Shown: piece after piece, positions 1 to 64,000 of the stretch
Layout: every line of letters begins with the position of its first letter
How positions within the stretch are numbered: position 1 is the first letter of the stretch
Source of the DNA: Anaeromyxobacter terrae
Lineage (GTDB): Bacteria; Myxococcota; Myxococcia; Myxococcales; Anaeromyxobacteraceae
NCBI RefSeq assembly: GCF_022690685.1
Contig: NZ_JALCYY010000027.1
Span: 1-64,000, forward strand
Length of the DNA: 64,000 bases
Direction of reading: 5' to 3'
The notes under the pieces: model-generated
Seen by the model: the letters and a program-made list of their open reading frames with translations, nothing else
What the model was told of the DNA's origin: nothing
The model's database searches: none
Translations under genes and position numbers: made by a program

Positions 1-746
1 GGCGCGCCCGCGAAGGCGCGAGCTGGCTGCGCGCGCACCCGCCCGTGGCCGCCGGCCTCGCCCTCGTGGCCGTGGCCGCGGTGGTGGTCGCCCTCGTCGC
101 GGGATCGAGCCGCGGAAGGACCGCCGCCGACGCGCGCGCGCTCCTCGCGGCGCAGAAGCCCGGCGCGGCGCTCTCGCTCGTCGATCGCGCGCTCTCCTCC
201 CACCCGGAGGACGCCGAGCTCCTCCTGCTCCGCGCGCGGGCGCTGCACCGCCTCGGCGCCGCCGGCCCCGCGGTCACCGCCTTCGCCGCGGCGCGCGCCC
301 AGGCGCCGCTCGACGACACCGCCCGGGCGAACCTCGTCGAGGCGCTCGCGGCGGAGCGATCCGTAGCGGACCGCGCGCACCGGCTGCTCCTCGACGAGGG
401 CGCCGCGGCGGTGCCCGCCGTGCTCCACGGCGCGCGCGAGGGGGCGCCCTGGCAGCGGCTCCGGGCGCTCGAGCTCGCGCGCGATCTCGGGGTCGAGGAG
501 CGGCTCGACAGGGCGGCGGCGTACGGCGCGCTCCGCGACGCGCCCGCCTGCGACGTCCGCCGCGCCGCCGCCGAGCGCCTGGGCGAGGTCGGCGATCCCG
601 CCGCGCTCCCCGCGCTGCGCCGGGCCGCCGGCGCCCGGGCCGAGACGAAGGGGATCTTCGGCATCACGCGCCAGGTCCCGGCCTGCGGCGCGGCCGAGGC
701 CGCGGCGGCCGCCCGGCGCGTCGAGGCGGCGTCCCGCCAGCCCTGA
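1..746 (+). CDS. C-terminal part of a membrane-anchored repeat protein (5' end outside window)
   Basis: The frame is open to the left edge (first whole codon at base 3), so the N-terminus is missing. The visible part has a short Arg-rich stretch, one strongly hydrophobic segment (around VAAGLALVAVAAVVVALVAG), then about 200 Ala/Arg-rich residues. These look like TPR-type helix pairs (DAELLLLRARALHRLG, repeated character) followed by a HEAT-like piece near the C-terminus (RRAAAERLGEVGDPAALPAL). A membrane segment followed by helical repeats is common at the C-terminus of myxobacterial Ser/Thr kinases, but no kinase residues are in view, so that identity is only a guess. It ends about 105 bases before pepA. 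Confidence 0.6.
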   Translation, partial: RAREGASWLRAHPPVAAGLALVAVAAVVVALVAGSSRGRTAADARALLAAQKPGAALSLVDRALSSHPEDAELLLLRARALHRLGAAGPAVTAFAAARAQAPLDDTARANLVEALAAERSVADRAHRLLLDEGAAAVPAVLHGAREGAPWQRLRALELARDLGVEERLDRAAAYGALRDAPACDVRRAAAERLGEVGDPAALPALRRAAGARAETKGIFGITRQVPACGAAEAAAAARRVEAASRQP

Positions 747-852
747 GTGCCGGCGGACGCCTGCGCCGCGCGCGCGGTCGTGCTAAACGACGCCGGCACT
801 CTCTACGGCGCTCCCTCCGCCCCGGCGGGGCGCGGGCTCGCGAGGAGACCGG

Positions 853-2433
853 ATGGCGCGGACGAAGGCGACGGCAGCGAAGGCGACGACGGCGGCGAAG
901 CTCGCCGCGGTGAAGGCGACGGGCACCCCCGCGGCGGAGCTCGCGGCGGATGCGCTCGCGCTGCCGGTGTACGAGGAGGACGTGAAGGGCGGCCTGCGCG
1001 GGCACGTGAAGGCGCTCGACGCGAGGCTGGGCGGCGGCCTCGCGGCGGCCGCGAAGGCCGAGCGGTTCGAGGGGAAGCCCGGCCAGGAGCTGGCGCTCCC
1101 GACCCTGGGGCGCGCGCCCGCGGGCCGCGTCCTGCTCGTCGGCGTCGGACCGCGCGCGAAGGCGAGCGCCTTCGCCGCCGCGGGCTTCGAGCCGCTGCGC
1201 GTCGCGGCTGGCAGGGCCGGCCGCATCGCGGCCAAGGCCGGCGCGCGCTCCCTCGCGGTCGCGCTGCCCGAGGAGGGGATCGACGACGTCGCCGCCGCGG
1301 CGCGCGCGCTGGCGGAGGGCGCCCTCCTCGGAGGCTACGGGTTCCAGCGCTACAAGAGCGGGGATCCGAAGCGCACGCCGCTCGCCGAGCTCACGGTCGC
1401 GGTGCCGGCCGGCGCCGAGCGGCTCCCGGAGGTGAAGGCCGCGCTCGAGCTCGCGCGCGAGGTGGCCCTCGCGGTCGGCTGGGCGCGCGATCTCGTGAAC
1501 CTCGGCCCGGCGGACTGCACGCCGACGCTCCTCGCCGAGCAGGCGGTGGCGCTCGCGCGCGAGGCGAAGCTCGCGACCGTGGTGCGCGGCCCGAGGGAGA
1601 TCGCCGCGCTGAAGATGGGGATGTTCCTCGGCGTGACGCGCGGCTCGTCCGAGCCGCCGCGGCTCGTGACGGTGAGCTACGTCCCGAAGGGCCCGGCGGC
1701 GAAGAAGGCCCCGGTCGTGCTCGTCGGCAAGGCGATCACCTTCGACTCGGGCGGCCTGTCGCTCAAGCCCACCGAGAGCATGGTGACGATGAACACGGAC
1801 ATGGCGGGCTCGGCGGCCGTGCTCGGCGCGATGCGCGTCATCGCCCGCCTCGCCCCGCCGTTCCCGGTCCACGCGGTGCTGGGCGCCTGCGAGAACATGC
1901 CGGGCGGCAAGGCCTACAAGCCCTCCGACGTGCTCGTCTCGTACGCGGGCAAGAGCGTGGAGATCACCAACACCGACGCGGAGGGGCGGCTCGTCCTCGG
2001 CGACGTGATCGCCTGGGCGGCGGAGACGCTGAAGCCCGGGGCGATGATCGACGTCGCGACCCTCACCGGCGCCTGCATGGTCGCGCTCGGCCACACCACC
2101 GCCGGCCTGTTCGGCCCGGACGGCGCGACGGTGGACGGGGTGCTCGCCGCGGCGCGCGCGTCGGGCGAGGAGATCTGGCGGCTCCCCATGACGGAGTCGC
2201 TGAAGGAGCAGCTCGAGAGCGACCGCGCCGACATGAAGAACACCGGCGAGCGCTGGGGCGGCGCCATCAGCGCGGCGCACTTCCTCCACGCGTTCGCGAA
2301 GGACGTGCCCTGGGCGCACCTCGACATCGCCGGCCCGTCGCACGCGCCGAAGGAGCGCGGCTACGTCGCGAAGGGCGGCACCGGCTTCGCGGTCCGGACG
2401 CTCGTCGAGTTCGTGCGCGGCTTCCGCGGGTGA
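853..2433 (+). CDS. pepA: Leucyl aminopeptidase, M17 family
   Basis: A cytosolic two-metal aminopeptidase that removes N-terminal residues from peptides during protein turnover. The 526-residue length fits the family. The metal/catalytic motif GKAITFDSGG is near residues 292-301 and the M17 signature NTDAEGRL at 373-380. The catalytic arginine lies in the latter, and the Asp/Glu metal ligands are present. The first 30 residues are a Lys/Ala-rich stretch beyond the usual N-terminal domain. The ATG at 853 follows GAGGAGACCGG, a usable ribosome site. No close co-directional partner is evident; the ureohydrolase downstream seems to have its own promoter. Confidence 0.95.
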   Translation: MARTKATAAKATTAAKLAAVKATGTPAAELAADALALPVYEEDVKGGLRGHVKALDARLGGGLAAAAKAERFEGKPGQELALPTLGRAPAGRVLLVGVGPRAKASAFAAAGFEPLRVAAGRAGRIAAKAGARSLAVALPEEGIDDVAAAARALAEGALLGGYGFQRYKSGDPKRTPLAELTVAVPAGAERLPEVKAALELAREVALAVGWARDLVNLGPADCTPTLLAEQAVALAREAKLATVVRGPREIAALKMGMFLGVTRGSSEPPRLVTVSYVPKGPAAKKAPVVLVGKAITFDSGGLSLKPTESMVTMNTDMAGSAAVLGAMRVIARLAPPFPVHAVLGACENMPGGKAYKPSDVLVSYAGKSVEITNTDAEGRLVLGDVIAWAAETLKPGAMIDVATLTGACMVALGHTTAGLFGPDGATVDGVLAAARASGEEIWRLPMTESLKEQLESDRADMKNTGERWGGAISAAHFLHAFAKDVPWAHLDIAGPSHAPKERGYVAKGGTGFAVRTLVEFVRGFRG

Positions 2434-2500
2434 GCGCGGGGCGCCTCGCGCGTGGCCGCGTGGCCGCGCGAGGGGCGCTGCGGCGCTCCCGCCGCCGGGA

Positions 2501-2506
2501 TAACCT
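2501..2506 (+). promoter_or_regulatory. -10-like box TAACCT, 6 nt before a GTG start
   Basis: TAACCT is followed by TTCCCC and then the GTG at 2513. No Shine-Dalgarno sequence lies between. The spacing would place the transcript start at or next to the start codon, implying a leaderless mRNA. No clear -35 element is visible. Confidence 0.5.
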
Positions 2507-2512
2507 TTCCCC

Positions 2513-3619
2513 GTGAACGCGACCGACGCGCTCGTCCGCATGCTCCGACCCGCCGGCGGCGGGGTCCACCTCGTCTCGACCGGCAAGGCCGAGCAGCTCG
2601 CGCTGCAGCGCCGCCTCTACGGCGCGGCGGACGAGGACGCCGTCCGGGCTCGCTGGCGCGAGGACCTCGCCCGCGCCGCGGGCGCGCGCGCGGTGCTCCT
2701 CGGGATCCCGTCCGACACCGGCGGCGGCGTGCAGCGCGGCGCGAACCTCGGGCCGGGCGCGATCCGCGCGCGCCTGCTGGAGGACGATCCGCGCTGGCCG
2801 GAGCGGGCCCGCGAGGCCGGGCTCGTCGATCTCGGCGACGTGTTCGTCGTCCCCCAGCTCCTCGAGGACGACATGCTCTCGGAGGCGCAGCGCGCCGCGA
2901 GCGCCCGCGCGCTCTACCCCGACCTCGACGAGGCGGAGCGCCGATCCTGGCCGGTGTCGCCCCTGTCGATCGCGGAGCGCGCCCTCACCCTCGTCCTCGC
3001 CGGGAACCCGCGCGCCAAGGTCTTCGCCCTCGGCGGCGATCACTCCGCCGCCTGGCCCGTGGTGAAGGCGCTCGCCGCGGCCCGCCCCGGCCTCGGCGTC
3101 GTCCAGATCGACGCGCACACCGACCTCCTCTCCGAGCGGCTCGGCGTCCGCTACTGCTTCGCGACCTGGTCGTTCCACGCGAACGAGCTCCTGGGCCGCG
3201 GCGGGCGGCTCGTCCAGGTCGGCACGCGCGCCTCCGGGCGCGACCGGGCGCACTGGGAGTCGACGCTCGGCGTCCGGCAGTTCTGGGCCGCCGAGGTGCG
3301 GCGCGATCCCGCCGCCGCGCTCGAGGCGATCGTCCGCCACGTGAGGGCGTCCGGCGTGAAGGAGGTCTACTTCTCGAACGACATCGACGGCACCGACGCG
3401 GCGTTCGCGGACGCGACGGGCACGCCCGAGCCGGACGGGCTCGCGCCGGACTTCGTGTCGGCCCTCGTCGCGCGGCTCGGCCGCGAGGTCGGGCTCGCGG
3501 GCGGTGACGTCATGGAGGTCGCCCCGCACGTCGCCCGCAGCGCGGGGGGCGGGCCGCGCACGGTCGCCCTCGCCGCGCGGTACCTGCGCGAGACGATCGA
3601 CGCGACGCTCGCGCCTTAG
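2513..3619 (+). CDS. Arginase/agmatinase/formiminoglutamase-family ureohydrolase
   Basis: A binuclear-manganese hydrolase that releases urea (or formamide) from a guanidino-type substrate. The three family motifs are present with all metal ligands: GGDHS at residues 174-178, DAHTD at 200-204 and SNDIDGTD at 288-295 (H177, D200, H202, D204, D290, D292). The length of 368 is longer than typical agmatinases (about 300), owing mostly to an N-terminal extension and an insert after the first 100 residues. The sequence alone does not decide between arginine, agmatine, formiminoglutamate or another guanidino substrate. The GTG start is supported by the TAACCT box just upstream. Confidence 0.85.
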   Translation: MNATDALVRMLRPAGGGVHLVSTGKAEQLALQRRLYGAADEDAVRARWREDLARAAGARAVLLGIPSDTGGGVQRGANLGPGAIRARLLEDDPRWPERAREAGLVDLGDVFVVPQLLEDDMLSEAQRAASARALYPDLDEAERRSWPVSPLSIAERALTLVLAGNPRAKVFALGGDHSAAWPVVKALAAARPGLGVVQIDAHTDLLSERLGVRYCFATWSFHANELLGRGGRLVQVGTRASGRDRAHWESTLGVRQFWAAEVRRDPAAALEAIVRHVRASGVKEVYFSNDIDGTDAAFADATGTPEPDGLAPDFVSALVARLGREVGLAGGDVMEVAPHVARSAGGGPRTVALAARYLRETIDATLAP

Positions 3620-3639
3620 CGGCGCCCCCAAAAGGAAAG

Positions 3640-3662
3640 CCCCGGATCCGTCGGATCCGGGG
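3640..3662. terminator. Perfect 10-bp hairpin between convergent genes
   Basis: The left arm 3640-3649 (CCCCGGATCC) pairs perfectly with 3653-3662 across a 3-nt loop. On the minus strand the hairpin is followed by CTTTCCTTTT, so it is a convincing intrinsic terminator for the small minus-strand gene. On the plus strand no T-run follows, but the hairpin may also stop transcripts of the ureohydrolase gene. Confidence 0.8.
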
Positions 3663-3706
3663 CCTCGGGTGTTCGGACGGGATCGAGCGGGTCGCTCGTC
3701 GAGCCG

Positions 3707-4021
3707 TTACGCCTTCGCCTTCTCGGCGGCCTTCTTGGGAGCGGCCGGCGTGAGCCCGATGATGGCGCCGATGGCCGCGCCCGCGGCCGCACCGGCCACG
3801 GCGAACAGCGAGCCGACGGCCGTGACGCCGAGGACCATGCCGAAGACGATGAGCGCCCGGGCGGCGAACGACGCGGTGACCGGCGTCCCGAAGATGCCCC
3901 CCGCGAGCATCACGCCCGCGTAGCCGCCGTAGAGGAGCGCGGGCAGGAGCGCGACCGCGAGGAAGAGTGCGAGACCGACGCCGGCGCCAACGAGAGCAGG
4001 AACCTTCGAGTTCTTCGTCAT
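3707..4021 (-). CDS. Small alanine/glycine-rich membrane protein
   Basis: 104 residues starting MTKNSKVPALVG. I chose the ATG at 4021 over the longer open frame because AAAAGGAG lies at the right distance upstream and the extra N-terminal residues are Arg-rich shadow sequence. There are three hydrophobic segments (about residues 8-30, 38-62 and 66-88), the last with a glycine/alanine pattern (AVAGAAAGAAIGAIIG) like a tightly packed helix, then a basic AAPKKAAEKAKA tail. No family recognised. It stands alone and ends at a strong terminator. Confidence 0.75.
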   Translation of the reverse strand: MTKNSKVPALVGAGVGLALFLAVALLPALLYGGYAGVMLAGGIFGTPVTASFAARALIVFGMVLGVTAVGSLFAVAGAAAGAAIGAIIGLTPAAPKKAAEKAKA

Positions 4022-4196
4022 GACCGTTTCTCCTTTTCGTCCCGGGGCCGTCCGTCCGGCCACCCACTCTCGCCAATGTGCATCGGGTCTGCCACGCCGT
4101 TCGCGTCTCGTTCCGCGGGCTTCCGAGGGGCCGTGTCGGGATTCCCCGACGCGGCCGCCGGGCCGCCCGACAGCCGGAGCCATGCGGGTGCTGTGC

Positions 4197-4202
4197 TACC
4201 CT
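4197..4202 (+). promoter_or_regulatory. -10-like box TACCCT, 6 nt before a GTG start
   Basis: TACCCT is followed by CACCCC and the GTG at 4209. The arrangement matches that in front of the ureohydrolase and nadE genes and argues for the GTG rather than the in-frame ATG at 4182 as the start of the aminotransferase. Confidence 0.5.
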
Positions 4203-4208
4203 CACCCC

Positions 4209-5252
4209 GTGAACGCCTTCAAGCCGCACCTTGTCGCAGTCGCCGATTACCCGTACGCGAAGGTCGATGCGCGGGTGAAGCTCGACCAGAACGAGAGCCC
4301 GGAGGACTTCCCCCTGGAGCTCAAGGCCCGCGCCCTGGCGCGCCTCGAGGCGCTCTCCTGGAACCGCTACCCGGAGCTGCACGCCGAGGACGTTCGCACG
4401 GCGCTGGCGCGCCACGAGGGCTGGCCCGAGGAGGGGATCGTCCTCGCCCCCGGCTCGAACCTGCTCGTCCTGGCGCTCGCGCAGGGCGCGCGCTCGGTGC
4501 TCGATACCGCCCCGGCGTTCCCCTACTACAAGGGGGGCGCGACCGCGGCCGGCACGCCGTACCGCGCGGTCCCCCTCGGCGACGGCTTCGCGCTGCCCGT
4601 GGACGCGCTCCTCGCCGCGATGGAGGGGCCCCCGGGCGTCCTGTTCCTGCCGAACCCGCACGCGCCCACCGGACGGCTCTTCGAGACCGAGCAGGTGGAG
4701 CGGCTCGCGGCGCGGGCGCGCGAACGCGACTGGCTCCTCGTGGTCGACGAGGCCTACCACGCGTTCGCGGGCACCGACTCGCGCCCGCTCGCGCGCGCGA
4801 ACCCGAACGTGGCGGTCCTGCGCACGTTCTCCAAGGCGTGGTGCCTCGGCGGCATCCGCGCCGGCTACCTGCTCGCGGCGCCGCGCGTCGCCTCCATCGT
4901 CCGCGCGCTCGTGCCGCCCTTCTGCATCCCCGCGCACACCGGCGCGATCCTGCTCACCGCGCTCGAGGCGCCGGGCGCGTTCGCGCCGATCCACGCGCGG
5001 ATCCGCGCGGAGCGCGCGAGGCTCCTCGCCGGCCTCGCCGCGCACCCGAGCTGGAAGCCGTACCCGAGCGCCGCGAACTACCTGCTCGTGCGCACGCCGG
5101 ACGCGAAGGCCGCGTTCGACGGGCTCGTCGCGAAGGGGATCCTGGTGCGGCGGCAGGACCACTACGCGGGGCTCGAGGGGTGCATCCGGATCTCGGTGGG
5201 GACGCCGGCGGAGAACGACGCGCTGCTCGCGGCGGCCGCGGCGATGAGGTGA
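4209..5252 (+). CDS. hisC: Histidinol-phosphate aminotransferase-type PLP enzyme
   Basis: A fold-type I aminotransferase, probably converting imidazole-acetol phosphate and glutamate to histidinol phosphate in histidine synthesis. The N-terminus has the HisC-type LDQNESPEDFP motif. The PLP-binding lysine is K209 in TFSKAWCLGGIRAGYL, and FLPNPHAPTG and VVDEAYHAF are the expected cofactor-contact segments. From the GTG at 4209 it is 347 residues, normal for the family. It is not next to other his genes here, so a role with another aromatic or imidazole amino acid cannot be excluded. It converges on the alcohol dehydrogenase gene. Confidence 0.85.
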   Translation: MNAFKPHLVAVADYPYAKVDARVKLDQNESPEDFPLELKARALARLEALSWNRYPELHAEDVRTALARHEGWPEEGIVLAPGSNLLVLALAQGARSVLDTAPAFPYYKGGATAAGTPYRAVPLGDGFALPVDALLAAMEGPPGVLFLPNPHAPTGRLFETEQVERLAARARERDWLLVVDEAYHAFAGTDSRPLARANPNVAVLRTFSKAWCLGGIRAGYLLAAPRVASIVRALVPPFCIPAHTGAILLTALEAPGAFAPIHARIRAERARLLAGLAAHPSWKPYPSAANYLLVRTPDAKAAFDGLVAKGILVRRQDHYAGLEGCIRISVGTPAENDALLAAAAAMR

Positions 5253-5272
5253 GGTCGATCGCGGCGCGCGGA

Positions 5273-5296
5273 CCGCCCCGCCGGCTCGCGGGGCGG
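5273..5296. terminator. GC-only hairpin between convergent genes
   Basis: The 9-bp arms CCGCCCCGC (5273-5281) and GCGGGGCGG (5288-5296) are perfectly complementary with a 6-nt loop. It sits midway between the convergent aminotransferase and dehydrogenase genes. No T-run follows on either strand, so termination is likely but not certain. Confidence 0.4.
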
Positions 5297-5312
5297 GGCC
5301 GCGCCCGTTCCA

Positions 5313-6356
5313 TCAGTCCGCGGACTTGATGATGACCTTCAGCGCCCTCTCCTTGGCGGCGTTGGCGAACGTCTCGTAGGCCTTCACGACGTCGTCCAGC
5401 ATGAACTCGTGGGTGATGAGCTTGCGCGGGGCGAGCCGTCCCGCCACGACGTTCTTGAGGAGCATCGGGGTCGTGTTCGTGTCGACGAGGCCCGTCGTGA
5501 TCGTGACGTTGCGGATCCAGAGCTTCTCGAGCTTCAGGGAGACGCTCTTGCCGTGCACGCCGACGTTCGCGACGTGCCCACCGGCCGCGACGATCTCCTG
5601 GCAGACGTCGAACGTCGCCGGGATGCCCACCGCCTCGATGGCGACGTCCACGCCCTTGCCGCCGGTGAGCGCCATGACCTTGTCGACCGCCTTCCCGTCG
5701 CCGCTGTTCACGGTGTGAGTCGCGCCGAGGCGCTCCGCGACCTCGAGGCGGTTGTCGTCGAGGTCCACCATGATGAGCTCGGCCGGCGAGTAGAACTGCG
5801 CGGTGAGGAGCGCGGCGAGCCCCACAGGACCGCCCCCGACGATGGCCACCGTGTCGCCCGGCTTCACCGCGCCGTTGCGGACGCCGACCTCGAAGCCGGT
5901 GGGGAGGATGTCGCTCAGCATGACGAGCGCGCCCTCGTCGACGCCGGGCGGCACCGCGTAGAGGCTCGTGTCCGCGTACGGGATGCGGACGTACTCGGCC
6001 TGCGTCCCATCGATGAGGTGGCCCAGGATCCAGCCCCCGTTCACGCAGTGCGAGTACATCCCCTTCTTGCACGCCTCGCACTTGCCGTCGGAGGTGATGC
6101 AGGAGATGAGGACCCGGTCGCCCTTCTTGAAGTTCGTGACGGCCGGGCCGGCCTCCTCGATGACGCCGACCCCCTCGTGTCCGAGGATCCGGCCGTCGGT
6201 GACCGCCGGGACGTCGCCCTTCAGGATGTGGAGGTCGGTGCCGCAGATCGTGGTCTTCACGACCTTCACGATCGCGTCGGTCGATTCCTTGATCGCCGGC
6301 TTCGGCTTCTCCTCCCACGCCTTCTTTCCGGGTCCGTGATAGACGAGCGCCTTCAT
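5313..6356 (-). CDS. Zinc-dependent alcohol dehydrogenase (MDR family)
   Basis: An NAD(P)-dependent medium-chain dehydrogenase that interconverts alcohols and aldehydes or ketones. It has the catalytic-zinc motif TTICGTDLH and GHEGVG, structural-zinc cysteines in GKCEACKKGMYSHC, and the Rossmann motif VAIVGGGPVGLAA with an acidic residue (VDLDDNR) favouring NAD. The segment GGWILGHLIDGTQAEYVR is typical of the secondary-alcohol/glutathione-independent dehydrogenase subgroup. The ATG at 6356 is preceded by GGAGGTTCCG, so the longer frame upstream is not used. 347 residues is the usual size. Its substrate cannot be read from the sequence. Confidence 0.9.
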   Translation of the reverse strand: MKALVYHGPGKKAWEEKPKPAIKESTDAIVKVVKTTICGTDLHILKGDVPAVTDGRILGHEGVGVIEEAGPAVTNFKKGDRVLISCITSDGKCEACKKGMYSHCVNGGWILGHLIDGTQAEYVRIPYADTSLYAVPPGVDEGALVMLSDILPTGFEVGVRNGAVKPGDTVAIVGGGPVGLAALLTAQFYSPAELIMVDLDDNRLEVAERLGATHTVNSGDGKAVDKVMALTGGKGVDVAIEAVGIPATFDVCQEIVAAGGHVANVGVHGKSVSLKLEKLWIRNVTITTGLVDTNTTPMLLKNVVAGRLAPRKLITHEFMLDDVVKAYETFANAAKERALKVIIKSAD

Positions 6357-6636
6357 CGGAACCTCCTCCGTTCGTGGAACGTCCTGGAGCGCGGCGCGAG
6401 CGAGCCGCGCCACCCGCAGCGTCGCCAAACCGCGGCTGGAATGGCAGGACCACGACGGATGCCCGCCGCTTTTCCTGGAGGACGGGGCGTCCCGCCGAGG
6501 AGGAGCGGCCGAGCCCGCGCACCGGGGCCGACGAGGCGGGCACCGAGCTCCGCCGGCGGTCCGGGCTCCGACGAGCCGCTCGTCGTGCCCGGCCTCGGGC
6601 CGCGCGAGGCGCGCGCTGCGGAGGCCGTCGCCTCCC

Positions 6637-7971
6637 TCACGCGAGATGGAACCGCTCCGCGTGCACGTCCCCGAGCGGCACGCCGAGCCGCGCGAGGGCG
6701 CGCTCGATCGCGTCCATCATCGGCGGCGGGCCGCACAGGAAGTAGCCCCGCCGTCCGTCCCGCGGCGCGTGGCGCGCGAGCAGCTCCTCCGTGACGTGGC
6801 CGGTCTCGCCCGTCCAGCCCGGCGGCGGCTTCTCGAGGACGTGGACCACCGTGAGCCGGAGGCGCCGCGCGAGCGCGGGCAGCTCGTCGCGGAACGGCGT
6901 GCGGTCCCACTCGCTCGTCGCGAAGACGAGGACGTGCGGGCGCGAGTCGCCCCGGTCCGCGAGCGTGCGGATCATGGAGAGGCAGGGCGCGATCCCGATC
7001 CCGCCGGCGATGAACACGTAGCCGTCGGCGTCCGGGAACGCGTCGACGCTCATCGTGCCGAACGGCCCGTCCACGTAGGCGCGGTCGCCCGGCTTCACCG
7101 TCGCGACGACCCGCCGGGTGAAGTCCCCGATCGCCTTCACCGCGAGCTCGACGCGCGGGGCGCGCTGCGCGCTGCCGGAGAAGGAGAACGGGTGCTCCGC
7201 CGCGGCGAAGGGCGAGCCGCCGAGCGTGAGCCAGACGAACTGGCCGGCGCGGAAGCGGAAGCCGTCGTGCCGGTGTGGATCGAGCACGATCGACACCGCG
7301 TCGCCGCGCTCCGGCCGGACCTCGCGCACCACGTAGGGCCGGCGGAGCAGGGCGAGCGGCTTCGCGAGCCGGACGCGCAGGAGCAGCGCCGCCCACCCGA
7401 GCGTCCAGGCGATCCAGAGCCAGCGCACGATGGGCGCGCCGAGGAGCCGCCGCGCCGCCACCGCGTGCCACAGCGCGAACAGCACCGCCGTCGCCGCGGC
7501 GAGGCCGTGCAGCCGGCGCCAGGCGTCGTAGGGGATCCGCAGCGCCCGCCGGGCGTAGGAGGTCACCGCCAGGATCGCGAGCGCGTAGAGGGACACGACC
7601 CCGGCGGCGACGGATCCCGGCGCGTCCCAGGGCACGAGGAAGCCCGCGATCGAGGCGGCGTCGGGCGCGAGCAGCACGATCGGGTGGAGGAGCGCGAAGG
7701 CGAGCGCCACCGCCGTCACGTACCGGTGGAACGCGTAGACGAGGTCCGTTCCGAACGGCGGCGCGAGCCACTCGAAGCGGGCAGTGAGCACGAACTGCAT
7801 CGCCATCGTCGAGAGCGCGAGGAAGCCGAGCGCGGAGGCGAGCTCCTCCCGGAAGGACGCGGCGTTTCGGCTCGGGACCGCGGCGAGCCAGAGGAGCGGG
7901 TAGAGCGCGAGGAGGACGTAGAGCGCGAGCCAGAGGGCGGAGTGGGTCAGATCGCGCGAGCGGACCCTCAC
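6637..7971 (-). CDS. Ferric-reductase-like membrane flavocytochrome with FAD/NAD module
   Basis: A 444-residue fusion of a six-helix haem-binding membrane domain (about residues 5-215) and a ferredoxin-NADP-reductase-type FAD/NAD domain (about 220-444). Likely haem-ligand histidines lie in AFHRYVTAVALAFALLHP and GLAAATAVLFALWHAV. The FAD site is AGQFVWLTL/HPFSFSG; NAD contacts are GGIGIAPCLSMIR and FLCGPPPMMDAIE. It should move electrons from NAD(P)H through FAD and haem across the membrane, to ferric iron or another acceptor. Its GTG start at 7971 overlaps the stop of the tiny ORF upstream (GTGA), so the two are probably translationally coupled. Confidence 0.85.
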   Translation of the reverse strand: MRVRSRDLTHSALWLALYVLLALYPLLWLAAVPSRNAASFREELASALGFLALSTMAMQFVLTARFEWLAPPFGTDLVYAFHRYVTAVALAFALLHPIVLLAPDAASIAGFLVPWDAPGSVAAGVVSLYALAILAVTSYARRALRIPYDAWRRLHGLAAATAVLFALWHAVAARRLLGAPIVRWLWIAWTLGWAALLLRVRLAKPLALLRRPYVVREVRPERGDAVSIVLDPHRHDGFRFRAGQFVWLTLGGSPFAAAEHPFSFSGSAQRAPRVELAVKAIGDFTRRVVATVKPGDRAYVDGPFGTMSVDAFPDADGYVFIAGGIGIAPCLSMIRTLADRGDSRPHVLVFATSEWDRTPFRDELPALARRLRLTVVHVLEKPPPGWTGETGHVTEELLARHAPRDGRRGYFLCGPPPMMDAIERALARLGVPLGDVHAERFHLA

Positions 7972-8078
7972 GGCGCGCCCCGCCCCGCCATCGCCCGCGC
8001 GAGCGCGAAGAGCACCGCGGCGGTCGCGAGGAGGATCCCCGCGCCGGCCGCGGCGATCATCGCGAGCCTCTGGCGCAC
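7968..8078 (-). CDS. 36-residue single-helix membrane peptide coupled to the flavocytochrome
   Basis: GTG at 8078, 36 codons, then a TGA that shares bases with the GTG of the downstream ferric-reductase-like gene (GTGA). The product is V/MRQRLAMI followed by one hydrophobic helix (AAAGAGILLATAAVLFALA) and a short RAMAGRGAP tail. The positive N-terminus suggests an N-in orientation. A TAGAAC box lies 9 nt upstream of the GTG. Tiny subunits that stabilise haem membrane complexes are known in other oxidases, but this assignment is only inference. The start, overlap and helix support a real gene. Confidence 0.5.
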   Translation of the reverse strand: MRQRLAMIAAAGAGILLATAAVLFALARAMAGRGAP

Positions 8079-8129
8079 GCCGCCGTTCTAAACGACCGAG
8101 CACGATTCCGAAACAGACACGAGCGAAGC

Positions 8130-8245
8130 GAGCCCGCCGGGGCGGCCCCCCGCGAGCGGCGGAGCCCCCCGCGGGGGCGCCCGGGGCCCCGCGCGCCGGG
8201 GGGGGCCCCCGACGAGCTCTGCTCGGCGGGGCGGGGGCGCAGCCC
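8130..8245. repeat. Self-complementary G/C-run tract between divergent-looking gene ends
   Basis: About 115 bases almost devoid of A and T, with interlocking runs of C and G (for example CCCCCCGCGGGGGCGCCCGG) able to form several overlapping hairpins. It lies upstream of the flavocytochrome operon and downstream of miaE. No coding capacity is evident. It could be an interspersed palindromic repeat, but I see only one copy in this window. Confidence 0.35.
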
Positions 8246-8325
8246 CCGTCAGAACATCGCACGTCCCTGGCGCTGCCCGCCCGGGGGAGCCCTGCCGTTC
8301 ACGACCCGGGAGAGCCCCCCCCCTG

Positions 8326-8892
8326 TCAGTGAATCCGTGGCAGGAGCGGCAGGCGCGCGACGATCCGCGCCTCCTCCTCGGCGAGCTCGGCGAGGCGGGC
8401 CTCCACGTCGCCCGACCCGTGCCGCCGCGCGAGCTCGACGAAGAGCCGCTCGTGCCCCGCCTCGGACTGCGCGAGCCGGGCGTAGAGCTCCCGCAGCCGC
8501 GGCTCCTCGAGGGCGCCGGCGAGGAGCGCGAGCCGCTCGCAGCTCCGCGCCTCGATGAGGGCGGCCGCGAGGAGCCGGTCCAGGAGCCGCCCCGCGCCGC
8601 CGCGCACGCATCGCAGCAGCGCCTGCGCGTACGGATCGCCCGTGTCCGGCGGGAGCGCCACGCCGAGGCGGCCCATCTCCGCGAGCACGGCGAGGAAGTG
8701 CTGCAGCTCCTCCTGCGCGAGCCTCGCCACGGCGCGCACGAGGTCCGGGCGGTCGGGGTGCTCCGCGACGAGCTTCACCGCGCTCGCCGCCGCCTTCTTC
8801 TCGCAATGCGCGTGGTCGGCGAGGATGGCGGGGAGGTCGGCGCGCGCGAGGTCGAGCCAGCGGGGATCGGTGCGGGAGCGGAGGAGCGACAC
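8326..8892 (-). CDS. miaE: tRNA-(ms2io6A37) hydroxylase, MiaE family
   Basis: A ferritin-like diiron monooxygenase that hydroxylates the isopentenyl side chain of modified A37 in tRNAs. The 188-residue protein has the four-helix diiron ligands in order: HAHCEKKAA (about residues 27-35), QEELQHF (about 67-73), EARSCERL and QSEAGHERLF. This matches the MiaE pattern of Glu/His pairs. The GTG start at 8892 has TAGATC 6 nt upstream, in the same position as the leaderless promoters elsewhere in the window. No neighbour is functionally linked. Confidence 0.85.
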   Translation of the reverse strand: MSLLRSRTDPRWLDLARADLPAILADHAHCEKKAAASAVKLVAEHPDRPDLVRAVARLAQEELQHFLAVLAEMGRLGVALPPDTGDPYAQALLRCVRGGAGRLLDRLLAAALIEARSCERLALLAGALEEPRLRELYARLAQSEAGHERLFVELARRHGSGDVEARLAELAEEEARIVARLPLLPRIH

Positions 8893-9014
8893 CCGCGGGA
8901 TCTAGCGGGTGGGTCCCTCCCTCGCTCGCCCGCCCCCCCGAGCCGGGCTCGGACGGGGGTGCGCGCATGCGCACCTTCGAGACAGGGCTGGGGCTCGACC
9001 GGGAAGGGGAGCGC

Positions 9015-9545
9015 ATGCGCGTTCGGACGGCGGTGGCGGTGGCGGTGCTCGCGGCGGCGGGGGTCGCGCGGGCGGGGGTGTCCCTGGGCGTCGAGGCGAC
9101 GATCGGCGCGGAGAAGCTCGGCGTGCAGCGCGCGCCGCTCTCGAACGAGGCGCTCCTGCCCATGGGCCAGCTCGGCGGCACGGTGCTCCTGCGCCTCGGC
9201 ACGCTCGCGGTGGGCGCCGCGGCCGGCGGCTACTTCCACCGCTCGCAGCTCGAGCGTTACGACGCGAGCGGCCTCGCCGGGCTCGCCTTCGACGTCCTCC
9301 CCATCCTGCGGATCGAGCTCCTCGGCGAGCTGGGCGCCGCGAACCTTCGCACGCGCGCGGATCTCGGCGCCGCCGTCGCGGGCGAGTGGTCGACGTTCTA
9401 CGGCGCGCGCCCGGGCGTCTCGCTGAAGCTCCCGGTGTTCCCGCTGCGCGTCGGCGTGTGGGGGCTCGCGCGCTGGGGGCTGCCCGGCACGGACTCGCGC
9501 GAGCCGTCCCTCGGGATGCTGGGACGGGTGGGGATCGACTTCTGA
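9015..9545 (+). CDS. Exported protein, probable small outer-membrane beta-barrel
   Basis: 176 residues. The ATG at 9015 is chosen over the in-frame ATG at 8967 because AAGGGGAG lies just upstream and a clean signal peptide follows at once (MRVRTAVAVAVLAAAGVARA, cut before GVSLG). The mature part alternates hydrophobic and polar residues with frequent Gly and aromatic residues (for example VLLRLGTLAVGAAAGGYFHR), as in transmembrane strands. It ends GMLGRVGIDF with a terminal Phe, the usual barrel-assembly signal. No named family recognised; the barrel is an inference. Confidence 0.65.
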   Translation: MRVRTAVAVAVLAAAGVARAGVSLGVEATIGAEKLGVQRAPLSNEALLPMGQLGGTVLLRLGTLAVGAAAGGYFHRSQLERYDASGLAGLAFDVLPILRIELLGELGAANLRTRADLGAAVAGEWSTFYGARPGVSLKLPVFPLRVGVWGLARWGLPGTDSREPSLGMLGRVGIDF

Positions 9546-9570
9546 TCCGACTGGGCGCGCCGCCGGGGAC

Positions 9571-10542
9571 TCAGCGCGCGAAGGTGACGAGCGCCTCGAC
9601 CCGCGCCGCGCCGAGCGTCGCCGGCCGGCGCGGGATCTGCGCGAGGGCGAAGCCCGGGACGAGCTCCGCGGGACGACAGCGCGCGCCCGGCGGCGCGAGC
9701 CCGGACAGCTCGGCGAGGAGCCCCACCACCGCCTCTGGCGCCACGCCGCGCTCGCGCAGCTCGGCGAGCGAGATCGCGCCGTGCCGCTTCGCGAGCCGCT
9801 CGCCGTCCTCGCCGACGACGAGCGGGACGTGCGCGAACCGCGGCGCGGCGAGCCCGAGCGCGCGGTAGAGCTGGAGCTGGCGCGCGGTCGAGGAGAGGAG
9901 GTCGTCGCCGCGCACGACGTCCGTCACCTGCATCGCCGCGTCGTCCACGACGACCGCGAGCTGGTAGGCGGGGACGCCGTCCGCGCGCGCCACGACGAAG
10001 TCCCCGACCGAGCCCTCCACGTCGAAGGCCTGCGGGCCGTGCACGCCGTCCTCGAACGCGACGAGGCCCGGCTCGGCGCGGAACCGCCACGCCGGCGCGC
10101 GGGTGCGCGCGCGCAGGGCGCGCTCGGCGGCGGAGAGCGCGCGGCAGGTGCCGGGGTAGCGCGGGCCCTCGTCGGACGGACCGTGCGGCGCCTGCGCCGC
10201 GGCGGCGACCTCCGCGCGCGAGCAGAAGCACGGGTAGACGCGCTCCTCCGCACGGAGCCGCTCGAGCGCGGCGGCGTAGAGCGGGCGCCGCTCGGACTGC
10301 CGGTACGGGCCGGAGGGCCCGCCGACGTCCGGCCCCTCGTCCCAGTCGAGCCCGAGCCAGGCGAGCTCGGCGAGGATGCGCGCCTCCATGCCCGGGCGGA
10401 CGCGCGGCACGTCCAGGTCCTCGACGCGCAGGGCGTAGCGGCCGCCGGGCGCCCGCGCGGCGAGCCAGGAGAGGAGCGCCGTGCGGGCGTTGCCGAGGTG
10501 GAGCGGACCTGAGGGGGACGGTGCGAAGCGGCCGCGGATCAA
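9571..10542 (-). CDS. gluQ: Glutamyl-Q tRNA(Asp) synthetase
   Basis: A paralogue of the catalytic half of glutamyl-tRNA synthetase that attaches glutamate to queuosine in tRNA(Asp), with no anticodon-binding domain. The 323 residues carry the HIGH-type motif PLHLGNARTALL (H15-N18), the KMSKS-equivalent RLAKRHGAISL, and zinc-site cysteines in CFCSRAE and YPGTCR, typical of GluQ. The only start that keeps the conserved GRFAPSPSG motif is the TTG at 10542; no in-frame ATG or GTG precedes it. AAGG lies weakly upstream. No other queuosine gene is nearby. Confidence 0.9.
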   Translation of the reverse strand: MIRGRFAPSPSGPLHLGNARTALLSWLAARAPGGRYALRVEDLDVPRVRPGMEARILAELAWLGLDWDEGPDVGGPSGPYRQSERRPLYAAALERLRAEERVYPCFCSRAEVAAAAQAPHGPSDEGPRYPGTCRALSAAERALRARTRAPAWRFRAEPGLVAFEDGVHGPQAFDVEGSVGDFVVARADGVPAYQLAVVVDDAAMQVTDVVRGDDLLSSTARQLQLYRALGLAAPRFAHVPLVVGEDGERLAKRHGAISLAELRERGVAPEAVVGLLAELSGLAPPGARCRPAELVPGFALAQIPRRPATLGAARVEALVTFAR

Positions 10543-10726
10543 GGCGTGCCTTGGGTGGCCGCGCGCGCGGCCGGGATGCGGGGGGTCGGCCGCGCGCCGG
10601 TGGGCGTCTCACCCCGCTTTTCAGGTGCCGGATGGGCGCGCCTCCTGATAATCCCCTGCCCCCGATCGCCACAAGCGCAAACCTTTCGAGCGCGGCCGAA
10701 GGGCCCGCTCACGAGCCCGCTCCTCC

Positions 10727-12307
10727 ATGCCCCGACAGGCCGGAATCCTCCTCCCGCTCTTCTCCATGCGCTCCGCCCGTGACTGGGGCGTCGGCGAGAT
10801 CCCGGACCTCGTCCCGTTCGCCCGCTGGTGCGCCGGCGCGGGCTTCTCCATCGTCCAGGTGCTGCCGGTGAACGAGGCCTCGCGGGGGCAGAGCAGCCCC
10901 TACGGGGCGCTCAGCGCGTTCGCGATCGATCCCGTCTACCTCGCCCTCGGCGGCCTCGAGGACTTCGAGGCGGCGGGCGGCGAGGGCGCGCTCTCCGCCG
11001 AGGATCGCGAGCGGCTCGCGCGCCTCCGGGCGGCGCCGTCGGTTCGGTGGGACGAGGTCCGCGGGCTGAAGCGGCGCGCGCTCGAGCTCGCCTTCGCGCG
11101 CTTCGAGCGCGACGAGTGGTCCCGCGGCACGGCGCGCGCCCGGGCGCTCGAGGCGTTCCGGCGCGAGGAGGCCGCCTGGCTCGAGGACTACGCGCTGTTC
11201 GTCGCCATCCACGACGACGCGCTCGGCGGCCGCGCCTGGATGGAGTGGCCCGAGCCGCTGCGCGATCGCGCCCCGGAGGCGCTCGCCGACGCGCGCGCGC
11301 GCCTCTCCCGCAAGATCCTGTTCTACGCCTGGCTGCAGTGGCAGCTCGAGGAGCAGTGGCACGCCGCCCGGCACGCGGCGAATGGCGTCGGTGTCGACCT
11401 CGCGGGCGACCTGCCGTTCATGGTCGCGACCGACTCCGCCGACGTCTGGACGCGGCGCGGCGACTTCCGGCTCGACGCGCGCGTCGGAGTCCCGCCCGAC
11501 GCCTTCAGCGCGACCGGGCAGGACTGGGGCCTGCCCGTCTACCGCTGGGACGTCATGGAGCGCGAGGGGTACCCCTGGCTCGTCGAGCGCGCGCGCCGCA
11601 TGGCGGACCTGTACGGCCTCTACCGCGTCGATCATGTCGTCGGCCTCTACCGGACCTACTACTTCCCGAACGACGGCAGCGCGGCGGCGTTCATCCCCGA
11701 GGGCGAGGAGGCGCAGACCCGGAACGGCGAGCGCGTGCTCGGGGTCTTCTCCGCCGGCGCGCGCGTCATCGCGGAGGACCTCGGAACGGTCCCGGACTTC
11801 GTGCGCGCGTCGCTCCAGCGGATCGCCGTGCCGGGCTACCGGGTGCTTCGCTGGGAGCGGGAGTGGAACGCGCCCGGCCAGCCGTTCCGGGACCCGCGCG
11901 CGTGGCCGGCGCTCTCGGTCGCCACCACCGGCACCCACGACACCGACGCGCTCGCGGACTGGTGGGACGCCATGCCCGACGAGGAGCGCGCCGCCTTCCT
12001 CGCGCTCCCCGAGCTCGCCCCCCTGCGCGCGCGCGGCAAGGTCCCCTTCGACGACGGCGTGCGCGACGCGCTCCTCGCGCTCGTCTACGGCGCAGGCTCC
12101 GACCTCCTCCTCCTGCCCTTCCAGGACGCGTTCGGGCTGCGCGAGCGGGTGAACGTGCCGGGGACCGTGAACGACGGGAACTGGACGTACCGGATGCCGC
12201 GCGACCTCGGCGCGCTCGCGGCCGATCTCGCGGGGCGCGACCGGCTGCGCGCGCTCTCGGAACGGAGCGGGCGGATCGCGAGGGCCTCGGGTGGCGGACG
12301 CGACTGA
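10727..12307 (+). CDS. malQ: 4-alpha-glucanotransferase (amylomaltase, GH77)
   Basis: Transfers alpha-1,4-glucan segments between maltodextrins in the cytoplasm. 526 residues, normal for GH77. Conserved segments are present in order: SPYGALSAFAIDPVYL near residue 65, GDLPFMVATDSADVW, the nucleophile region LYRVDHVVGLY, the acid/base region IAEDLGTVPDFV and TGTHDTD. It starts at ATG 10727; a TGATAAT element about 80 bases upstream is a possible -10. It overlaps treY by 17 bases, so the two form an operon acting on glycogen- or maltodextrin-derived chains. Confidence 0.95.
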   Translation: MPRQAGILLPLFSMRSARDWGVGEIPDLVPFARWCAGAGFSIVQVLPVNEASRGQSSPYGALSAFAIDPVYLALGGLEDFEAAGGEGALSAEDRERLARLRAAPSVRWDEVRGLKRRALELAFARFERDEWSRGTARARALEAFRREEAAWLEDYALFVAIHDDALGGRAWMEWPEPLRDRAPEALADARARLSRKILFYAWLQWQLEEQWHAARHAANGVGVDLAGDLPFMVATDSADVWTRRGDFRLDARVGVPPDAFSATGQDWGLPVYRWDVMEREGYPWLVERARRMADLYGLYRVDHVVGLYRTYYFPNDGSAAAFIPEGEEAQTRNGERVLGVFSAGARVIAEDLGTVPDFVRASLQRIAVPGYRVLRWEREWNAPGQPFRDPRAWPALSVATTGTHDTDALADWWDAMPDEERAAFLALPELAPLRARGKVPFDDGVRDALLALVYGAGSDLLLLPFQDAFGLRERVNVPGTVNDGNWTYRMPRDLGALAADLAGRDRLRALSERSGRIARASGGGRD

Positions 12308-15300
12308 GACGGCGACCGGGTCGGCGGAGGCGACCGCGCAGGCGGCGCTCGCGGAGGAGCTCATCCTCGCCCTCGGGCAGGAGCTCGCGCGCGGCGTGGG
12401 CGTGACCCGCCGTCCCGCCTCGACCTACCGCCTCCAGCTCCACGGCGACTTCGACTTCGAGGACGCTGCGCGCGTCGTCCCCTACCTCCACGCGCTCGGG
12501 GTCTCGGACCTCTACCTCTCGCCCATCCTCGAGGCCGCGCCGGGGTCGCGGCACGGCTACGACGTCGTGAACCACGGTCGGCTCAACCCGGAGCTGGGCG
12601 GCGAGGAGGGCTTCCTCCGGCTCGCGGCCGCGTGCGCCGAGCGCGGCATGGGGATCCTCGTCGACTTCGTCCCGAACCACATGGGGATCGGGGCGAGGAA
12701 CCCGTGGTGGATGGACGTGCTCGAGAACGGGCCGTCGTCGGTCCACGCCCCCGCCTTCGACGTCGAGTGGCTCCCGCTCAAGGCCGAGCTCGGCCACAAG
12801 GTCCTCGTCCCGCTGCTCGGCGATCAGTTCGGCAAGGTGCTGGAGGCGGGCGAGCTCACGCTGGCGCGCGAGGGGGGCACGCTCGTGGTCCGTTACTGGG
12901 ACCACGTCTTCCCGGTGGCGCCGCGCTCCGTGCCGCAGCTCCTCCGCCACCGCCTCGGCGAGCTCCGCGCAGAGCTCGGCGCCGGCGATGTCCACTACCA
13001 GGAGCTCGAGTCCATCTGCGTCTCGCTCGAGAAGCTGGCGCCGCGCACCGACACCTCGCCGCAGGCGGTGGCGGACCGCGCGCGCGAGAAGGAGGTCGCG
13101 AAGCGGCGGCTCGCGGCGCTCTGCGACGTGAGCCCGCGCGTGCGCGCGTTCGTCGACGAGAACATCCGCATCTTCAACGGCAAGAAGGGCGACCGGCGGA
13201 GCTTCGATCTGCTCGAGCGGCTCCTCGAGGGCCAGGCCTACCGGCTCGCCTTCTGGCGCGTCGCCGGCGAGGAGATCAACTACCGCCGCTTCTTCGACGT
13301 GAACGCCCTCGCGGCGATCCGCATGGAGGAGCCGCGCGTCTTCCAGGAGGCGCACCGGCTCGTGATGGGGCTCCTCCGCGACGGGCGCATCACGGGCCTC
13401 CGCATCGACCACCCCGACGGCCTCTACGCGCCGCCCGCCTACTTCCGCCGGCTCCAGGCGTCCTACCTCGTGGAGCGCGCCCGCGCGCTCGCCGCCCGGC
13501 GCGGCACGCCGCTCGACGCGGAGACCGAGGCGCTCGTGCTCGAGCGGCTCTTCGAGGCGCTCGAGTCGGGCCGGCTCCCCGCGAGGCCGCTCTACGTGGT
13601 GGTCGAGAAGATCCTCGTCGCCCCCGAGCGCATGCCGGACGGCTGGGACGTGGACGGCACCACCGGCTACGAGTTCCTCGCCGCCGTGAACGGGCTCTTC
13701 GTGGAGCCGGAGGCGGAGCGCGCGTTCGACGGGATGTGGACGCGGCTCTCGGGCCGCCGCGAGCAGTTCGCGGACGTCGTCGCGGACAAGAAGCGGCTCG
13801 TCATGTCCTCCTCGATGGCGGGCGAGGTGAACACGCTCGCGCACCGCCTGAACCGCATCAGCGAGATGAACCGGCGCACGCGTGACTTCACCCTGAACGA
13901 GCTCACCCGCGCGCTCGTGGAGTTCGTCGCGCTCTTCCCGGTCTACCGCACCTACGTGACCCGCCGCGGCGAGGTGGACGATCGCGACCGCGCGCTCGTC
14001 GAGCGCACCATCGCGCGCGCCCGGCGGCGGAGCCCGGTGGTGGATCCGTCCATCTACGACTTCCTCCGCGACGTCGTGCTGCAGCGCTATCCCGAGGGGC
14101 TCACGGAGGACGAGCGGCGCGAGTGGCTCGAGTTCACGCTCAAGCTGCAGCAGGTCACGGGCCCCGTGACGGCGAAGGCGGTCGAGGACACCGCCTTCTA
14201 CAGCTACGTCCGGCTCGCGTCCCTGAACGAGGTCGGGGGCGAGCCGCGCCACTTCGGCTCGACGCCGGAGGAGGTCCACGCGCTCCTCTCCGAGCGGCAG
14301 GCGCGCTTCCCCGGCTCGCTCTCGGCCACCTCGACGCACGACACGAAGCGCAGCGAGGACGTGCGGACCCGGATCGACGCGCTCTCGGAGATCCCCGCCG
14401 ACTTCCGGAGCGCGGTCCTGCGCTGGCACCGGATGAACCGGCCGCACGCGGGGGGCGAGAACGGCAGCGCCCCCGACCGCGCGGACGAGCTCCTCCTCTA
14501 CCAGACGCTCGTCGGCGCGCTGCCGGACGGCGGCGTCGCGCCGGGCACCCGCGCGCACGCCGACCTCGTGGGGCGCATCCAGGGCTACATGGAGAAGGCG
14601 ATCCGCGAGGCGAAGGTGCACACGAGCTGGACGAGCCCGAACGAGGACTACGAGTCCGGCGTCCGGACCTTCGTCGAGCGGAGCCTCGCCGCGCCCGCCT
14701 TCCTCGCCGACCTCGGCGCCTTCGCCGCGCGCACGGCGGCGGCGGGCCGGCTCTCCTCGCTCGCCCAGGTGGCGGTGAAGTGCGCCGCGCCGGGGGTGCC
14801 CGACGTGTACCAGGGCTGCGAGCTGTGGGACCTCTCGCTCGTCGACCCCGACAACCGCCGCCCGGTCGACTTCGGGCTGCGCGCGCGCACGCTCGAGGCG
14901 CTCTACGCGGAGGTCGCGCGCGGCCCCCACGCGCGGCGCGCGCTCGCGCGGCAGGTGTCCGCCCCGGAGGCGCTCACCGACGGCCGCGCGAAGCTCCTCC
15001 TCCTGCACGCCGCGCTGCACGCGCGCCGCGAGCACCGCGAGCTCTTCCTCGCCGGCGACTACCGCCCGGCGGTCGCCGCCGGCCCGCACGCCCGGAGCGT
15101 GTTCGCGTTCGCCCGCGCGCACGGCGGCAACGGCGGCCGCGCCGCGCTGTGCGTCGTGCCGCGCCTCGTCCTCGGGCTCCTCGAGGCGGACGGGGGGCGG
15201 ATCCGCTGGGAGGGAGCGCTGCCCGTGCCGCACGGGCTGCCGCGCCGCTGGCGAGACGTCGTGACCGGCGCGGTGCGCGAGGGGGACGCGCTCCCGCTCG

Positions 15301-15347
15301 AGGAACTCTTCGCGGACTTCCCCGTCGCGCTGCTCGTCTCGGAGTGA
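12291..15347 (+). CDS. treY: Maltooligosyl trehalose synthase
   Basis: A GH13 enzyme that rearranges the reducing-end bond of a maltodextrin to give a terminal trehalosyl unit, the first step of the TreY-TreZ route. 1018 residues, large even for the family (about 700-950). It has the opening [17 protein letters not shown], region [10 protein letters not shown], the nucleophile region [11 protein letters not shown], the acid region YVVVEKIL and [15 protein letters not shown]. The GTG at 12291 lies inside the malQ end, indicating coupling. TreZ is not in this window. The stop at 15345-15347 is followed in the same frame by a SixA-type ORF. Confidence 0.95.
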
Positions 15348-15350
15348 CCC

Positions 15351-15797
15351 CTGGCCGGCCGCGTCTACCTCGTCCGTCACGCGGACGCCGCCCCGCGGAC
15401 GACCACGGACGAGGCCCGTCCCCTCACGCCCGCCGGCCGGTCACGCTTCGAGGGCCACGCGACCGCGCTCGCGCCGGCGCTCGCGCTCTCCGCGATCCGG
15501 ACCTCGCCCCTCGAGCGCGCCCGCGAGACGGCCGCGCTGCTCGCCGCCGCGACCGGCGCGCCGGTCGACGAGGAGCCCGCGCTCGCGTGCGGCGGCACGA
15601 GCGGGGCGGGCCTCCTCGCCCTCGCCCGGCGCGTGCCCTCGGGCACGGCGCTCGTCGGCCACAACCCGGAGATCGCCGAGGCGGTCGCGCTCGCCGCCGG
15701 CCGCGGCCTGCCGGTCCCGCCGGGCACCGTGGCCGCGCTGGAGATCGCGCCCGACGGCCTGGTCGCGCTCGCCTGGATCCGGCCTCCGGGCTCCTGA
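15351..15797 (+). CDS. sixA: SixA-type phosphohistidine phosphatase with a CTG start
   Basis: A histidine-phosphatase-superfamily protein of 148 residues, close to SixA length (about 160). It has the catalytic [11 protein letters not shown] motif at once (His10), ARPLTPAGR, the second catalytic segment [13 protein letters not shown] and the late His in [12 protein letters not shown]. SixA removes phosphate from phosphohistidine in phosphorelay or PTS proteins. The frame is the same as treY and begins right after its TGA. No ATG, GTG or TTG precedes the RHA motif. A CTG at 15351 with GGAG 6 nt upstream (15341-15344) is the only plausible start. The family call is firm; the start is inferred. 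Confidence 0.75.
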
Positions 15798-15909
15798 GGG
15801 CGCTCTGCGCACCGCGCGCGATCGAGCGGCCAGCCGCCCGGCGGCGGTCCCCCTTGATCTCCCTCCCCCGCTGGGCGATGTTGCGCCCGCGAATTTACGG
15901 AGGAACCCC

Positions 15910-17907
15910 GTGCCGAGCGCGAGCAGAGATCTCGTCGAGAAGGCGGTCAACACGATCCGCATGCTGTCCGCGGACGCCGTGCAGCAGGCGAACAGCGGCC
16001 ACCCCGGCATGCCCATGGGCGCCGCCGACATGGCCTTCGTCCTCTGGACGCGCCACCTGCGCTTCGATCCGAAGGAGCCGCGCTGGCTCGGCCGCGACCG
16101 GTTCGTGCTCTCCGCCGGCCACGGGTCGATGCTGCTCTACTCGCTCCTCCACCTCGCCGGCTTCGACTGCACCCTCGAGGATCTGAAGAAGTTCCGGCAG
16201 CTCCACTCGCGCACCCCCGGCCACCCCGAGTTCGGCTACCTGCCGGGCGTCGAGATCACGAGCGGCCCGCTCGGCCAGGGCTTCGCGAACGGCGTCGGCT
16301 TCGCGCTGGGTCAGGCGATGCTCTCGGCGAAGCTCGGCCCGGGGAACCCGCTCGAGGACCACTTCGTCTACGCGATCGTCTCCGACGGCGACCTCATGGA
16401 GGGCGTCGCCGCCGAGGCGGCGAGCTTCGCCGGCCACAACGCGCTCGGCCGGCTCGTCTACCTCTACGACGACAACGAGATCACCATCGACGGCCACACC
16501 TCGATCGCCTTCACCGGCGAGGACGTGACGAAGCGGTTCGAGGGCTATGGCTGGCACGTCCAGGAGGTCGATGGGCGCGATCACGACGCGATCGACCGCG
16601 CCATCCAGGCCGCCAAGGCGGAGAGCGGGAAGCCCTCGCTCATCCGCGTCCGCACGACCATCGGCTTCGGCTCGCCGGGCAAGGCGGGCAAGTCGTCGGC
16701 GCACGGCGCGCCCCTCGGCGAGGCGGAGCTCGCGGCCACGAAGAAGAACCTCGGCTGGCCGGAGGAGCCGCGCTTCCTCGTGCCGGACGACGTCCGTGCT
16801 TACTGGCGTGACGTGCAGGCGGAGAAGGCGCGCGAGGTCGAGGGCTGGCGCGCGAAGGAGCGCGCCTGGCGGCAGGCGAACGGGGAGAAGGCGGCGCTGC
16901 TCGACGTGCACGTCGAGCGCTGGGTGCCCGAGCGGATCCTCGAGCGCGTCCTCGACGGCGCCGCCGGCGCGGAGGCGACCCGCAAGCTCTCCGCCGCCAC
17001 CATCCAGAAGATCTCGGCCCTCGTGCCGTGCCTCGTCGGCGGCTCCGCGGATCTCGCCGAGTCGAACCTCACCGACATCAAGGGCGGCGGCTCGTTCTCG
17101 CCCAGGAACCCGGCCGGCCGGAACGTGCACTACGGCATCCGCGAGCACGCCATGGGCGCCATCGCGAACGGGCTCGCCTACGACGGGCTCCACATCCCGT
17201 TCACCGGCACGTTCCTCCAGTTCGCCGACTACATGCGCCCGCCGGTGCGGCTCGCCGCGCTCTCCGGCCTCCAGAACATCTTCGTCTGGACGCACGACTC
17301 GATCTTCCTCGGCGAGGACGGCCCGACCCACCAGCCGATCGAGCACCTCACCGCGCTCCGCGCGATCCCGAACCTCCACGTCTGCCGGCCGTGCGACGGC
17401 GACGAGGTGGCGGTCGCGTGGGCGCACGCGCTCACGCGGCGGAACGGCCCGACCGCGCTCATCCTCTCGCGCCAGAAGATCGCGCCCGTGAAGCGCGACG
17501 GCGACTTCGACGCGGAGGCGGCGCTCCGCGGCGCCTACGTCGTCGCGGCCCCGCAGGGCGCGCGCTTCTCGATCGTCGCGACCGGCGCGGAGGTGCCGCT
17601 CGCGCAGGCCGCCCTCGAGCTCCTCGCGCAGAAGGGGCTCCACGGGCGGCTCGTCTCGGTGCCGTGCCTCGCGTGCTTCGAGGCGCAGCCGAAGACCTGG
17701 CAGGACGAGGTGCTCCCGCCGGCGTTGCCGGCCGTGGCGCTCGAGGCGGCGCGCGGCCTCGAGTGGTGGAAGCTCGTCAAGGACGGGCTCGTCATCGGGA
17801 TCGACCGCTTCGGGTCGAGCGCCCCGGAGAAGGCCCTCGCCGAGGAGTACGGCTTCACGCCCGCGAAGGTCGCCGGGCGCATCGAGGCCTGGCTCTCCGC
17901 GCGGTAG
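15910..17907 (+). CDS. tkt: Transketolase
   Basis: A thiamine-diphosphate enzyme of the pentose phosphate pathway that moves two-carbon units between sugar phosphates. 665 residues. Landmarks: [18 protein letters not shown] at about 22-39, the TPP/Mg motif VSDGDLMEG...[10 protein letters not shown] near 160-200, the pyrimidine-domain glutamate in [14 protein letters not shown] and the phosphate-binding C-terminal domain. The GTG start at 15910 is preceded by a good GGAGGAACCCC ribosome site in an unusually AT-rich stretch (GCGAATTTAC), a possible -10 element. It lies 112 bases after sixA. Confidence 0.95.
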
Positions 17908-17961
17908 CAGCCGTCAGCGCCGACCTCGCGGCGCTGCGCGGATGCGCGGCCCCAAACGGAT

Positions 17962-17999
17962 CGCGCGCCCACCCCCGCACCCCCATTCCGGGGCGCGCG
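17962..17999. terminator. 9-bp inverted repeat between convergent genes
   Basis: CGCGCGCCC (17962-17970) and GGGCGCGCG (17991-17999) are perfectly complementary with a C-rich 20-nt loop. It lies between the ends of tkt and the LuxR-type gene. There is no T-run, so its role as a terminator is tentative. Confidence 0.3.
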
Positions 18000-18068
18000 G
18001 GAAAGCGCGCGGCCACACTTCGATCGTGGATGAACGCGCCGCTCTTCGGGGCGGCGGTCGGCCTGCGG

Positions 18069-18410
18069 CTAGCGAGCGACGACGGCGGAAGAGGCCGCCG
18101 CGGCGGTCTGGGGCTGCGCAGGGACGATGGGGCGCGGCTCGATCCGCTCACCCTTCGCGAGCATCTTGAGCGACAGGGCGAGGAGGCTCGCGAGGAGCTC
18201 ACCGGAGCCGGGGACGTCGAGCTTGCGGTAGATGCGCTTGCGGCGCGCGCGGATGGTCTCCGGCGAGACGCCCGCCGCAGCCGCGGAGTCCTTGCAGGCG
18301 AAGCCCTGGGCGATCCGGAGGACCTCGGCGCGCTCCGCAGGCGTGAGCGTCGTGCCCTCCATGAACTTGGCGGCGAACGGCGTGAGGATCTCGATATCGA
18401 TCTGAGCCAT
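18069..18410 (-). CDS. Small LuxR/GerE-type helix-turn-helix regulator without a sensor domain
   Basis: 113 residues. The centre (about 20-85) is a LuxR-type HTH: LTPAERAEVLRIAQGFACKD, then AAAGVSPETIRARRKRIYRK with the recognition helix, ending LDVPGSGELLASLLAL. There is no receiver or autoinducer domain; the N-terminus is short (MAQIDIEILTPFAAKFMEG) and the C-terminus Pro/Ala-rich. It probably binds DNA as a dimer and regulates transcription, with an unknown signal. A 250-base non-coding region with AT-rich boxes and a 10-bp direct repeat lies just upstream and may be its own promoter and operator. Confidence 0.8.
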   Translation of the reverse strand: MAQIDIEILTPFAAKFMEGTTLTPAERAEVLRIAQGFACKDSAAAAGVSPETIRARRKRIYRKLDVPGSGELLASLLALSLKMLAKGERIEPRPIVPAQPQTAAAASSAVVAR

Positions 18411-18668
18411 CGTTTCTTCCCCGGAAGGGCCCTCAATGTAGGGCCGTTTCGCCGACCAAATCGAGACTCAGCCGAGCAACTGCTGCCCCACCGCACCCCT
18501 GCTCGGTCGCCCGTCGTCGGCGAAGGGACGATAATAACGCCCCACCCGGTTGCCACCCCCCGGGCACAACTATTTTATAACGCCCCGTTCTGACAGCTGA
18601 ATTCGAGCTTGTAGTCCCAGCGGGGGTAGAGGTGGCAGCCTGATCGCCTCCCCAGCCGTATCCCCACT
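18411..18668 (-). promoter_or_regulatory. AT-rich regulatory region with a repeated ATAACGCCCC
   Basis: Unlike its surroundings this region holds AT-rich blocks. ATAACGCCCC occurs at 18534-18543 and again at 18577-18586, exactly 43 bases apart (four helical turns). Read on the minus strand, each copy runs into a TATTAT- or TATAAAAT-like stretch usable as a -10 for the LuxR-type gene. Two equal sites about four turns apart suit a dimeric regulator, possibly autoregulation. This is inference from position and composition. Confidence 0.45.
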
Positions 18669-20039
18669 TCACGGGAGGGCAGGATGCTGCCGTTCTCCCG
18701 GGCTGGAACCTCCCCGCGCGTCGCGCACGGCGCCTCCGCTCGCGGGCTCCCGCCCCGGCGGCCCGATCACCGCGAGCCCGTCCGCGCCGGCCTGCGTCGC
18801 CGCGACGAGGTCCGCCTGCTCCTCCTCGCGACGGTGGATCCGCTCGGCCACCCGCGCGCGGACGAGCTCCGAGCGCGCGCCGTCGCCGCCCTCCTCCGCC
18901 CGGCGGTAGCGCACGACGAGCGCGAGCTGCTCCCAGAGGGCGTCGCGCAGCTCGCTGTCGCCGGAGCTCGGGCCCGCGTCGAGCACGGCGAGCTCGACGC
19001 GCGTCGAGAGCGGGTAGCTCGCGTCGAGCAGGGAGAACCGCACGACCCCGCCGGAGGCCTCGACCCGCACCGCGCGCCCTCCGAAGGGCATCACGATGGG
19101 CCCCCTCGCGAGCGCCGCGCGCGCGGCGGCCGGATCGGCGCCGGGTTCCCGCGCCGCGATCTCGCGCGGCGAAGGGCGCAGGTCCGCGAGGAGCCCGCGC
19201 AGCTGATCGATGCCGATGACGACGTTCAGCCCCTGCGCGCCGCGGTAGCCCGCATGGTAGATGCCGACGAGCTCGGGCTCGCCGGTGGAGCACGACACCG
19301 CGAGCACCGGGCTCCCCGAGCTGCCGAGGTTGAGGAGCGCGTCGACCGCGAAGTCCTCGTGGTCCCACCCGCGATCGAGGTCGCGCTGGCCGACCGCGAT
19401 GACGCGCCCCGCGTTGGCGGCTGGAAACGCGCCGAGCGGGAAGCCGCGCACGAGGACGGCGTCTCCGACGCGGAGGTCCGCTGCGCTGCCGGTGTGGTAC
19501 GGCAGCGTCCGGAGCTTCGCGGGGGCCGAGAGCACCGCCACGTCGAGCGCCGGGTCGGACACGACGGGGGTGAGCGCGAGCTGGGCGGGCGCGTCCGGCT
19601 CCGCCTCGTTCGCGACGATCCGGATCTCCTCGCGCACGCGCCGCGAGCCGGGCGGGACGCCCTCGAGCTCCACGCCCTCGCCGGTCACCTCGGGGAAGTC
19701 CACGACGTGGTGGTTCGTGGCGAGGAGCGACTCGTCCCCGCGGAGCCGGTACGCGAAGCCGGTGCCGTGGCGGACCTTCGTGTAGTACTGCCGGCGGAGC
19801 TTCCCCCCGCGCCCGTACGACAGCTGCTCGTACACGGCGGTCGCGCGCAGGCAGTACACGTAGTCCGCCGCCGGCCGGGCCTCGCGCTCGCGCGCGGCGG
19901 CCTTCATGGCCGAGAGGGTGTCCGCGTACCGCCCGGCGCACTCCACCCGCGGCGCGCCGCGATCGGCGGCCGGTGCGGGGGCCGCGGCGGCGACGCCGAG
20001 GGCCAGGGGCAGGAGCACGCGGGCGGCGCGGACGTGCAT
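18669..20039 (-). CDS. Secreted trypsin-like serine protease
   Basis: 456 residues from the ATG at 20039. A signal peptide (MHVRAARVLLPLALGVAAAA, cut near APA) leads into a chymotrypsin/HtrA-fold domain at about 70-320. The catalytic triad is visible: His in LLATNHHVVDFPE, Asp in DPALDVAVLSAP and Ser in LNLGSSGSPVLAV. The roughly 130-residue C-terminal part is Arg/Ala-rich and has no PDZ motif I can see. It probably acts in the periplasm or outside. I prefer this start to the longer frame because TAGCTT lies 7 nt upstream and the signal peptide begins directly. Confidence 0.85.
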   Translation of the reverse strand: MHVRAARVLLPLALGVAAAAPAPAADRGAPRVECAGRYADTLSAMKAAAREREARPAADYVYCLRATAVYEQLSYGRGGKLRRQYYTKVRHGTGFAYRLRGDESLLATNHHVVDFPEVTGEGVELEGVPPGSRRVREEIRIVANEAEPDAPAQLALTPVVSDPALDVAVLSAPAKLRTLPYHTGSAADLRVGDAVLVRGFPLGAFPAANAGRVIAVGQRDLDRGWDHEDFAVDALLNLGSSGSPVLAVSCSTGEPELVGIYHAGYRGAQGLNVVIGIDQLRGLLADLRPSPREIAAREPGADPAAARAALARGPIVMPFGGRAVRVEASGGVVRFSLLDASYPLSTRVELAVLDAGPSSGDSELRDALWEQLALVVRYRRAEEGGDGARSELVRARVAERIHRREEEQADLVAATQAGADGLAVIGPPGREPASGGAVRDARGGSSPGERQHPALP

Positions 20040-20046
20040 CGGGGTG

Positions 20047-20052
20047 AAGCTA
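20047..20052 (-). promoter_or_regulatory. -10-like box TAGCTT, 7 nt before an ATG start
   Basis: Read on the minus strand, TAGCTT is followed by CACCCCG and the protease ATG at 20039. There is no Shine-Dalgarno sequence, so the message is probably leaderless. Confidence 0.45.
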
Positions 20053-20130
20053 GGTGCCCGCCGAGCGGGTGGCGCCTGCGTCGAAGGGTCCTCCCGAGCG
20101 GTGCCTCGCGAGAGAACCGGCAACTGGCCT

Positions 20131-21108
20131 TCACCTCACGCTCGGCGTCCCCTCCGTGAATCCCTCCGGCCAGCGCGCGAGCCGCTCCGCCTGCCGCGCG
20201 GTCTCGGCGGCGAGGGCGTCCCAGTCGAACGAGAGCGTCACGAGGTTCCCGGCCGGCTCGACCCCGACCGGGATCGGCACCTCGTGGCGCAGCGGCAGGA
20301 GCCCGGGGATCCTCGCGACGAGGATCCGCTCCGCGTCGGGGCCGGCGAGCCACGCCGCGAGCGAGCGCGCGGCATCGGACGCGCCGCCGAGGAGCGCGAC
20401 GGCGGTGGGCAGCGCGACGGCACCGGCGCCGACCTGGTCCGGGTAGACGACGTCGAGCGGCGTCGCGCTCGCGGCGGCCGCCGCGCCCTCGAACGAGCCG
20501 GTGAGCCCGAACGCCGCCTCGCCCGAGGCGACGCGCGCGCGGACCTCTCCGTCCGAGCCGGCGAGCTGCGGCGCGTTGCGGGCGACGAGCGCGAGGAACC
20601 GGCCGGCGCTCTTCTCGCCGTACGCGAGGGTGAGCGCCGCGATCGTGACCGGGCCCGCGCCCTTTCCGAACGGGACGAGCGCGACCTTGCCGCGGGCGCG
20701 CCGGTCGGCGAGATCGCGCAGGTTCGAGGGCGCGAACGGGAGCCGGGCGCGGGGCGAAACGAGCAGCACGCGCGCGCGGGCGCCGAGCGGTGCGAAGCGG
20801 CGCTCCGCGTCGCGCCAGCGCGCCTGGACGTCCTCCGCCGCCGGAGCGCTGCCGGGGACGAGCCGCTCGCCGAGCGCGAGCGCCTGGGCGGGATCGCCGG
20901 CCCAGACGAGCTCCGCCTCGTCGGCCCGGGCGGTGCGGATCACCCGCGCGACGCCGAGGTGCGCCGCCACGTCGGCGAGCACGTCGGCGGGCAGCTCCGG
21001 CGCGACGAAGACCTTCACCTCGGGGAGCGTCCGCGCCGGGCGCGAGCAGGCGAGCGCGAGCGCGAGCGGGAGCACGGCGAGGACGCGGCGGCGCGCGATG
21101 GCGGTCAT
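20131..21108 (-). CDS. Substrate-binding lipoprotein of ABC-importer type
   Basis: 325 residues from the ATG at 21108. The N-terminus MTAIARRRVLAVLPLALALAC is a lipoprotein signal with the acylated cysteine at residue 21. The body looks like a periplasmic binding protein of the iron/thiamine/molybdate group (type II fold): KVFVAPELPADVL at the start, then LLVSPRARLPFAP, KVALVPFGKGAGPVTIAAL and GEAAFGLTGSFEG. No permease or ATPase gene is adjacent, so the ligand is unknown and it may work with a transporter encoded elsewhere. It is divergent from nadE and 91 bases upstream of the protease gene. Confidence 0.7.
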   Translation of the reverse strand: MTAIARRRVLAVLPLALALACSRPARTLPEVKVFVAPELPADVLADVAAHLGVARVIRTARADEAELVWAGDPAQALALGERLVPGSAPAAEDVQARWRDAERRFAPLGARARVLLVSPRARLPFAPSNLRDLADRRARGKVALVPFGKGAGPVTIAALTLAYGEKSAGRFLALVARNAPQLAGSDGEVRARVASGEAAFGLTGSFEGAAAAASATPLDVVYPDQVGAGAVALPTAVALLGGASDAARSLAAWLAGPDAERILVARIPGLLPLRHEVPIPVGVEPAGNLVTLSFDWDALAAETARQAERLARWPEGFTEGTPSVR

Positions 21109-21167
21109 GGCGGCCTCGGCGGGCCGGCTCCTCGCGGAAGTGCGGGCGCGGCGCGCGGTGGGCAATG

Positions 21168-21173
21168 TAACAT
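21168..21173 (+). promoter_or_regulatory. -10-like box TAACAT, 6 nt before the nadE GTG
   Basis: TAACAT is followed by CCTCGC and the GTG at 21180, with no ribosome-binding sequence. The surrounding AATGTAACAT is the only AT-rich block in the divergent intergenic region. Confidence 0.5.
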
Positions 21174-21179
21174 CCTCGC

Positions 21180-22886
21180 GTGGCCCCCCAAGGACGCATC
21201 GCCCTCGCGCAGGTGAACACCACGGTCGGGGACTTCGCCGGGAACGCCGCGAAGATCCGCGCCGTCACGGAGCGCGCGCGCGCCGACGGCGCGGCGCTCG
21301 TGATCTTCCCCGAGCTCGCCCTCTGCGGCTACCCGCCGCGCGACTTCCTCGACCTCCCCGAGTTCCTCGAGCGGGCCGCGCGCACGCTCGCCGAGCTCGC
21401 GGCGCCGGCCGAGTGGTCGCGCGGCATCGCGCTCGTCGTCGGGTTTCCGGAGGGCGTCGCCGGCGCGCCGCCCCCCGGCGTCTACAACTCGGCGGCGCTC
21501 ATCTCGGATGGCCGCGTCGTCGCGGTGGGGCGCAAGTCGCTCCTGCCCACCTACGACGTGTTCGACGAGGCGCGCTACTTCCTCCCCTCCGACACGTCGA
21601 CCACGGCCGAGGCGGGGGGCGTCGGCCTCCGCATCGGCCTGTCCGTGTGCGAGGACGTCTGGAACGACAAGCGCTTCTGGGTCCACCCGCGCTACGCGCG
21701 CGACCCCATCGCGGAGCTCGTGAAGGCGGGCGGCGCGGGGCTCGTCGTGAACATCTCCGCCTCGCCGTACGCCATGGGCAAGCCCGCCCTGCGCGAGCGG
21801 ATGCTCGCGACGAGCGCGGCGGGCCACGGCGCGCCCATCGCCTACGTGAACCAGGTGGGAGGCAACGACGCGCTCGTCTTCGACGGCGGGTCGATGCTCG
21901 TCGGCAGGGACGGCGCGATCCTCGCCCGCGCCCCGCTCTTCGAGGAGGTGCTCCTCGTCGCCGACCTCGCCACCGGCGCGTCGGCGACGATCCGGCTCGA
22001 CGGCGAGAAGGTCGCCATCGCAGCCGGCGCCGCCGATCCCGAGGCGGACGAGGTCCACTGCGCGCTCGTGCTCGGCGTCCGCGACTACGTCCGCAAGTGC
22101 GGCTTCAGGAGCGCGGTCGTCGGGCTCTCCGGCGGGATCGACTCCGCGCTCACCGCCTGCCTCGCCGCCGACGCGCTCGGGCCGGAGAACGTCCTCGGCG
22201 TGGCCATGCCCTCCCGCTACAGCTCGGCCCACTCGCGCGAGGACGCCGCCGCGCTCGCGGAGAACCTGGGGCTCCCGTTCAAGGAGATCCCCATCGAGCC
22301 GATGCACGCGGCGTTCATGGCGCAGCTCGAGCGCGCCGAGGGGAAGCCGCTCGGCGATCTGGCCGAGCAGAACGTGCAGGCCCGCATCCGCGGCCAGATC
22401 CTGATGGCGATCTCGAACGACACGGGCGGGCTCGTGCTCTCGACCGGCAACAAGAGCGAGCTCGCGGTCGGCTACTGCACGCTCTACGGCGACATGGCGG
22501 GCGGCCTCGCCGTCATCGGCGACGTGCCGAAGACCCTCGTGTACCGCGTCTCGCGCGCCGCGAACGCGCGGGCCGGCCGCACGCTCATCCCCGAGCGCAC
22601 CTTCACGAAGCCGCCCTCCGCGGAGCTGAAGCCCGGCCAGGTGGACCAGGACTCGCTGCCGCCCTACGAGATCCTCGACGACATCCTCGAGGCCTACGTC
22701 GAGGAGCGGCTCCCGCTCGACGCCATCGTCGCGCGCGGCCACCCGGAGCCGACCGTCCGGCGCGTGCTCCGCATGGTCGTCGCGAGCGAGTACAAGCGCC
22801 GCCAGGCGGCGCCGGTGCTGAAGGTGAGCGAGAAGGCGTTCGGGGAGGGGCGGCGGTTCCCGATCGCGCATGGGTACCGGTACTGA
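21180..22886 (+). CDS. nadE: Glutamine-dependent NAD+ synthetase
   Basis: Catalyses the last step of NAD synthesis, amidating nicotinic acid adenine dinucleotide with ammonia from glutamine. 568 residues in two domains. A nitrilase-type glutaminase (about 1-270) has the triad Glu in VIFPELALCGYPP, Lys in GRKSLLPTYDVF and Cys in LSVCEDVWND. The synthetase domain (about 290-568) has the ATP P-loop GLSGGIDSALTACLA, VLSTGNKSELAVGYCTLYGD and a C-terminal RFPIAHGYRY. The GTG start follows the TAACAT box. Confidence 0.96.
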   Translation: MAPQGRIALAQVNTTVGDFAGNAAKIRAVTERARADGAALVIFPELALCGYPPRDFLDLPEFLERAARTLAELAAPAEWSRGIALVVGFPEGVAGAPPPGVYNSAALISDGRVVAVGRKSLLPTYDVFDEARYFLPSDTSTTAEAGGVGLRIGLSVCEDVWNDKRFWVHPRYARDPIAELVKAGGAGLVVNISASPYAMGKPALRERMLATSAAGHGAPIAYVNQVGGNDALVFDGGSMLVGRDGAILARAPLFEEVLLVADLATGASATIRLDGEKVAIAAGAADPEADEVHCALVLGVRDYVRKCGFRSAVVGLSGGIDSALTACLAADALGPENVLGVAMPSRYSSAHSREDAAALAENLGLPFKEIPIEPMHAAFMAQLERAEGKPLGDLAEQNVQARIRGQILMAISNDTGGLVLSTGNKSELAVGYCTLYGDMAGGLAVIGDVPKTLVYRVSRAANARAGRTLIPERTFTKPPSAELKPGQVDQDSLPPYEILDDILEAYVEERLPLDAIVARGHPEPTVRRVLRMVVASEYKRRQAAPVLKVSEKAFGEGRRFPIAHGYRY

Positions 22887-22946
22887 CGCTAGCGCCGTCC
22901 GCGTCGGACGCGGCACGGCGCGCGCGTGCGTCGCGAGGCGATCCGT

Positions 22947-23624
22947 CTAGCGAGGTAGGTCGGGGGCCGGGTCCAGCGGGACGACGACGGCTTCTGCCGG
23001 CTTCTGCAGGCTCGAGAAGTTCCACTGCACGTGGAACGGCTCGCCGGGCCGCGTCCAGTCCTCGTATCCGGCACTCCCCTCGCCACGGATGCTGATGAGG
23101 AGCGCGCCGCGATGGCTCGGCGCGGGGTTGCGATAGGCCTCGGCGCGCTTGCTGTCCAGCACCAGAGACCACGCGAGGTAGGCGTCATCCGGAGCCTCGC
23201 CGTACAGGGGCGACGCTCGACGGCGGCCAGAGTCTCGCGTCTCCAGCACGACGCTGGCGGCAGGGTGGTCGAGGTCCACGCCGAGATTCACGAACGCGAG
23301 CTCCTCGTCGAGCTCCTCGTTGCCGGGCAGGAGCACCTGACGCACGTCGAACGTCACCTCGCCGCGCCCGTCGGTCTCACCGCGCCTGGCGAAGGCGAGC
23401 TTTCGCCCGATGTCCGGCTCGAGCGCGGGGACGACTCCGAGGAACCGGTCGCGCCGGACGATGGTCTGGAGGGAGTACGTCACGGGCACGTTCGCGAGAG
23501 GCTCGCCCGTGCGCGAATCCACCACGCGGATACGGATCGGCCGAACGTCCACCACGCGCTCGGGGGGCGACCAGCACCCGAGGGCGACGACCAGGGCGAG
23601 CACCCAGAGCGGCGGCCACCTCAT
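22947..23624 (-). CDS. Lipoprotein with a carboxypeptidase-regulatory-like fold (unrecognised)
   Basis: 225 residues. The ATG at 23624 begins MRWPPLWVLALVVALGC, a lipoprotein signal with the modified cysteine at 17. The next part (IRIRVVDSRTGEPLANVPVTY) resembles a carboxypeptidase-regulatory-like beta-sandwich, with ETDGRGEVTFDV later in the same style. The rest is hydrophilic with a late DPAPDLPR tail. The start overlaps the stop of the upstream gene (ATGA), so the two are coupled. Function unknown; an envelope location is well supported. Codon use is a little less GC-biased than in flanking genes. Confidence 0.65.
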   Translation of the reverse strand: MRWPPLWVLALVVALGCWSPPERVVDVRPIRIRVVDSRTGEPLANVPVTYSLQTIVRRDRFLGVVPALEPDIGRKLAFARRGETDGRGEVTFDVRQVLLPGNEELDEELAFVNLGVDLDHPAASVVLETRDSGRRRASPLYGEAPDDAYLAWSLVLDSKRAEAYRNPAPSHRGALLISIRGEGSAGYEDWTRPGEPFHVQWNFSSLQKPAEAVVVPLDPAPDLPR

Positions 23625-23845
23625 CGACGGAGCTCCCGCGCCAGGCCGACGAGCGCAGCCACCAGGACGACGGCACCGCCGACGAGGAGCGACACGTTCT
23701 CGATCCAGTCCCGTCGTGTCGCGAGCCCGGGGTGGCTCATCGTGAGGAGCACGACCTGGAATCCCACCCACGTCGCGGCGCCCGCGGGCAAGAGGACCGT
23801 CAGCCAGGCGCAGAGCGCCCACCACCGGATGCCGTTCTCCACCAT
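23621..23845 (-). CDS. Small two-helix membrane protein coupled to the lipoprotein
   Basis: 74 residues from the ATG at 23845 (GGGGGACGG just upstream); a GTG at 23872 would add nine. Two hydrophobic helices (about 8-32 and 47-67) are separated by a short polar loop containing MSHPGLATRRDWIEN. The stop TGA overlaps the ATG of the lipoprotein gene. The upstream 50 bases are AT-rich (GACAATTGCGTATTTTGC on the minus strand) and may hold the promoter of the two-gene operon. No family recognised. Confidence 0.6.
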   Translation of the reverse strand: MVENGIRWWALCAWLTVLLPAGAATWVGFQVVLLTMSHPGLATRRDWIENVSLLVGGAVVLVAALVGLARELRR

Positions 23846-23963
23846 CCGTCCCCCAGGGGTCGTTCGCGCCACCGGCCGAGACTGCCAGCAAAATACGCAA
23901 TTGTCACCCTTCGTACGTGTCGCACTCGGAGCGCAGGCGCCGTCCGCGGGAGGTCCTCACGAT

Positions 23964-23988
23964 GCGGGTGCGACGCCGACGCACCCGC
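23964..23988. other. Perfect 9-bp hairpin in the gap 23846-24118
   Basis: GCGGGTGCG (23964-23972) pairs with CGCACCCGC (23980-23988) across 7 nt. It lies between two divergent gene starts, so it is more likely a binding site or RNA hairpin than a terminator. The rest of this 270-base gap shows Arg-rich open frames that I regard as non-coding. Confidence 0.3.
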
Positions 23989-24118
23989 GCACGGGTCACG
24001 AGGCGCGGCCGCGTACGCACCGGTCGGACCATCGACTCCGCCACCTCCACCGGCAGCCGCGGTCGCGCCTCGCCGGGAACGCGCTGCGCCGGTGCGATGG
24101 GCCCGTTAAGCCCCCGCC

Positions 24119-24454
24119 ATGATCGTCGTCGCCGTCCGGGACCTGCTCTTCCGCTCCAAGATCTCCGCCGCCGCCGAGCGGCTCGCGGTGCCCATCGTGC
24201 TCGCGCCGCGCGACCGGCCGCTCGCGGACGTCGTCCGCGAGGCCCCGGGGGCGAGCGTGCTCGCGGATCTCAACCAGCCGGGCATGGTCGGGGAGCTCGC
24301 CGCGCTGAAGCGCGACACCGGCGCGCGGGTCCTCGGCTTCCTCGGCCACCTGCAGGCGGACCTCATCGAGGCGGCGGAGGCGGCCGGGGTGGACGAGGTG
24401 ATGACGCGCGGCCAGCTCACCGGCCGGCTCGACGAGGTGCTGCGGCGCGGGTGA
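24119..24454 (+). CDS. Receiver-like (CheY-fold) single-domain protein
   Basis: 111 residues from ATG 24119. The pattern MIVVAVRDLLFRSKISAAA, then ASVLADLNQPG, RVLGFLGHLQADLIEAA and AAGVDEVMTRGQLTGRL matches the beta-strand/helix order of a response-regulator receiver domain. The Asp in VLADLN stands where the phospho-acceptor would be, but the acidic cluster after the first strand is missing, so phosphorylation is doubtful. There is no output domain. A TTAAGC stretch lies 7 nt before the ATG. It could be a pseudo-receiver partner for another protein; the role is unknown. Confidence 0.65.
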   Translation: MIVVAVRDLLFRSKISAAAERLAVPIVLAPRDRPLADVVREAPGASVLADLNQPGMVGELAALKRDTGARVLGFLGHLQADLIEAAEAAGVDEVMTRGQLTGRLDEVLRRG

Positions 24455-24606
24455 CGCCGTCCAGCTCCCCGCGAGGCCGCCCTGCACCCGCGGCGAACGC
24501 CGTGCGACATCGACGCGCAGCACCTCTGCGTGACGAGCCGCACAGCGAGCCACCGTTAAGCTCCGCCGGGGCGCCGCCGCGCCCGACTCCTCGGAGGGAA
24601 CACACC

Positions 24607-25044
24607 TTGAACGACCTGCTCCGGTTCCTCCACATCCTCTCCGCCTCTGCCTGGCTCGGCGCGACGCTCTGGGTCGCTGGGGACGTGCGCCGCACGCTCG
24701 CGCTCGGGCGGCCCTACCCGGCGGGCCTCGCGGCGCGCGTCGCTCCCGCGATCACGCTCGACGTCGTGATGGGCGTCGCGACCGTGCTCACCGGGCTCCT
24801 CGTGCTCGCCTTCCAGGGCGTCCACCCGCGCACCGGGATCATGATCGGCTTCACGCTCACCCTGATCCGGATCGTCGTGGTGCTCGCCGGGCTCCGGCCG
24901 GCGTGGCGCGCGATCGCGACCCGGCTCGCCGGCGGCCAGGACGTCCCGCCCGCGGACCCGGCCGTGAAGCGGATGGCGATGTGGTCCGGGATGGCCCACA
25001 CGCTCTGGCTCGTCGCGCTCGCGACGATGGTGTTCCCGGTGTGA
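24607..25044 (+). CDS. Four-helix membrane protein of the CopD/DUF2269 type
   Basis: 145 residues with a TTG start at 24607, placed by the strong GGAGGG 7 nt upstream and by the conserved opening NDLLRFLHILSASAWLGATLW. Hydrophobic helices lie near residues 5-25, 48-70, 78-98 and 122-143. The early FLHILSASAWLG and late GMAHTLWLVALATMVF histidines are in positions where related proteins may bind haem or copper, which is inference. It is alone between the receiver-like gene and the convergent small gene at 25085. Confidence 0.7.
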   Translation: MNDLLRFLHILSASAWLGATLWVAGDVRRTLALGRPYPAGLAARVAPAITLDVVMGVATVLTGLLVLAFQGVHPRTGIMIGFTLTLIRIVVVLAGLRPAWRAIATRLAGGQDVPPADPAVKRMAMWSGMAHTLWLVALATMVFPV

Positions 25045-25084
25045 GCGCGCTCCCTTCGACGGGCTGAAGGGCGCGACCTCCCGC

Positions 25085-25294
25085 TCAGAACACCCCGAGC
25101 GCGGCCGCGAGGAACAGCCACAGCGGCGCGCCGACGAGGAGGAGCAGGACCCACGCGGCCTGGAGCGCGCGGCGCCTGCGGTCGGAGATGGCGGGGCGGG
25201 AGGCGAGCGCGCGCAGCGCGCCCGCGCCGAAGCCGAGCAGGAAGAGGGGACCGAAGAGGACGAGGAGCGACGGCAGGGAGCGGGACACGCTCAC
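25085..25294 (-). CDS. 69-residue membrane protein overlapping frr
   Basis: The GTG at 25294 shares bases with the frr stop (GTGA), suggesting translational coupling. The product SVSRSLPSLLVLFGPLFLLG... has two hydrophobic helices (about 8-28 and 46-69) with a basic loop ISDRRRRALQ between them. The hydrophobic C-terminus reaches the last residue (FLAAALGVF). No family recognised. It is the last gene of the minus-strand run rnhB-pcnB-pyrH-frr. Confidence 0.6.
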   Translation of the reverse strand: MSVSRSLPSLLVLFGPLFLLGFGAGALRALASRPAISDRRRRALQAAWVLLLLVGAPLWLFLAAALGVF

Positions 25295-25854
25295 ACCTGC
25301 ATCACTTCCTTCTCCTTCGCGGCGGTGATCTCGTCGACCTTCTTCACGCCCTCGTCCGTCTCCTTCTGCATCTTCTCGAGGGCCTTCTTGGCGTCGTCGG
25401 CCGAGATGTCGCCGTCCTTCTCCGCGACCTCGATGAGCTCCTTCGCGTCGCGGCGCTGGTTGCGGATGGCGACCTTGTGGTCCTCGCCCTTGTGCTTCAC
25501 CTGCTTCACGATCTCCCTGCGGCGCTCCTCGGTGAGCGGCGGGATCGGGACGCGGACGAGGTCCTTGTCGGACTGGGGGTTCACCCCGAGGTTGGCGTCC
25601 CGGATCGCCTTCTCGATCGGCGGGATCATGTTCTTCTCCCACGGCTTCACCATGATGAGCCGCGCCTCGGGGACCGAGAGCGTGGCCACCTGGTTGAGCG
25701 GCGTGGGGGTGCCGTAGTAGTCGACCTTGACGCCGTCGAGGAGGTGCAGGCTCGCGCGGCCGGTGCGCACCGCGGACAGCTCCCGCCGGAGATCGTCCAG
25801 CGTCTTCGCGATGCCGCCGTGCAGGTCGTTCAGGATGTCGTCCGCGACGCTCAT
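25291..25854 (-). CDS. frr: Ribosome recycling factor
   Basis: Together with EF-G it splits the post-termination ribosome. 187 residues, the standard size. Recognised by VRTGRASLHLLDGVKVDYYG (about 30-49), TPLNQVATLSVPEARLI, WEKNMIPPIEKAIRDANLG and the three-helix-bundle segment LTEERRREIVKQVK. It starts at ATG 25854, 17 bases after the pyrH stop, so pyrH and frr are cotranscribed as in most bacteria. Confidence 0.97.
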   Translation of the reverse strand: MSVADDILNDLHGGIAKTLDDLRRELSAVRTGRASLHLLDGVKVDYYGTPTPLNQVATLSVPEARLIMVKPWEKNMIPPIEKAIRDANLGVNPQSDKDLVRVPIPPLTEERRREIVKQVKHKGEDHKVAIRNQRRDAKELIEVAEKDGDISADDAKKALEKMQKETDEGVKKVDEITAAKEKEVMQV

Positions 25855-25871
25855 GGCCCTCTCCTCGCGTC

Positions 25872-26621
25872 CTACTTCTCGTCGAACCGCCCGACGGTGG
25901 TCCCGATCGTCTCGCCGAGCACGACGCGGCGGACGTTCCCGCGCAGCGTCGAGTCGAACACGATGATCGGCAGGTCGTTGTCCATGCAGAGGCTGATCGC
26001 CGTCGAGTCCATCACCTTCAGGTTCTTCTTCAGGACGTCGATGTAGCTGAGCTGCTTGAACTTGGTCGCCGTCGGGTTCTTCTTCGGGTCGTCGGTGTAG
26101 ACGCCGTCGACCTTGGTCGCCTTGAGCAGCACGTCCGCGTGGATCTCCATGGCGCGGAGCGAGGCGGCGGTGTCGGTCGTGAAGTAGGGGTTGCCGGTGC
26201 CCGCCGCGAAGATGACCACGCGGCCCTTCTCGAGGTGACGGATCGCGCGGCGGCGGATGTAGGGCTCGGCGACCTGGTGCATCTCGATGGCCGACTGCAC
26301 CCGCGTGTTCACGCCGATCTTCTCGAGCGCGTCCTGCAGGGCCATCGCGTTGATGACCGTCGCGAGCATGCCCATGTAGTCGGCGGAGGAGCGGTCCATG
26401 CCCTCAGTCGCGCCGGACACGCCGCGGAAGATGTTGCCGCCGCCGATGGTGAGCGCGACCTCGACGCCGAGCTCGACGCAGTCCTTCACGTCCTGTGCGA
26501 TGGCGGAGAGGGTCTTCGGCGAGATGCCGTACTTGCCATCGCCCATGAGCGCCTCGCCCGAAAGCTTGAGGAGGATGCGCTTGTAGCTGGGCTTAAGCGT
26601 TGCGGCTCGGTCGCTCGGCAT
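25872..26621 (-). CDS. pyrH: UMP kinase
   Basis: Phosphorylates UMP to UDP in pyrimidine synthesis. 249 residues with the amino-acid-kinase landmarks [16 protein letters not shown] (about 16-31), [29 protein letters not shown] and [16 protein letters not shown]. The ATG at 26621 lies 9 nt after a TAGAAC -10, which is itself 17 nt from a TTGACC -35, so the message should be leaderless. In most bacteria this gene follows rpsB-tsf; here rpsB-tsf is about 13 kb away on the other strand. Confidence 0.97.
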
Positions 26622-26630
26622 GGTCGGCGC

Positions 26631-26659
26631 GTTCTACAGAAGGCCGCTGGGTCGGTCAA
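26631..26659 (-). promoter_or_regulatory. pyrH-frr promoter, TTGACC-17-TAGAAC
   Basis: On the minus strand TTGACC (26659-26654), a 17-nt spacer and TAGAAC (26636-26631) precede the pyrH ATG by 9 nt. Both boxes fit the sigma-70 consensus well, and the spacing from the -10 to the start codon implies a leaderless transcript. Confidence 0.7.
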
Positions 26660-26711
26660 GGCGGCGCGGTTCGTGCGGAATTCTACCCGACGCGCGGGCG
26701 GCGCGCCGGGA

Positions 26712-28334
26712 TCATGATCCGGCCGGAGCCGGAGCCCCGGCGCCGCGACGGCGACGGCGCTTTCCGCCGCGGCGGCGACGGCGTCGGCGCGAGGCCTCCG
26801 CTGCCTCGGGCGCGCCCTCCGCGCCCGTACGGGGGCCCTCGCCTCCGGCCGCGACCTCGACGGACGGGGTCTCCTCCGCGCCACCCGGTCCGGCCTCGGC
26901 GACCACCTCCCGCGCGCTCCCCTCGACGGGAGCGGGGGCGGCCGCAGGGGCCCCAGGACCGCGGCGCCGCTCCGGCCCGCGCTCCGGCCTCGGGCGGCGC
27001 TCCTCGTGCTGCTCGCGGGGCGGCGGGCCGCCAGCGGAGGCGCGCCAGCGCTCGAGCACGTCCTGCCCCTCGCCGGTCGCGGACACCGAGATCTCGAGGA
27101 GCTGCAGCGCGTCCTGGAAGTAGGTCTGCCCGGCGAGCCCGCGGCCGCGCCGCCGCCGCTTCTTGGCCGGCTCGCGGAACGTGCGCATCGCGTGCAGCGC
27201 GAGGCGGGTGCGCTCCGCGATCTTCCGCGGGAGGCGCGCGGTCTGGACGAGCGAGGCGAGCAGCGCGTCCGCCGTGTCGTGGCCGCGCTCCGGGCCGGCG
27301 TGGTCGCCCGTCTCGTCCGAGTCGGGGGCCGCGATCGCGGGACCGCCGAGGTGCATCACGATCGCGCCGAGCAGCACCGCGTCGGAGACGTCGTCGCCCC
27401 CGCGGACGAGCCGGTCGAGCGCGGAGAGGTGCGCGAAGAAGGCGCGCCGTCCCCGCTCCTCCCAGCCCTCGAGCGCGGACGCGAGCGCCGGCAGGATGAC
27501 CGGCAGGGCGCCGCTCGCGCGGAGCAGCTCGAACGCGCGTGCCGAGCCACCGCAGCGCAGGATCTTGAAGATCTCCTCGAGCACGCGGGCTGGCGCGCAG
27601 CGCGCGAGCTCACCGGCGTGGCGGCGCATCGCCTCGAACGTGTCGGGCGAGATGGTGAAGCCGAGCCGCGCCGCGAAGCGGACGGCGCGCAGCAGCCGCA
27701 CCGGATCCTCGCGCATGCGGATCTCGGGGTCGCCGATGGTCGCGATCCGGTGCGCCTCGAGGTCCTCGCGCCCGCCGACGTAGTCGATCACCTCGCCGGT
27801 CGAGACGTCGTAGAAGAGGCCGTTCACCGTGAAGTCGCGGCGGACCGAGTCCTCCTCGGCGGTGCCGAAGACGTTGTCGCGGGTGATGAGCAGGTCACTG
27901 TCGTCGGGGACGTCCTCGCCGACGTCCACCGGGTTCTTCCGGAACGTCGCGACCTCGATCACCTTCCCGCCGCGGAAGTAGACGTGCGCGAGCCGGAAGC
28001 GGCGCCCGATGAGGCGGCAGTTGCGGAAGATGGCGCGGACCTCGCCCGGGTGGGCGTCGGTCGCGACGTCGAAGTCCTTGGGCTTGGCACCGAGGAGCAG
28101 ATCCCGCACGCAGCCGCCGACGAAGTACGCGCGGTGATGCATGTGCCGCAGCCGCGCGATGACCTTCACCGCGTCAGCGTCGAGCCGATCTATCGGGATC
28201 TCGGGCGGATGTTCCGGCGGCGGCTCCTCCGGAGGATCGAGCGCGAGGCCGGGCGGGGGTCGGTGGGGGCGGCTCTCTTCGAGGTCTTCTTCGGGGAACG
28301 CCGGGGAAAGGTCGGTCGGAGATCGCTCGTGCAT
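26712..28334 (-). CDS. pcnB: Poly(A) polymerase I / tRNA nucleotidyltransferase family
   Basis: 540 residues. The nucleotidyltransferase head has YFVGGCVRDLLLGAKPKDFD at about 70-89 with the DxD metal motif, then VIEVATFRKN and RRDFTVNGLFYD. The long ALGFTISPDTFEAMRRH-type helical body and the more than 100-residue basic C-terminal tail (runs of Arg/Lys) suit PcnB, which polyadenylates RNA for decay, better than a CCA-adding enzyme. The start at ATG 28334 leaves a Pro/Glu-rich N-terminal leader of about 55 residues. It has its own promoter in the 116-base gap after rnhB. Confidence 0.88.
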   Translation of the reverse strand: MHERSPTDLSPAFPEEDLEESRPHRPPPGLALDPPEEPPPEHPPEIPIDRLDADAVKVIARLRHMHHRAYFVGGCVRDLLLGAKPKDFDVATDAHPGEVRAIFRNCRLIGRRFRLAHVYFRGGKVIEVATFRKNPVDVGEDVPDDSDLLITRDNVFGTAEEDSVRRDFTVNGLFYDVSTGEVIDYVGGREDLEAHRIATIGDPEIRMREDPVRLLRAVRFAARLGFTISPDTFEAMRRHAGELARCAPARVLEEIFKILRCGGSARAFELLRASGALPVILPALASALEGWEERGRRAFFAHLSALDRLVRGGDDVSDAVLLGAIVMHLGGPAIAAPDSDETGDHAGPERGHDTADALLASLVQTARLPRKIAERTRLALHAMRTFREPAKKRRRRGRGLAGQTYFQDALQLLEISVSATGEGQDVLERWRASAGGPPPREQHEERRPRPERGPERRRGPGAPAAAPAPVEGSAREVVAEAGPGGAEETPSVEVAAGGEGPRTGAEGAPEAAEASRRRRRRRGGKRRRRRGAGAPAPAGS

Positions 28335-28425
28335 GCAGTCGCCGGATCGGGGGGCGTCCCGCGCCGAGGTGAACTCCCCGGCTCGCGGGAACGCGCCTGC
28401 ACCGTCGGGCTCGTCCTTGGGAGGC

Positions 28426-28454
28426 GTTGTAGCGAGCGGCGAGGCTCAGGTCAA
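28426..28454 (-). promoter_or_regulatory. pcnB promoter, TTGACC-17-TACAAC
   Basis: TTGACC (28454-28449, minus strand) overlaps the rnhB stop codon and is followed after exactly 17 nt by TACAAC (28431-28426). The pcnB start is about 90 nt downstream, so this message has a leader. Confidence 0.65.
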
Positions 28455-29419
28455 ACCCGTCGTGCCACGGCCGGGGCGCGCGGCTCCCCTGCCTCCAGCG
28501 CGCCGACCGCGTCCGGGGCCTCGCCGCGCGGGCCCGGATCGCCGTCCCCGCACTGCCCCGCCTCGCCAGGCGGCAGGTCCTCGTCGAGCTCGGGCGGCGG
28601 GGCGAACAGCTCGCCCTGCAGCGGCTCGAGGCCGAGCGCCTCGCGCACGGGCTGGAAGGAGCGCCGGTGGATCGGGCAGGCGCCGAGCCGCCTGAGCGCC
28701 TCGAAGTGCTCGGCGGTCGGGTAGCCCTTGTGGCGGCAGAACCCGTAGCCCGGGTAGGCCGCGTCGAGCTCGGTCATGAGCGCGTCGCGCGTGGTCTTGG
28801 CGAGGATGCTCGCCGCGGCGATGGTGAGCGACAGCGCGTCGCCGTGGATGATGGGCGTCTGCGGGAGCGCGAGCTCGGGGAGCTTGCGGGCGTCGACGAG
28901 CACGTGCCCGGGCGCGGGCGTGAGCGCCTGCACGGCGCGCGTGAGCGCGAGCAGGCCGGCCCGGTAGATGTTGAGGCGGTCGATCTCCTCGACCTCCGCG
29001 CGCGCCACGGCCCAGCAGATCGCGTTCGCGCGGATGTCCTCCGCGAGCCGCTCGCGCTCCCTGCGATCGAGCTGCTTCGAGTCGTCGATCCCGCGCGGCC
29101 GGTAGTCGCGCGGGAGGATGCACGCGCCCGCCACCACCGGCCCCGCGAGCGGCGCCATGCCGGCCTCGTCCACCCCCGCGACGAGCGTGACGCCCCTGTC
29201 CCAGAGTTCCCCCTCGAAGCGGAGCAGGTGCCGAAGGCGCTGTCCTTCCGCGCGGTTGGCGTGCCGGCGCTTCAGGAGGAGCCGGAGCACCTCCCGCGCG
29301 CCCGCCCGCGGGTCCACCGTGAGGGCCGCCTCGCACTCGGGCGACAGCGCGCAGGTCCGGTCGAGGAACCGCTCGCGCAGCTCGGCCACGGACATCCGGG
29401 CGAGGTCTTCGGGGCGCAT
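28451..29419 (-). CDS. rnhB: Ribonuclease HII with N- and C-terminal extensions
   Basis: Cuts RNA in RNA-DNA hybrids and at single ribonucleotides in DNA. The catalytic core begins at about residue 80 ([20 protein letters not shown]), with Asp/Glu metal ligands there and Asp in [11 protein letters not shown], then [15 protein letters not shown] and [18 protein letters not shown]. The 322 residues exceed the usual 200-260. The first 77 ([18 protein letters not shown]...) form an extra basic helical domain, and about 45 Pro/Glu-rich residues follow the core. A decayed copy of the 5' end and promoter lies 2 kb away at 31402-31645. Confidence 0.93.
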
Positions 29420-29428
29420 GCGGGGCGA

Positions 29429-29434
29429 AGTCTA
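29429..29434 (-). promoter_or_regulatory. -10-like box TAGACT, 9 nt before the rnhB ATG
   Basis: On the minus strand TAGACT is followed by nine bases and the ATG at 29419. The same box is kept in the degenerate rnhB copy at 31635-31640, which shows that the duplicated segment included the promoter. Confidence 0.5.
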
Positions 29435-29519
29435 CGCCAGAGCCGCGCGAGGCGGGAATGAGGTCGCTCCCGGCGAACCGGATCGGCGCCGCCCGCGCGC
29501 TTCGGGCTGCACCTCGGAC

Positions 29520-30218
29520 TCAGTCCCCAACTCGCTCGGCTCGATTCCTCTCCTCCTGGTCCTTCTCGATCGCCATCAACGCAGCCGCGGCCTCCGTCTT
29601 CCCAAGCCGCACGAGCTTTTCCGAGGCTCGCTCGACGGCAGCGGACCCCCCAGCGTTGCGAAGCTGGGCATGCAGCACTCGCCTGAGCGTGTCGTCTCCG
29701 CGGATGGACAGCGTCGCGATGGCAGCGATCGCCGCATCGGGATCGAGTCGCATCGCCAGGAATGATTCCGAGACCACCACGTTGATATCCGACTCATCCG
29801 AGAACGCCTGGATGATTCCTTCTGCATTCTTCCGCACGGCATCCTCAGGCGCGCTCCTGAGCGCGTCGACCGCCAATCCACGCATGACCGGGTCCCGCTC
29901 GTGCCTCATCATGTGGATCAAGCGAGGGACCAGATCGCCGCTCGTGGATTTGGCGATGGACAGAACCGCCAATGCGGCGGCTCGATACACGGGATCGGAC
30001 TGCGAGAGCGCTTCGCGAACGATGCGCTCGGGGGGAACGCGACGCGCGAGTCGTTCGCCAGCAGACGTGAGAGCGGTCAGATCACCGATCGAGCGCCGCC
30101 CCGTCACGAAGTACGCTCTATGGAGCTCTACGTATTCACCCGCCACCCGCACCCACTCGCTGCCGGAATCACCGGGTTGGGCCGCAAGAGCACACGCAAA
30201 CGCAAGCGAAGCCAACAT
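29520..30218 (-). CDS. Exported HEAT-repeat protein
   Basis: 232 residues from ATG 30218, preceded by a good GGGAGGGCTA site. MLASLAFACALAAQ is a short signal peptide. The rest is a run of paired helices typical of HEAT repeats: DPVYRAAALAVLSIAKS, RDPVMRGLAVDALRSAPED and SFLAMRLDPDAAIAAIATL. Such proteins usually act as protein-binding scaffolds; no enzyme motif is seen. Codon use is clearly less GC-biased than in neighbours (TCT, AAT and ATT codons occur), so this gene and the two upstream may have been acquired. Confidence 0.65.
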   Translation of the reverse strand: MLASLAFACALAAQPGDSGSEWVRVAGEYVELHRAYFVTGRRSIGDLTALTSAGERLARRVPPERIVREALSQSDPVYRAAALAVLSIAKSTSGDLVPRLIHMMRHERDPVMRGLAVDALRSAPEDAVRKNAEGIIQAFSDESDINVVVSESFLAMRLDPDAAIAAIATLSIRGDDTLRRVLHAQLRNAGGSAAVERASEKLVRLGKTEAAAALMAIEKDQEERNRAERVGD

Positions 30219-30303
30219 TAGCCCTCCCGTTCCGCGCAGCTTCTGCTGGATTCCAATGGATTCCGACGACGGAGGATTCCCACGGACCAGGCATCGAACC
30301 CGA

Positions 30304-30903
30304 CTAATACGTCTCCAGCCGTGTCACGGAGATATCGTCCGCGCGCGCATCAAACCCGAACACGACCGCGATGGACGCCACCCCTGACAGGTTGGGGAAC
30401 GCTCGCAAAGCCTCCTCCCCTTCGATGGCCAGAATCCTTTCCCGCATTTGCGGTGGAAGCGGAACCTCGTAGTTGCGGCTCCATTTGAGGGCCCGGCCGC
30501 TCGAGGAGTCGGGCGGCCCAAGGAGACGGCGCACTTCGGCCCGAGTCAGCCCAAGACGAAGCCCGTTCGAGAACGCGATGGCCGCGGTGATGCCCTTGAT
30601 TGCTTTACAGGTCGCAGTCGGCGGCGGCGCTGCGACCAGCCGGATCGACGTGACCCCGAGCTCCACGTAGTCCGCGACGGACTGGAAGACGACAGCGGCT
30701 CCATCGCCCCTCCGCTCCGCGGCGTAGCACAGCTGGGGTTCGCCTTCGCGACTTCGAGACACCGGAACATCGCCGAGGTGCGTCCGAATATCCGCGAAAG
30801 TGCACTTTTGAGGAGAACAATCCAGAAGCGACGGCACCCACCCCGCCGGTGGCTTGCTATTGCCGGACCCAGCCAGCAGCGCGATGGCCAAGAGAACCAT
30901 CAT
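30304..30903 (-). CDS. Exported protein of unknown family
   Basis: 199 residues; ATG 30903 (a second ATG follows at once) with GAGGTGA upstream. MMVLLAIALLAGSGNS is a signal peptide; the mature protein has cysteines (LLDCSPQKCTF, ATCKAI) that could form disulfides. The middle (IAFSNGLRLGLTRAEVRRLL) resembles the SmpA/BamE-like pattern of a short helix then LGxP (LLGPPDSSS). That resemblance is weak. It follows the small ORF at 30908 by only four bases and precedes the HEAT protein, so the three may be one operon. Confidence 0.6.
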   Translation of the reverse strand: MMVLLAIALLAGSGNSKPPAGWVPSLLDCSPQKCTFADIRTHLGDVPVSRSREGEPQLCYAAERRGDGAAVVFQSVADYVELGVTSIRLVAAPPPTATCKAIKGITAAIAFSNGLRLGLTRAEVRRLLGPPDSSSGRALKWSRNYEVPLPPQMRERILAIEGEEALRAFPNLSGVASIAVVFGFDARADDISVTRLETY

Positions 30904-30907
30904 GGAG

Positions 30908-31201
30908 TCACCTCGAGAGTGCCGCCGCCCATTCGAACCAGCGTAGTCCTATGGAAAGGGGCTCGACCCGGAGCGTTGGCATCGTTATCGCCTGCCTCGG
31001 CGCCGACCTCGCGGTCGACCATCGTCCACGACGAGACCTCACGGCACACCCGTTACCGGAACATGTTTCACGTCCGCGCCGCGGGCCTTCGCGTCGTCCC
31101 CCAACCGACGCCGCAAAAAAGGCGAATCGCAAGCGATCACTTTCCGCGAACAGAAATACGGCCATGCCCGCAGCCAAAAGGATACCGACTGCACCAGCCA
31201 T
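30908..31201 (-). CDS. Possible 97-residue membrane protein
   Basis: ATG 31201 with AAGGGTCAGG upstream. The N-terminus MAGAVGILLAAGMAVFLFAE is one membrane helix, followed by a basic, cysteine-containing region and IGLRWFEWAAALSR at the end. The TGA lies 5 bases before the next ATG, a typical operon spacing. A second open frame overlaps it out of register (31039-31248), so I am not sure which, if either, is real. Confidence 0.35.
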   Translation of the reverse strand: MAGAVGILLAAGMAVFLFAESDRLRFAFFAASVGGRREGPRRGRETCSGNGCAVRSRRGRWSTARSAPRQAITMPTLRVEPLSIGLRWFEWAAALSR

Positions 31202-31327
31202 CCTGACCCTTCACAGCTGGTGAGTCGCACGAAGCCACAGCGCGTCATTCAATTCATCCTCCTCACGGGGAGCGTCCTCCGGCGACCGCCCGACCGCCAC
31301 CGACCGCCAGACCCCCGACCGCCAGAT
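31202..31327. other. Non-coding stretch with short tandem ACCGCCAGAC-like units
   Basis: Starts AT-rich (CATTCAATTCATCCTCCTCA) and becomes a small array of CGACCGCCA-type units (CGACCGCCACCGACCGCCAG, then CCCCGACCGCCAG) that leads directly into the 74-bp repeat at 31328. No gene seen. The other copy of that repeat is also preceded by short tandem units containing GCCAGAC. Confidence 0.4.
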
Positions 31328-31401
31328 GTTGCGCCCGCCTCGAACATCTGCCGCGCTCATGGAAGGGAAGTTTGTCACCTATCGTGAATATGCGTCACCC
31401 G
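31328..31401. repeat. 74-bp dispersed repeat A, copy 1
   Basis: Matches 33100-33173 without gaps at 64 of 74 positions. It begins GTTGCGCC and ends GAATATGCGTCACCCG. It contains CCGCGCTCATGGAA and a pairable GTCACCTATCGTGAATA part. The right end is also the exact point where similarity to rnhB begins, so the repeat marks a junction. Likely a non-autonomous mobile element. Confidence 0.7.
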
Positions 31402-31645
31402 GCCTCCCCGTGGACGCCCTGTCCCAGAGTCCCCCTCGTAGCGGAGCAGGTGCCGAAGGCGCTGTCCTTCCGCTCGGTTGGCGTGCCGGCGCTTCAGGAC
31501 GAGCGCGCGCGCCCGACCGCGGCTCCACCGTGAGGGCCGCCTCGCACCCGGGCGTAAGGGGGCGCGGTTCCGGTCGGGGAACCACTCGTGCAGCTCGGCC
31601 ACTTACATGAGGTATTTGGGGCGCACGCGCGGCGAGTCTAGCGCC
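31402..31645 (-). pseudogene. rnhB: Degenerate copy of the rnhB promoter and N-terminal extension
   Basis: Minus-strand sequence here matches 29161-29443 of rnhB with indels. The TAGACT box is kept. The start is GTG (MRPKYLM) and a TAA stops it at codon 8; then VAELHEWFPDR matches [11 protein letters not shown], and [20 protein letters not shown] is nearly identical to [20 protein letters not shown]. The catalytic core is absent. The copy therefore cannot make RNase HII. Conservation is strongest over about 60 bases (31441-31500), so it is a partial duplicate that is decaying. Confidence 0.85.
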
Positions 31646-32102
31646 ACGTCGGCGCGGCGCGAAGGACGACCAGGACCCACTCCGCAGTGCGTGCGAAGTC
31701 TCGCGGAGCGCCGGCGACGCGGCCGAGTGGCCAGCCGAGCAGAGAGTTCAGCTCGTAATTGACGCTCATGACCCTGGGAGAGGCGGCGTCATCACCTCTC
31801 TTGTGCCCCGACGAACTGCCCTCGCGAGCCAAGCGCCCTAGGTGGCGCTCGCGTCGCGAGGCGGAGGATTCGGGTCGAGGTCCCGGCACGGCTGGAGCGC
31901 CTGACAGAAGCGCAATCGGAGATGACGAAGGCTCCCGCCTCATTGGACGGAATCGCGACTTCAATTGGGACCTTCGTACAGATCTTCTCCCACATCGCGC
32001 TAGACCTTATGTCGTATCCGCACGCGTAAGCATCCTCGCGCGCTGCCGATCGCTTACGCGGCCGACATGCCGACGAAATGATCCCACGGACGGGAATGCG
32101 CC
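31646..32102. other. Gap with a truncated ORF and an inverted repeat
   Basis: A minus-strand frame at 31638-31769 (MSVNYELNSLLGWPLGRVAG..., 43 residues) ends at the TAG inside the TAGACT box of the rnhB fragment. It may be a gene cut off by that insertion. The remaining bases up to the cupin gene are of ordinary composition with no convincing gene. A 9-bp inverted repeat at 32023-32060 is listed separately. Confidence 0.35.
32023..32060. promoter_or_regulatory. Inverted repeat CGCGTAAGC-N20-GCTTACGCG upstream of the cupin gene
   Basis: The 9-bp arms (32023-32031 and 32052-32060) are perfectly complementary, 29 bases apart centre to centre, which is close to three helical turns. The right arm ends 42 bases before the cupin ATG. 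The spacing suits a dimeric repressor or activator. No regulator gene is adjacent. Confidence 0.45.
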
Positions 32103-32567
32103 ATGAGCCAGACGGACATCGTCGAGAGCAGCCCCGCCGTGCACCTTGGTCAGGACGACGGGGAGTCCTTCCGCCTGGGACCGCTCGAGATCATCGTCAA
32201 GGAGAACGGCTCCGGCACGCGCATGAACCTAGCTGTGGCCGAGTTCCGCGGAAACGCCTTCCGCATCCCGCCCCACATTCATACCGAGCACGACGAGATG
32301 ATCTATGTCCTCGAAGGACGGATGGGGGTGAAGCTCGGCGAGCGGACCCTCACCGCCACCGCGGGCAGTTCCTTCACCATCCCGGTCAACATACCGCACG
32401 CGATCTGGAACGAGAGCGGTGCGCGGGTTCGGTTCCTCAACATCATCGTGGCCGCACGCTTCCTCGACTACTTCCGCGAGATGGCCGCCGCAGCGGGCAC
32501 CGGCCTGCCGCCGGCCGAGGTGATCGCGAAGGTCATGGGGCACTACGGGCTCAAGCCGGTGGCGTAG
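32103..32567 (+). CDS. Single-domain cupin protein
   Basis: 154 residues from ATG 32103. The two cupin motifs are clear: FRIPPHIHTEHDEMIYVLEG (about 55-74; His, His and Glu metal ligands) and IPVNIPHAIWNESGARVRFL (about 98-117). It binds a divalent metal; the family includes dioxygenases, isomerases and small-molecule sensors, and this sequence does not decide among them. After the barrel is a helical tail (ARFLDYFREMAAAAG). The inverted repeat upstream suggests specific regulation. The gene lies alone in the accessory region. Confidence 0.75.
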   Translation: MSQTDIVESSPAVHLGQDDGESFRLGPLEIIVKENGSGTRMNLAVAEFRGNAFRIPPHIHTEHDEMIYVLEGRMGVKLGERTLTATAGSSFTIPVNIPHAIWNESGARVRFLNIIVAARFLDYFREMAAAAGTGLPPAEVIAKVMGHYGLKPVA

Positions 32568-32595
32568 CAGCCCGCGGCCCCAGCCCCAGGGCTCG

Positions 32596-33027
32596 TCACG
32601 GAGCGCCCTCGTCCTGCACGTATCTCACCTGGACGCGCCCAACCCGCGCCTCGTTCGTGAACACACGCAGGCGGGGGTCGTACCTCACGGTCACCGCCTC
32701 GTCCGTGTCCCAGCGGACGTCGAGCTTCAAAGGGACATCGGTGTGACCGGCGTCCGCGGAGAATGCGTTTCCGGCCCGGTTCGGCAGCCCCGCCTCTGCT
32801 CTCAGGATCGACAGCTCCACGCCGTACGCGGTCGTCGCTCCGCAGTCTCGCAGGAACACGACGGCACGAAGTCGTCCCGACGGCGACAATGCCTCCGAGA
32901 CCAGCTCATTTCCGCACGGGTCGAGCCGGCCACAGACCGGCGACAAGAAGAGCGCGGCCAACGCGACCAGCGCCAGGAGGAGCGCGACCAGCAGGTCGAT
33001 CACGCCGATGGGCCGCCTCGTGGTCAT
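32596..33027 (-). CDS. Membrane-anchored small protein with an RDCGATT motif
   Basis: 143 residues from ATG 33027. One N-terminal helix (VIDLLVALLLALVALAALFL) anchors a periplasmic domain. The motif SPSGRLRAVVFLRDCGATTA (about 49-68), then VELSIL, is shared with a group of small bacterial proteins of unknown function that carry SPDGKYKAVVFxRDCGATT-like text. Two further cysteines (VCGRLDPCGNE) could pair with the motif cysteine. Its stop is 28 bases from the convergent cupin stop. No function known to me. Confidence 0.6.
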   Translation of the reverse strand: MTTRRPIGVIDLLVALLLALVALAALFLSPVCGRLDPCGNELVSEALSPSGRLRAVVFLRDCGATTAYGVELSILRAEAGLPNRAGNAFSADAGHTDVPLKLDVRWDTDEAVTVRYDPRLRVFTNEARVGRVQVRYVQDEGAP

Positions 33028-33099
33028 GTCGCCGACCCATGTGTGCTAGCCGCGTGTGCCAGACCGCGTGCGTGTGCCCGTGCGTGTGCCAGACCGAGA

Positions 33100-33173
33100 G
33101 TTGCGCCTGCCTCGAACACCCGCCGCGCTCATGGAATTTAACTCTATCACCTGTCGTGAATATGCGTCACCCG
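33100..33173. repeat. 74-bp dispersed repeat A, copy 2
   Basis: Same length and ends as copy 1 at 31328 (64 of 74 identical). It is preceded by tandem GCGTGTGCCAGACCG units (33051 and 33082), as copy 1 is by CCGCCAGAC units. It lies 106 bases downstream of the RAYT transposase stop. Confidence 0.7.
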
Positions 33174-33212
33174 CCCCGCGGCGGAGTGCGCACGTCTCCC
33201 TAGCGCTCCCTC

Positions 33213-33243
33213 GGAGCTGCCCGGTATCAGCGGCGGTGTTCGA
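33213..33243. repeat. 31-bp dispersed repeat C, copy 1
   Basis: GGAGCTGCCCGG followed by TATCAGCGGCGGTGTTCGA; matches 35296-35326 at 26 of 31 positions. It sits 36 bases beyond the stop of the RAYT gene. Confidence 0.6.
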
Positions 33244-33278
33244 AGGACAGAGGGCTCGAATTCGCTGCCGGTTGCCGT

Positions 33279-34163
33279 CTATCCGAAGCCGGCGCATCGG
33301 ACGTCGTGAGCCACGCGCATGAGGTAGGTGCCGGGCGGGAATATCGCCTCCGCGTTCCCCGCGCGTCTCGATGCCCAGGCTGACCGGTACGCCCGCAGGA
33401 ACTCCACGAGCCGACCGAGCGTCTCGATACGCTTCCACTTGTCGCGGGACGCGACCCGCGGATTGAGGCTGCGCCGCGGTTCGCCCGACGCGGGGCGCCC
33501 CGTGGCCTTCTGCGCGAGTACGCGAGCCACGCCCAGGAACCCGCGCCCTCCACGCGCGGCCTGCTCCTCTCGCTCGGCAAGCGCGACCTCGAGCTTGGCG
33601 CGAAATTCGTCGGCCGAGGCGAAGCCAGGAGGCGCGGTGAGCTGGAGCATCGCCTTATCGGGGAGAGCGCCCTTGGGATCGAAGAAGTGCTTCGGCCGCT
33701 TCACCTCGATCGCATCCCCGCCGATCTGCTCTGGAGCCGACCAGAGGCCGGGCCAGAGCCTGGCGGTGCGGACCAGCCGTGCCGCGACCGGGTTGGCGAG
33801 AACGTAGGCGGCCTTCTCGATGACGTCGGTCGGAGAGGCGAGCGCCACGGCGCTGTAGCTGTTGGGCGCCCAGAACGCTTCCCACCGGCCCAACGACGCG
33901 TTGATTGCGCGCGCCACCAGCGCATCCAGGAACTGGTGAAATGCCGGGAGGCGCGCGTCGGGATCCGTCACGATGAGGTGGACGTGGTTCGACAGGACAC
34001 AGAACGCGTGAATCTCGACGCCGTAGCGGCGCGCAGCGACGGCGAGGAGAAACAGAAACACGTTATTCGTTGTTTTGGACGGCTTGAGCAGGAACTGCCG
34101 GTGCGCGCAGCGCCGAGTTACGAGATAGGTGGTTCCTCTGAGAATTTGTCGCGGTGCGGTCAT
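33279..34163 (-). CDS. REP-associated tyrosine transposase (RAYT, Y1/IS200-like)
   Basis: 294 residues from ATG 34163. The start GTTYLVTRRCAHRQFLLKP and the HUH motif in FCVLSNHVHLIVTDPDA (about 54-70) identify the Y1 transposase fold. The nucleophile Tyr is expected in KAAYVLANPVAARLVR (about 129-144), the RAYT form of the YxxxNPV motif. The C-terminal half is Arg-rich, likely for DNA binding. RAYTs are single-copy, non-autonomous-looking relatives of IS200/IS605 enzymes that move short palindromic repeats. Three such repeat families (A, B, C) surround this gene. All key residues look intact. Confidence 0.88.
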   Translation of the reverse strand: MTAPRQILRGTTYLVTRRCAHRQFLLKPSKTTNNVFLFLLAVAARRYGVEIHAFCVLSNHVHLIVTDPDARLPAFHQFLDALVARAINASLGRWEAFWAPNSYSAVALASPTDVIEKAAYVLANPVAARLVRTARLWPGLWSAPEQIGGDAIEVKRPKHFFDPKGALPDKAMLQLTAPPGFASADEFRAKLEVALAEREEQAARGGRGFLGVARVLAQKATGRPASGEPRRSLNPRVASRDKWKRIETLGRLVEFLRAYRSAWASRRAGNAEAIFPPGTYLMRVAHDVRCAGFG

Positions 34164-34252
34164 GCCGCGCGTTCAGGCAGGGACCGTGCCGAGCCCGATC
34201 GCCGATTCGACTGAGGTTCGAAGTCGGGTCAGTCCGCGGTTCGTCCCTGCGG

Positions 34253-34358
34253 GATGAAGCGTGGAACTCTCGGTCTGGCCGCGCGCGCGAGCCGCGCGGC
34301 GAGCCCAGCCCGGTCTGGCCGCGCCCTCGGTCTGGCCGCGCGCGCGAGCCGCGCGGGC
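34253..34358. repeat. Dispersed repeat B, copy 1, with a GGTCTGGCCG tail array
   Basis: 34253-34281 matches 35400-35428 at 27 of 29 positions (GATGAAGCGYGGAACTCT, then CGGTCTGGCCG). It continues with two more CGGTCTGGCC units at 34311 and 34328, and GCGCGCGCGAGCCGCGCGG occurs after the first and, slightly shortened, after the third. It lies 90 bases upstream of the RAYT start. Confidence 0.65.
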
Positions 34359-34404
34359 CGCGAACCCTCCGGCCGCGGACGAATGGTCGCCGCGCCACGT
34401 TCTG

Positions 34405-34410
34405 TACAAT
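34405..34410 (+). promoter_or_regulatory. -10-like box TACAAT, 8 nt before the beta-lactamase ATG
   Basis: TACAAT within TTCTGTACAATGCG is nearly consensus. The eight bases GCGCCCGC separate it from ATG 34419 with no ribosome site, so the message is probably leaderless. Confidence 0.55.
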
Positions 34411-34418
34411 GCGCCCGC

Positions 34419-35288
34419 ATGCACCTCCTTGCGATCCTGCTCGCCGCCACCGCGGTGTCCGACACGACCCCGATCCGTTGCGCGGACTGCGACGCGTGGA
34501 ATGCGCCCCAGGAGCCGTTCCGCATCTACGGGGACACGTACTACGTGGGTCCGAGGGGGCTCTCCTCGGTGCTCATCGACAGTGGCAAGGGGCTCATCCT
34601 GATCGACGGCGGACTGCCGCAGTCGGCGAAGCTCGTCGCCGCCAGCGTTCGCAAGCTCGGGTTCGAGCTGCGCGACGTGCGCTGGATCCTCAACTCACAT
34701 GCGCACTTCGATCACGCGGGGGGGATGGCGGCGCTGCAGCGCATGACGGGCGCGAAGGTGGGCGCGAGCCCCGCCGGCACGCGCGCGCTGAAGACTGGGA
34801 ATGCCGCGCCCGACGATCCCCAGGCCGGGTTCGGCGAGGCCATGCGCTACCCGCCCGTGCGCAACGTGGAACCCATCGCCGACGGCGCGACCGTGACGGT
34901 CGGCGGCGTCACGGTCACGGCGCACCACACGCCAGGCCACACCCCGGGGGGCACCACGTGGACGTGGCGCAGCTGCGAAGGCGACCGCTGCGCCGACGTC
35001 GTGTTCGCCGAGAGCCTGACCGCGATCGCTGCGCCGGGGTTTCGCTACGCCGCCGACACGGCTCGCGTTGCGCAGTTCCGGCGGAGCATCGCCACCATAC
35101 GCGCCCTGCCCTGCGACGTGCTCATCCTCACCCATCCGAGCGGACGCTTCTTCGAGCAACTCGAGGCGAGCGCGCGCGAGGGCAGGACCGCGTTCCTCGA
35201 CTCGAGCGCCTGCCGCGCCTATGCCGACCGCGGCGACGCGTCGCTCTCGCAGCGACTGAGGGACGAGGCCGCCGGCAAGACGCCGTAA
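34419..35288 (+). CDS. Subclass B3-type metallo-beta-lactamase
   Basis: 289 residues with a signal peptide (MHLLAILLAATAVS). Zinc ligands are visible: NSHAHFDHAGG (first site His-x-His and Asp-His), TPGHTPGGTTW and the late His in LILTHPSGRFF. The opening RCADCDAWNAPQEPFRIYGD and TYYVGPRGLSSVLI are typical of subclass B3 (L1-like) enzymes rather than of glyoxalase-type MBL proteins. Predicted to hydrolyse beta-lactams in the periplasm. The ATG 34419 is chosen because of the TACAAT box; the longer frame upstream runs through repeat B. The gene is bracketed by repeats B and C. Confidence 0.85.
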   Translation: MHLLAILLAATAVSDTTPIRCADCDAWNAPQEPFRIYGDTYYVGPRGLSSVLIDSGKGLILIDGGLPQSAKLVAASVRKLGFELRDVRWILNSHAHFDHAGGMAALQRMTGAKVGASPAGTRALKTGNAAPDDPQAGFGEAMRYPPVRNVEPIADGATVTVGGVTVTAHHTPGHTPGGTTWTWRSCEGDRCADVVFAESLTAIAAPGFRYAADTARVAQFRRSIATIRALPCDVLILTHPSGRFFEQLEASAREGRTAFLDSSACRAYADRGDASLSQRLRDEAAGKTP

Positions 35289-35295
35289 GGTCCGC

Positions 35296-35326
35296 GGAAC
35301 TGTCTGGCATCAGCGGCGATGTTCGA
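35296..35326. repeat. 31-bp dispersed repeat C, copy 2
   Basis: Begins 7 bases after the beta-lactamase stop; 26 of 31 positions match 33213-33243 (core ATCAGCGGCGRTGTTCGA). It is followed after 73 bases by repeat B copy 2, so the two look like halves of one composite element. Confidence 0.6.
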
Positions 35327-35399
35327 CTCGCGGTCTCGCTCGCGCGCGCGAGCCGCGAGCGGAGCGAGCGACGGACCCGTCGGATCCGCGGACCGAGGG

Positions 35400-35460
35400 G
35401 ATGAAGCGCGGAACTCTGGGTCTGGCCGAGGTCCGAGGTCAGGCCGGGTCTGGCCGAGGC
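35400..35460. repeat. Dispersed repeat B, copy 2
   Basis: GATGAAGCGCGGAACTCT, then GGGTCTGGCCG, matching 34253-34281 at 27 of 29 positions; a second GGGTCTGGCCGAG follows shortly after. It lies just downstream of the mutM stop. Confidence 0.6.
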
Positions 35461-35484
35461 TTCGGCCGAGCGCCTCCGAGCGCT

Positions 35485-36312
35485 TCACCGCTGGCAGCGC
35501 GGGCAGTAGTACGTCGACCGCTGCGCCTGCACGATCCGGACGATCTCCGCCCGCCGGCAGCGCGGGCACCTCTCACCCTCGCGCGCGTAGACGAGGAACG
35601 GGTTCTCCGCCCCCTCCTCGACGTAGGCGATCTCGGGCCCCTCCTCCCGCGCGATCGTCTCCTTCACCGTCGCGAGGATCCCGTCGGCGAGCCTGCGGAC
35701 CTCGGCCCGCGTGAGCGAGCGCGCCTGCCGGCGCGGATCGATCTTCGCGTGGAAGAGCGACTCGCTCGCGAGGATGTTACCGACCCCGGGGAGGAGCGCC
35801 TGGTCCAGGATGCGGACCTTCACCGGGAGCCTCGATCGGCCGAGCGCGTGCGCGAGCCGCTCGAGGTCGATGCCCCGCTCGAGCGGATCGGGCCCGAGCT
35901 CGGCGATCTCGGGCACCTTCTCGAAGCGCGCGCCCGGCACGACCCGAAGCCGGCCGAACAGCCGCATGTCGTCGAAGTGCAGCACGGCGCCGTCGTCGAG
36001 GTGGAAACGCGCGCGGGAGAAGCGCGTGGCCGTCCCGTCGCCGTCGCGGCGGAGCCACTTGCCCGTCATGCCGAGGTGGGCGAGGAGGCCGACCGGCGCG
36101 CCGTCCTTCTCGAGCGTGACGAGGAGCTGCTTGCCGATGCGCCGGATGTCGCCGAAGCGCGCGCCCTCGAGGCCGCGCGCGAACGAGGCGGGGGTCGCGG
36201 GGCGGAAGACGTAGCGCGCCTTGGGCTCGGGCTCGATCCGCTCGATGCGCCGGCCGTGAGTCCAGCGGCGCAGGTTGCGGGCCGCGATCTCGACCTCGGG
36301 GAGCTCAGGCAC
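35485..36312 (-). CDS. mutM: Formamidopyrimidine-DNA glycosylase
   Basis: Removes 8-oxoguanine and formamidopyrimidines from DNA and nicks the site. 275 residues. The GTG at 36312 gives V/M-PELPEVE, with the catalytic proline directly after the start. The helix-two-turn-helix segment LLPGVGNILASESLFHAKI and the C-terminal zinc finger CPRC...YYCPRC with the QRST loop are intact. It lies 35 bases after rsmB and about 1.4 kb after the peroxiredoxin gene on the same strand, so oxidative-damage repair and peroxide removal are probably cotranscribed. Confidence 0.95.
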   Translation of the reverse strand: MPELPEVEIAARNLRRWTHGRRIERIEPEPKARYVFRPATPASFARGLEGARFGDIRRIGKQLLVTLEKDGAPVGLLAHLGMTGKWLRRDGDGTATRFSRARFHLDDGAVLHFDDMRLFGRLRVVPGARFEKVPEIAELGPDPLERGIDLERLAHALGRSRLPVKVRILDQALLPGVGNILASESLFHAKIDPRRQARSLTRAEVRRLADGILATVKETIAREEGPEIAYVEEGAENPFLVYAREGERCPRCRRAEIVRIVQAQRSTYYCPRCQR

Positions 36313-36347
36313 GCGCGACCTCGATCTCGACCCCGACCGCCCGGCGC

Positions 36348-37661
36348 CTACTTCCGCTTCTCGAACGCCGCCACGAAGAAGCCGTCCGTCCCGTGCCGGT
36401 GCGGGAAGAGCTCGAGCCGCGCGCCGTCCACGCCGAGCGCCTTCGCCCGCTCCTCGCCGAGCAGCGGCGCGAGCGGCACCGGCACGAGCCCGACCTCGCG
36501 CTCGGCGAAGTCCGCCACCTCGCCGTTCTCGGTCCGGCCGATCGAGCAGGTCGCGTACACGAGCCGCCCACCCGGCTTGAGCAGCGCCGCGAAGCGCCGG
36601 ACGAGCGTGCGCTGGATCCCGGCGAAGCGGGCCGGGTCCTCGGGCGTGAGCCGCCAGCGCGCGTCGGGCTTGCGGCGCAGCGTGCCGAGCCCGCTGCACG
36701 GCGCGTCCACGAGTACGAGGTCGGCCTGCCCGGCGAGGTCCTGGAGCTGCCCCTCGGCCTCGGGCCCGGCGGCGATGACGCGCGCGCGGAGGTTGTGCAC
36801 GCCGGCGCGGCGGGCGCGCTTCTTCGCGTCCTCGAGCCGGTCCGCGTCCGTGTCGAGCGCGTGGAGCGATCCCTTGTTCCGCATCTCCATGGCGAGCGCG
36901 AGCGACTTGCCGCCCGCGCCCGCGCAGGCGTCCACCACGATCTTGCCCGGGCGCGCGCCGCAGGCGAGCGCGATGAGCTGGCTGCCCTCGTCCTGGATCT
37001 CGAAGCGCCCCTCGCGGAACGAGCCGAGCGCGAACGCGTTCTGGTGGCCGTCGAGGACGAGCCCCCACGGCGAGTGGGGGGTCGGCTCGGCGCCGACGCC
37101 CTCCGAGCCGAGCCTGCCGCGCAGCTCCTCGCGGTCGCCCTTGAGCAGGTTCGTGCGGACCGTGAGCGGCGCCCGCGCGTTCATCGCGGCCGCGAGCGTG
37201 CGCGCCTCGCCCTCCCCGAGCTCGCGCACGAAGCGCTCGGCGATCCAGCGCGGCAGGGACGCCTCGAGCGCGAGCCGCTCGATCGGGTCCGCGATCGCGG
37301 CGAGCCGCGCCTCGGCGCCCTCGAGCCGGGCGAGCGCCGCCGGGGAGACGGCGAACCGCCGCGCCGCGTCCGCCGGGGCGAGGTGCTCGAAGCGGACGAG
37401 CCAGGCGGCGTAGCGCGTCGCGAGGTCCGGCGCGCCGCCGAGCAGGAAGTCGAGCTGCCCCTGCCACCGGATGAGCCCGTAGACCGACTCGGCGACCGCT
37501 CGCCGCTCGGAGGCCCAGAGCTTCGGCTCGCGCCGGAGCGCGCGCTCGAGGGCGCGATCCGCGAGCCAGGCCTGGTCGCGCACGAGACCGTGGACCTCCA
37601 GGACGAGCGGGTCCACGAGGTCGTTGCGGTTCGGGCGGGGTCGGAGCGGTTTGCGCGGCAT
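36348..37661 (-). CDS. rsmB: rRNA cytosine-C5 methyltransferase, RsmB/NOL1-NOP2-Sun family
   Basis: Uses S-adenosylmethionine to methylate a cytosine in RNA; the closest well-known member modifies 16S C967. 437 residues from ATG 37661. The N-terminal NusB-like helical domain (about 15-140) and the Rossmann methyltransferase domain (about 200-437) are present. It has VVDACAGAGGKSLALA (SAM site), VDAPCSGLGTLRRKPD (catalytic motif IV Cys) and YATCSIGRTENGEV (nucleophile Cys). It sits 43 bases after the peroxiredoxin gene. The exact target site is inferred from family only. Confidence 0.9.
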   Translation of the reverse strand: MPRKPLRPRPNRNDLVDPLVLEVHGLVRDQAWLADRALERALRREPKLWASERRAVAESVYGLIRWQGQLDFLLGGAPDLATRYAAWLVRFEHLAPADAARRFAVSPAALARLEGAEARLAAIADPIERLALEASLPRWIAERFVRELGEGEARTLAAAMNARAPLTVRTNLLKGDREELRGRLGSEGVGAEPTPHSPWGLVLDGHQNAFALGSFREGRFEIQDEGSQLIALACGARPGKIVVDACAGAGGKSLALAMEMRNKGSLHALDTDADRLEDAKKRARRAGVHNLRARVIAAGPEAEGQLQDLAGQADLVLVDAPCSGLGTLRRKPDARWRLTPEDPARFAGIQRTLVRRFAALLKPGGRLVYATCSIGRTENGEVADFAEREVGLVPVPLAPLLGEERAKALGVDGARLELFPHRHGTDGFFVAAFEKRK

Positions 37662-37704
37662 GGCAGTCAAGGCCCGCCGGCGCGGGGCCGGCGGGCGCGC
37701 GACC

Positions 37705-38160
37705 TTACAGGCTCTCGAGCACCTCCGCCACGTGCCCCTCCACCTTCACCTTCGGGAAGACGTGCTCGACCTTGCCGTCGGGGCCGACGAGGACGGTCGT
37801 CCGCTCGGTCCCCATCGTCTTCTTCCCGTACATGTTCTTCTCCTTCCAGACGCCCCAGGCCTGCATCACCTCGGCGTCGGGATCGGAGAGGAGCGGGAAC
37901 GGCAGGTCGTACTTCTCCTTGAACTTCTTCTGCGCGGCGGGCGTGTCCTTCGAGATCCCCACGACGGCCACCTTCTTCTTCTCGAACGCGTCGACTTCGT
38001 CACGGAAGTCGCAGGCCTCCCGCGTTCAACCGGGGGTGTCGGCCTTCGGGTAGAAGAACACGACGACGCGCTTCCCGGCGAAGTCGGAGAGCTTCACCTG
38101 GTTCCCCTCCTCGTCGGGCAGCGCGAACTGCGGGGCCTTCTTGCCCACCTCGAGCGCCAT
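37705..38160 (-). CDS. bcp: Selenocysteine-containing peroxiredoxin (Bcp/PrxQ type), TGA at codon 45 read through
   Basis: 151 residues if the in-frame TGA at 38028-38026 is read as selenocysteine. The text before is MALEVGKKAPQFALPDEEGN...KADTPG; after it comes TREACDFRDEVDAFEKKKVA, then VVGISKDTP. In Bcp/PrxQ proteins this position is always the peroxidatic Cys of DTPGCTREAC, and Cys50 is the resolving Cys. The frame is kept across the TGA, and both sides are well conserved. AGGAGG lies before ATG 38160. A 7-bp hairpin (37992-38011) lies at bacterial SECIS distance. It reduces peroxides in the cytosol. An automated caller would split this gene into two fragments. Confidence 0.88.
37992..38011 (-). 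promoter_or_regulatory. Candidate bacterial SECIS element
   Basis: In the mRNA, CGACUUC (38011-38005) pairs perfectly with GAAGUCG (37998-37992) around the six-base loop CGUGAC. The loop starts 22 nt after the UGA, and its G is nucleotide 23, inside the 16-37 nt window known for SelB-dependent elements, with the G among the first two loop bases. A competing 8-bp stem with G-U pairs (CGCGGGAG/CUUCCGUG) starts one base after the UGA. Confidence 0.75.
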
Positions 38161-38270
38161 GGATCCTCCTCTGGCTCCGCCGGCGCGGGATCGAGGCCGG
38201 CCGGTCGGAGCGACCGCGTAGGCGTACCCGGGCCGGGGCGCGGGCGCAGGATCCCGGGCGGGGACGGCGC

Positions 38271-38276
38271 TACACT
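38271..38276 (+). promoter_or_regulatory. -10-like box TACACT, 8 nt before an ATG
   Basis: TACACT is followed by CCGCCCCG and ATG 38285. No Shine-Dalgarno sequence; probable leaderless transcript. Confidence 0.5.
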
Positions 38277-38284
38277 CCGCCCCG

Positions 38285-39298
38285 ATGCGCCGCCGCTCGA
38301 AGCCCAGGCACGGCCCCGCCCCCGCGCCGCCCGGAGCCGCGCCCGCGCCCCCCCGCGCCCGCCCGGCCGCGCCGGGGACCGCGGACGACGTGCTCCTCGC
38401 CTGGGCGCGCGACCGGGACGGCAAGAAGGTCCACGCGCTCCGGCTCGACCCCGCCGACCGCCGCCGTCGCGCCCCCTTCACGTGCCTCGGCTGCGGCGAC
38501 GAGCTCGTCCCGCACCTCGGCAAGGTCCGCCGGCCCCACTTCGCCCACCGGGCCGGCTCGGCCTGCCCGCTCACCGCGCCCGAGACCGCTCTCCACCTCG
38601 ACGCCAAGGAGCGGCTCCTGGCGCTCTGCGAGGACGCGTTCGCCGGCCGCCGCCGCGTGACGCTCCTCGCGCGCTGCCCTTCCTGCCGGCGCGCCGCGCC
38701 GCGCGACCTCGCGCGCGAGGGCGATCGCGCCCTGACCGAGGGCGCCGTGGGCGCGCTCCGCGCGGACGTGCTCGTGCTCGCCGGGGAGCGCCCCGCGCTC
38801 GCCCTCGAGGTGGTGGTGACGCACGCGGTGGACGCGGAGAAGGAGGCGGCGCTCGCGGTCGCGGCCGTCCCGGCGGTCGAGATCGACGCCCGGGCAGAGT
38901 GGGAAGGAGAGGACGCGGAGGGGGTCGCCGTCGCCTGCCTCCGGAGCCTGGGGTTCCCGCCGTGCCCCGCCTGCGCGGCGGAGGCGCGGGCGGACGCGGA
39001 TCGGGCGCTCGGCGGCGAGCGGGCCGAGATCGCCGAGCTCGAGGCGTACCGGGCGCGCGGCTTCTTCGGCGCCCGGCCGGCGCTGCCTTCCGTCACCCCG
39101 TCGGCGGCGGACGCACCGCTCTCCAGCGCTGATCGCGCGGCGCTCTCGGAGCGCTTCCGCTGCCCGGCGTGCGGGAGCGGCGAGCTCCGCTTCGGCGAGC
39201 GGATCGCGCGGCACCTCTGCCCCGATCGGACCGACCGGCCGGTCGCCTGGCGGGGCTACGACGGCACGGTCGTGGCGCTGTCCTGGTGGAGGCGCTGA
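38285..39298 (+). CDS. CoiA-like protein with zinc-ribbon and nuclease-like domains
   Basis: 337 residues. After a Pro/Ala-rich leader (to about 32) comes a CoiA-type segment: [20 protein letters not shown], then [11 protein letters not shown] (about 60-90) and [23 protein letters not shown]-(D/E)xK-like nuclease core follows ([11 protein letters not shown]...[16 protein letters not shown], about 160-190). CxxC pairs are at [19 protein letters not shown] and [10 protein letters not shown]. CoiA acts in processing DNA taken up by competence in Gram-positive bacteria; a comparable role here is inference. It starts at ATG 38285 behind a leaderless-type promoter and is not next to other competence genes. 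Confidence 0.65.
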
Positions 39299-39615
39299 GC
39301 TCCTTCACCCACGGACGCAAGGGGGTCGCGCCAAGCAGCCGAATCCGCAGGTGTTTTCGCCTCCGGTGCCCCCTCGTTTCCCGCGCCCGCTCGCCTTGCG
39401 ACGGGGAGTCCGTTGTGTTAGAGGACGGTCCCCCGTGCGCCCTCGTGGCACGCGGTGGCGCGTCCTGCAGCGAAGGACGCGTGGCGCAGCAAATTCACAC
39501 ACCTCCCGCATCGGCGCGCTCCGGTGCTCCCGGCGACGGCGGTTTCTCGCCCGTCCCGTGGGTCAAAAGGCGCGTCTTCGTCCCGGCGAGGTGGCGGACA
39601 CAAACCGGAGATCAC
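39299..39615 (+). promoter_or_regulatory. rpsB promoter and long leader
   Basis: This 317-base gap contains TTGCGA (39396-39401), a 16-nt spacer and TTAGAG (39418-39423), a fair sigma-70 promoter. The resulting leader would be about 185 nt. It could carry a binding site for S2 autogenous control, as in other bacteria, but I see no fold that I recognise. A CGGAG site precedes the rpsB ATG. Confidence 0.5.
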
Positions 39616-40674
<1,059 letters not shown>

Positions 40675-40698
40675 CCCACGCCGATCCCGGAGCTTTCC

Positions 40699-40725
40699 GG
40701 GGGCGGGCCCGGCGGGTCCGCCCCC
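40699..40725 (+). terminator. Strong hairpin between rpsB and tsf (attenuator or processing site)
   Basis: GGGGGCGGGCCC (40699-40710) and GGGTCCGCCCCC (40714-40725) form a 12-bp stem with one G-U pair and a 3-nt loop, followed by GATCCATTTTC. It could terminate part of the rpsB transcripts or protect RNA ends, adjusting the S2 to EF-Ts ratio. Confidence 0.5.
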
Positions 40726-40759
40726 GATCCATTTTCAACGCACTCAAGGAGAACAACCC

Positions 40760-41419
40760 GTGGCCGAAGTGAACGCGAACATGGTGAAGGAGCTCCGGGA
40801 GAAGACCGGGGCCGGCATGATGGACTGCAAGAAGGCGCTCTCCGAGGCCGGCGGCGACTTCGCGAAGGCGGAGGAGGTTCTCCGCAAGAAGGGCCTCGCC
40901 GCCGCGGCCAAGAAGTCCTCCCGCGCCGCCACCGAGGGCCAGGTCGCGAGCTACATCCACATGGGCGGCAAGATCGGCGTCCTCGTGGAGGTGAACTGCG
41001 AGACCGACTTCGTCGCCCGCACCGATGGCTTCCAGTCGCTCGTTAAGGACATCGCGATGCAGATCGCCGCCGCGTCGCCGACCTGGGTCCGCCGCGAGGA
41101 GGTCCCCGCCGAGATCGTCGCGAAGGAGCTCGAGATCGCGAAGGCGCAGATGCGCGATCAGAAGAAGCCCGAGGCGATCCTCGAGAAGATCGCCCAGGGC
41201 AAGCTCGAGAAGTTCTACGAGCAGTTCTGCCTCCTCGATCAGCCGTTCGTGAAGGAGGACAAGAAGAAGATGTCCGAGGTCCTCACGGACGCGGTCGCGA
41301 AGATCGGCGAGAACATCCAGGTCCGCCGGTTCGCCCGCTTCGTGCTCGGCGAGGGGCTCGAGAAGAAGCAGGAGAACCTGGCCGAAGAGGTCGCCAAGGC
41401 GGCCGGGCTCCAGAAGTAG
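40760..41419 (+). CDS. tsf: Elongation factor Ts
   Basis: Nucleotide-exchange factor for EF-Tu. 219 residues, a short single-core form (E. coli has 283). The N-terminal domain VKELREKTGAGMMDCKKALS (about 6-25) and the Tu-contact motif VEVNCETDFVART (about 76-88) are intact. One core subdomain follows, then FVLGEGLEKKQENLAEEV. The GTG at 40760 follows CAAGGAGAACAACCC. It is the second gene of the rpsB operon and is closed by a strong terminator. Confidence 0.97.
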   Translation: MAEVNANMVKELREKTGAGMMDCKKALSEAGGDFAKAEEVLRKKGLAAAAKKSSRAATEGQVASYIHMGGKIGVLVEVNCETDFVARTDGFQSLVKDIAMQIAAASPTWVRREEVPAEIVAKELEIAKAQMRDQKKPEAILEKIAQGKLEKFYEQFCLLDQPFVKEDKKKMSEVLTDAVAKIGENIQVRRFARFVLGEGLEKKQENLAEEVAKAAGLQK

Positions 41420-41447
41420 CGGCGTTCCACAATCCGGAGCACCGAGG

Positions 41448-41477
41448 CCCCAGTCCGCGCGAGCGGGCTGGGGTTTT
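41448..41477 (+). terminator. Intrinsic terminator of the rpsB-tsf operon
   Basis: CCCCAGTCCGC (41448-41458) and GCGGGCTGGGG (41463-41473) form an 11-bp stem with one G-U pair and a GCGA tetraloop, followed directly by TTTTC. Confidence 0.9.
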
Positions 41478-41513
41478 CGCCTCCTCGGGGTCCGTCGCAA
41501 GGCCGCTGCGGCC

Positions 41514-41570
41514 GAAGCGCGGAACTCTCGGTCGGGCTCGGGCGGGCGGGCTCGGGCGGGCGCCGCGGGC
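41514..41570. repeat. Dispersed repeat B, copy 3, with a GC-rich tail
   Basis: GAAGCGCGGAACTCTCGGTC at 41514-41533 matches copy 1 with one mismatch. It then passes into GGGCTCGGGCGGGC units, one complete and repeated. As at copies 1 and 2, the core is followed by short GC-rich tandem units and lies just outside gene ends. Confidence 0.6.
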
Positions 41571-41592
41571 GTCGGGCGCGCGTCCGGCGGCG

Positions 41593-43230
41593 CTACCGGC
41601 GGGTACCGACCATCACGACGACATAGGCGGCGTTGCGCCCCAGGACCGGGTGCATGCCCTGCGCGACGCCGACGCCCAGGAGCTGCCCCTGCGCGACGAC
41701 GTTCGGGTCCTGGGCGAGCTCGAGCGGCTCCGCCTTGGCGCCCGTCAGCAGGTTCACGCGCCGGAACCGCTTGTTGAGCGCGGCGGTGATCTCTGCGGCG
41801 CGCTTCGGGGGGGCTCCTCCGGCCTCGGCGAGCCCAGTGGCGTAGTCCTGCGCGAGCCGCTCGAGCGCGGGGTCGCTCGAAAGCGGCGCCGCGCGCGCCT
41901 CGACGCGCTTCTTCGCGATGGCGGCGCGGAGCTCCGCCCGCAGCGCCTGCGGGTCCACGGGGGGCAGCTCCTTGATGAAGAGCTCGTTGACGACCACCAC
42001 GGGGCGCCCGTCCGGCTCGGTCGCGCGGGCGAGGCCCACGGCCCCGGTCGTAAGCTCGGGGTTCATGTAGTTCGCGCGGTGCTCGGGGCTCTCCAGGAAT
42101 CGCTCGTGGGCCTGTTCCGCGGAGGAGGCGAGCCCCGGATTCAGGAGCACGAGCGGCGAGGCGACCCCGAGCTGGCGCAGGCGCTCGGCGATGTCCACGG
42201 GCCTGGAGTCCGCGCCGATCCGCTGATCGCGCAGGCTCTCCGAGTACTCCCGTGCCACCTTGGCGATGCCGTCGTCCCAGCGCAGCGCCGAGAGCCCGGC
42301 CGTGGTCCGCTCCGCGTTGATGATGTCGAAGAGCTTTCGCTCCTGCGCCGCGACCTCGGCGGGCCAGCCCGGCGTCGGACCGACGGCGACGGCGGTAGGG
42401 AGCTCCGTGTTGCACGCGATCGGGATGGTCGCGACGGTCCGCTCGCCGCCCGCCCGCGGGTCCTGGGCGCGGATCTCGACCTGGACGCGACCGGGGTGCT
42501 CGCCGCAGCGGACGTCGGCCCGAAACTGCTTTCCGCGCGCCTGCTCCGGTCTCGAGACCTGACCGCGAACGTCGCTCGAGACGACCTTCGGATCCTGGAG
42601 CTCGCCGAGGAGACGGCCCGTGAGCGCCGCCTGCTCGCCCGGCCCGAGGCGCCGGGGCAAGGGATCGAGCTCGATGGCCACGTCCTGGAGGAGCAGCACG
42701 ACGCGGGTCGAGTTCTTCTTCAGCCGGGTGGTGGCGACGCCGAAGCGCGTCTGCCTGGCGTTCGCAGCGAAGCTGGCCGCGGTCTCGTACATCCGCTGCG
42801 CGAGCACCTTCGTGTCCTCGCTCTCGATCGTGGCGATGTTGACCTGCTGTATGGGCGACGCCAGGCCGAAGTAGGACGACACGAACGTCACGACGCTCTC
42901 CGGCGGAGACTCGTCCTCGCCCCACCCCAGGAACGTGTCGGCGGCGGCGCACAGGCGGCCGTCTTCCCCGGGGGGTGGACGACCGCCGCGCCTGGCCGCG
43001 TCGCCGAGCTGGTCGGCGAGCAGCTTGATCGCCCCGCCGGCGGGGCACGACCGGCTCGGGTCGGGCCCGTAGTGCGTCGCGGCGTCGCGCGCCGGCCTGA
43101 ACGTCCCGTCGCTGATGACGCCCGGTCGATGCCTGCTGGACTCGATGGCGGCGCAGGCGCTCGCGAGGAGAAGAGCACCCGCAGCCGTCGCGGCCACGAT
43201 GCTGCGGCCGCTGAGGACGGTGCTGGCCAT
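41593..43230 (-). CDS. Lipoprotein with a CAP/SCP-like domain
   Basis: 545 residues from ATG 43230. MASTVLSGRSIVAATAAGALLLASAC is a lipoprotein signal with Cys26 (segment given as MASTVLSG then LLLASAC). The first 270 residues are unrecognised. A CAP domain then spans about 285-430: ERKLFDIINAERTTAGLSAL, IAKVAREYSESLRDQ and AHERFLESPEHRANYMNPEL, the classic His/Glu pattern. A further 115 residues follow. CAP proteins are secreted and bind lipids or peptides or act as proteases; the role here is unknown. It is 87 bases after TBDR-1 on the same strand. Confidence 0.78.
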   Translation of the reverse strand: MASTVLSGRSIVAATAAGALLLASACAAIESSRHRPGVISDGTFRPARDAATHYGPDPSRSCPAGGAIKLLADQLGDAARRGGRPPPGEDGRLCAAADTFLGWGEDESPPESVVTFVSSYFGLASPIQQVNIATIESEDTKVLAQRMYETAASFAANARQTRFGVATTRLKKNSTRVVLLLQDVAIELDPLPRRLGPGEQAALTGRLLGELQDPKVVSSDVRGQVSRPEQARGKQFRADVRCGEHPGRVQVEIRAQDPRAGGERTVATIPIACNTELPTAVAVGPTPGWPAEVAAQERKLFDIINAERTTAGLSALRWDDGIAKVAREYSESLRDQRIGADSRPVDIAERLRQLGVASPLVLLNPGLASSAEQAHERFLESPEHRANYMNPELTTGAVGLARATEPDGRPVVVVNELFIKELPPVDPQALRAELRAAIAKKRVEARAAPLSSDPALERLAQDYATGLAEAGGAPPKRAAEITAALNKRFRRVNLLTGAKAEPLELAQDPNVVAQGQLLGVGVAQGMHPVLGRNAAYVVVMVGTRR

Positions 43231-43317
43231 GCGCGCCTCCCTCGTTCTCGTCGCGGCGCGCCGCTGCGGAGACGGACGAGCGCCGGCGTTCCGGCGCCCG
43301 CCCGCCCCGCGGGCGCG

Positions 43318-46300
43318 CTAGATCCGGTGGCCGAGCCTCACGTAGAAGAAGCGGCCCATGAAGTCGTAGGTGCGCGGATCCGAGGGGAACGTCTCGATGT
43401 CGTAGGCGGTCGGCGGCTTCGTGTCGAAGACGTTCTGCACGCCGAACGCGAGGCTCGTCCTCCCGGCAGTGCTCGGCAGCACGTAGCTCACGAACGCGTC
43501 CCACGAGTTCCAGGCGGAGACCCTGCGGGAGTAGGTCGAGTCGAGGTAGCAGAGGCCGTCGTTGCCCGACGCACCCTCGGACGTCCCGCACTCCTTGACG
43601 GAGCTGACCCACCGCGTGCTGACGCCGGCGCCGAAGTTCTTCCGACCCCAGGCCACCCCCGCGTTGAGCTTGAACTCCGGCAGATATCCGACGGTGAAGT
43701 AGAGATCCGACGTCCCCTTCGCCTTGATCACCGTCCCGTCGGCGAGCGTCTTGTTGTGCTTCTGCAGCCAGCTGCCGTCCACGAGGAAGTTGAAGCGGCC
43801 GTACGTCGCCGTGGGGACGTCGTACCGGACCGCGGCGTCGATCCCGGCGGCGCTCTCACCGCCGATGTTCACCGCGAGGTCGTCGATGAAGTCGATCAGG
43901 CCGCCCGGCGTGCGGTGCACGAACTCGCAGAACTTCTGGGTCGGCTGGGAGTAGCAGCTCCGGATGATGACGTCGGCGCCGATGGTGCTGATCGAGTTGT
44001 CGATCTTGATGTTGAAGTAGTCCAGGGTCAGCGAGAGGTTCGGGACGTAGCGAGGCTGGAAGACCAGGCCGGCGGTGTAGATGTCGGCCGTCTCGGGCTT
44101 GAGGTTGGGATTGCCGCCGTTGCGGCTCTTCTGCTGCGTGCGGTCGTCCCCGTTGTTCGCGGCGTTGCCGCAGCGCGCGAGGAGCACCGGATCCGTGATC
44201 GGCGCGGGGTTGCCCGCGGGATCGAGCCCGTTGCAGGGGTCGGAGATCGTCGGGAAGTTGTCGGCGACGCCCTGGAAAAGCTCCAGGATGGAAGGCGCGC
44301 GGAAGCCCTGCGAGTAGGTCCCGCGGACGGTGATGTCCGAGAACGGGCTGTACCGGAGCCCGACCTTGTAGGTGTTGTCCGTCCCGAAGGTGCTGTAGTG
44401 GAAGACCCGCGTCGCCGCCGTCGCCTCGAGGTTCTCCGCGAACGGCAGGTTGCCGAGGAGCGGGGCCGAGAGCTCGACGTAGCCCTCGTTGACGGTGAAG
44501 CCGCCCTTCGTGAGCGCGAAGTTGTTGCCGCTGTTCTCGAATGCCCCGCTGATGGGGTTCGGCTCCGACGCGCCGAACTCCCGGCGGCCCTCGTAGCCGA
44601 GGGCGAGCGCGACGGGACGGTCCTCCACGATCCTGAAGATCTCTCCCGTCAGGGTGGCCTGGACGTCGAGGATCTGCCAGCGCGTCCGATCCGTGCCCAG
44701 GAAGCCCAGGCCCGCGACCTGATCCGGCGTGATCGAGCCGGCACCACCCAGCAGGTTGAGCGGCGTGCAGCCGGTGATCACGGTCTTGACGTCGCCGGGG
44801 GTGGTGACGCAGATCGGCTTGCCCGTCGCGGGATCGATCATGCTCGGCCCGATCGCGGCCGCGATCTTGGGCACCCGCAGGGTCCCATCCGTGGTGGAGA
44901 TGCCGGCCGCGCGGCTGAAGTTGAGGTTCACGTCCCACGACCAGCCCTTCACCGGCCCGCCGAGGTCGGGCAGGGTCCCCTCGAGACCGCCGATCAGCTG
45001 CATCGTGTCGATGTCCTGGCGGAAGGAGCGGGGGCCGAACTCGACGAGGCGGCGGCGGACGTCACTGAGATCCACGCCGTACGGGTTGTAGAGGCTGTCC
45101 TTCGAGACGGACACGCCGTTGTTGACGGTGAAGAGCGGCTCGGGGGCGAGCTGCTGCCGGGACTGGCGGTTCACGTAGGACGCCTGGTAGTACGCGCGCG
45201 CAAAGTCGGCGAGCTTCCTGAAGCCGGTCGAGTAGAGCGAGATGCGCTCCTGCGGCGTGTAGAGGTAGTTGGCGGGGTTGAAGTTGTAGGGGTCCTTCTC
45301 CGCGTCGTACGGGCGGGCACCGCCGGGCATGCTCGGATCGACGAAGAGGTTCGTAGGTCCCGTGATCCCCTGGTTCTTGAGATCGCGGCAGGCCGCGGTG
45401 TTGCAGGTCGTCGGATCGAGCCTGAAGCGACCTGCCGGAATGGCGGAGCTGCCGCTGAACGTCTTCTCGCCGGTCTTGAAGTCGAGCGAGTAGATCTTGG
45501 TGCTGAACGTGCGATCGCCCGCGAACACCGGGCCCTGGTAGAAGTAGCCAGCGGCGAACAGGAGGCTGCCGCTGTCGCTGGTGGTCCCCGCCGTGGCGTT
45601 GATGTCGTAGGCCCTGCCGTCGCCGCGCGAGGAGGTGCCGCCGTAGGTGTTCGCCTCGATCCCGCTGAAGTCCTTGCGGGTGATGACGTTCACGACGCCC
45701 GCGATGGCGTCGGAGCCGTAGATCGCCGACGCCCCGTCCTTCAGCACCTCGATCCGCTCGATCGCGGCGATGGGGATGGCGTTCAGGTCGGTCGCCACGA
45801 CCACGTCTCCGACGCCACCGCCGTTGAACAGGCCGGTGAACCTGTGCCCGTTCACGAGCACCAGCGTCCGGTTGCTGCCGAGGGTGCGGAGGCTGATCTG
45901 CGTCGAGCCGTCGCCGCCGTTGTTCACCTGGGCGTTGATCGCGCCGCCCTGCTCCGGGAGGCTCTGCAGGTATTCGCCGACCGACAGCTTCCCGCTCGCC
46001 TGCACCTGCTCGCGGCTGATCACCGTGACCGGCGCCGGCGTCGTGAGGTCCTTGCGACGAATGCGCGTCCCCGTGACGACGACCTCCTCCAGCTTCACGG
46101 CCGCGGGGACCACGGCGAGGGTCGCGCGGATGGTCGTGTCCGCGCGCACCGCGATGTCGGCGCGCTCGGCGGGCCTGTAGCCCTCGAGCTGCACCGCGAG
46201 GCGGTACTGGCCCGGCGGCAGCCCCTCGATGCGGAAGTTGCCACCACCGTCGGTGACGCCGGTCTTCTCCCCGGCCAACGCCGGGCTCGTCGCGACCACG

Positions 46301-46440
46301 AGGGCGCCGGCGACCGGCTTGCCTGTTGCACCGTCCGTGACGACTCCGATGATGACGCCGGTTTCTTGGGCGGACGCGACCCCCGCGAGCAACAGCGCGA
46401 GCGGCGCGATCCGCGAGAGGCGCAGGAACTTCGTCCTCAT
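43318..46440 (-). CDS. TonB-dependent outer-membrane receptor 1
   Basis: 1040 residues from ATG 46440 (GGAGGAAGCC upstream). Signal peptide MRTKFLRLSRIAPLALLLAG to about residue 24; carboxypeptidase-regulatory-like domain at 25-105 (GVVTDGATGKPVAGALVVAT); plug domain from about 110 (EVVVTGTRIRR, VTVISREQVQASGKLSV, RTLGSNRTLVLVNGHRF); then a beta-barrel ending GRFFYVRLGHRI. The plug resembles siderophore/vitamin/saccharide receptors more than Oar. It imports an unidentified ligand using proton-motive force delivered by TonB. It is divergent from tonB-1; the regulatory domain is nearly the same as in receptor 2. Confidence 0.92.
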   Translation of the reverse strand: MRTKFLRLSRIAPLALLLAGVASAQETGVIIGVVTDGATGKPVAGALVVATSPALAGEKTGVTDGGGNFRIEGLPPGQYRLAVQLEGYRPAERADIAVRADTTIRATLAVVPAAVKLEEVVVTGTRIRRKDLTTPAPVTVISREQVQASGKLSVGEYLQSLPEQGGAINAQVNNGGDGSTQISLRTLGSNRTLVLVNGHRFTGLFNGGGVGDVVVATDLNAIPIAAIERIEVLKDGASAIYGSDAIAGVVNVITRKDFSGIEANTYGGTSSRGDGRAYDINATAGTTSDSGSLLFAAGYFYQGPVFAGDRTFSTKIYSLDFKTGEKTFSGSSAIPAGRFRLDPTTCNTAACRDLKNQGITGPTNLFVDPSMPGGARPYDAEKDPYNFNPANYLYTPQERISLYSTGFRKLADFARAYYQASYVNRQSRQQLAPEPLFTVNNGVSVSKDSLYNPYGVDLSDVRRRLVEFGPRSFRQDIDTMQLIGGLEGTLPDLGGPVKGWSWDVNLNFSRAAGISTTDGTLRVPKIAAAIGPSMIDPATGKPICVTTPGDVKTVITGCTPLNLLGGAGSITPDQVAGLGFLGTDRTRWQILDVQATLTGEIFRIVEDRPVALALGYEGRREFGASEPNPISGAFENSGNNFALTKGGFTVNEGYVELSAPLLGNLPFAENLEATAATRVFHYSTFGTDNTYKVGLRYSPFSDITVRGTYSQGFRAPSILELFQGVADNFPTISDPCNGLDPAGNPAPITDPVLLARCGNAANNGDDRTQQKSRNGGNPNLKPETADIYTAGLVFQPRYVPNLSLTLDYFNIKIDNSISTIGADVIIRSCYSQPTQKFCEFVHRTPGGLIDFIDDLAVNIGGESAAGIDAAVRYDVPTATYGRFNFLVDGSWLQKHNKTLADGTVIKAKGTSDLYFTVGYLPEFKLNAGVAWGRKNFGAGVSTRWVSSVKECGTSEGASGNDGLCYLDSTYSRRVSAWNSWDAFVSYVLPSTAGRTSLAFGVQNVFDTKPPTAYDIETFPSDPRTYDFMGRFFYVRLGHRI

Positions 46441-46829
46441 GGCTTCCTCCGGGAAGAGGCACGCAGCCACAGCCAGCCGGGCGATCGGTCGGCTGGAAAT
46501 CTTCACGGTCGACCGGCCAGTCAGCGAGACCCGTCTTGACGCTGGGTGCGCAACGTGTCAAGCCACGGCGCGTCTAAGCGCCTATCGGATGCGCGGGTAA
46601 CGGCATATTCAGGCGGGAGCCGCGCTTTCCGAAAACATTCGTCACCGCGGCCGGTTAGCTTCGTGGTTTGCGACCATTTGCAGCCCGGAGCGGCAAGCGT
46701 TTGAGTGCTCGCCTTTCCCCCCAACAAACCGGCTCACAATCGCGATGGGCGGGTCTCACGGCCGGCGCGCGTTGAAAGCTCGGAGCATGAGGTTAGACAC
46801 TCTCGTCGTCACAACGAGGCAGGCCGGAC
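46441..46829. promoter_or_regulatory. Divergent intergenic region, receptor 1 / tonB-1
   Basis: 389 bases without a gene. A minus-strand TTGACA (46561-46556) could be the -35 of receptor 1, though no good -10 follows at 17 nt. AT-richer blocks (GCATATTC, AAAACATTCGTCACC, CCAACAAACCGGCTCACAATC) suggest promoters for both directions. GTTAGACACTC lies about 40 bases before the tonB-1 GTG. Confidence 0.4.
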
Positions 46830-47567
46830 GTGTTCGAGGAGATCACCAGGACGGAGCGCGGCAAGAACGCCGCTCGCCGTGCGAGCTACGTCCTCGGGTC
46901 GACGCTCTTCCAGTTCCTCGTCGTGGTCGCGGTCGTGGCCGCGTCGGCTGCCTTCAGAGCGGCGGTCGTCAGGGAACCCGTCGTCGAGGTGAAGTTCGTG
47001 CGCACGGCCCCTCCGCCTCCGCCCGCGCCCCCTGCCCCGCCCCCCGCCGCGCGCAGGCGCCCGCCGCAGCAGAAGCCGAGGACCGATCTCCCGAAGCCGC
47101 CGCCGCCGCAGGCCCTGATCCAGCCGAAGGAGGTCCAGCCGGAGATGAAGCCGCCCGATCCGAACGAGCCTCCCGAGCCGGAGTACGACTCCGACGACAG
47201 GGGGGAGGGCGTCGTCGGCGGCGTCGTCGGCGCACCACCCCCACAGCCGCCGCAGGTCCAGGACGCGCCGGCGTACGCCACGACGGGCTATCGCAGGCCG
47301 CAGACGAGCGTTCCCGGCTGCGTGCAGCGCACCCTGCACCTGCCCCCTGAGCTCCTCGACTCCATCGAGGGCGCCATCACGGTGAAGTTCGCCGTCGGAA
47401 AGGACGGCGTCCCGAGCCGGTTCGAGGTCGTGACGGGGGTGCACGACCAGCGCATCGTGAACGCGGTCTGGGGTGCCGTGCAATCCTGCAAGTGGATCCC
47501 CGGCGCGGACGCGCAAGGCAGGCCCGTGTCGATCTGGGTCGTGATGCCGGTCCGGTTCGCCTTCTAG
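46830..47567 (+). CDS. tonB: TonB-family energy transducer 1
   Basis: 245 residues with a GTG start at 46830. An N-terminal cytoplasmic stretch is followed by one membrane helix (about 24-48, ending FRAAVV), then a Pro-rich periplasmic spacer (PPPPPAPPAPPPAARRRPPQ) and a C-terminal TonB domain (KFAVGKDGVPSRFEVVTG, SCKWIPGADAQGRPVSIWVV). It carries energy from an ExbB-ExbD motor to outer-membrane receptors. It is about 60 percent similar throughout to TonB 2 at 52382 but has no exbB/exbD genes of its own, so the two TonBs probably share the motor. It is divergent from receptor 1. Confidence 0.9.
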   Translation: MFEEITRTERGKNAARRASYVLGSTLFQFLVVVAVVAASAAFRAAVVREPVVEVKFVRTAPPPPPAPPAPPPAARRRPPQQKPRTDLPKPPPPQALIQPKEVQPEMKPPDPNEPPEPEYDSDDRGEGVVGGVVGAPPPQPPQVQDAPAYATTGYRRPQTSVPGCVQRTLHLPPELLDSIEGAITVKFAVGKDGVPSRFEVVTGVHDQRIVNAVWGAVQSCKWIPGADAQGRPVSIWVVMPVRFAF

Positions 47568-47583
47568 ACCGCCGGGCGCACCC

Positions 47584-47614
47584 GAGCCCGGTCCGCGCAT
47601 GCGGGCCGGGGCTC
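47584..47614 (+). terminator. Hairpin after tonB-1
   Basis: GAGCCCGGTCCGC (47584-47596) pairs with GCGGGCC and GGGCTC (47601-47614) around GCAT, with one bulged G and one G-U pair. No T-run follows on the plus strand, so it may work as a weak terminator. Confidence 0.4.
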
Positions 47615-47654
47615 TCTCGTGCGCGGGCTCGGCTCCGGCGGCGAACCTCGACGC

Positions 47655-47688
47655 AAAGAAAAGGGAGCCGGCGCGGTGGCCGGCTCCC
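47655..47688 (-). terminator. Intrinsic terminator after the receptor 2 operon
   Basis: GGGAGCCGGC (47663-47672) and GCCGGCTCCC (47679-47688) form a perfect 10-bp stem with a 6-nt loop. Read on the minus strand it is followed by TTTTCTTTGC, so it ends the receptor-2/lipoprotein transcript. Confidence 0.85.
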
Positions 47689-47711
47689 CTCGAGGAACTG
47701 CGAACGGATTG

Positions 47712-48548
47712 CTACGGCGCCGTGAACGGCCCCTGCAGCTTGGTCTCCACCGTCCCGACGAGCGGGGCGACGAAGTACTCGCGGCCCGCGGCCGGGCTCG
47801 CATCCGTGTACGTCGTCGCCGTGATCGGCGTCGCCGTGAGGAGGACCGGCTTGGCGTCGGTCGAGTCCTTCTTGTACACGTTGTACGCGGTGGCGGTGCC
47901 GCAGCCCGCGGCCGCCCAGGTGAGCACGCCCGAGGCGACCGTCACGTCGACAGGACCGGCGTCCGGGTTCACGGTGAAGTTGATCTTCACCGGGACCGAG
48001 TTGCCCTGCTTGTCCTTGACGTTGCCCGTCAGCACGTACGTGGCCGCAGCGCTGCTGCTGGCGGTCAGGCCGCCCGTCGTGACCCAGCCCTCGCCCTCGA
48101 CGCCCGTCGAGACGTCAGCTCCCGGGTAGATGACGACCGAGGAGCCCTCCGTCGCCGTCGGCGACGAGGGGTTGTAGCAGCTGAACCACGCCGCCGAGGC
48201 GTCGCCGCCGGTGCCCGGCGCGACGGAGAGCCAGCTGTTCGCCGGCACGCAGCTCGCCGGCGTCGACTGGATCGACGCGCCGTCGAGCAGCTTGTTGAAC
48301 TTCACGTAGATCGCCACGGCATCGGCGACCGTCTCCTCCGCAGTCGTCCCAGCCGCGGGCGTGCAGGTCGACGGTGCGCTGACCGTGAACCCGGTCGTCG
48401 CGTCACCGGTCGCCTCGAAGGCCTCGCTGGCGTTCGTGACGAACACCGAGAGGATCTGCGGCTGCCCCTTGTTCTCGGCTGTGTACGGGTCGCACGCCGC
48501 GATCGCGGCGAGGGCGCCCAGCAAGCACAGGTTCCTGATGCTCTTCAT
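47712..48548 (-). CDS. Lipoprotein partner of receptor 2
   Basis: 278 residues from ATG 48548. MKSIRNLCLLGALAAIAAC is a lipoprotein signal with Cys19. The mature part is Ser/Thr/Ala-rich with two Ig- or fibronectin-like beta-sandwich regions (TYVLTGNVKDKQGNSVPVKI; then TYTDASPAAGREYFVAPLVG) and three cysteines in FSCYNPS and similar places. It starts 22 bases after the receptor-2 stop and is cotranscribed with it. That pairing suggests a surface-exposed or periplasmic substrate-binding lipoprotein, in the manner of SusD-type partners but without their fold. No family recognised. Confidence 0.7.
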   Translation of the reverse strand: MKSIRNLCLLGALAAIAACDPYTAENKGQPQILSVFVTNASEAFEATGDATTGFTVSAPSTCTPAAGTTAEETVADAVAIYVKFNKLLDGASIQSTPASCVPANSWLSVAPGTGGDASAAWFSCYNPSSPTATEGSSVVIYPGADVSTGVEGEGWVTTGGLTASSSAAATYVLTGNVKDKQGNSVPVKINFTVNPDAGPVDVTVASGVLTWAAAGCGTATAYNVYKKDSTDAKPVLLTATPITATTYTDASPAAGREYFVAPLVGTVETKLQGPFTAP

Positions 48549-48570
48549 GGTCGTGGTCTCCTGGCGCGGC

Positions 48571-51500
48571 CTAGAACGAGAGCGCGACGCCGAAGCGCAG
48601 CGAGAGCGGCGCCTGGAACGAGTTGACGCCCGGGGCGGCCTTGCCCCAGTTCGGGTTCACGTTGACCGGGCGGCCGTCGACCGTCTTGAGGTACTTGACG
48701 TCCGAGCAGTCGCTCTGGAGCTTCGCCACCGGGTTGCCGGCGCTGGCCGCGCTGGTGTCGCAGTTGATGCCGACGATCGGCTGGACGGCGTCGAACGTGT
48801 AGTTCTCGTCCGTCGCGCGGACCTCCTCGGTGTTGAAGACGTTGAAGACGTCCACCGAGAACTGGAGGGCGTACGGCGGCGTGATGACGTAGCTGAGCGA
48901 GCCCTTCAGGTCGACGTTGTGGAGGAACGGCGAGCGCCCCGCCATGCCGCGCGGGAGGATGAACGCCTGGCCATCGCCGTAGTCGCCGGCGCCGCCGTCG
49001 GCGCCGAGGGCGTTGACGGGGTTGCCCGACATGCCGGTGTACGCGGCACCCGCGGAGAGGTTGAAGCGCGGGCCGAAGTTGAACGTGTAGGAGCCGAACA
49101 GCTTCACCTGGTGCGGACGATCGCCGGGGAGGCGGCCGACCTTGTTGGCCATGAGGGAGGCGAGGTCGTACTCGGAGGTGATGCCCGGGTCGATCTGGCC
49201 GTCCTCCTCGCGGTACGGGCCGGCGAGGTTGCCGCGCAGGTACGAGTAGGTGTAGCTCGCGCTGCCCTGCCAGTTCTGGGAGAAGTTCTTCCGCACGAAC
49301 ACGGTCATCGCGTCGTACGAGCGCTCCGGCTTCGGGAACTTCACCTGGACCTCGCGGCCGGTCATGACGTCGAACGTCGTCACGTTGACCGGATCGTAGG
49401 TCGTCCCGTTGATGGTGAACGGCTTACCGGTGCCCGGGTTGCCGATGTAGTAGTTGACGCCGTCGTCCGAGGACATGTCCTCGATCGTGTCGCCCTGCCG
49501 GCGGCCCTGGTACTCGAGGCCGAGCGAGAGGTCGGAGAGGACCTCGTACTCGAGCTGCCCGCCGAACTGATCGACGTAGGTGGCGTTGAGGTTCGGGTCC
49601 ACCGGCGTGAAGCCACCGGACTGGAACGCGTCCATCGGGGTGCCGTCCGCGGAGGCGCGCGTCTGGATGGCGCACTTGCCCAGGCCGACCGACGTCGCGT
49701 CGAACGCGCCGTAGTTACCGACCCCGGCCGTCGTCGCGTAGTTGCCGCAGGTGTTGGCCTGCAGGCGGTAGCGGAGGTTGTCCTCGAGGCCGAAGGCGCG
49801 GTCGCCCATGTCGAGCGGCATCATGTAGTAGAAGCGGCCCCAGCTACCGGCCACCTTGCCGCGGCCGTTCCCGGTGAAGTCCCAGATGGCCTGGACGCGG
49901 GGCGCCCAGTTGTTGCTGATCGTGAACCCGTTGTCCTGCGGGTTGTCCCGGTTGGACATGTTCTGCATCTCCCAGCGCAGACCGTAGTTCACGGTCAGGT
50001 TCGCGACCGGGAGCTGCCAGGAGTCCTGCAGGTACGCCGCGGTGGACGTCGTCTGCGAGTTCGTGTCGATGCTGTTGAACTGATCGATCCCGCTCGGGCC
50101 GATCGGGAGGGTGCCGGCCGGCGCGATCGTGCCGAAGACCGGGTCGGGCGTGCCGCCGTTCACGACGCCGTAGCCGCGGAACACCGAGAAGCGGTTCGAC
50201 GACGGGCTCGCCCGGAAGTAGGCGCCGCCGCCGTAGCGCTTCGTGATGCCGTAGGTGGACCGCTCGACGTCGAGGCCGCCCTTCGTGGCGTGCGAGCCGA
50301 AGACGTCGAACAGGTAGGTCGCGTTGACGCGGCCGGCGAAGCGGTTCGCCGACGAGTCGTTGAGGAACCCGTTGCCGCCCGTGATGTAGCCGAACGCCGT
50401 GCACTGCGCGCGGGCGGCGGTGCCCGTGCCGCAGGCCGCGAGCGTGTCACCGGGCTGCTCGAAGCCGCTGACCCCGAGGTTCGTGTACCACTCGACGGCC
50501 GACGTGGACGCCTGGTAGCCGGTCGGATCGTCGACCGAGGTCGACCCGTGCCAGCCGCCGACCACCTCCATGATGAGGCGCTTGTCGAGGAACTTGCCGC
50601 CGTAACGGCCGATCACGTCGAAGATGTTGTCGGTGCTCTCCGTCGTGCGGCGGCTGTCGGCGCCGTTCATCGAGTAGCGCTTCTCGTGGGACGGCAGGCC
50701 GAAGGCGGAGAGCGTGAAGTTGTTGTTCTCGTCGAGCAGGTAGGTGAGCTTGCCGGTGAGCTGGTAGGTCGTCCGGCCCGTGTCGATGATCTTGCTCGTG
50801 CCGGCGATCGCGTTCTGCTCGTAGTTGCCCGCCGCGTCGATGCAGCGGCCGTAGCCCAGCGGGTCGGCGCCGGCGACGCAGCCCGAGGCGCCGGGGTCCG
50901 TCTCGAGCACGTTCGAGCGGAGGAAGCGCTCCGTCGTGCGCTTCGTCACGACCGGCGCGAAGCCCGCGTAGAACCAGAGCTTGTCCTTCTGGATGGGGCC
51001 GCCGAGCTCGAAGCCGAGGTCGAGGTCGTACGCGCCCTCGTCCGGCTTGAACCGCCACGCGACCGCCTCACCCGCGGCGCCCGCGGTGCGGCCCGTTGGC
51101 TGGAACATGAAGCGCGGGGTGAGGTTGCCGAACGCCGAGCCGTGGAACTCGTTCGAGCCGGACTTGGTCACCATGTTGAGCACGCCGCCCGTGGCGCGGC
51201 CGTACTCGGGCATGAAGCCGCCCGTCTTGACGTCGACTTCCTGGATGAAGTTCGTGATGAGCGTCGTCTGCGGGTTCTGCGCCGTCGGGTTGCCGCCGAA
51301 CGTGCCGTAGACCGGGTCGGTCACGTTCATGCCGTCGAGGATGTAGGCATTCTCGGGCGACTGCGAGCCGGCGAAGCCGACGCCGTACAGGTCGCTCGAG
51401 GCCGTCGGCACCGTGGCCGAGACCGCCTCGACCGTGCGGCCGACGGGGATGCTCGCCACGAACTCGCGCGAGATGACCGCGCCGCTCTCCGCCGCGCCGA

Positions 51501-51894
51501 TGTTCACGACCGGAGCGGCGCCCGTACGGACGACCTGCTCCTCCATCTGGACGGCCTCGGGGACCACCGCGAGATTTGCGCGGATCGTCTTGTCGAGGCG
51601 GACGGTGATGTCGGCGCGCTCGGCCGGCTTGTACCCGTCGAGCTGGACGGCGAGCTTGTAGTCGCCAGGGGGGAGCAGCGGGAGTCGGAACGAACCGTTG
51701 TTGTCGGTGACCGCCGTCTGCTCGCCCTGCAGCGCGGGGCTCGTGGCGATGATCACCGCACCCGCGACCGGCTTGCCGGTCGAGGCATCGGTGACGACGC
51801 CGAGGACGGTGCCTGTGGTCTGCGCGGATGCGATGCTCGCGAACAGCAGCGCGAGCGGCGCGATGCGCAGGAGGCGCAGCAACTTCTTCCTCAT
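48571..51894 (-). CDS. TonB-dependent outer-membrane receptor 2, Oar-like
   Basis: 1107 residues from ATG 51894 (GGAGGAAGTC upstream). Signal peptide MRKKLLRLLRIAPLALLFAS; carboxypeptidase-regulatory-like domain at 25-110 (GVVTDASTGKPVAGAVIIAT); an Oar-like plug (SIPVGRTVEAVSATVPTASS, NAYILDGMNVTDPVYGTFGG, TGGFMPEYGRATGGVLNMVT); then a large barrel ending LSLRFGVALSF. In Myxococcus, Oar is a TonB-dependent protein needed for secretion of the protease PopC, so export as well as import is possible here. It is divergent from tonB-2, with a TTGACA promoter box upstream. Confidence 0.92.
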   Translation of the reverse strand: MRKKLLRLLRIAPLALLFASIASAQTTGTVLGVVTDASTGKPVAGAVIIATSPALQGEQTAVTDNNGSFRLPLLPPGDYKLAVQLDGYKPAERADITVRLDKTIRANLAVVPEAVQMEEQVVRTGAAPVVNIGAAESGAVISREFVASIPVGRTVEAVSATVPTASSDLYGVGFAGSQSPENAYILDGMNVTDPVYGTFGGNPTAQNPQTTLITNFIQEVDVKTGGFMPEYGRATGGVLNMVTKSGSNEFHGSAFGNLTPRFMFQPTGRTAGAAGEAVAWRFKPDEGAYDLDLGFELGGPIQKDKLWFYAGFAPVVTKRTTERFLRSNVLETDPGASGCVAGADPLGYGRCIDAAGNYEQNAIAGTSKIIDTGRTTYQLTGKLTYLLDENNNFTLSAFGLPSHEKRYSMNGADSRRTTESTDNIFDVIGRYGGKFLDKRLIMEVVGGWHGSTSVDDPTGYQASTSAVEWYTNLGVSGFEQPGDTLAACGTGTAARAQCTAFGYITGGNGFLNDSSANRFAGRVNATYLFDVFGSHATKGGLDVERSTYGITKRYGGGAYFRASPSSNRFSVFRGYGVVNGGTPDPVFGTIAPAGTLPIGPSGIDQFNSIDTNSQTTSTAAYLQDSWQLPVANLTVNYGLRWEMQNMSNRDNPQDNGFTISNNWAPRVQAIWDFTGNGRGKVAGSWGRFYYMMPLDMGDRAFGLEDNLRYRLQANTCGNYATTAGVGNYGAFDATSVGLGKCAIQTRASADGTPMDAFQSGGFTPVDPNLNATYVDQFGGQLEYEVLSDLSLGLEYQGRRQGDTIEDMSSDDGVNYYIGNPGTGKPFTINGTTYDPVNVTTFDVMTGREVQVKFPKPERSYDAMTVFVRKNFSQNWQGSASYTYSYLRGNLAGPYREEDGQIDPGITSEYDLASLMANKVGRLPGDRPHQVKLFGSYTFNFGPRFNLSAGAAYTGMSGNPVNALGADGGAGDYGDGQAFILPRGMAGRSPFLHNVDLKGSLSYVITPPYALQFSVDVFNVFNTEEVRATDENYTFDAVQPIVGINCDTSAASAGNPVAKLQSDCSDVKYLKTVDGRPVNVNPNWGKAAPGVNSFQAPLSLRFGVALSF

Positions 51895-52381
51895 GACTTC
51901 CTCCAGGGAGAGAGCACTCAGCCGCAGCCAGGCGGGCAAACGCTCGTGTAGGCACAGCACGGGACACGGGCGATCGACCGACGGGTCAATGAACAGCCGT
52001 TCTAGACAGCCGCTGTGAGGAATGTCAAGACGCCACCGGCTGTTAGGAGTCGTTGTCGTTTACGCCCCGCCCGGGACGCAACACTCGGAGTTCACGCCGG
52101 TTTTTCGAAAGCGTCACAATGTCGCGGCCTTGACGCTTAGGCCTAGGAAGGCAGCACAGGAGAGACGCAGCGCGTCGTGGCGATCGCGTCCGATCGCGAC
52201 CTCGGGGAAGGCTGCGTGTGGGCGGAATCCTGCGCTCGAGCGGTTCGCCAATGGTTGCGCGGCATGCGCACTATTTTCGCGAGCCGGTATTGACAAGCGG
52301 CAGGCGCGGAGTTTAGGAAGCGTCTTCATTTTTCCGGCTGATTCTGCCGTCAACCGCAGTCAGCAACGAGGCCGCCGGCGC
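51895..52381. promoter_or_regulatory. Divergent intergenic region, receptor 2 / tonB-exbB-exbD-exbD
   Basis: 487 bases without a gene. Toward receptor 2 (minus strand) TTGACA (52028-52023) is followed after 16-18 nt by TCTAGAAC. Toward tonB-2, TTGACA (52290-52295), a 17-nt spacer and TTAGGA (52313-52318) form a good promoter with a 64-nt leader. AT-rich stretches such as CGGTTTTTCGAAAGCGTCACAATG may bind regulators. No Fur-box consensus seen. Confidence 0.6.
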
Positions 52382-53125
52382 GTGTTCGACGAAGTCACCA
52401 AGAAAGAAGGCGGTAAGGCTGCCGCGCGTCGCGCGGGCTACGTCTTCGGTTCCACGCTTTTCCAGGGCATTCTCATCGCGGCGATCATCACCGCCTCCGC
52501 AGCCATCAAGGCGAAGGTGATCGACGATCCGGTGGTCGACGTGAAGTTCGTCAAGACCGCCGCTCCCCCGCCGCCCCCTCCCCCACCGCCCGCGCCGCCC
52601 GCCGCCCGAAAGCGGCCGCCCGACGCGAAGCCGCGGACGGATCTGCCGAAGCCGCCGCCGCCCCAGGCGCTGATCCAGCCTCAGGAGATCCAGCCCGAGA
52701 TGAAGGCGCCGGATCCCAACGAGGCGCCCGAGCCGGAGTACGACTACGGCGACGCGGGCCAGGGTGAGGGCGTGGTCGGCGGTGTCGTGGGCGCCCGGCC
52801 CGGGAACGAGGTCGAGGACGCGCCGGCGTTCGCCACGGCGGGCTACCGCAAGCCGCAGATGGCCGAGCCGGGCTGCGTCCAGCGCTCCGTCCGCATCCCG
52901 CCGCAGCTCGCCGGCTACATCTCCGGTCCGATCACCGTGAAGTTCGCGATCCGGCCGGACGGCTCGCCGTCGCGCTTCGAGGTGATGACCACCATCCCCG
53001 ATCAGCGCATCTCGACCGCGATCTGGCAGGCGGTCCAGGGGTGTCGCTGGGTGCCGGGTGCCGATGCCCAGGGCCGCCCCGTGTCGATCTGGGTGATCCT
53101 CCCCATCCGCTTCACCGCAGGCTAG
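52382..53125 (+). CDS. tonB: TonB-family energy transducer 2
   Basis: 247 residues with a GTG start at 52382, the same V/M-F(D/E)E opening as TonB 1. One membrane helix (about 24-46), a Pro-rich spacer (PPPPPPPPPAPPAARKRPPD), an acidic linker (EAPEPEYDYGDAGQGEG) and a C-terminal TonB domain (KFAIRPDGSPSRFEVMTT; GCRWVPGADAQGRPVSIWVI). It is the first gene of the tonB-exbB-exbD-exbD operon. It spans the periplasm and couples the ExbBD motor to receptors 1 and 2. Confidence 0.93.
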   Translation: MFDEVTKKEGGKAAARRAGYVFGSTLFQGILIAAIITASAAIKAKVIDDPVVDVKFVKTAAPPPPPPPPPAPPAARKRPPDAKPRTDLPKPPPPQALIQPQEIQPEMKAPDPNEAPEPEYDYGDAGQGEGVVGGVVGARPGNEVEDAPAFATAGYRKPQMAEPGCVQRSVRIPPQLAGYISGPITVKFAIRPDGSPSRFEVMTTIPDQRISTAIWQAVQGCRWVPGADAQGRPVSIWVILPIRFTAG

Positions 53126-53194
53126 GCGCTCGTCACAGCGCGTCGCCCTCGTCCGTCTCGAAGAAGAAGTAGTTTCAGCCCACAGGAGATGTCG

Positions 53195-53953
53195 ATGTTC
53201 CAGCCGCTCGCTTCCTTGAACAACCTCGTCCTGGCCCAGGCCGCCGGCGCCGCCCCGGGCACCTTCGATCTCGTCAACATGGTGAAGTCGATCGAGGGCT
53301 TCGGCATCGTCGTCGCCGCGATCCTCGGCATCATGAGCATCTATTCGCTCGGCGTGATGGCCGAGCGGCTCGTGACCTACTCCCGCGCCAACAAGGCGTC
53401 GCGCCAGTACGCCGCGAGCCTGCGCGACCTCCTGCCCGGCGGGAAGTTCGGCGACGCGGTGGAGCTCTCGAAGAAGCTGAAGCGCGGCCACCTGCCCAAG
53501 GTGCTCGGCCTCGCGATCGAGGAGTACAGCCGCGGCGTCGACGCGGTCCGCACCAAGGGTCCGCGCGACGTCGGCGACTTCGACGTGATCGCTGCCGTGA
53601 ACCGCGCGGTCGAGCGCAGCTCGCTCCGCACCGTGAACGACCTCCGCCGCGGCCTCGGCTCGCTCGCCACGATCGGCTCGACGGCCCCCTTCGTCGGCCT
53701 CCTCGGCACGGTGTGGGGCATCATCAAGGCCTTCCAGAACATGGCGGCCACCGGCTCCGGCGGTCTCGGAACGGTGTCCGGCGCGATCGCCGAGGCGCTC
53801 ATCAACACCGCCTTCGGCCTCCTCGTCGCGATCCCCGCCGTCATGATGTTCAACTACCTCACGAACCGCGTCGAGGACATGCAGGTCGACATCACCGACT
53901 CCGCCACGGAGCTCGTCGACTTCTTCATGAAGGAAGGCCGCGAGGCGAAGTAG
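53195..53953 (+). CDS. exbB: ExbB/MotA-TolQ-family proton channel
   Basis: 252 residues if ATG 53195 is used; ATG 53189 is in frame but touches the AGGAG site directly, so 53195 with a 6-nt spacing is preferred. Three membrane helices: about 25-50 (GIVVAAILGIMSIYSLGVMA), 150-175 and 190-215. The family motif SLATIGSTAPFVGLLGTVWG and IAEALINTAFGLLVAIPAVM are intact. It forms the pentameric channel of the ExbBD motor. It lies between tonB-2 and two exbD genes. Confidence 0.94.
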   Translation: MFQPLASLNNLVLAQAAGAAPGTFDLVNMVKSIEGFGIVVAAILGIMSIYSLGVMAERLVTYSRANKASRQYAASLRDLLPGGKFGDAVELSKKLKRGHLPKVLGLAIEEYSRGVDAVRTKGPRDVGDFDVIAAVNRAVERSSLRTVNDLRRGLGSLATIGSTAPFVGLLGTVWGIIKAFQNMAATGSGGLGTVSGAIAEALINTAFGLLVAIPAVMMFNYLTNRVEDMQVDITDSATELVDFFMKEGREAK

Positions 53954-53995
53954 CCCTCGCGCCCACCTTCGGGACGCCCTCAGGAGCCGAACGCG

Positions 53996-54412
53996 ATGTC
54001 GATGGATGTCGGCAGCAAGTCGGTGAAGAGCGACATCAACGTGACGCCGCTCGTCGACGTCGTGCTGGTGCTCCTCATCATCTTCATGGTCATCACTCCG
54101 ATGCTGCAGCGCGGGAAGCCGGTTCAGCTCCCCGACGCCAAGCACGTCTCCGCCCTGAAGGGCGGCGGCGACCCGGTCCTCCTCTCCATCACCGCCGATG
54201 GGAAGGCCTGGATCGACAAGGCGGAGGTCCCGCTCGATCAGATCTCCACCGAGCTCAACGTGGCGATGCAGATGGCGCCCGGCTCTCCCGTGATGATCAA
54301 GGGAGACAAGAGCGTCGACTACAAGCGCGTCCGCGAGATCATCCTCGAGGTCTCGAAGACGCACCTGCTCGGCGTGAGCCTCGCCGCGAGCGAGATCAAG
54401 GAGAAGAAATAG
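53996..54412 (+). CDS. exbD: ExbD/TolR-family protein 1
   Basis: 138 residues. A single N-terminal helix contains the functional aspartate in KSDINVTPLVDVVLVLLIIF, with a periplasmic domain (SITADGKAWIDKAEVPLDQI, then VMIKGDKSVDYKRVREIILE). The Asp carries protons between ExbB and ExbD. AGGAG lies 9 nt before ATG 53996. It is followed 3 bases later by a second, clearly different exbD. Confidence 0.94.
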   Translation: MSMDVGSKSVKSDINVTPLVDVVLVLLIIFMVITPMLQRGKPVQLPDAKHVSALKGGGDPVLLSITADGKAWIDKAEVPLDQISTELNVAMQMAPGSPVMIKGDKSVDYKRVREIILEVSKTHLLGVSLAASEIKEKK

Positions 54413-54414
54413 CC

Positions 54415-54870
54415 ATGGGGATGGCGCTCGGGACGAAGAAGCCCGCCTCGGACATCAACGTCACGCCGCTCATCGACGTGGTGCTGGTGCTGCTCATCAT
54501 CTTCATGGTGCTGACGCCGCTCGCCGAGAAGCAGAAGTTCATCCGCGTCCCGGACTACCAGCCGGAGATGCAGCCGGTCCCGCCGGACTCGGTGCCGCCC
54601 GACCAGACGATCCTCACCGCGCTGCAGAACGGGAACGTGCTCCTCAACAAGCAGGAGATGAGCGTCGCCGACGCGATGCAGCGGCTCCACGTGGCGTACG
54701 ACGGGCGGCCCTCGAAGGTGCTGTTCTTCAACGCCGAGGACACGGTGAAGTACGACCAGGTGGTGTACGTGCTCGACCAGGCGCACGGCTCCGGCGTGAA
54801 CACGATCGGGATGATGACCGACCCGCCGATCACCGCCCAGGCCGCCCCAGCCGAGGCGGCACCGCAGTAG
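54415..54870 (+). CDS. exbD: ExbD/TolR-family protein 2
   Basis: 151 residues; ATG 54415 is two bases after the previous stop. The membrane helix keeps the key Asp (ASDINVTPLIDVVLVLLIIF). The periplasmic part differs from ExbD 1: it has a PDYQPEMQPVPPDSVPPDQT linker and ends in an Ala/Pro tail. A motor with two unlike ExbD chains is common in myxobacteria and some Bacteroidetes-like systems and may form a heterodimer within the ExbB pentamer. It is closed by a strong terminator. Confidence 0.94.
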   Translation: MGMALGTKKPASDINVTPLIDVVLVLLIIFMVLTPLAEKQKFIRVPDYQPEMQPVPPDSVPPDQTILTALQNGNVLLNKQEMSVADAMQRLHVAYDGRPSKVLFFNAEDTVKYDQVVYVLDQAHGSGVNTIGMMTDPPITAQAAPAEAAPQ

Positions 54871-54896
54871 ACGGCGATCCAGGCGAGGATGCTCCG

Positions 54897-54927
54897 AAGG
54901 GCCGGCTCGCGCCGGCCCTTCTCTTTT
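54897..54927 (+). terminator. Intrinsic terminator of the tonB-exbBDD operon
   Basis: AAGGGCCGGC (54897-54906) and GCCGGCCCTT (54911-54920) form a perfect 10-bp stem with a TCGC tetraloop, followed by CTCTTTT. Confidence 0.9.
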
Positions 54928-54962
54928 GCGCGGGGCCCGGCCTCGCGCGGAGCGCGTGCGTC

Positions 54963-55898
54963 CTACTGCGCGGCGGCGAGCCGCTCGAGCACCGCCTCGA
55001 GCTCCGGCGGGAGCGGGCTCATCGCCTCGACGCGCGCGCCGTCGGGTCCCTCGACGGCGAGCCGCGAGGCGTGCAGGAATTGCCGGCGGAGGCCCGGCAG
55101 CTCGGCGGCCGCGCCGCCGTAGAGCGTGTCGCCCGCGACCGGATGACCGAGGTGCGCGAGGTGCGCGCGGATCTGGTGCATGACGCCGGTGACGATGCGG
55201 ACGCGCAGCAGGGTGTGCGACTCGTAGCGGCGCGCGACCTCCCAGTGCGTCTCCGCCGGCCGCGGGCGGAGCCCCTTCGCGAGGACGCGCTCCTCCGTCT
55301 CCGGGTCCGGGACCGGCACCGCCCGGCCGCCACGCTGCGCGAGCGGCACGGACGAGACGCCGCCCGAGGCGACCCGTCCCACGACGAGCGCCAGGTACAC
55401 CTTCTCCACCTCGCGCGCCGAGAAGCGCGCGTGCAGCGCCTCCCACGCCTCGGCGTCGCGCGCGAACAGCACGCACCCGCTCGTCTCGATGTCGAGCCGC
55501 TGGACCGCCCCGCCCTCCCGCGGCTCCGGCGAGGCGTCGGCGCACTCCGGGTAGCGCGCGACCAATGCGTTCGCGAGCGTCCCGCCCTCGCCCGGCGCGA
55601 GCGGGTGGACCGCGACGCCGGCCGGCTTGTCGACGATGACGAGGCGCGGCGTCTCGACCAGCACGGCGAGCGGGGCGTCCGGCTCCGGCTCGGGCGGACC
55701 GGCCGGCGCCTCCACGTCGAGCTCCACGAGGGCGCCCGGCTCGACCGCGTCGCTCGCGCGCGCGCGGCGGCCCCGCACCCGCACCTCGCCGAGCTGGAAG
55801 GCGCGCTTCACCGTGGCCCGCCCGAGCCCGAGCGCGTCCGCGAGCGCCCGATCGAGCCGCCCGGAGGCGGTCAGCGGCAGCCGAATCTCCCGTCGCAT
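54963..55898 (-). CDS. RluA-family pseudouridine synthase
   Basis: Isomerises uridines in rRNA or tRNA. 311 residues from ATG 55898. An S4-type RNA-binding domain lies at about 14-70 (RLDRALADALGLGRATVKRA). The catalytic domain follows, with RLDIETSGCVLFARDAEAW (catalytic Asp in RLD) and VTGVMHQIRAHLAHLGHPVA, then DTLYGG. The S4 domain and these motifs fit RluC/RluD, but which site it modifies cannot be told. It stands alone, converging on the exbD terminator. Confidence 0.9.
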   Translation of the reverse strand: MRREIRLPLTASGRLDRALADALGLGRATVKRAFQLGEVRVRGRRARASDAVEPGALVELDVEAPAGPPEPEPDAPLAVLVETPRLVIVDKPAGVAVHPLAPGEGGTLANALVARYPECADASPEPREGGAVQRLDIETSGCVLFARDAEAWEALHARFSAREVEKVYLALVVGRVASGGVSSVPLAQRGGRAVPVPDPETEERVLAKGLRPRPAETHWEVARRYESHTLLRVRIVTGVMHQIRAHLAHLGHPVAGDTLYGGAAAELPGLRRQFLHASRLAVEGPDGARVEAMSPLPPELEAVLERLAAAQ

Positions 55899-56115
55899 GC
55901 GTTCCGTTCCCCGCGCCCTGGCGCGGCCTCGCGCGGAGGTGAGTCCAGCGCGTCCATCCCGGCGCCGGGTCACGTCGCCAGGTTCCGGCGAGCTCCGCCC
56001 CGGAGGGAGATAGAGCCTCTCCGCCCGCCAAGGCAACCGCCTTTCGCCTGCGGCGCCCCGGACGAGCGGCGTCGCGCGGCGGCGCGGCGCCCGGCCGCCG
56101 GATAGGACCCCATCG

Positions 56116-56709
56116 ATGCCGACCTCGCTCACCCTGCCGCTCGACGACGAGACCGTCCGCTCGCTCCACGTCGGCGACGAGGTGCTCTTCAGCGGCCGGA
56201 TGATCACGGCTCGCGAGGCCGCCCACCGCGTCCTCCTGCGCGAGCTCGACCCGACCGTGAAGCGGCTCGTCGAGGGGCGCTTCATCTATCACTGCGGGCC
56301 GGTGGTCGCGGAGGACCCCGCCACCCACGCCTGGCGCTTCGCCGCCGCCGGCCCTTCCAGCTCCCTGCGGGAGGAGCCGTATCAGGCCGAGGTCATCGCG
56401 CGCTACGGGGTGCGCGGCGTCGTCGGGAAGGGCGGGATGGGGCCGGCGACGCTCGCCGCGCTCGCAGCGCACGGCGCGGTCTACCTGCACGCGGTCGGCG
56501 CGCTCGCCGTCGGGCTCGCCCGCCGCGTCGTGCGCGTGCACGGCGTCCACAAGCTCGACGAGCTCGGGGTGCGCGAGGCGATCTGGGACATCGAGGTCAA
56601 GGACTTCCCCGCGATCGTCACCATGGACGCGCACGGCGAGAGCCTGCACGCGAGGCTCGAGCGTGAGGCCGAGGCCGCGCGCGCGCTCCTCGAGCGGACG
56701 AGCCTGTGA
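56116..56709 (+). CDS. Class I fumarase/tartrate dehydratase beta-subunit
   Basis: 197 residues from ATG 56116, matching the C-terminal (beta) domain of iron-sulfur hydro-lyases: VGDEVLFSGRMITAREAAHR (about 19-38), IYHCGPVVAEDP, EVIARYGVRGVVGKGGMG and IWDIEVKDFPAIVTMDAHGE. In two-subunit fumarases this chain partners an alpha chain that holds the 4Fe-4S cluster and is nearly always encoded next to it. No alpha gene is within this window. It may pair with a distant alpha subunit, or act alone in an unknown role. Confidence 0.85.
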   Translation: MPTSLTLPLDDETVRSLHVGDEVLFSGRMITAREAAHRVLLRELDPTVKRLVEGRFIYHCGPVVAEDPATHAWRFAAAGPSSSLREEPYQAEVIARYGVRGVVGKGGMGPATLAALAAHGAVYLHAVGALAVGLARRVVRVHGVHKLDELGVREAIWDIEVKDFPAIVTMDAHGESLHARLEREAEAARALLERTSL

Positions 56710-56913
56710 TGGCGTCACCCGCCCGCATGGAGCCTGCTGCGGCGCACGCTGCCTGCCTGCGCCAGGCGGCCTCGTCGTTGCGCTCCTCGACGTGCCTTAC
56801 AGGCACGCCTGCGGTGCTCACTCCTCGGAGCGCCCGGCTCGGCGACGGGATCGCGCGCCTCGCGACGGCTCCATGCAAGCGAGGGACGCCCTGAAGCGAG
56901 CTGCTCCGCACGC
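56710..56913. other. Gap with open frames on both strands, no supported gene
   Basis: About 200 bases of less GC-biased sequence (CGACGTGCCTTACAGGCACG contains the perfect palindrome GTGCCT-TAC-AGGCAC at 56800-56814). Several short frames are open on both strands, which suggests an interspersed element rather than a gene. Only one copy lies in this window. Confidence 0.35.
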
Positions 56914-57612
56914 TCACCCGGGCGGGCGGTGCGCCGCGCGCCGGCGGCGCGGGCTCTCCATGCGCACGAGCCCGTAGAAGAGCTGCGCCTCCGTGTAGGT
57001 CTGCCGCCCGCGGTAGCTCTCCTCCCGGTAGAAGGCGCAGGGCCGCTCGAGCCACATGCGCGCGCGCACGATCCCGCTCGTCGAGAACGGAGCGACGATC
57101 TCCGCAGGCGCCTCGGCGAGGTAGCGCTCGAGCAGCGTGCGGATCTTGCGGTTGTAGGGCGCCCGCGGCAGCCGCGAGTGACGCCGGCCGCGGTGGAGCG
57201 TGCCGTCGAAGCGCGTGGACGCGTGGTAGAGCTCGTGGAGGATCGTGGCGATCCGCTGCTCCGGCGTCGAGGCGCGGAACCAGAGCGGCCGGAGCGTGAC
57301 GACGTAGAGGATCTTGCGCCCCTTCACCCGGATGAGCGGCTTCCTCCGGCCGGCGTCGCCGCGGGCGCGCGTCTGCTTGAAGTGGGCCGGCCGGATGGTC
57401 GCCCGGGACGCGCGCCGCGCCTCGCCGGCGACGACGAGGACGCGGGAGGCGCGCACGTGCGCGAGCTCGGGGATCCGCGCGGCGACGTCGCGCACGAGCC
57501 GCTTCACCGCGAGCGTCACGTTGAGCCGGGCCAAGCGCCGCCAGGATCGCCCAGCGCCGCCCGGGCGACAAGCTCCCACAGCGTCGCCGTTCGCCGCACC
57601 CGCGTTCTTCAC
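56914..57612 (-). CDS. Putative zinc metallopeptidase of the phage/unknown type
   Basis: 232 residues with a GTG start at 57612. The HExxH zinc motif is in RIATILHELYHASTRFDGTL (about 120-139). Before it are RLNVTLAVKRLVRDVAARIP and KGRKILYVVTLRPLWFRAST; the C-terminus is basic. This arrangement matches the group annotated as putative phage metallopeptidases, found also in bacterial chromosomes. There is no signal peptide, so it is likely cytosolic. The third ligand is not certain. Divergent from the small coiled-coil gene, with 32 bases between starts. Confidence 0.65.
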   Translation of the reverse strand: MKNAGAANGDAVGACRPGGAGRSWRRLARLNVTLAVKRLVRDVAARIPELAHVRASRVLVVAGEARRASRATIRPAHFKQTRARGDAGRRKPLIRVKGRKILYVVTLRPLWFRASTPEQRIATILHELYHASTRFDGTLHRGRRHSRLPRAPYNRKIRTLLERYLAEAPAEIVAPFSTSGIVRARMWLERPCAFYREESYRGRQTYTEAQLFYGLVRMESPRRRRAAHRPPG

Positions 57613-57630
57613 TTCGCCCGGCCGGCCCGA

Positions 57631-57636
57631 TACGAT
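57631..57636 (+). promoter_or_regulatory. -10-like box TACGAT, 8 nt before an ATG
   Basis: TACGAT is followed by GGCCGCCG and ATG 57645, with no ribosome-binding sequence; probable leaderless transcript. Confidence 0.45.
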
Positions 57637-57644
57637 GGCCGCCG

Positions 57645-57947
57645 ATGGTCCTGCTCCTCACGATCGCCGTCGCCCTGCTCGCCACCGCGCTCGTGCGGCT
57701 GGTCCGCCGTGGGCGCTCCCTCGTCGCGGAGATCGCCGATCTCGGCGAGCGCGTGAGCGAGCTCGGCCTGCGCCTCGAGGCCGCCGAGGGCGAGGTCGCC
57801 CAGGCGGTCACCCAGGCCGAGATCGCCGAGAACGTGCTGCTCGAGAAGGGCGTCGCCGACGAGGACGACATCGAGGCGGTGCGGCGGCGGTTCGTCGCGG
57901 ACGCCTCGTCGGGCTACGACCGGGCGCGCGACGGCGAGCTGAATTGA
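57645..57947 (+). CDS. Small membrane-anchored coiled-coil protein
   Basis: 100 residues from ATG 57645. One N-terminal helix (MVLLLTIAVALLATALVRLV) is followed by a heptad-like region (about 28-60: LVAEIADLGERVSELGLRLE and EGEVAQAVTQAEIAENVLLE), predicted to form a coiled coil, then a short acidic and polar tail ending GELN. It is probably inserted with the coiled coil in the cytoplasm, given the basic residues after the helix. No family recognised. Confidence 0.65.
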   Translation: MVLLLTIAVALLATALVRLVRRGRSLVAEIADLGERVSELGLRLEAAEGEVAQAVTQAEIAENVLLEKGVADEDDIEAVRRRFVADASSGYDRARDGELN

Positions 57948-58006
57948 GGGGATGCCCCGTCGCCTCGCGACGGGGACCCTCCGGCGAGGAGCCGTTCCGG
58001 ACGTAC

Positions 58007-58468
58007 TCAGCGTGAGCGTTCGCGGGAGCGCGGCCGGGCGGCGCCGCGCGCGGGCTTCGGCTTCGACGCCCGCGCCGGAGTCCGCTTCGTCTTGCGGGTG
58101 CGCGACGGGGAGCGCTCGGGCGCCTCCGCCGCGGGGCGTGCCGGGGCGGCCTCGTAGCGCGGCTTCTCGGGGTGACGACGGTAGACGAGGATCGTGCGTC
58201 CGAGGATCTGCGCGACCTGCGCGCCGCTCCCGGCGCCGAGCCGGTCCGCCGCCTCGAAGCGATCCTCGGGGCTCTCGGTCCCGATCTTCACCTTCACGAG
58301 CTCGTGCGTGGCGAGCGCGTCGTCGAGCTGCAGCAGCACCGCCTCGGTGACCCCCTCCTTGCCGACCTGCACGACGGGCGAGAGGTGGTGACCGGCGGCG
58401 CGCAGCGTCTTGCGCAGGCGGGTCGAGGCCATGAGGGCGCGCTTCTTCGGGTTCGTGGGGGCAGGCAT
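58007..58468 (-). CDS. yhbY: CRS1-YhbY-type RNA-binding protein with a basic tail
   Basis: 153 residues from ATG 58468. The YhbY domain (about 12-100) includes LRKTLRAAGHHLSPVVQVGK, EGVTEAVLLQLDDALATHEL and VAQILGRTILVYRRHPEKPR. YhbY binds pre-50S particles and is needed for ribosome assembly. The usual protein is about 97 residues; this one has a 50-residue Lys/Arg/Ser/Pro tail (SRTRKTKRTPARASKPKPAR) likely to add RNA binding. It follows the DnaJ gene by six bases on the same strand. Confidence 0.88.
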   Translation of the reverse strand: MPAPTNPKKRALMASTRLRKTLRAAGHHLSPVVQVGKEGVTEAVLLQLDDALATHELVKVKIGTESPEDRFEAADRLGAGSGAQVAQILGRTILVYRRHPEKPRYEAAPARPAAEAPERSPSRTRKTKRTPARASKPKPARGAARPRSRERSR

Positions 58469-58474
58469 GTGCGT

Positions 58475-60292
<1,818 letters not shown>

Positions 60293-60299
60293 CGGCCGG

Positions 60300-61949
60300 C
60301 TAGAGTACCACCGTCTCCCGGTACTCGCCGAACACCTCGCGCAGCGCGTCGGAGATCTCGCCGAGCGTCGCCTCCGCCTTCACCGCGGCGAGGATCGGCG
60401 GCATGAGGTTGTCGGTGCCCTTCGCCGCCGCGCGCACCGCGTCCACCGCCTGCTTCGCCGCGGTGCCGCTGCGCTCGCGCCGGAACGCCTTCAGCGACGC
60501 GACCTGCCGCTCCTCGAGCGCCGGGTCCACCTTCATGACCGTCACGGGCGGATCGTCGGAGCGGAACGCGTTCACGCCCACCACGACCTTCTCCTTCGCC
60601 TCCACCTGCCGCTGCCAGGCGTAGGCGGCCTCCTGGATCTCGCGCTGCACGTAGCCCTGCGAGATCGCGTGGACCATGCCGCCCATCTCGTCGATCTTGC
60701 GGAGGTACTGCTCGGCGCGCCCCTCGATCTCGTCGGTCAGCGCCTCGATCGCCCAGCTCCCGCCGAGCGGATCGATGACGTCGGCGACGCCCGACTCGTT
60801 CGCGATGATCTGCTGGGTGCGCAGCGCGATGCGGGCGGACTCCTCGGTGGGCAGCCCGAGCGCCTCGTCGCGCGAGTTCGTGTGCAGCGACTGCGTGCCG
60901 CCGAGCACCGCCGCGAGCGCCTGGAGAGTGACGCGCACGATGTTGTTGTCGGGCTGCTGGGCGGTGAGCATCGAGCCCGCGGTCTGGGTGTGGAAGCGCA
61001 GCATCATCGAGCGCGGGTCCTTCGCCTTGAAGCGCTCCTTCATGATGCGCGCCCACAGGCGCCGCGCGGCGCGGAACTTCGCGACCTCCTCGAGGAGGTC
61101 GTTGTGCGCGTTGAAGAAGAAGGAGAGCCGGCCGGCGAACGCGTCGACGTCGAGGCCCGCCTTCACCGCGGCGTCGACGTAGGAGATGCCGTCGGCGAGC
61201 GTGAAGGCCACCTCCTGCACCGCCGTCGAGCCCGCCTCGCGGATGTGGTAGCCGGAGATCGAGATCGGGTTCCACTTCGGCATCACCTTCGCCGTGTAGG
61301 CGAAGATGTCGGTGATGAGGCGCAGCGACGGCTCGGGCGGATAGATGTACGTCCCGCGCGCCGCGTACTCCTTCAGGATGTCGTTCTGGATCGTGCCCTG
61401 GAGGTCCGCGGGCGCGACGCCCTGCTTCTCGCCGATCGCCTGGTAGAGCGCGAGCAGGATCCCGGCGGTCGCGTTGATCGTCATCGAGGTGGAGACCTCG
61501 CCGAGCGGGATCCGGTCGAGGAGGATCGACATGTCTCGGATCGAGTCGATCGCCACGCCGACCTTGCCGACCTCGCCGCGCGCGCGCGCGTGATCGGAGT
61601 CGCGGCCCATCTGCGTGGGGAGGTCGAACGCGACCGAGAGGCCGGTCTGGCCGGACTTGAGCAGGTAGTGGTAGCGGCGGTTCGAGTCCTCCGCGGTGCC
61701 GAACCCGGCGTACTGGCGCATGGTCCAGAAGCGGGCGCGGTACATCGTCGGCTGCACGCCGCGGGTGAACGGGTACTCGCCGGGCAGGCCGAGCCGGTCC
61801 TCGAGCCCCGGCCGAGCGTCCCCCGCGACGTAGACGGGCTGCTCGGGGATGCCGCTCGTCGTCTCGAAGCGGGCGCGCCGCTCCGGCCCCTTCTTCACGG
61901 CCTTGCCGTACGTGCCCTCGAGCCAGCGCTGCTTCTTCTCGTCCGCCAT
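60300..61949 (-). CDS. Methylmalonyl-CoA mutase, catalytic subunit without the B12 domain
   Basis: 549 residues from ATG 61949, only the TIM-barrel acyl-CoA domain; the cobalamin-binding domain must be a separate protein. The B12-mutase motif [19 protein letters not shown] keeps Tyr80, and [20 protein letters not shown] keeps Arg198. In methylmalonyl-CoA mutase these are Tyr89 and Arg207; isobutyryl-CoA mutase has Phe and Gln there. So the substrate is probably methylmalonyl-CoA, rearranged to succinyl-CoA. It is 48 bases after the biotin-carrier gene on the same strand, so the carboxylase and mutase are likely cotranscribed. Confidence 0.92.
60302..60307 (-). promoter_or_regulatory. -10-like box TACTCT, 9 nt before a GTG start
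   Basis: On the minus strand TACTCT overlaps the last codon of the mutase gene and is followed by nine bases and the GTG at 60292. It would give the DnaJ-protein gene its own leaderless transcript. Confidence 0.4.
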
Positions 61950-61997
61950 GTCGGTCCCTCGACGCGCTCGCGGGCTCCGCGCCCGCACAAGAGTTCG

Positions 61998-62510
61998 CTA
62001 CTCCACGACGCAGAGCTTCGCGTTGCCCTCGACGGCCTGGCCCTCCGTGACGAGGACCTCCACCACCTTGCCGTCCTTGGGGCTCCGGAGCTCGTTCTCC
62101 ATCTTCATCGCCTCGACGACGAGGAGCGCCTGCCCCTCCCGCACCGCGTCTCCGACCTTCACGCGCACCTTCGCGATCCTGCCCGGCATCGGCGCGGTGA
62201 GGGCCTGCCGCCCCTCGACGGTGAACCTCCCTGCCGCGCGGCGCATGCGGAGCTTCTTCTCGTCGAGGATCTCGATCGGATACACCGAGTCCCGCACCCG
62301 CACCCGCACGTGCGAGTCGCGCTCGTCGAGCATGGCGGTGTAGCTCGCGGTGTCGACGATGAGCGAGAGCGTGCCGTAGTCGTGCCTGAAGGCGTCGACG
62401 ACGTGCACCCTCCCGCGGAGCCGCACCTCGAAGAGGCCGGGCGCGGTCTGCCTCACCTCGATCTGCTCCTCGCGCCGTCCGCCGTCGAGGAGGGCGACGA
62501 AGCGGCTCAC
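61998..62510 (-). CDS. Biotin carboxyl carrier protein of an acyl-CoA carboxylase
   Basis: 170 residues with a GTG start at 62510 that overlaps the stop of the biotin carboxylase gene (GTGA), an indication of coupling. The N-terminal half (MSRFVALLDGGRREEQIEVR, GLFEVRLRGRVHVVD) is a separate beta domain as in propionyl-CoA carboxylase alpha chains. The C-terminal half is a biotinyl domain with the target lysine in LVVEAMKMENELRSPKDG (AMKM) and AVEGNAKLCVVE at the end. It carries biotin between the carboxylase and the carboxyltransferase, which is not in this window. Confidence 0.92.
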   Translation of the reverse strand: MSRFVALLDGGRREEQIEVRQTAPGLFEVRLRGRVHVVDAFRHDYGTLSLIVDTASYTAMLDERDSHVRVRVRDSVYPIEILDEKKLRMRRAAGRFTVEGRQALTAPMPGRIAKVRVKVGDAVREGQALLVVEAMKMENELRSPKDGKVVEVLVTEGQAVEGNAKLCVVE

Positions 62511-64000
62511 GTGCCACCTCCGCGCAGCGCGCGGGCGCGCCCGAGCCGCGCCCAGTTCGAGCGGCTGGCCGCCACCGCCCCGGCGCGCGCGGCGGACGCC
62601 TCCGCCGCGTCGCGATCCCGCTTGTACGCCTCCACCGCCGCGGCGATGAGCGCCACGTCCTCGAAGGCGGGATCGGGCGGGCGCACCAGGTCCGCCTCGT
62701 ACCGGGCGCAGAACCCGGTGTCGTACGCGCCGGCGCGGAAGGCCGGGTGATCGAGCACCGCGGCGAGGTAGGCGACGTTGGTGGTGATGCCGTGGATCGT
62801 GTACTCGCCGAGCGCGCGGATGAGGCGCTCGATGGCCTGGTCGCGCGTCGGCGCCCAGGCGACGAGCTTCGAGAGGAGCGGGTCGTAGTACTGCGGCACG
62901 ACCCAGCCCGGGTACACGCCCGAGTCGTCGCGGATGCCGGGGCCGCCCGGCACGCGCAGGTAGGTGATCTTGCCCGGCGAGGGCATGAAGCGCCGCGCCG
63001 GATCCTCGGCGTAGATGCGCGCCTCGATGGCGTGCCCGCGGCGCACGACCGCGTCCTGCGGCCCGACCCGCCCGCCCTGCGCGACCTCGAGCTGCATCCG
63101 CACGAGGTCGAGGCCGGTGATCACCTCGGTCACCGGGTGCTCCACCTGGAGGCGGGTGTTCATCTCGAGGAAGTAGAAGCTCCGGTGCGCGTCGACGAGG
63201 AACTCGACGGTGCCGGCGCCGCGGTAGCCCACGGCCCTGGCCGCGCGGACCGCGACCTCGCCCATCGCCTGGCGCATCCGCTCGTCGAGGACGCAGCTCG
63301 GGCTCTCCTCCACCACCTTCTGCTGGCGGCGCTGCACGGAGCACTCGCGCTCGCCGAGGTGGATCGCGTCGCCGTGCTCGTCGGCGAAGATCTGGATCTC
63401 GACGTGGCGCGGCTCGTCGAGGAACTTCTCGAGGTAGAGCCGCTCGTCGCCGAACGCGCCGGCGGACTCGCGCCGCGCGGAGTCCCACAGGGAGAGGAAG
63501 TCCGCCTCGCGCTCCACCTTCCTCATGCCCTTGCCGCCGCCGCCGGCGGCCGCCTTGATCATGACGGGGTAGCCGAGCGCGTCCGCGAACGCCTTCGCCT
63601 CCTGCTCGTCGGCGATCGGCCCCTCGGACCCGGGCACCGTGGGCACGCCCGCCGCGTTCATGTGGCGGCGCGCGACGGTCTTCACCCCCATCGCGTCCAT
63701 CGCCTCGGGCGGCGGACCGACGAAGGTGAGGCCGGCCGCCGCGCAGGCGCGGGCGAGCTCGGCGTTCTCGGAGAGGAAGCCGTACCCGGGATGGAGCGCG
63801 TCCGCGCCGCTCTTCTTCGCGGCGTCGATGAGCTTCTCGATCACGAGATAGCTGTCGCGCGCGGGGGAGGGGCCCACGTGGACGGCCTCGTCCGCCTTGC
63901 GGACGTGCAGGGCCCCGCGATCTGCGTCCGAATAGACGGCGACCGTCGCGAGGCCCATCTCCCGGCAGGTGCGCATGACGCGCACCGCGATCTCGCCGCG
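62507..64000 (-). CDS. Biotin carboxylase of an acyl-CoA carboxylase (5' end outside window)
   Basis: The frame is open to the right edge, which encodes RGEIAVRVMRTCREMG; only about ten N-terminal residues (usually M..VLIAN) are missing. About 497 residues are visible. The ATP-grasp motif KAAAGGGGKGMRKV, the biotin-carboxylase signatures HVEIQIFADEHGDAIHLGER and FYFLEMNTRLQVEHPVTEVI are intact. It carboxylates biotin with bicarbonate and ATP. With the biotin carrier and mutase it forms a propionyl-CoA to succinyl-CoA route, though the acyl group of the carboxylase is not fixed by this subunit. The gene ends in a GTGA overlap. Confidence 0.95.
   Translation of the reverse strand, partial: RGEIAVRVMRTCREMGLATVAVYSDADRGALHVRKADEAVHVGPSPARDSYLVIEKLIDAAKKSGADALHPGYGFLSENAELARACAAAGLTFVGPPPEAMDAMGVKTVARRHMNAAGVPTVPGSEGPIADEQEAKAFADALGYPVMIKAAAGGGGKGMRKVEREADFLSLWDSARRESAGAFGDERLYLEKFLDEPRHVEIQIFADEHGDAIHLGERECSVQRRQQKVVEESPSCVLDERMRQAMGEVAVRAARAVGYRGAGTVEFLVDAHRSFYFLEMNTRLQVEHPVTEVITGLDLVRMQLEVAQGGRVGPQDAVVRRGHAIEARIYAEDPARRFMPSPGKITYLRVPGGPGIRDDSGVYPGWVVPQYYDPLLSKLVAWAPTRDQAIERLIRALGEYTIHGITTNVAYLAAVLDHPAFRAGAYDTGFCARYEADLVRPPDPAFEDVALIAAAVEAYKRDRDAAEASAARAGAVAASRSNWARLGRARALRGGGT

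Follow-up and report, generated by a model that had tools for sequence, protein, structure and literature searches.

A decayed copy of the rnhB 5' end in the gap upstream of rnhB in an Anaeromyxobacter genome

An Anaeromyxobacter genome (A. terrae) carries, 2.2 kb upstream of its intact rnhB and in the same orientation, a damaged second copy of the 5' part of this gene. All coordinates refer to the window, the stretch of 64,000 nucleotides at the start of contig NZ_JALCYY010000027.1 that was analyzed as a whole. This fragment is very probably a non-functional remnant that unequal (illegitimate) recombination left in the gap separating rnhB from the next conserved gene, which we take to be mutM/fpg-like from its MPELPEVE motif, and it has probably decayed at a nearly neutral rate since then. 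The features of the region are collected in Table 1.

Table 1. Features in and around the gap between rnhB and the mutM/fpg-like gene
Feature	Position	Strand	Basis or remark
Intact rnhB, ribonuclease HII, 322 aa	28451-29419	-	Pfam RNase_HII, E 1.5e-37, residues 81-257
TAGACT box of intact rnhB	29429-29434	-	AGTCTA on the plus strand
HEAT-repeat-like gene, 232 aa	29520-30218	-	Pfam HEAT_2, 24.3 bits, under the cut-off of 27.7
199-aa ORF	30304-30903	-	ORF
Relic corresponding to the 3' end of the small gene linked to rnhB in A. soli (G005)	31014-31111	-	Sequence comparison
Repeat R1, 91 bases, abutting the left end of the fragment	31314-31404		76/91 columns identical to R2
Decayed rnhB copy	31409-31666	-	Codons 1-77 and about 40 bases upstream
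TAGACT box of the fragment	31635-31640	-	AGTCTA on the plus strand
Further upstream flank of the fragment, in common with the rnhB flank of A. soli (G005)	31667-31698	-	blastn, 31609-31698 = L053 5610-5701
Stretch whose A. soli counterpart (L053 8750-8820) adjoins the mutM/fpg-like gene at its 3' end	31818-31883		86% over 71 columns
Cupin gene, 154 aa	32103-32567	+	Cupin_2, E 1e-15
143-aa gene	32596-33027	-	Closest G007:C1:264851-265273, 62%
Repeat R2, just upstream of the 143-aa gene, on the far side of the next block	33089-33176		blastn
IS200-like (RAYT-type) Y1 transposase gene	33279-34163	-	PF01797, E 2.2e-4, 21.8 bits, under the cut-off of 23
mutM/fpg-like gene, start estimated	35485-36312	-	Synteny

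Homology, decay and the upstream box

When the window was compared with itself (blastn), 31413-31666 aligned to 29189-29461 on the same strand with 81.5% identity over 276 columns, 25 gap positions included (E value 2e-66). The fragment as a whole extends over 31409-31666 (minus strand) against 29186-29461 of rnhB, and a local alignment of the two scored 298, while the maximum in 300 dinucleotide shuffles was 48. A sequence-only reading had described 31402-31645 as a decayed partial duplicate of rnhB together with its upstream box, and the alignment, the shuffles and the disrupted frame support this description, though homology reaches 31666 and not 31645. Identity above chance is not confined to the 60-base block singled out in that reading, as separate matches to rnhB of 92%, 88% and 85% (repeat families D1, D3 and D6) span the stretch.

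The fragment starts with GTG at 31626, where rnhB has ATG, and its frame 0 reads VRPKYLM* with a stop at codon 8, both as the earlier reading had it. Relative to rnhB, the fragment carries a 6-base deletion, an 11-base deletion and a 2-base insertion, with frame-shifting indels among them. It was also correctly said to break off before the catalytic core: homology ends at 29186-29189 of rnhB, at about codon 77, and the RNase_HII domain begins four codons further on. The fragment therefore has the marks of a pseudogene, with above-chance homology to its parent over its length, a broken frame and a missing core domain. We searched 60 genomes, including this one, for the rnhB protein and found matches in 52. 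In nearly every one of these the match begins at residues 1-10, so the N-terminal extension is shared with other rnhB proteins and is not the unusual feature it had been taken for. By rnhB, the named relatives that come closest are A. soli SG29, to which the intact gene is 89% identical, and A. oryzisoli SG63. None of the eight other Anaeromyxobacter genomes searched has a second copy beside rnhB, and the sole extra match among them is a 41-base stretch on another contig of G008, a genome that is 66% complete. An assembly error was ruled out as the source of the fragment, since misjoined reads cannot give 18% divergence between copies.

We compared the fragment with the intact gene and with rnhB of A. 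soli (G005) and of G007. Across the ~218 compared columns of the coding part, 17 substitutions occur only in the fragment and one further site differs in all, while 6 changes are unique to the intact rnhB; 2 sites join the fragment and the intact rnhB against G005 and G007, and no site shows the opposite grouping. These groupings place the duplication shortly after the lineage parted from A. soli. The intact rnhB and that of A. soli differ at 28 of 185 fourfold sites, and the 17-18 changes in the fragment come close to half of this rate, which points to decay at about the neutral rate.

The sequence-only reading had drawn attention to a nearly identical block in the fragment and proposed uneven gene conversion or local selection as its cause. 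An 84-base block is indeed 92% identical between fragment and rnhB, and both of the sites that unite the fragment with its own rnhB fall in it. This block was picked after being seen, however, and of the 22 fragment-side events over 238 columns 3 lie within its 84 columns; the emptiest 84-column window holds 2 events (permutation p value 0.064), and for windows of 50, 60 and 70 columns the p values were 0.48, 0.19 and 0.27. At 29217, inside the block, the fragment retains the base of G005 and G007 and it is the intact rnhB that differs. As the clustering is not significant even at best, neither gene conversion nor selection is needed, and we regard maintenance of the fragment by either one as very unlikely. 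In this single strain, the number of substitutions in the fragment is close to that expected under neutrality, and no part of it is significantly poor in changes.

The TAGACT box is retained in the fragment, and it lies 7-9 bases before the start in seven of nine Anaeromyxobacter rnhB genes; the remaining two have TACACT and TAGAGT. This box may be the -10 box of a leaderless transcript. The fragment could act as a promoter or leader for the same-strand genes downstream of it (the 199-aa ORF, the HEAT-like gene and rnhB). Part of the conservation of the box is owed to another cause, however, as in G001, G002 and G004 its TAG doubles as the stop codon of the mutM/fpg-like gene. In addition, six bases can survive by chance in a copy whose body has decayed almost neutrally, and there is no Rfam match within 28000-36000, so a structured RNA reading was dropped. 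A promoter or leader role appears quite unlikely to us.

The flanks of the two copies and the joint at R1

The promoter of rnhB had been proposed to be duplicated along with the gene, and this held for the TAGACT box, which is present in both copies, and failed beyond it, where the fragment has an A. soli-type flank and the intact rnhB does not. Over the final 60 alignment columns ahead of the start, 47 of the 58 positions compared were identical between the fragment and A. soli; for the intact rnhB, 29 of 60 agreed with A. soli and 28 of 60 with the fragment, both values being lowered by a one-base misplacement of the box. Local alignment of the flanks gave a score of 90 for the fragment and A. 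soli (0 of 1000 shuffles as high, maximum 54), 54 for the intact rnhB and A. soli (0 of 1000, maximum 50) and 44 for the intact rnhB and the fragment, a score reached by 37 of 1000 shuffles; the two copies in the window are hardly alike beyond ~20 bases upstream. Only ~120 bases past the flank of the fragment lies the stretch at 31818-31883, which in A. soli adjoins the mutM/fpg-like gene. Based on the flank alignments and the position of this stretch, the fragment is the stump on the better-kept, older flank. It looks like the old 5' end of rnhB left at its original flank, and the flank of the intact rnhB is newer or far more changed.

At its other end the fragment meets the repeat R1. Homology between R1 and R2 stops at 31404 and homology between fragment and rnhB begins at 31409-31413, so the two are 5-9 bases apart, and a duplication of the DNA between codon 77 of rnhB and the end of R would produce exactly this joint. 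An unequal or tandem duplication that ended within rnhB would be expected to leave such a joint. The same orientation, the nearness of the copies and a joint at the point where both homologies end are all features of a local duplication, and the substitution loads are alike (12 of 88 aligned bases for R1 and R2, 26 of 251 for fragment and rnhB). Microhomology is present at the breakpoint, but ~9% of random pairs reach it, and it was set aside as evidence. We ruled out R as a dispersed repeat, given that R1 and R2 are its only two copies in the genome; 33089-33123 of R2 also matches the region upstream of the homologous gene in G007. Elsewhere in the window, 46075-47539 and 51529-53094 are diverged copies (73-74%) of a longer stretch, and 54032-54090 and 54451-54509 form a 59-base direct repeat with 93% identity.

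We infer that a single event gave rise to the duplicates of both rnhB and R. Unequal (illegitimate) recombination in the gap would have joined the end of R to codon 77 of rnhB, with a sister chromosome or the DNA of another strain with a different gap as the partner. The outcome would have been one complete rnhB and the cut-off 5' piece on the older flank; this piece would then have decayed almost neutrally, and the DNA separating the copies would meanwhile have been remodelled. The interiors of the two supposed copies, with the HEAT-like gene, the 199-aa ORF and the relic in one and the cupin gene and the 143-aa gene in the other, share no match, which implies either later remodelling of both copies or a crossover between two different gap alleles. 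This counts against a simple tandem duplication, which would have to be followed by extensive insertion and loss. We also considered a tandem duplication of a HEAT-containing unit in the A. soli gene order and rejected it, as the observed order could not be made to fit.

Integrative elements in general leave an intact gene and a displaced 5' piece, and the pair described here has this appearance, as if a mobile element had integrated in rnhB, supplied a replacement 5' end and displaced the old one. The three ORFs scanned within 29420-31408 (29520-30218, 30304-30903 and 30908-31201) nonetheless show no likeness to an integrase or transposase, and the HEAT-like gene and the relic are long-standing neighbors of rnhB in G005 and G007. 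We rate integration of such an element as highly improbable. Neither R nor the fragment is dispersed in the genome, as a copy borne by an insertion element would be.

Contents of the gap and possible mixing of alleles

The mutM/fpg-like gene almost abuts rnhB in the compact relatives, with 10 bases between its stop and the rnhB start in G001, G002 and G004, 47 in G006, ~245 in G003 (blastn) and 619 in G008. The gap is long in the window (6065 bases), A. soli (3264 bases) and G007 (2185 bases), where it holds a variable filler of 2-6 kb. The HEAT-like gene is shared with the G007 gap, and G005 retains a remnant of it, while the 199-aa ORF has no relative among the 25 other genomes searched. A family of small genes is present in G005, as relics in G007 and at 31014-31111, and with another, distinct member at 32596-33027. 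Aligned with the A. soli gene, the relic at 31014-31111 has 76 identities, 20 mismatches and 3 gaps; aligned with the 143-aa gene of the window, it has 48 identities over 77 columns. The greater likeness of the relic to A. soli fits a mixing of two alleles better than a simple tandem duplication.

Mixing of alleles amounts to the recombination proposed above with a foreign partner. A donor piece with rnhB, the HEAT-like gene, the ORF, the relic and R would have entered through homology at its rnhB end and through an illegitimate join at the opposite end; the resident rnhB would have been cut at codon 77 and its 5' stump would have stayed on the old flank. The A. soli-like flank is accordingly on the stump and not on the intact rnhB, and the ~120 bases from the stump's flank to 31818-31883 correspond to a short-gap layout, while the intact rnhB has a long-gap flank. 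However, the two shared coding sites join the fragment to the intact rnhB and none groups it otherwise, the likeness to A. soli is no lower in codons 1-77 of the intact rnhB than in most of its remaining codons (92-97 per 100) so that no foreign rnhB is visible, and the presence of R at the joint would be a coincidence. A foreign partner is a possibility that we put forward tentatively. A probable recent exchange in this gap, described next, is a further point in its favor.

The transposase gene at 33279-34163, which also lies in the gap, has 8 matches in the genome. Within it, a stretch of 95 bases (33843-33937) recurs with 100% identity and sharp ends at L054 9483-9577, inside the G007 gap. 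The runner-up among the matches in 26 genomes (including this one) has 83%, and rnhB with its surroundings (26000-29458) is only ~86% identical between the window and G007. This suggests a recent exchange of short DNA within the rnhB gap. Near the transposase gene, GC-rich and partly palindromic repeats at 34240-34383 and 35289-35428, possibly REP-like elements, flank a metallo-beta-lactamase-fold gene at 34254-35288.

Precedents and meaning

We found nothing in the literature on Anaeromyxobacter rnhB, and the available parts of publications on Anaeromyxobacter genome rearrangement did not mention an rnhB stump. The rnhB-mutM gap is marked here as a variable spot in Anaeromyxobacter, with the dated scar of one rearrangement, and the example cautions against taking decayed flanks for promoters or leaders. 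We read the fragment itself as an unremarkable remainder of a local rearrangement; it shows no sign of function and has no wider importance.

In homology-facilitated illegitimate recombination (PMC3240628), one homologous and one illegitimate join would yield a complete gene and a cut-off stump, as in the window, though a local unequal crossover explains the joint equally well.

A closer precedent comes from G028, a genome of the same order and the only one of the 52 with matches that has two rnhB protein matches. G028 carries an intact rnhB and a tandem duplication of a 5.41-kb unit whose left end lies inside rnhB; the copies (L120 1250-6549 and 6661-11950) are 89% identical, and an extra end piece of 122 bases is found at 12431-12552. 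In this region (L120 1250-12552, C1), the partial rnhB copy is joined to a 3' piece that is presumably aconitase-like. Two of the 60 genomes searched, this one and G028, carry independent duplications that end inside rnhB. It is unlikely, in our estimate, that this makes the rnhB 5' end a recurrent breakpoint in Myxococcota and the rnhB-mutM gap a site at which DNA of other strains is spliced in and leaves stumps as scars. As in the window, an intact rnhB in G028 is accompanied by a 5' partial copy upstream, in the same orientation, that is joined to other DNA inside rnhB. The G028 duplication differs in being fresh and complete, with 5.3 kb at 89% identity, matching interiors and a copy of ~127 codons in a long open frame, whereas in the window likeness is confined to the ends and the copy has decayed. 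By this comparison, the fragment in the window resembles an older scar left by an event of that kind.
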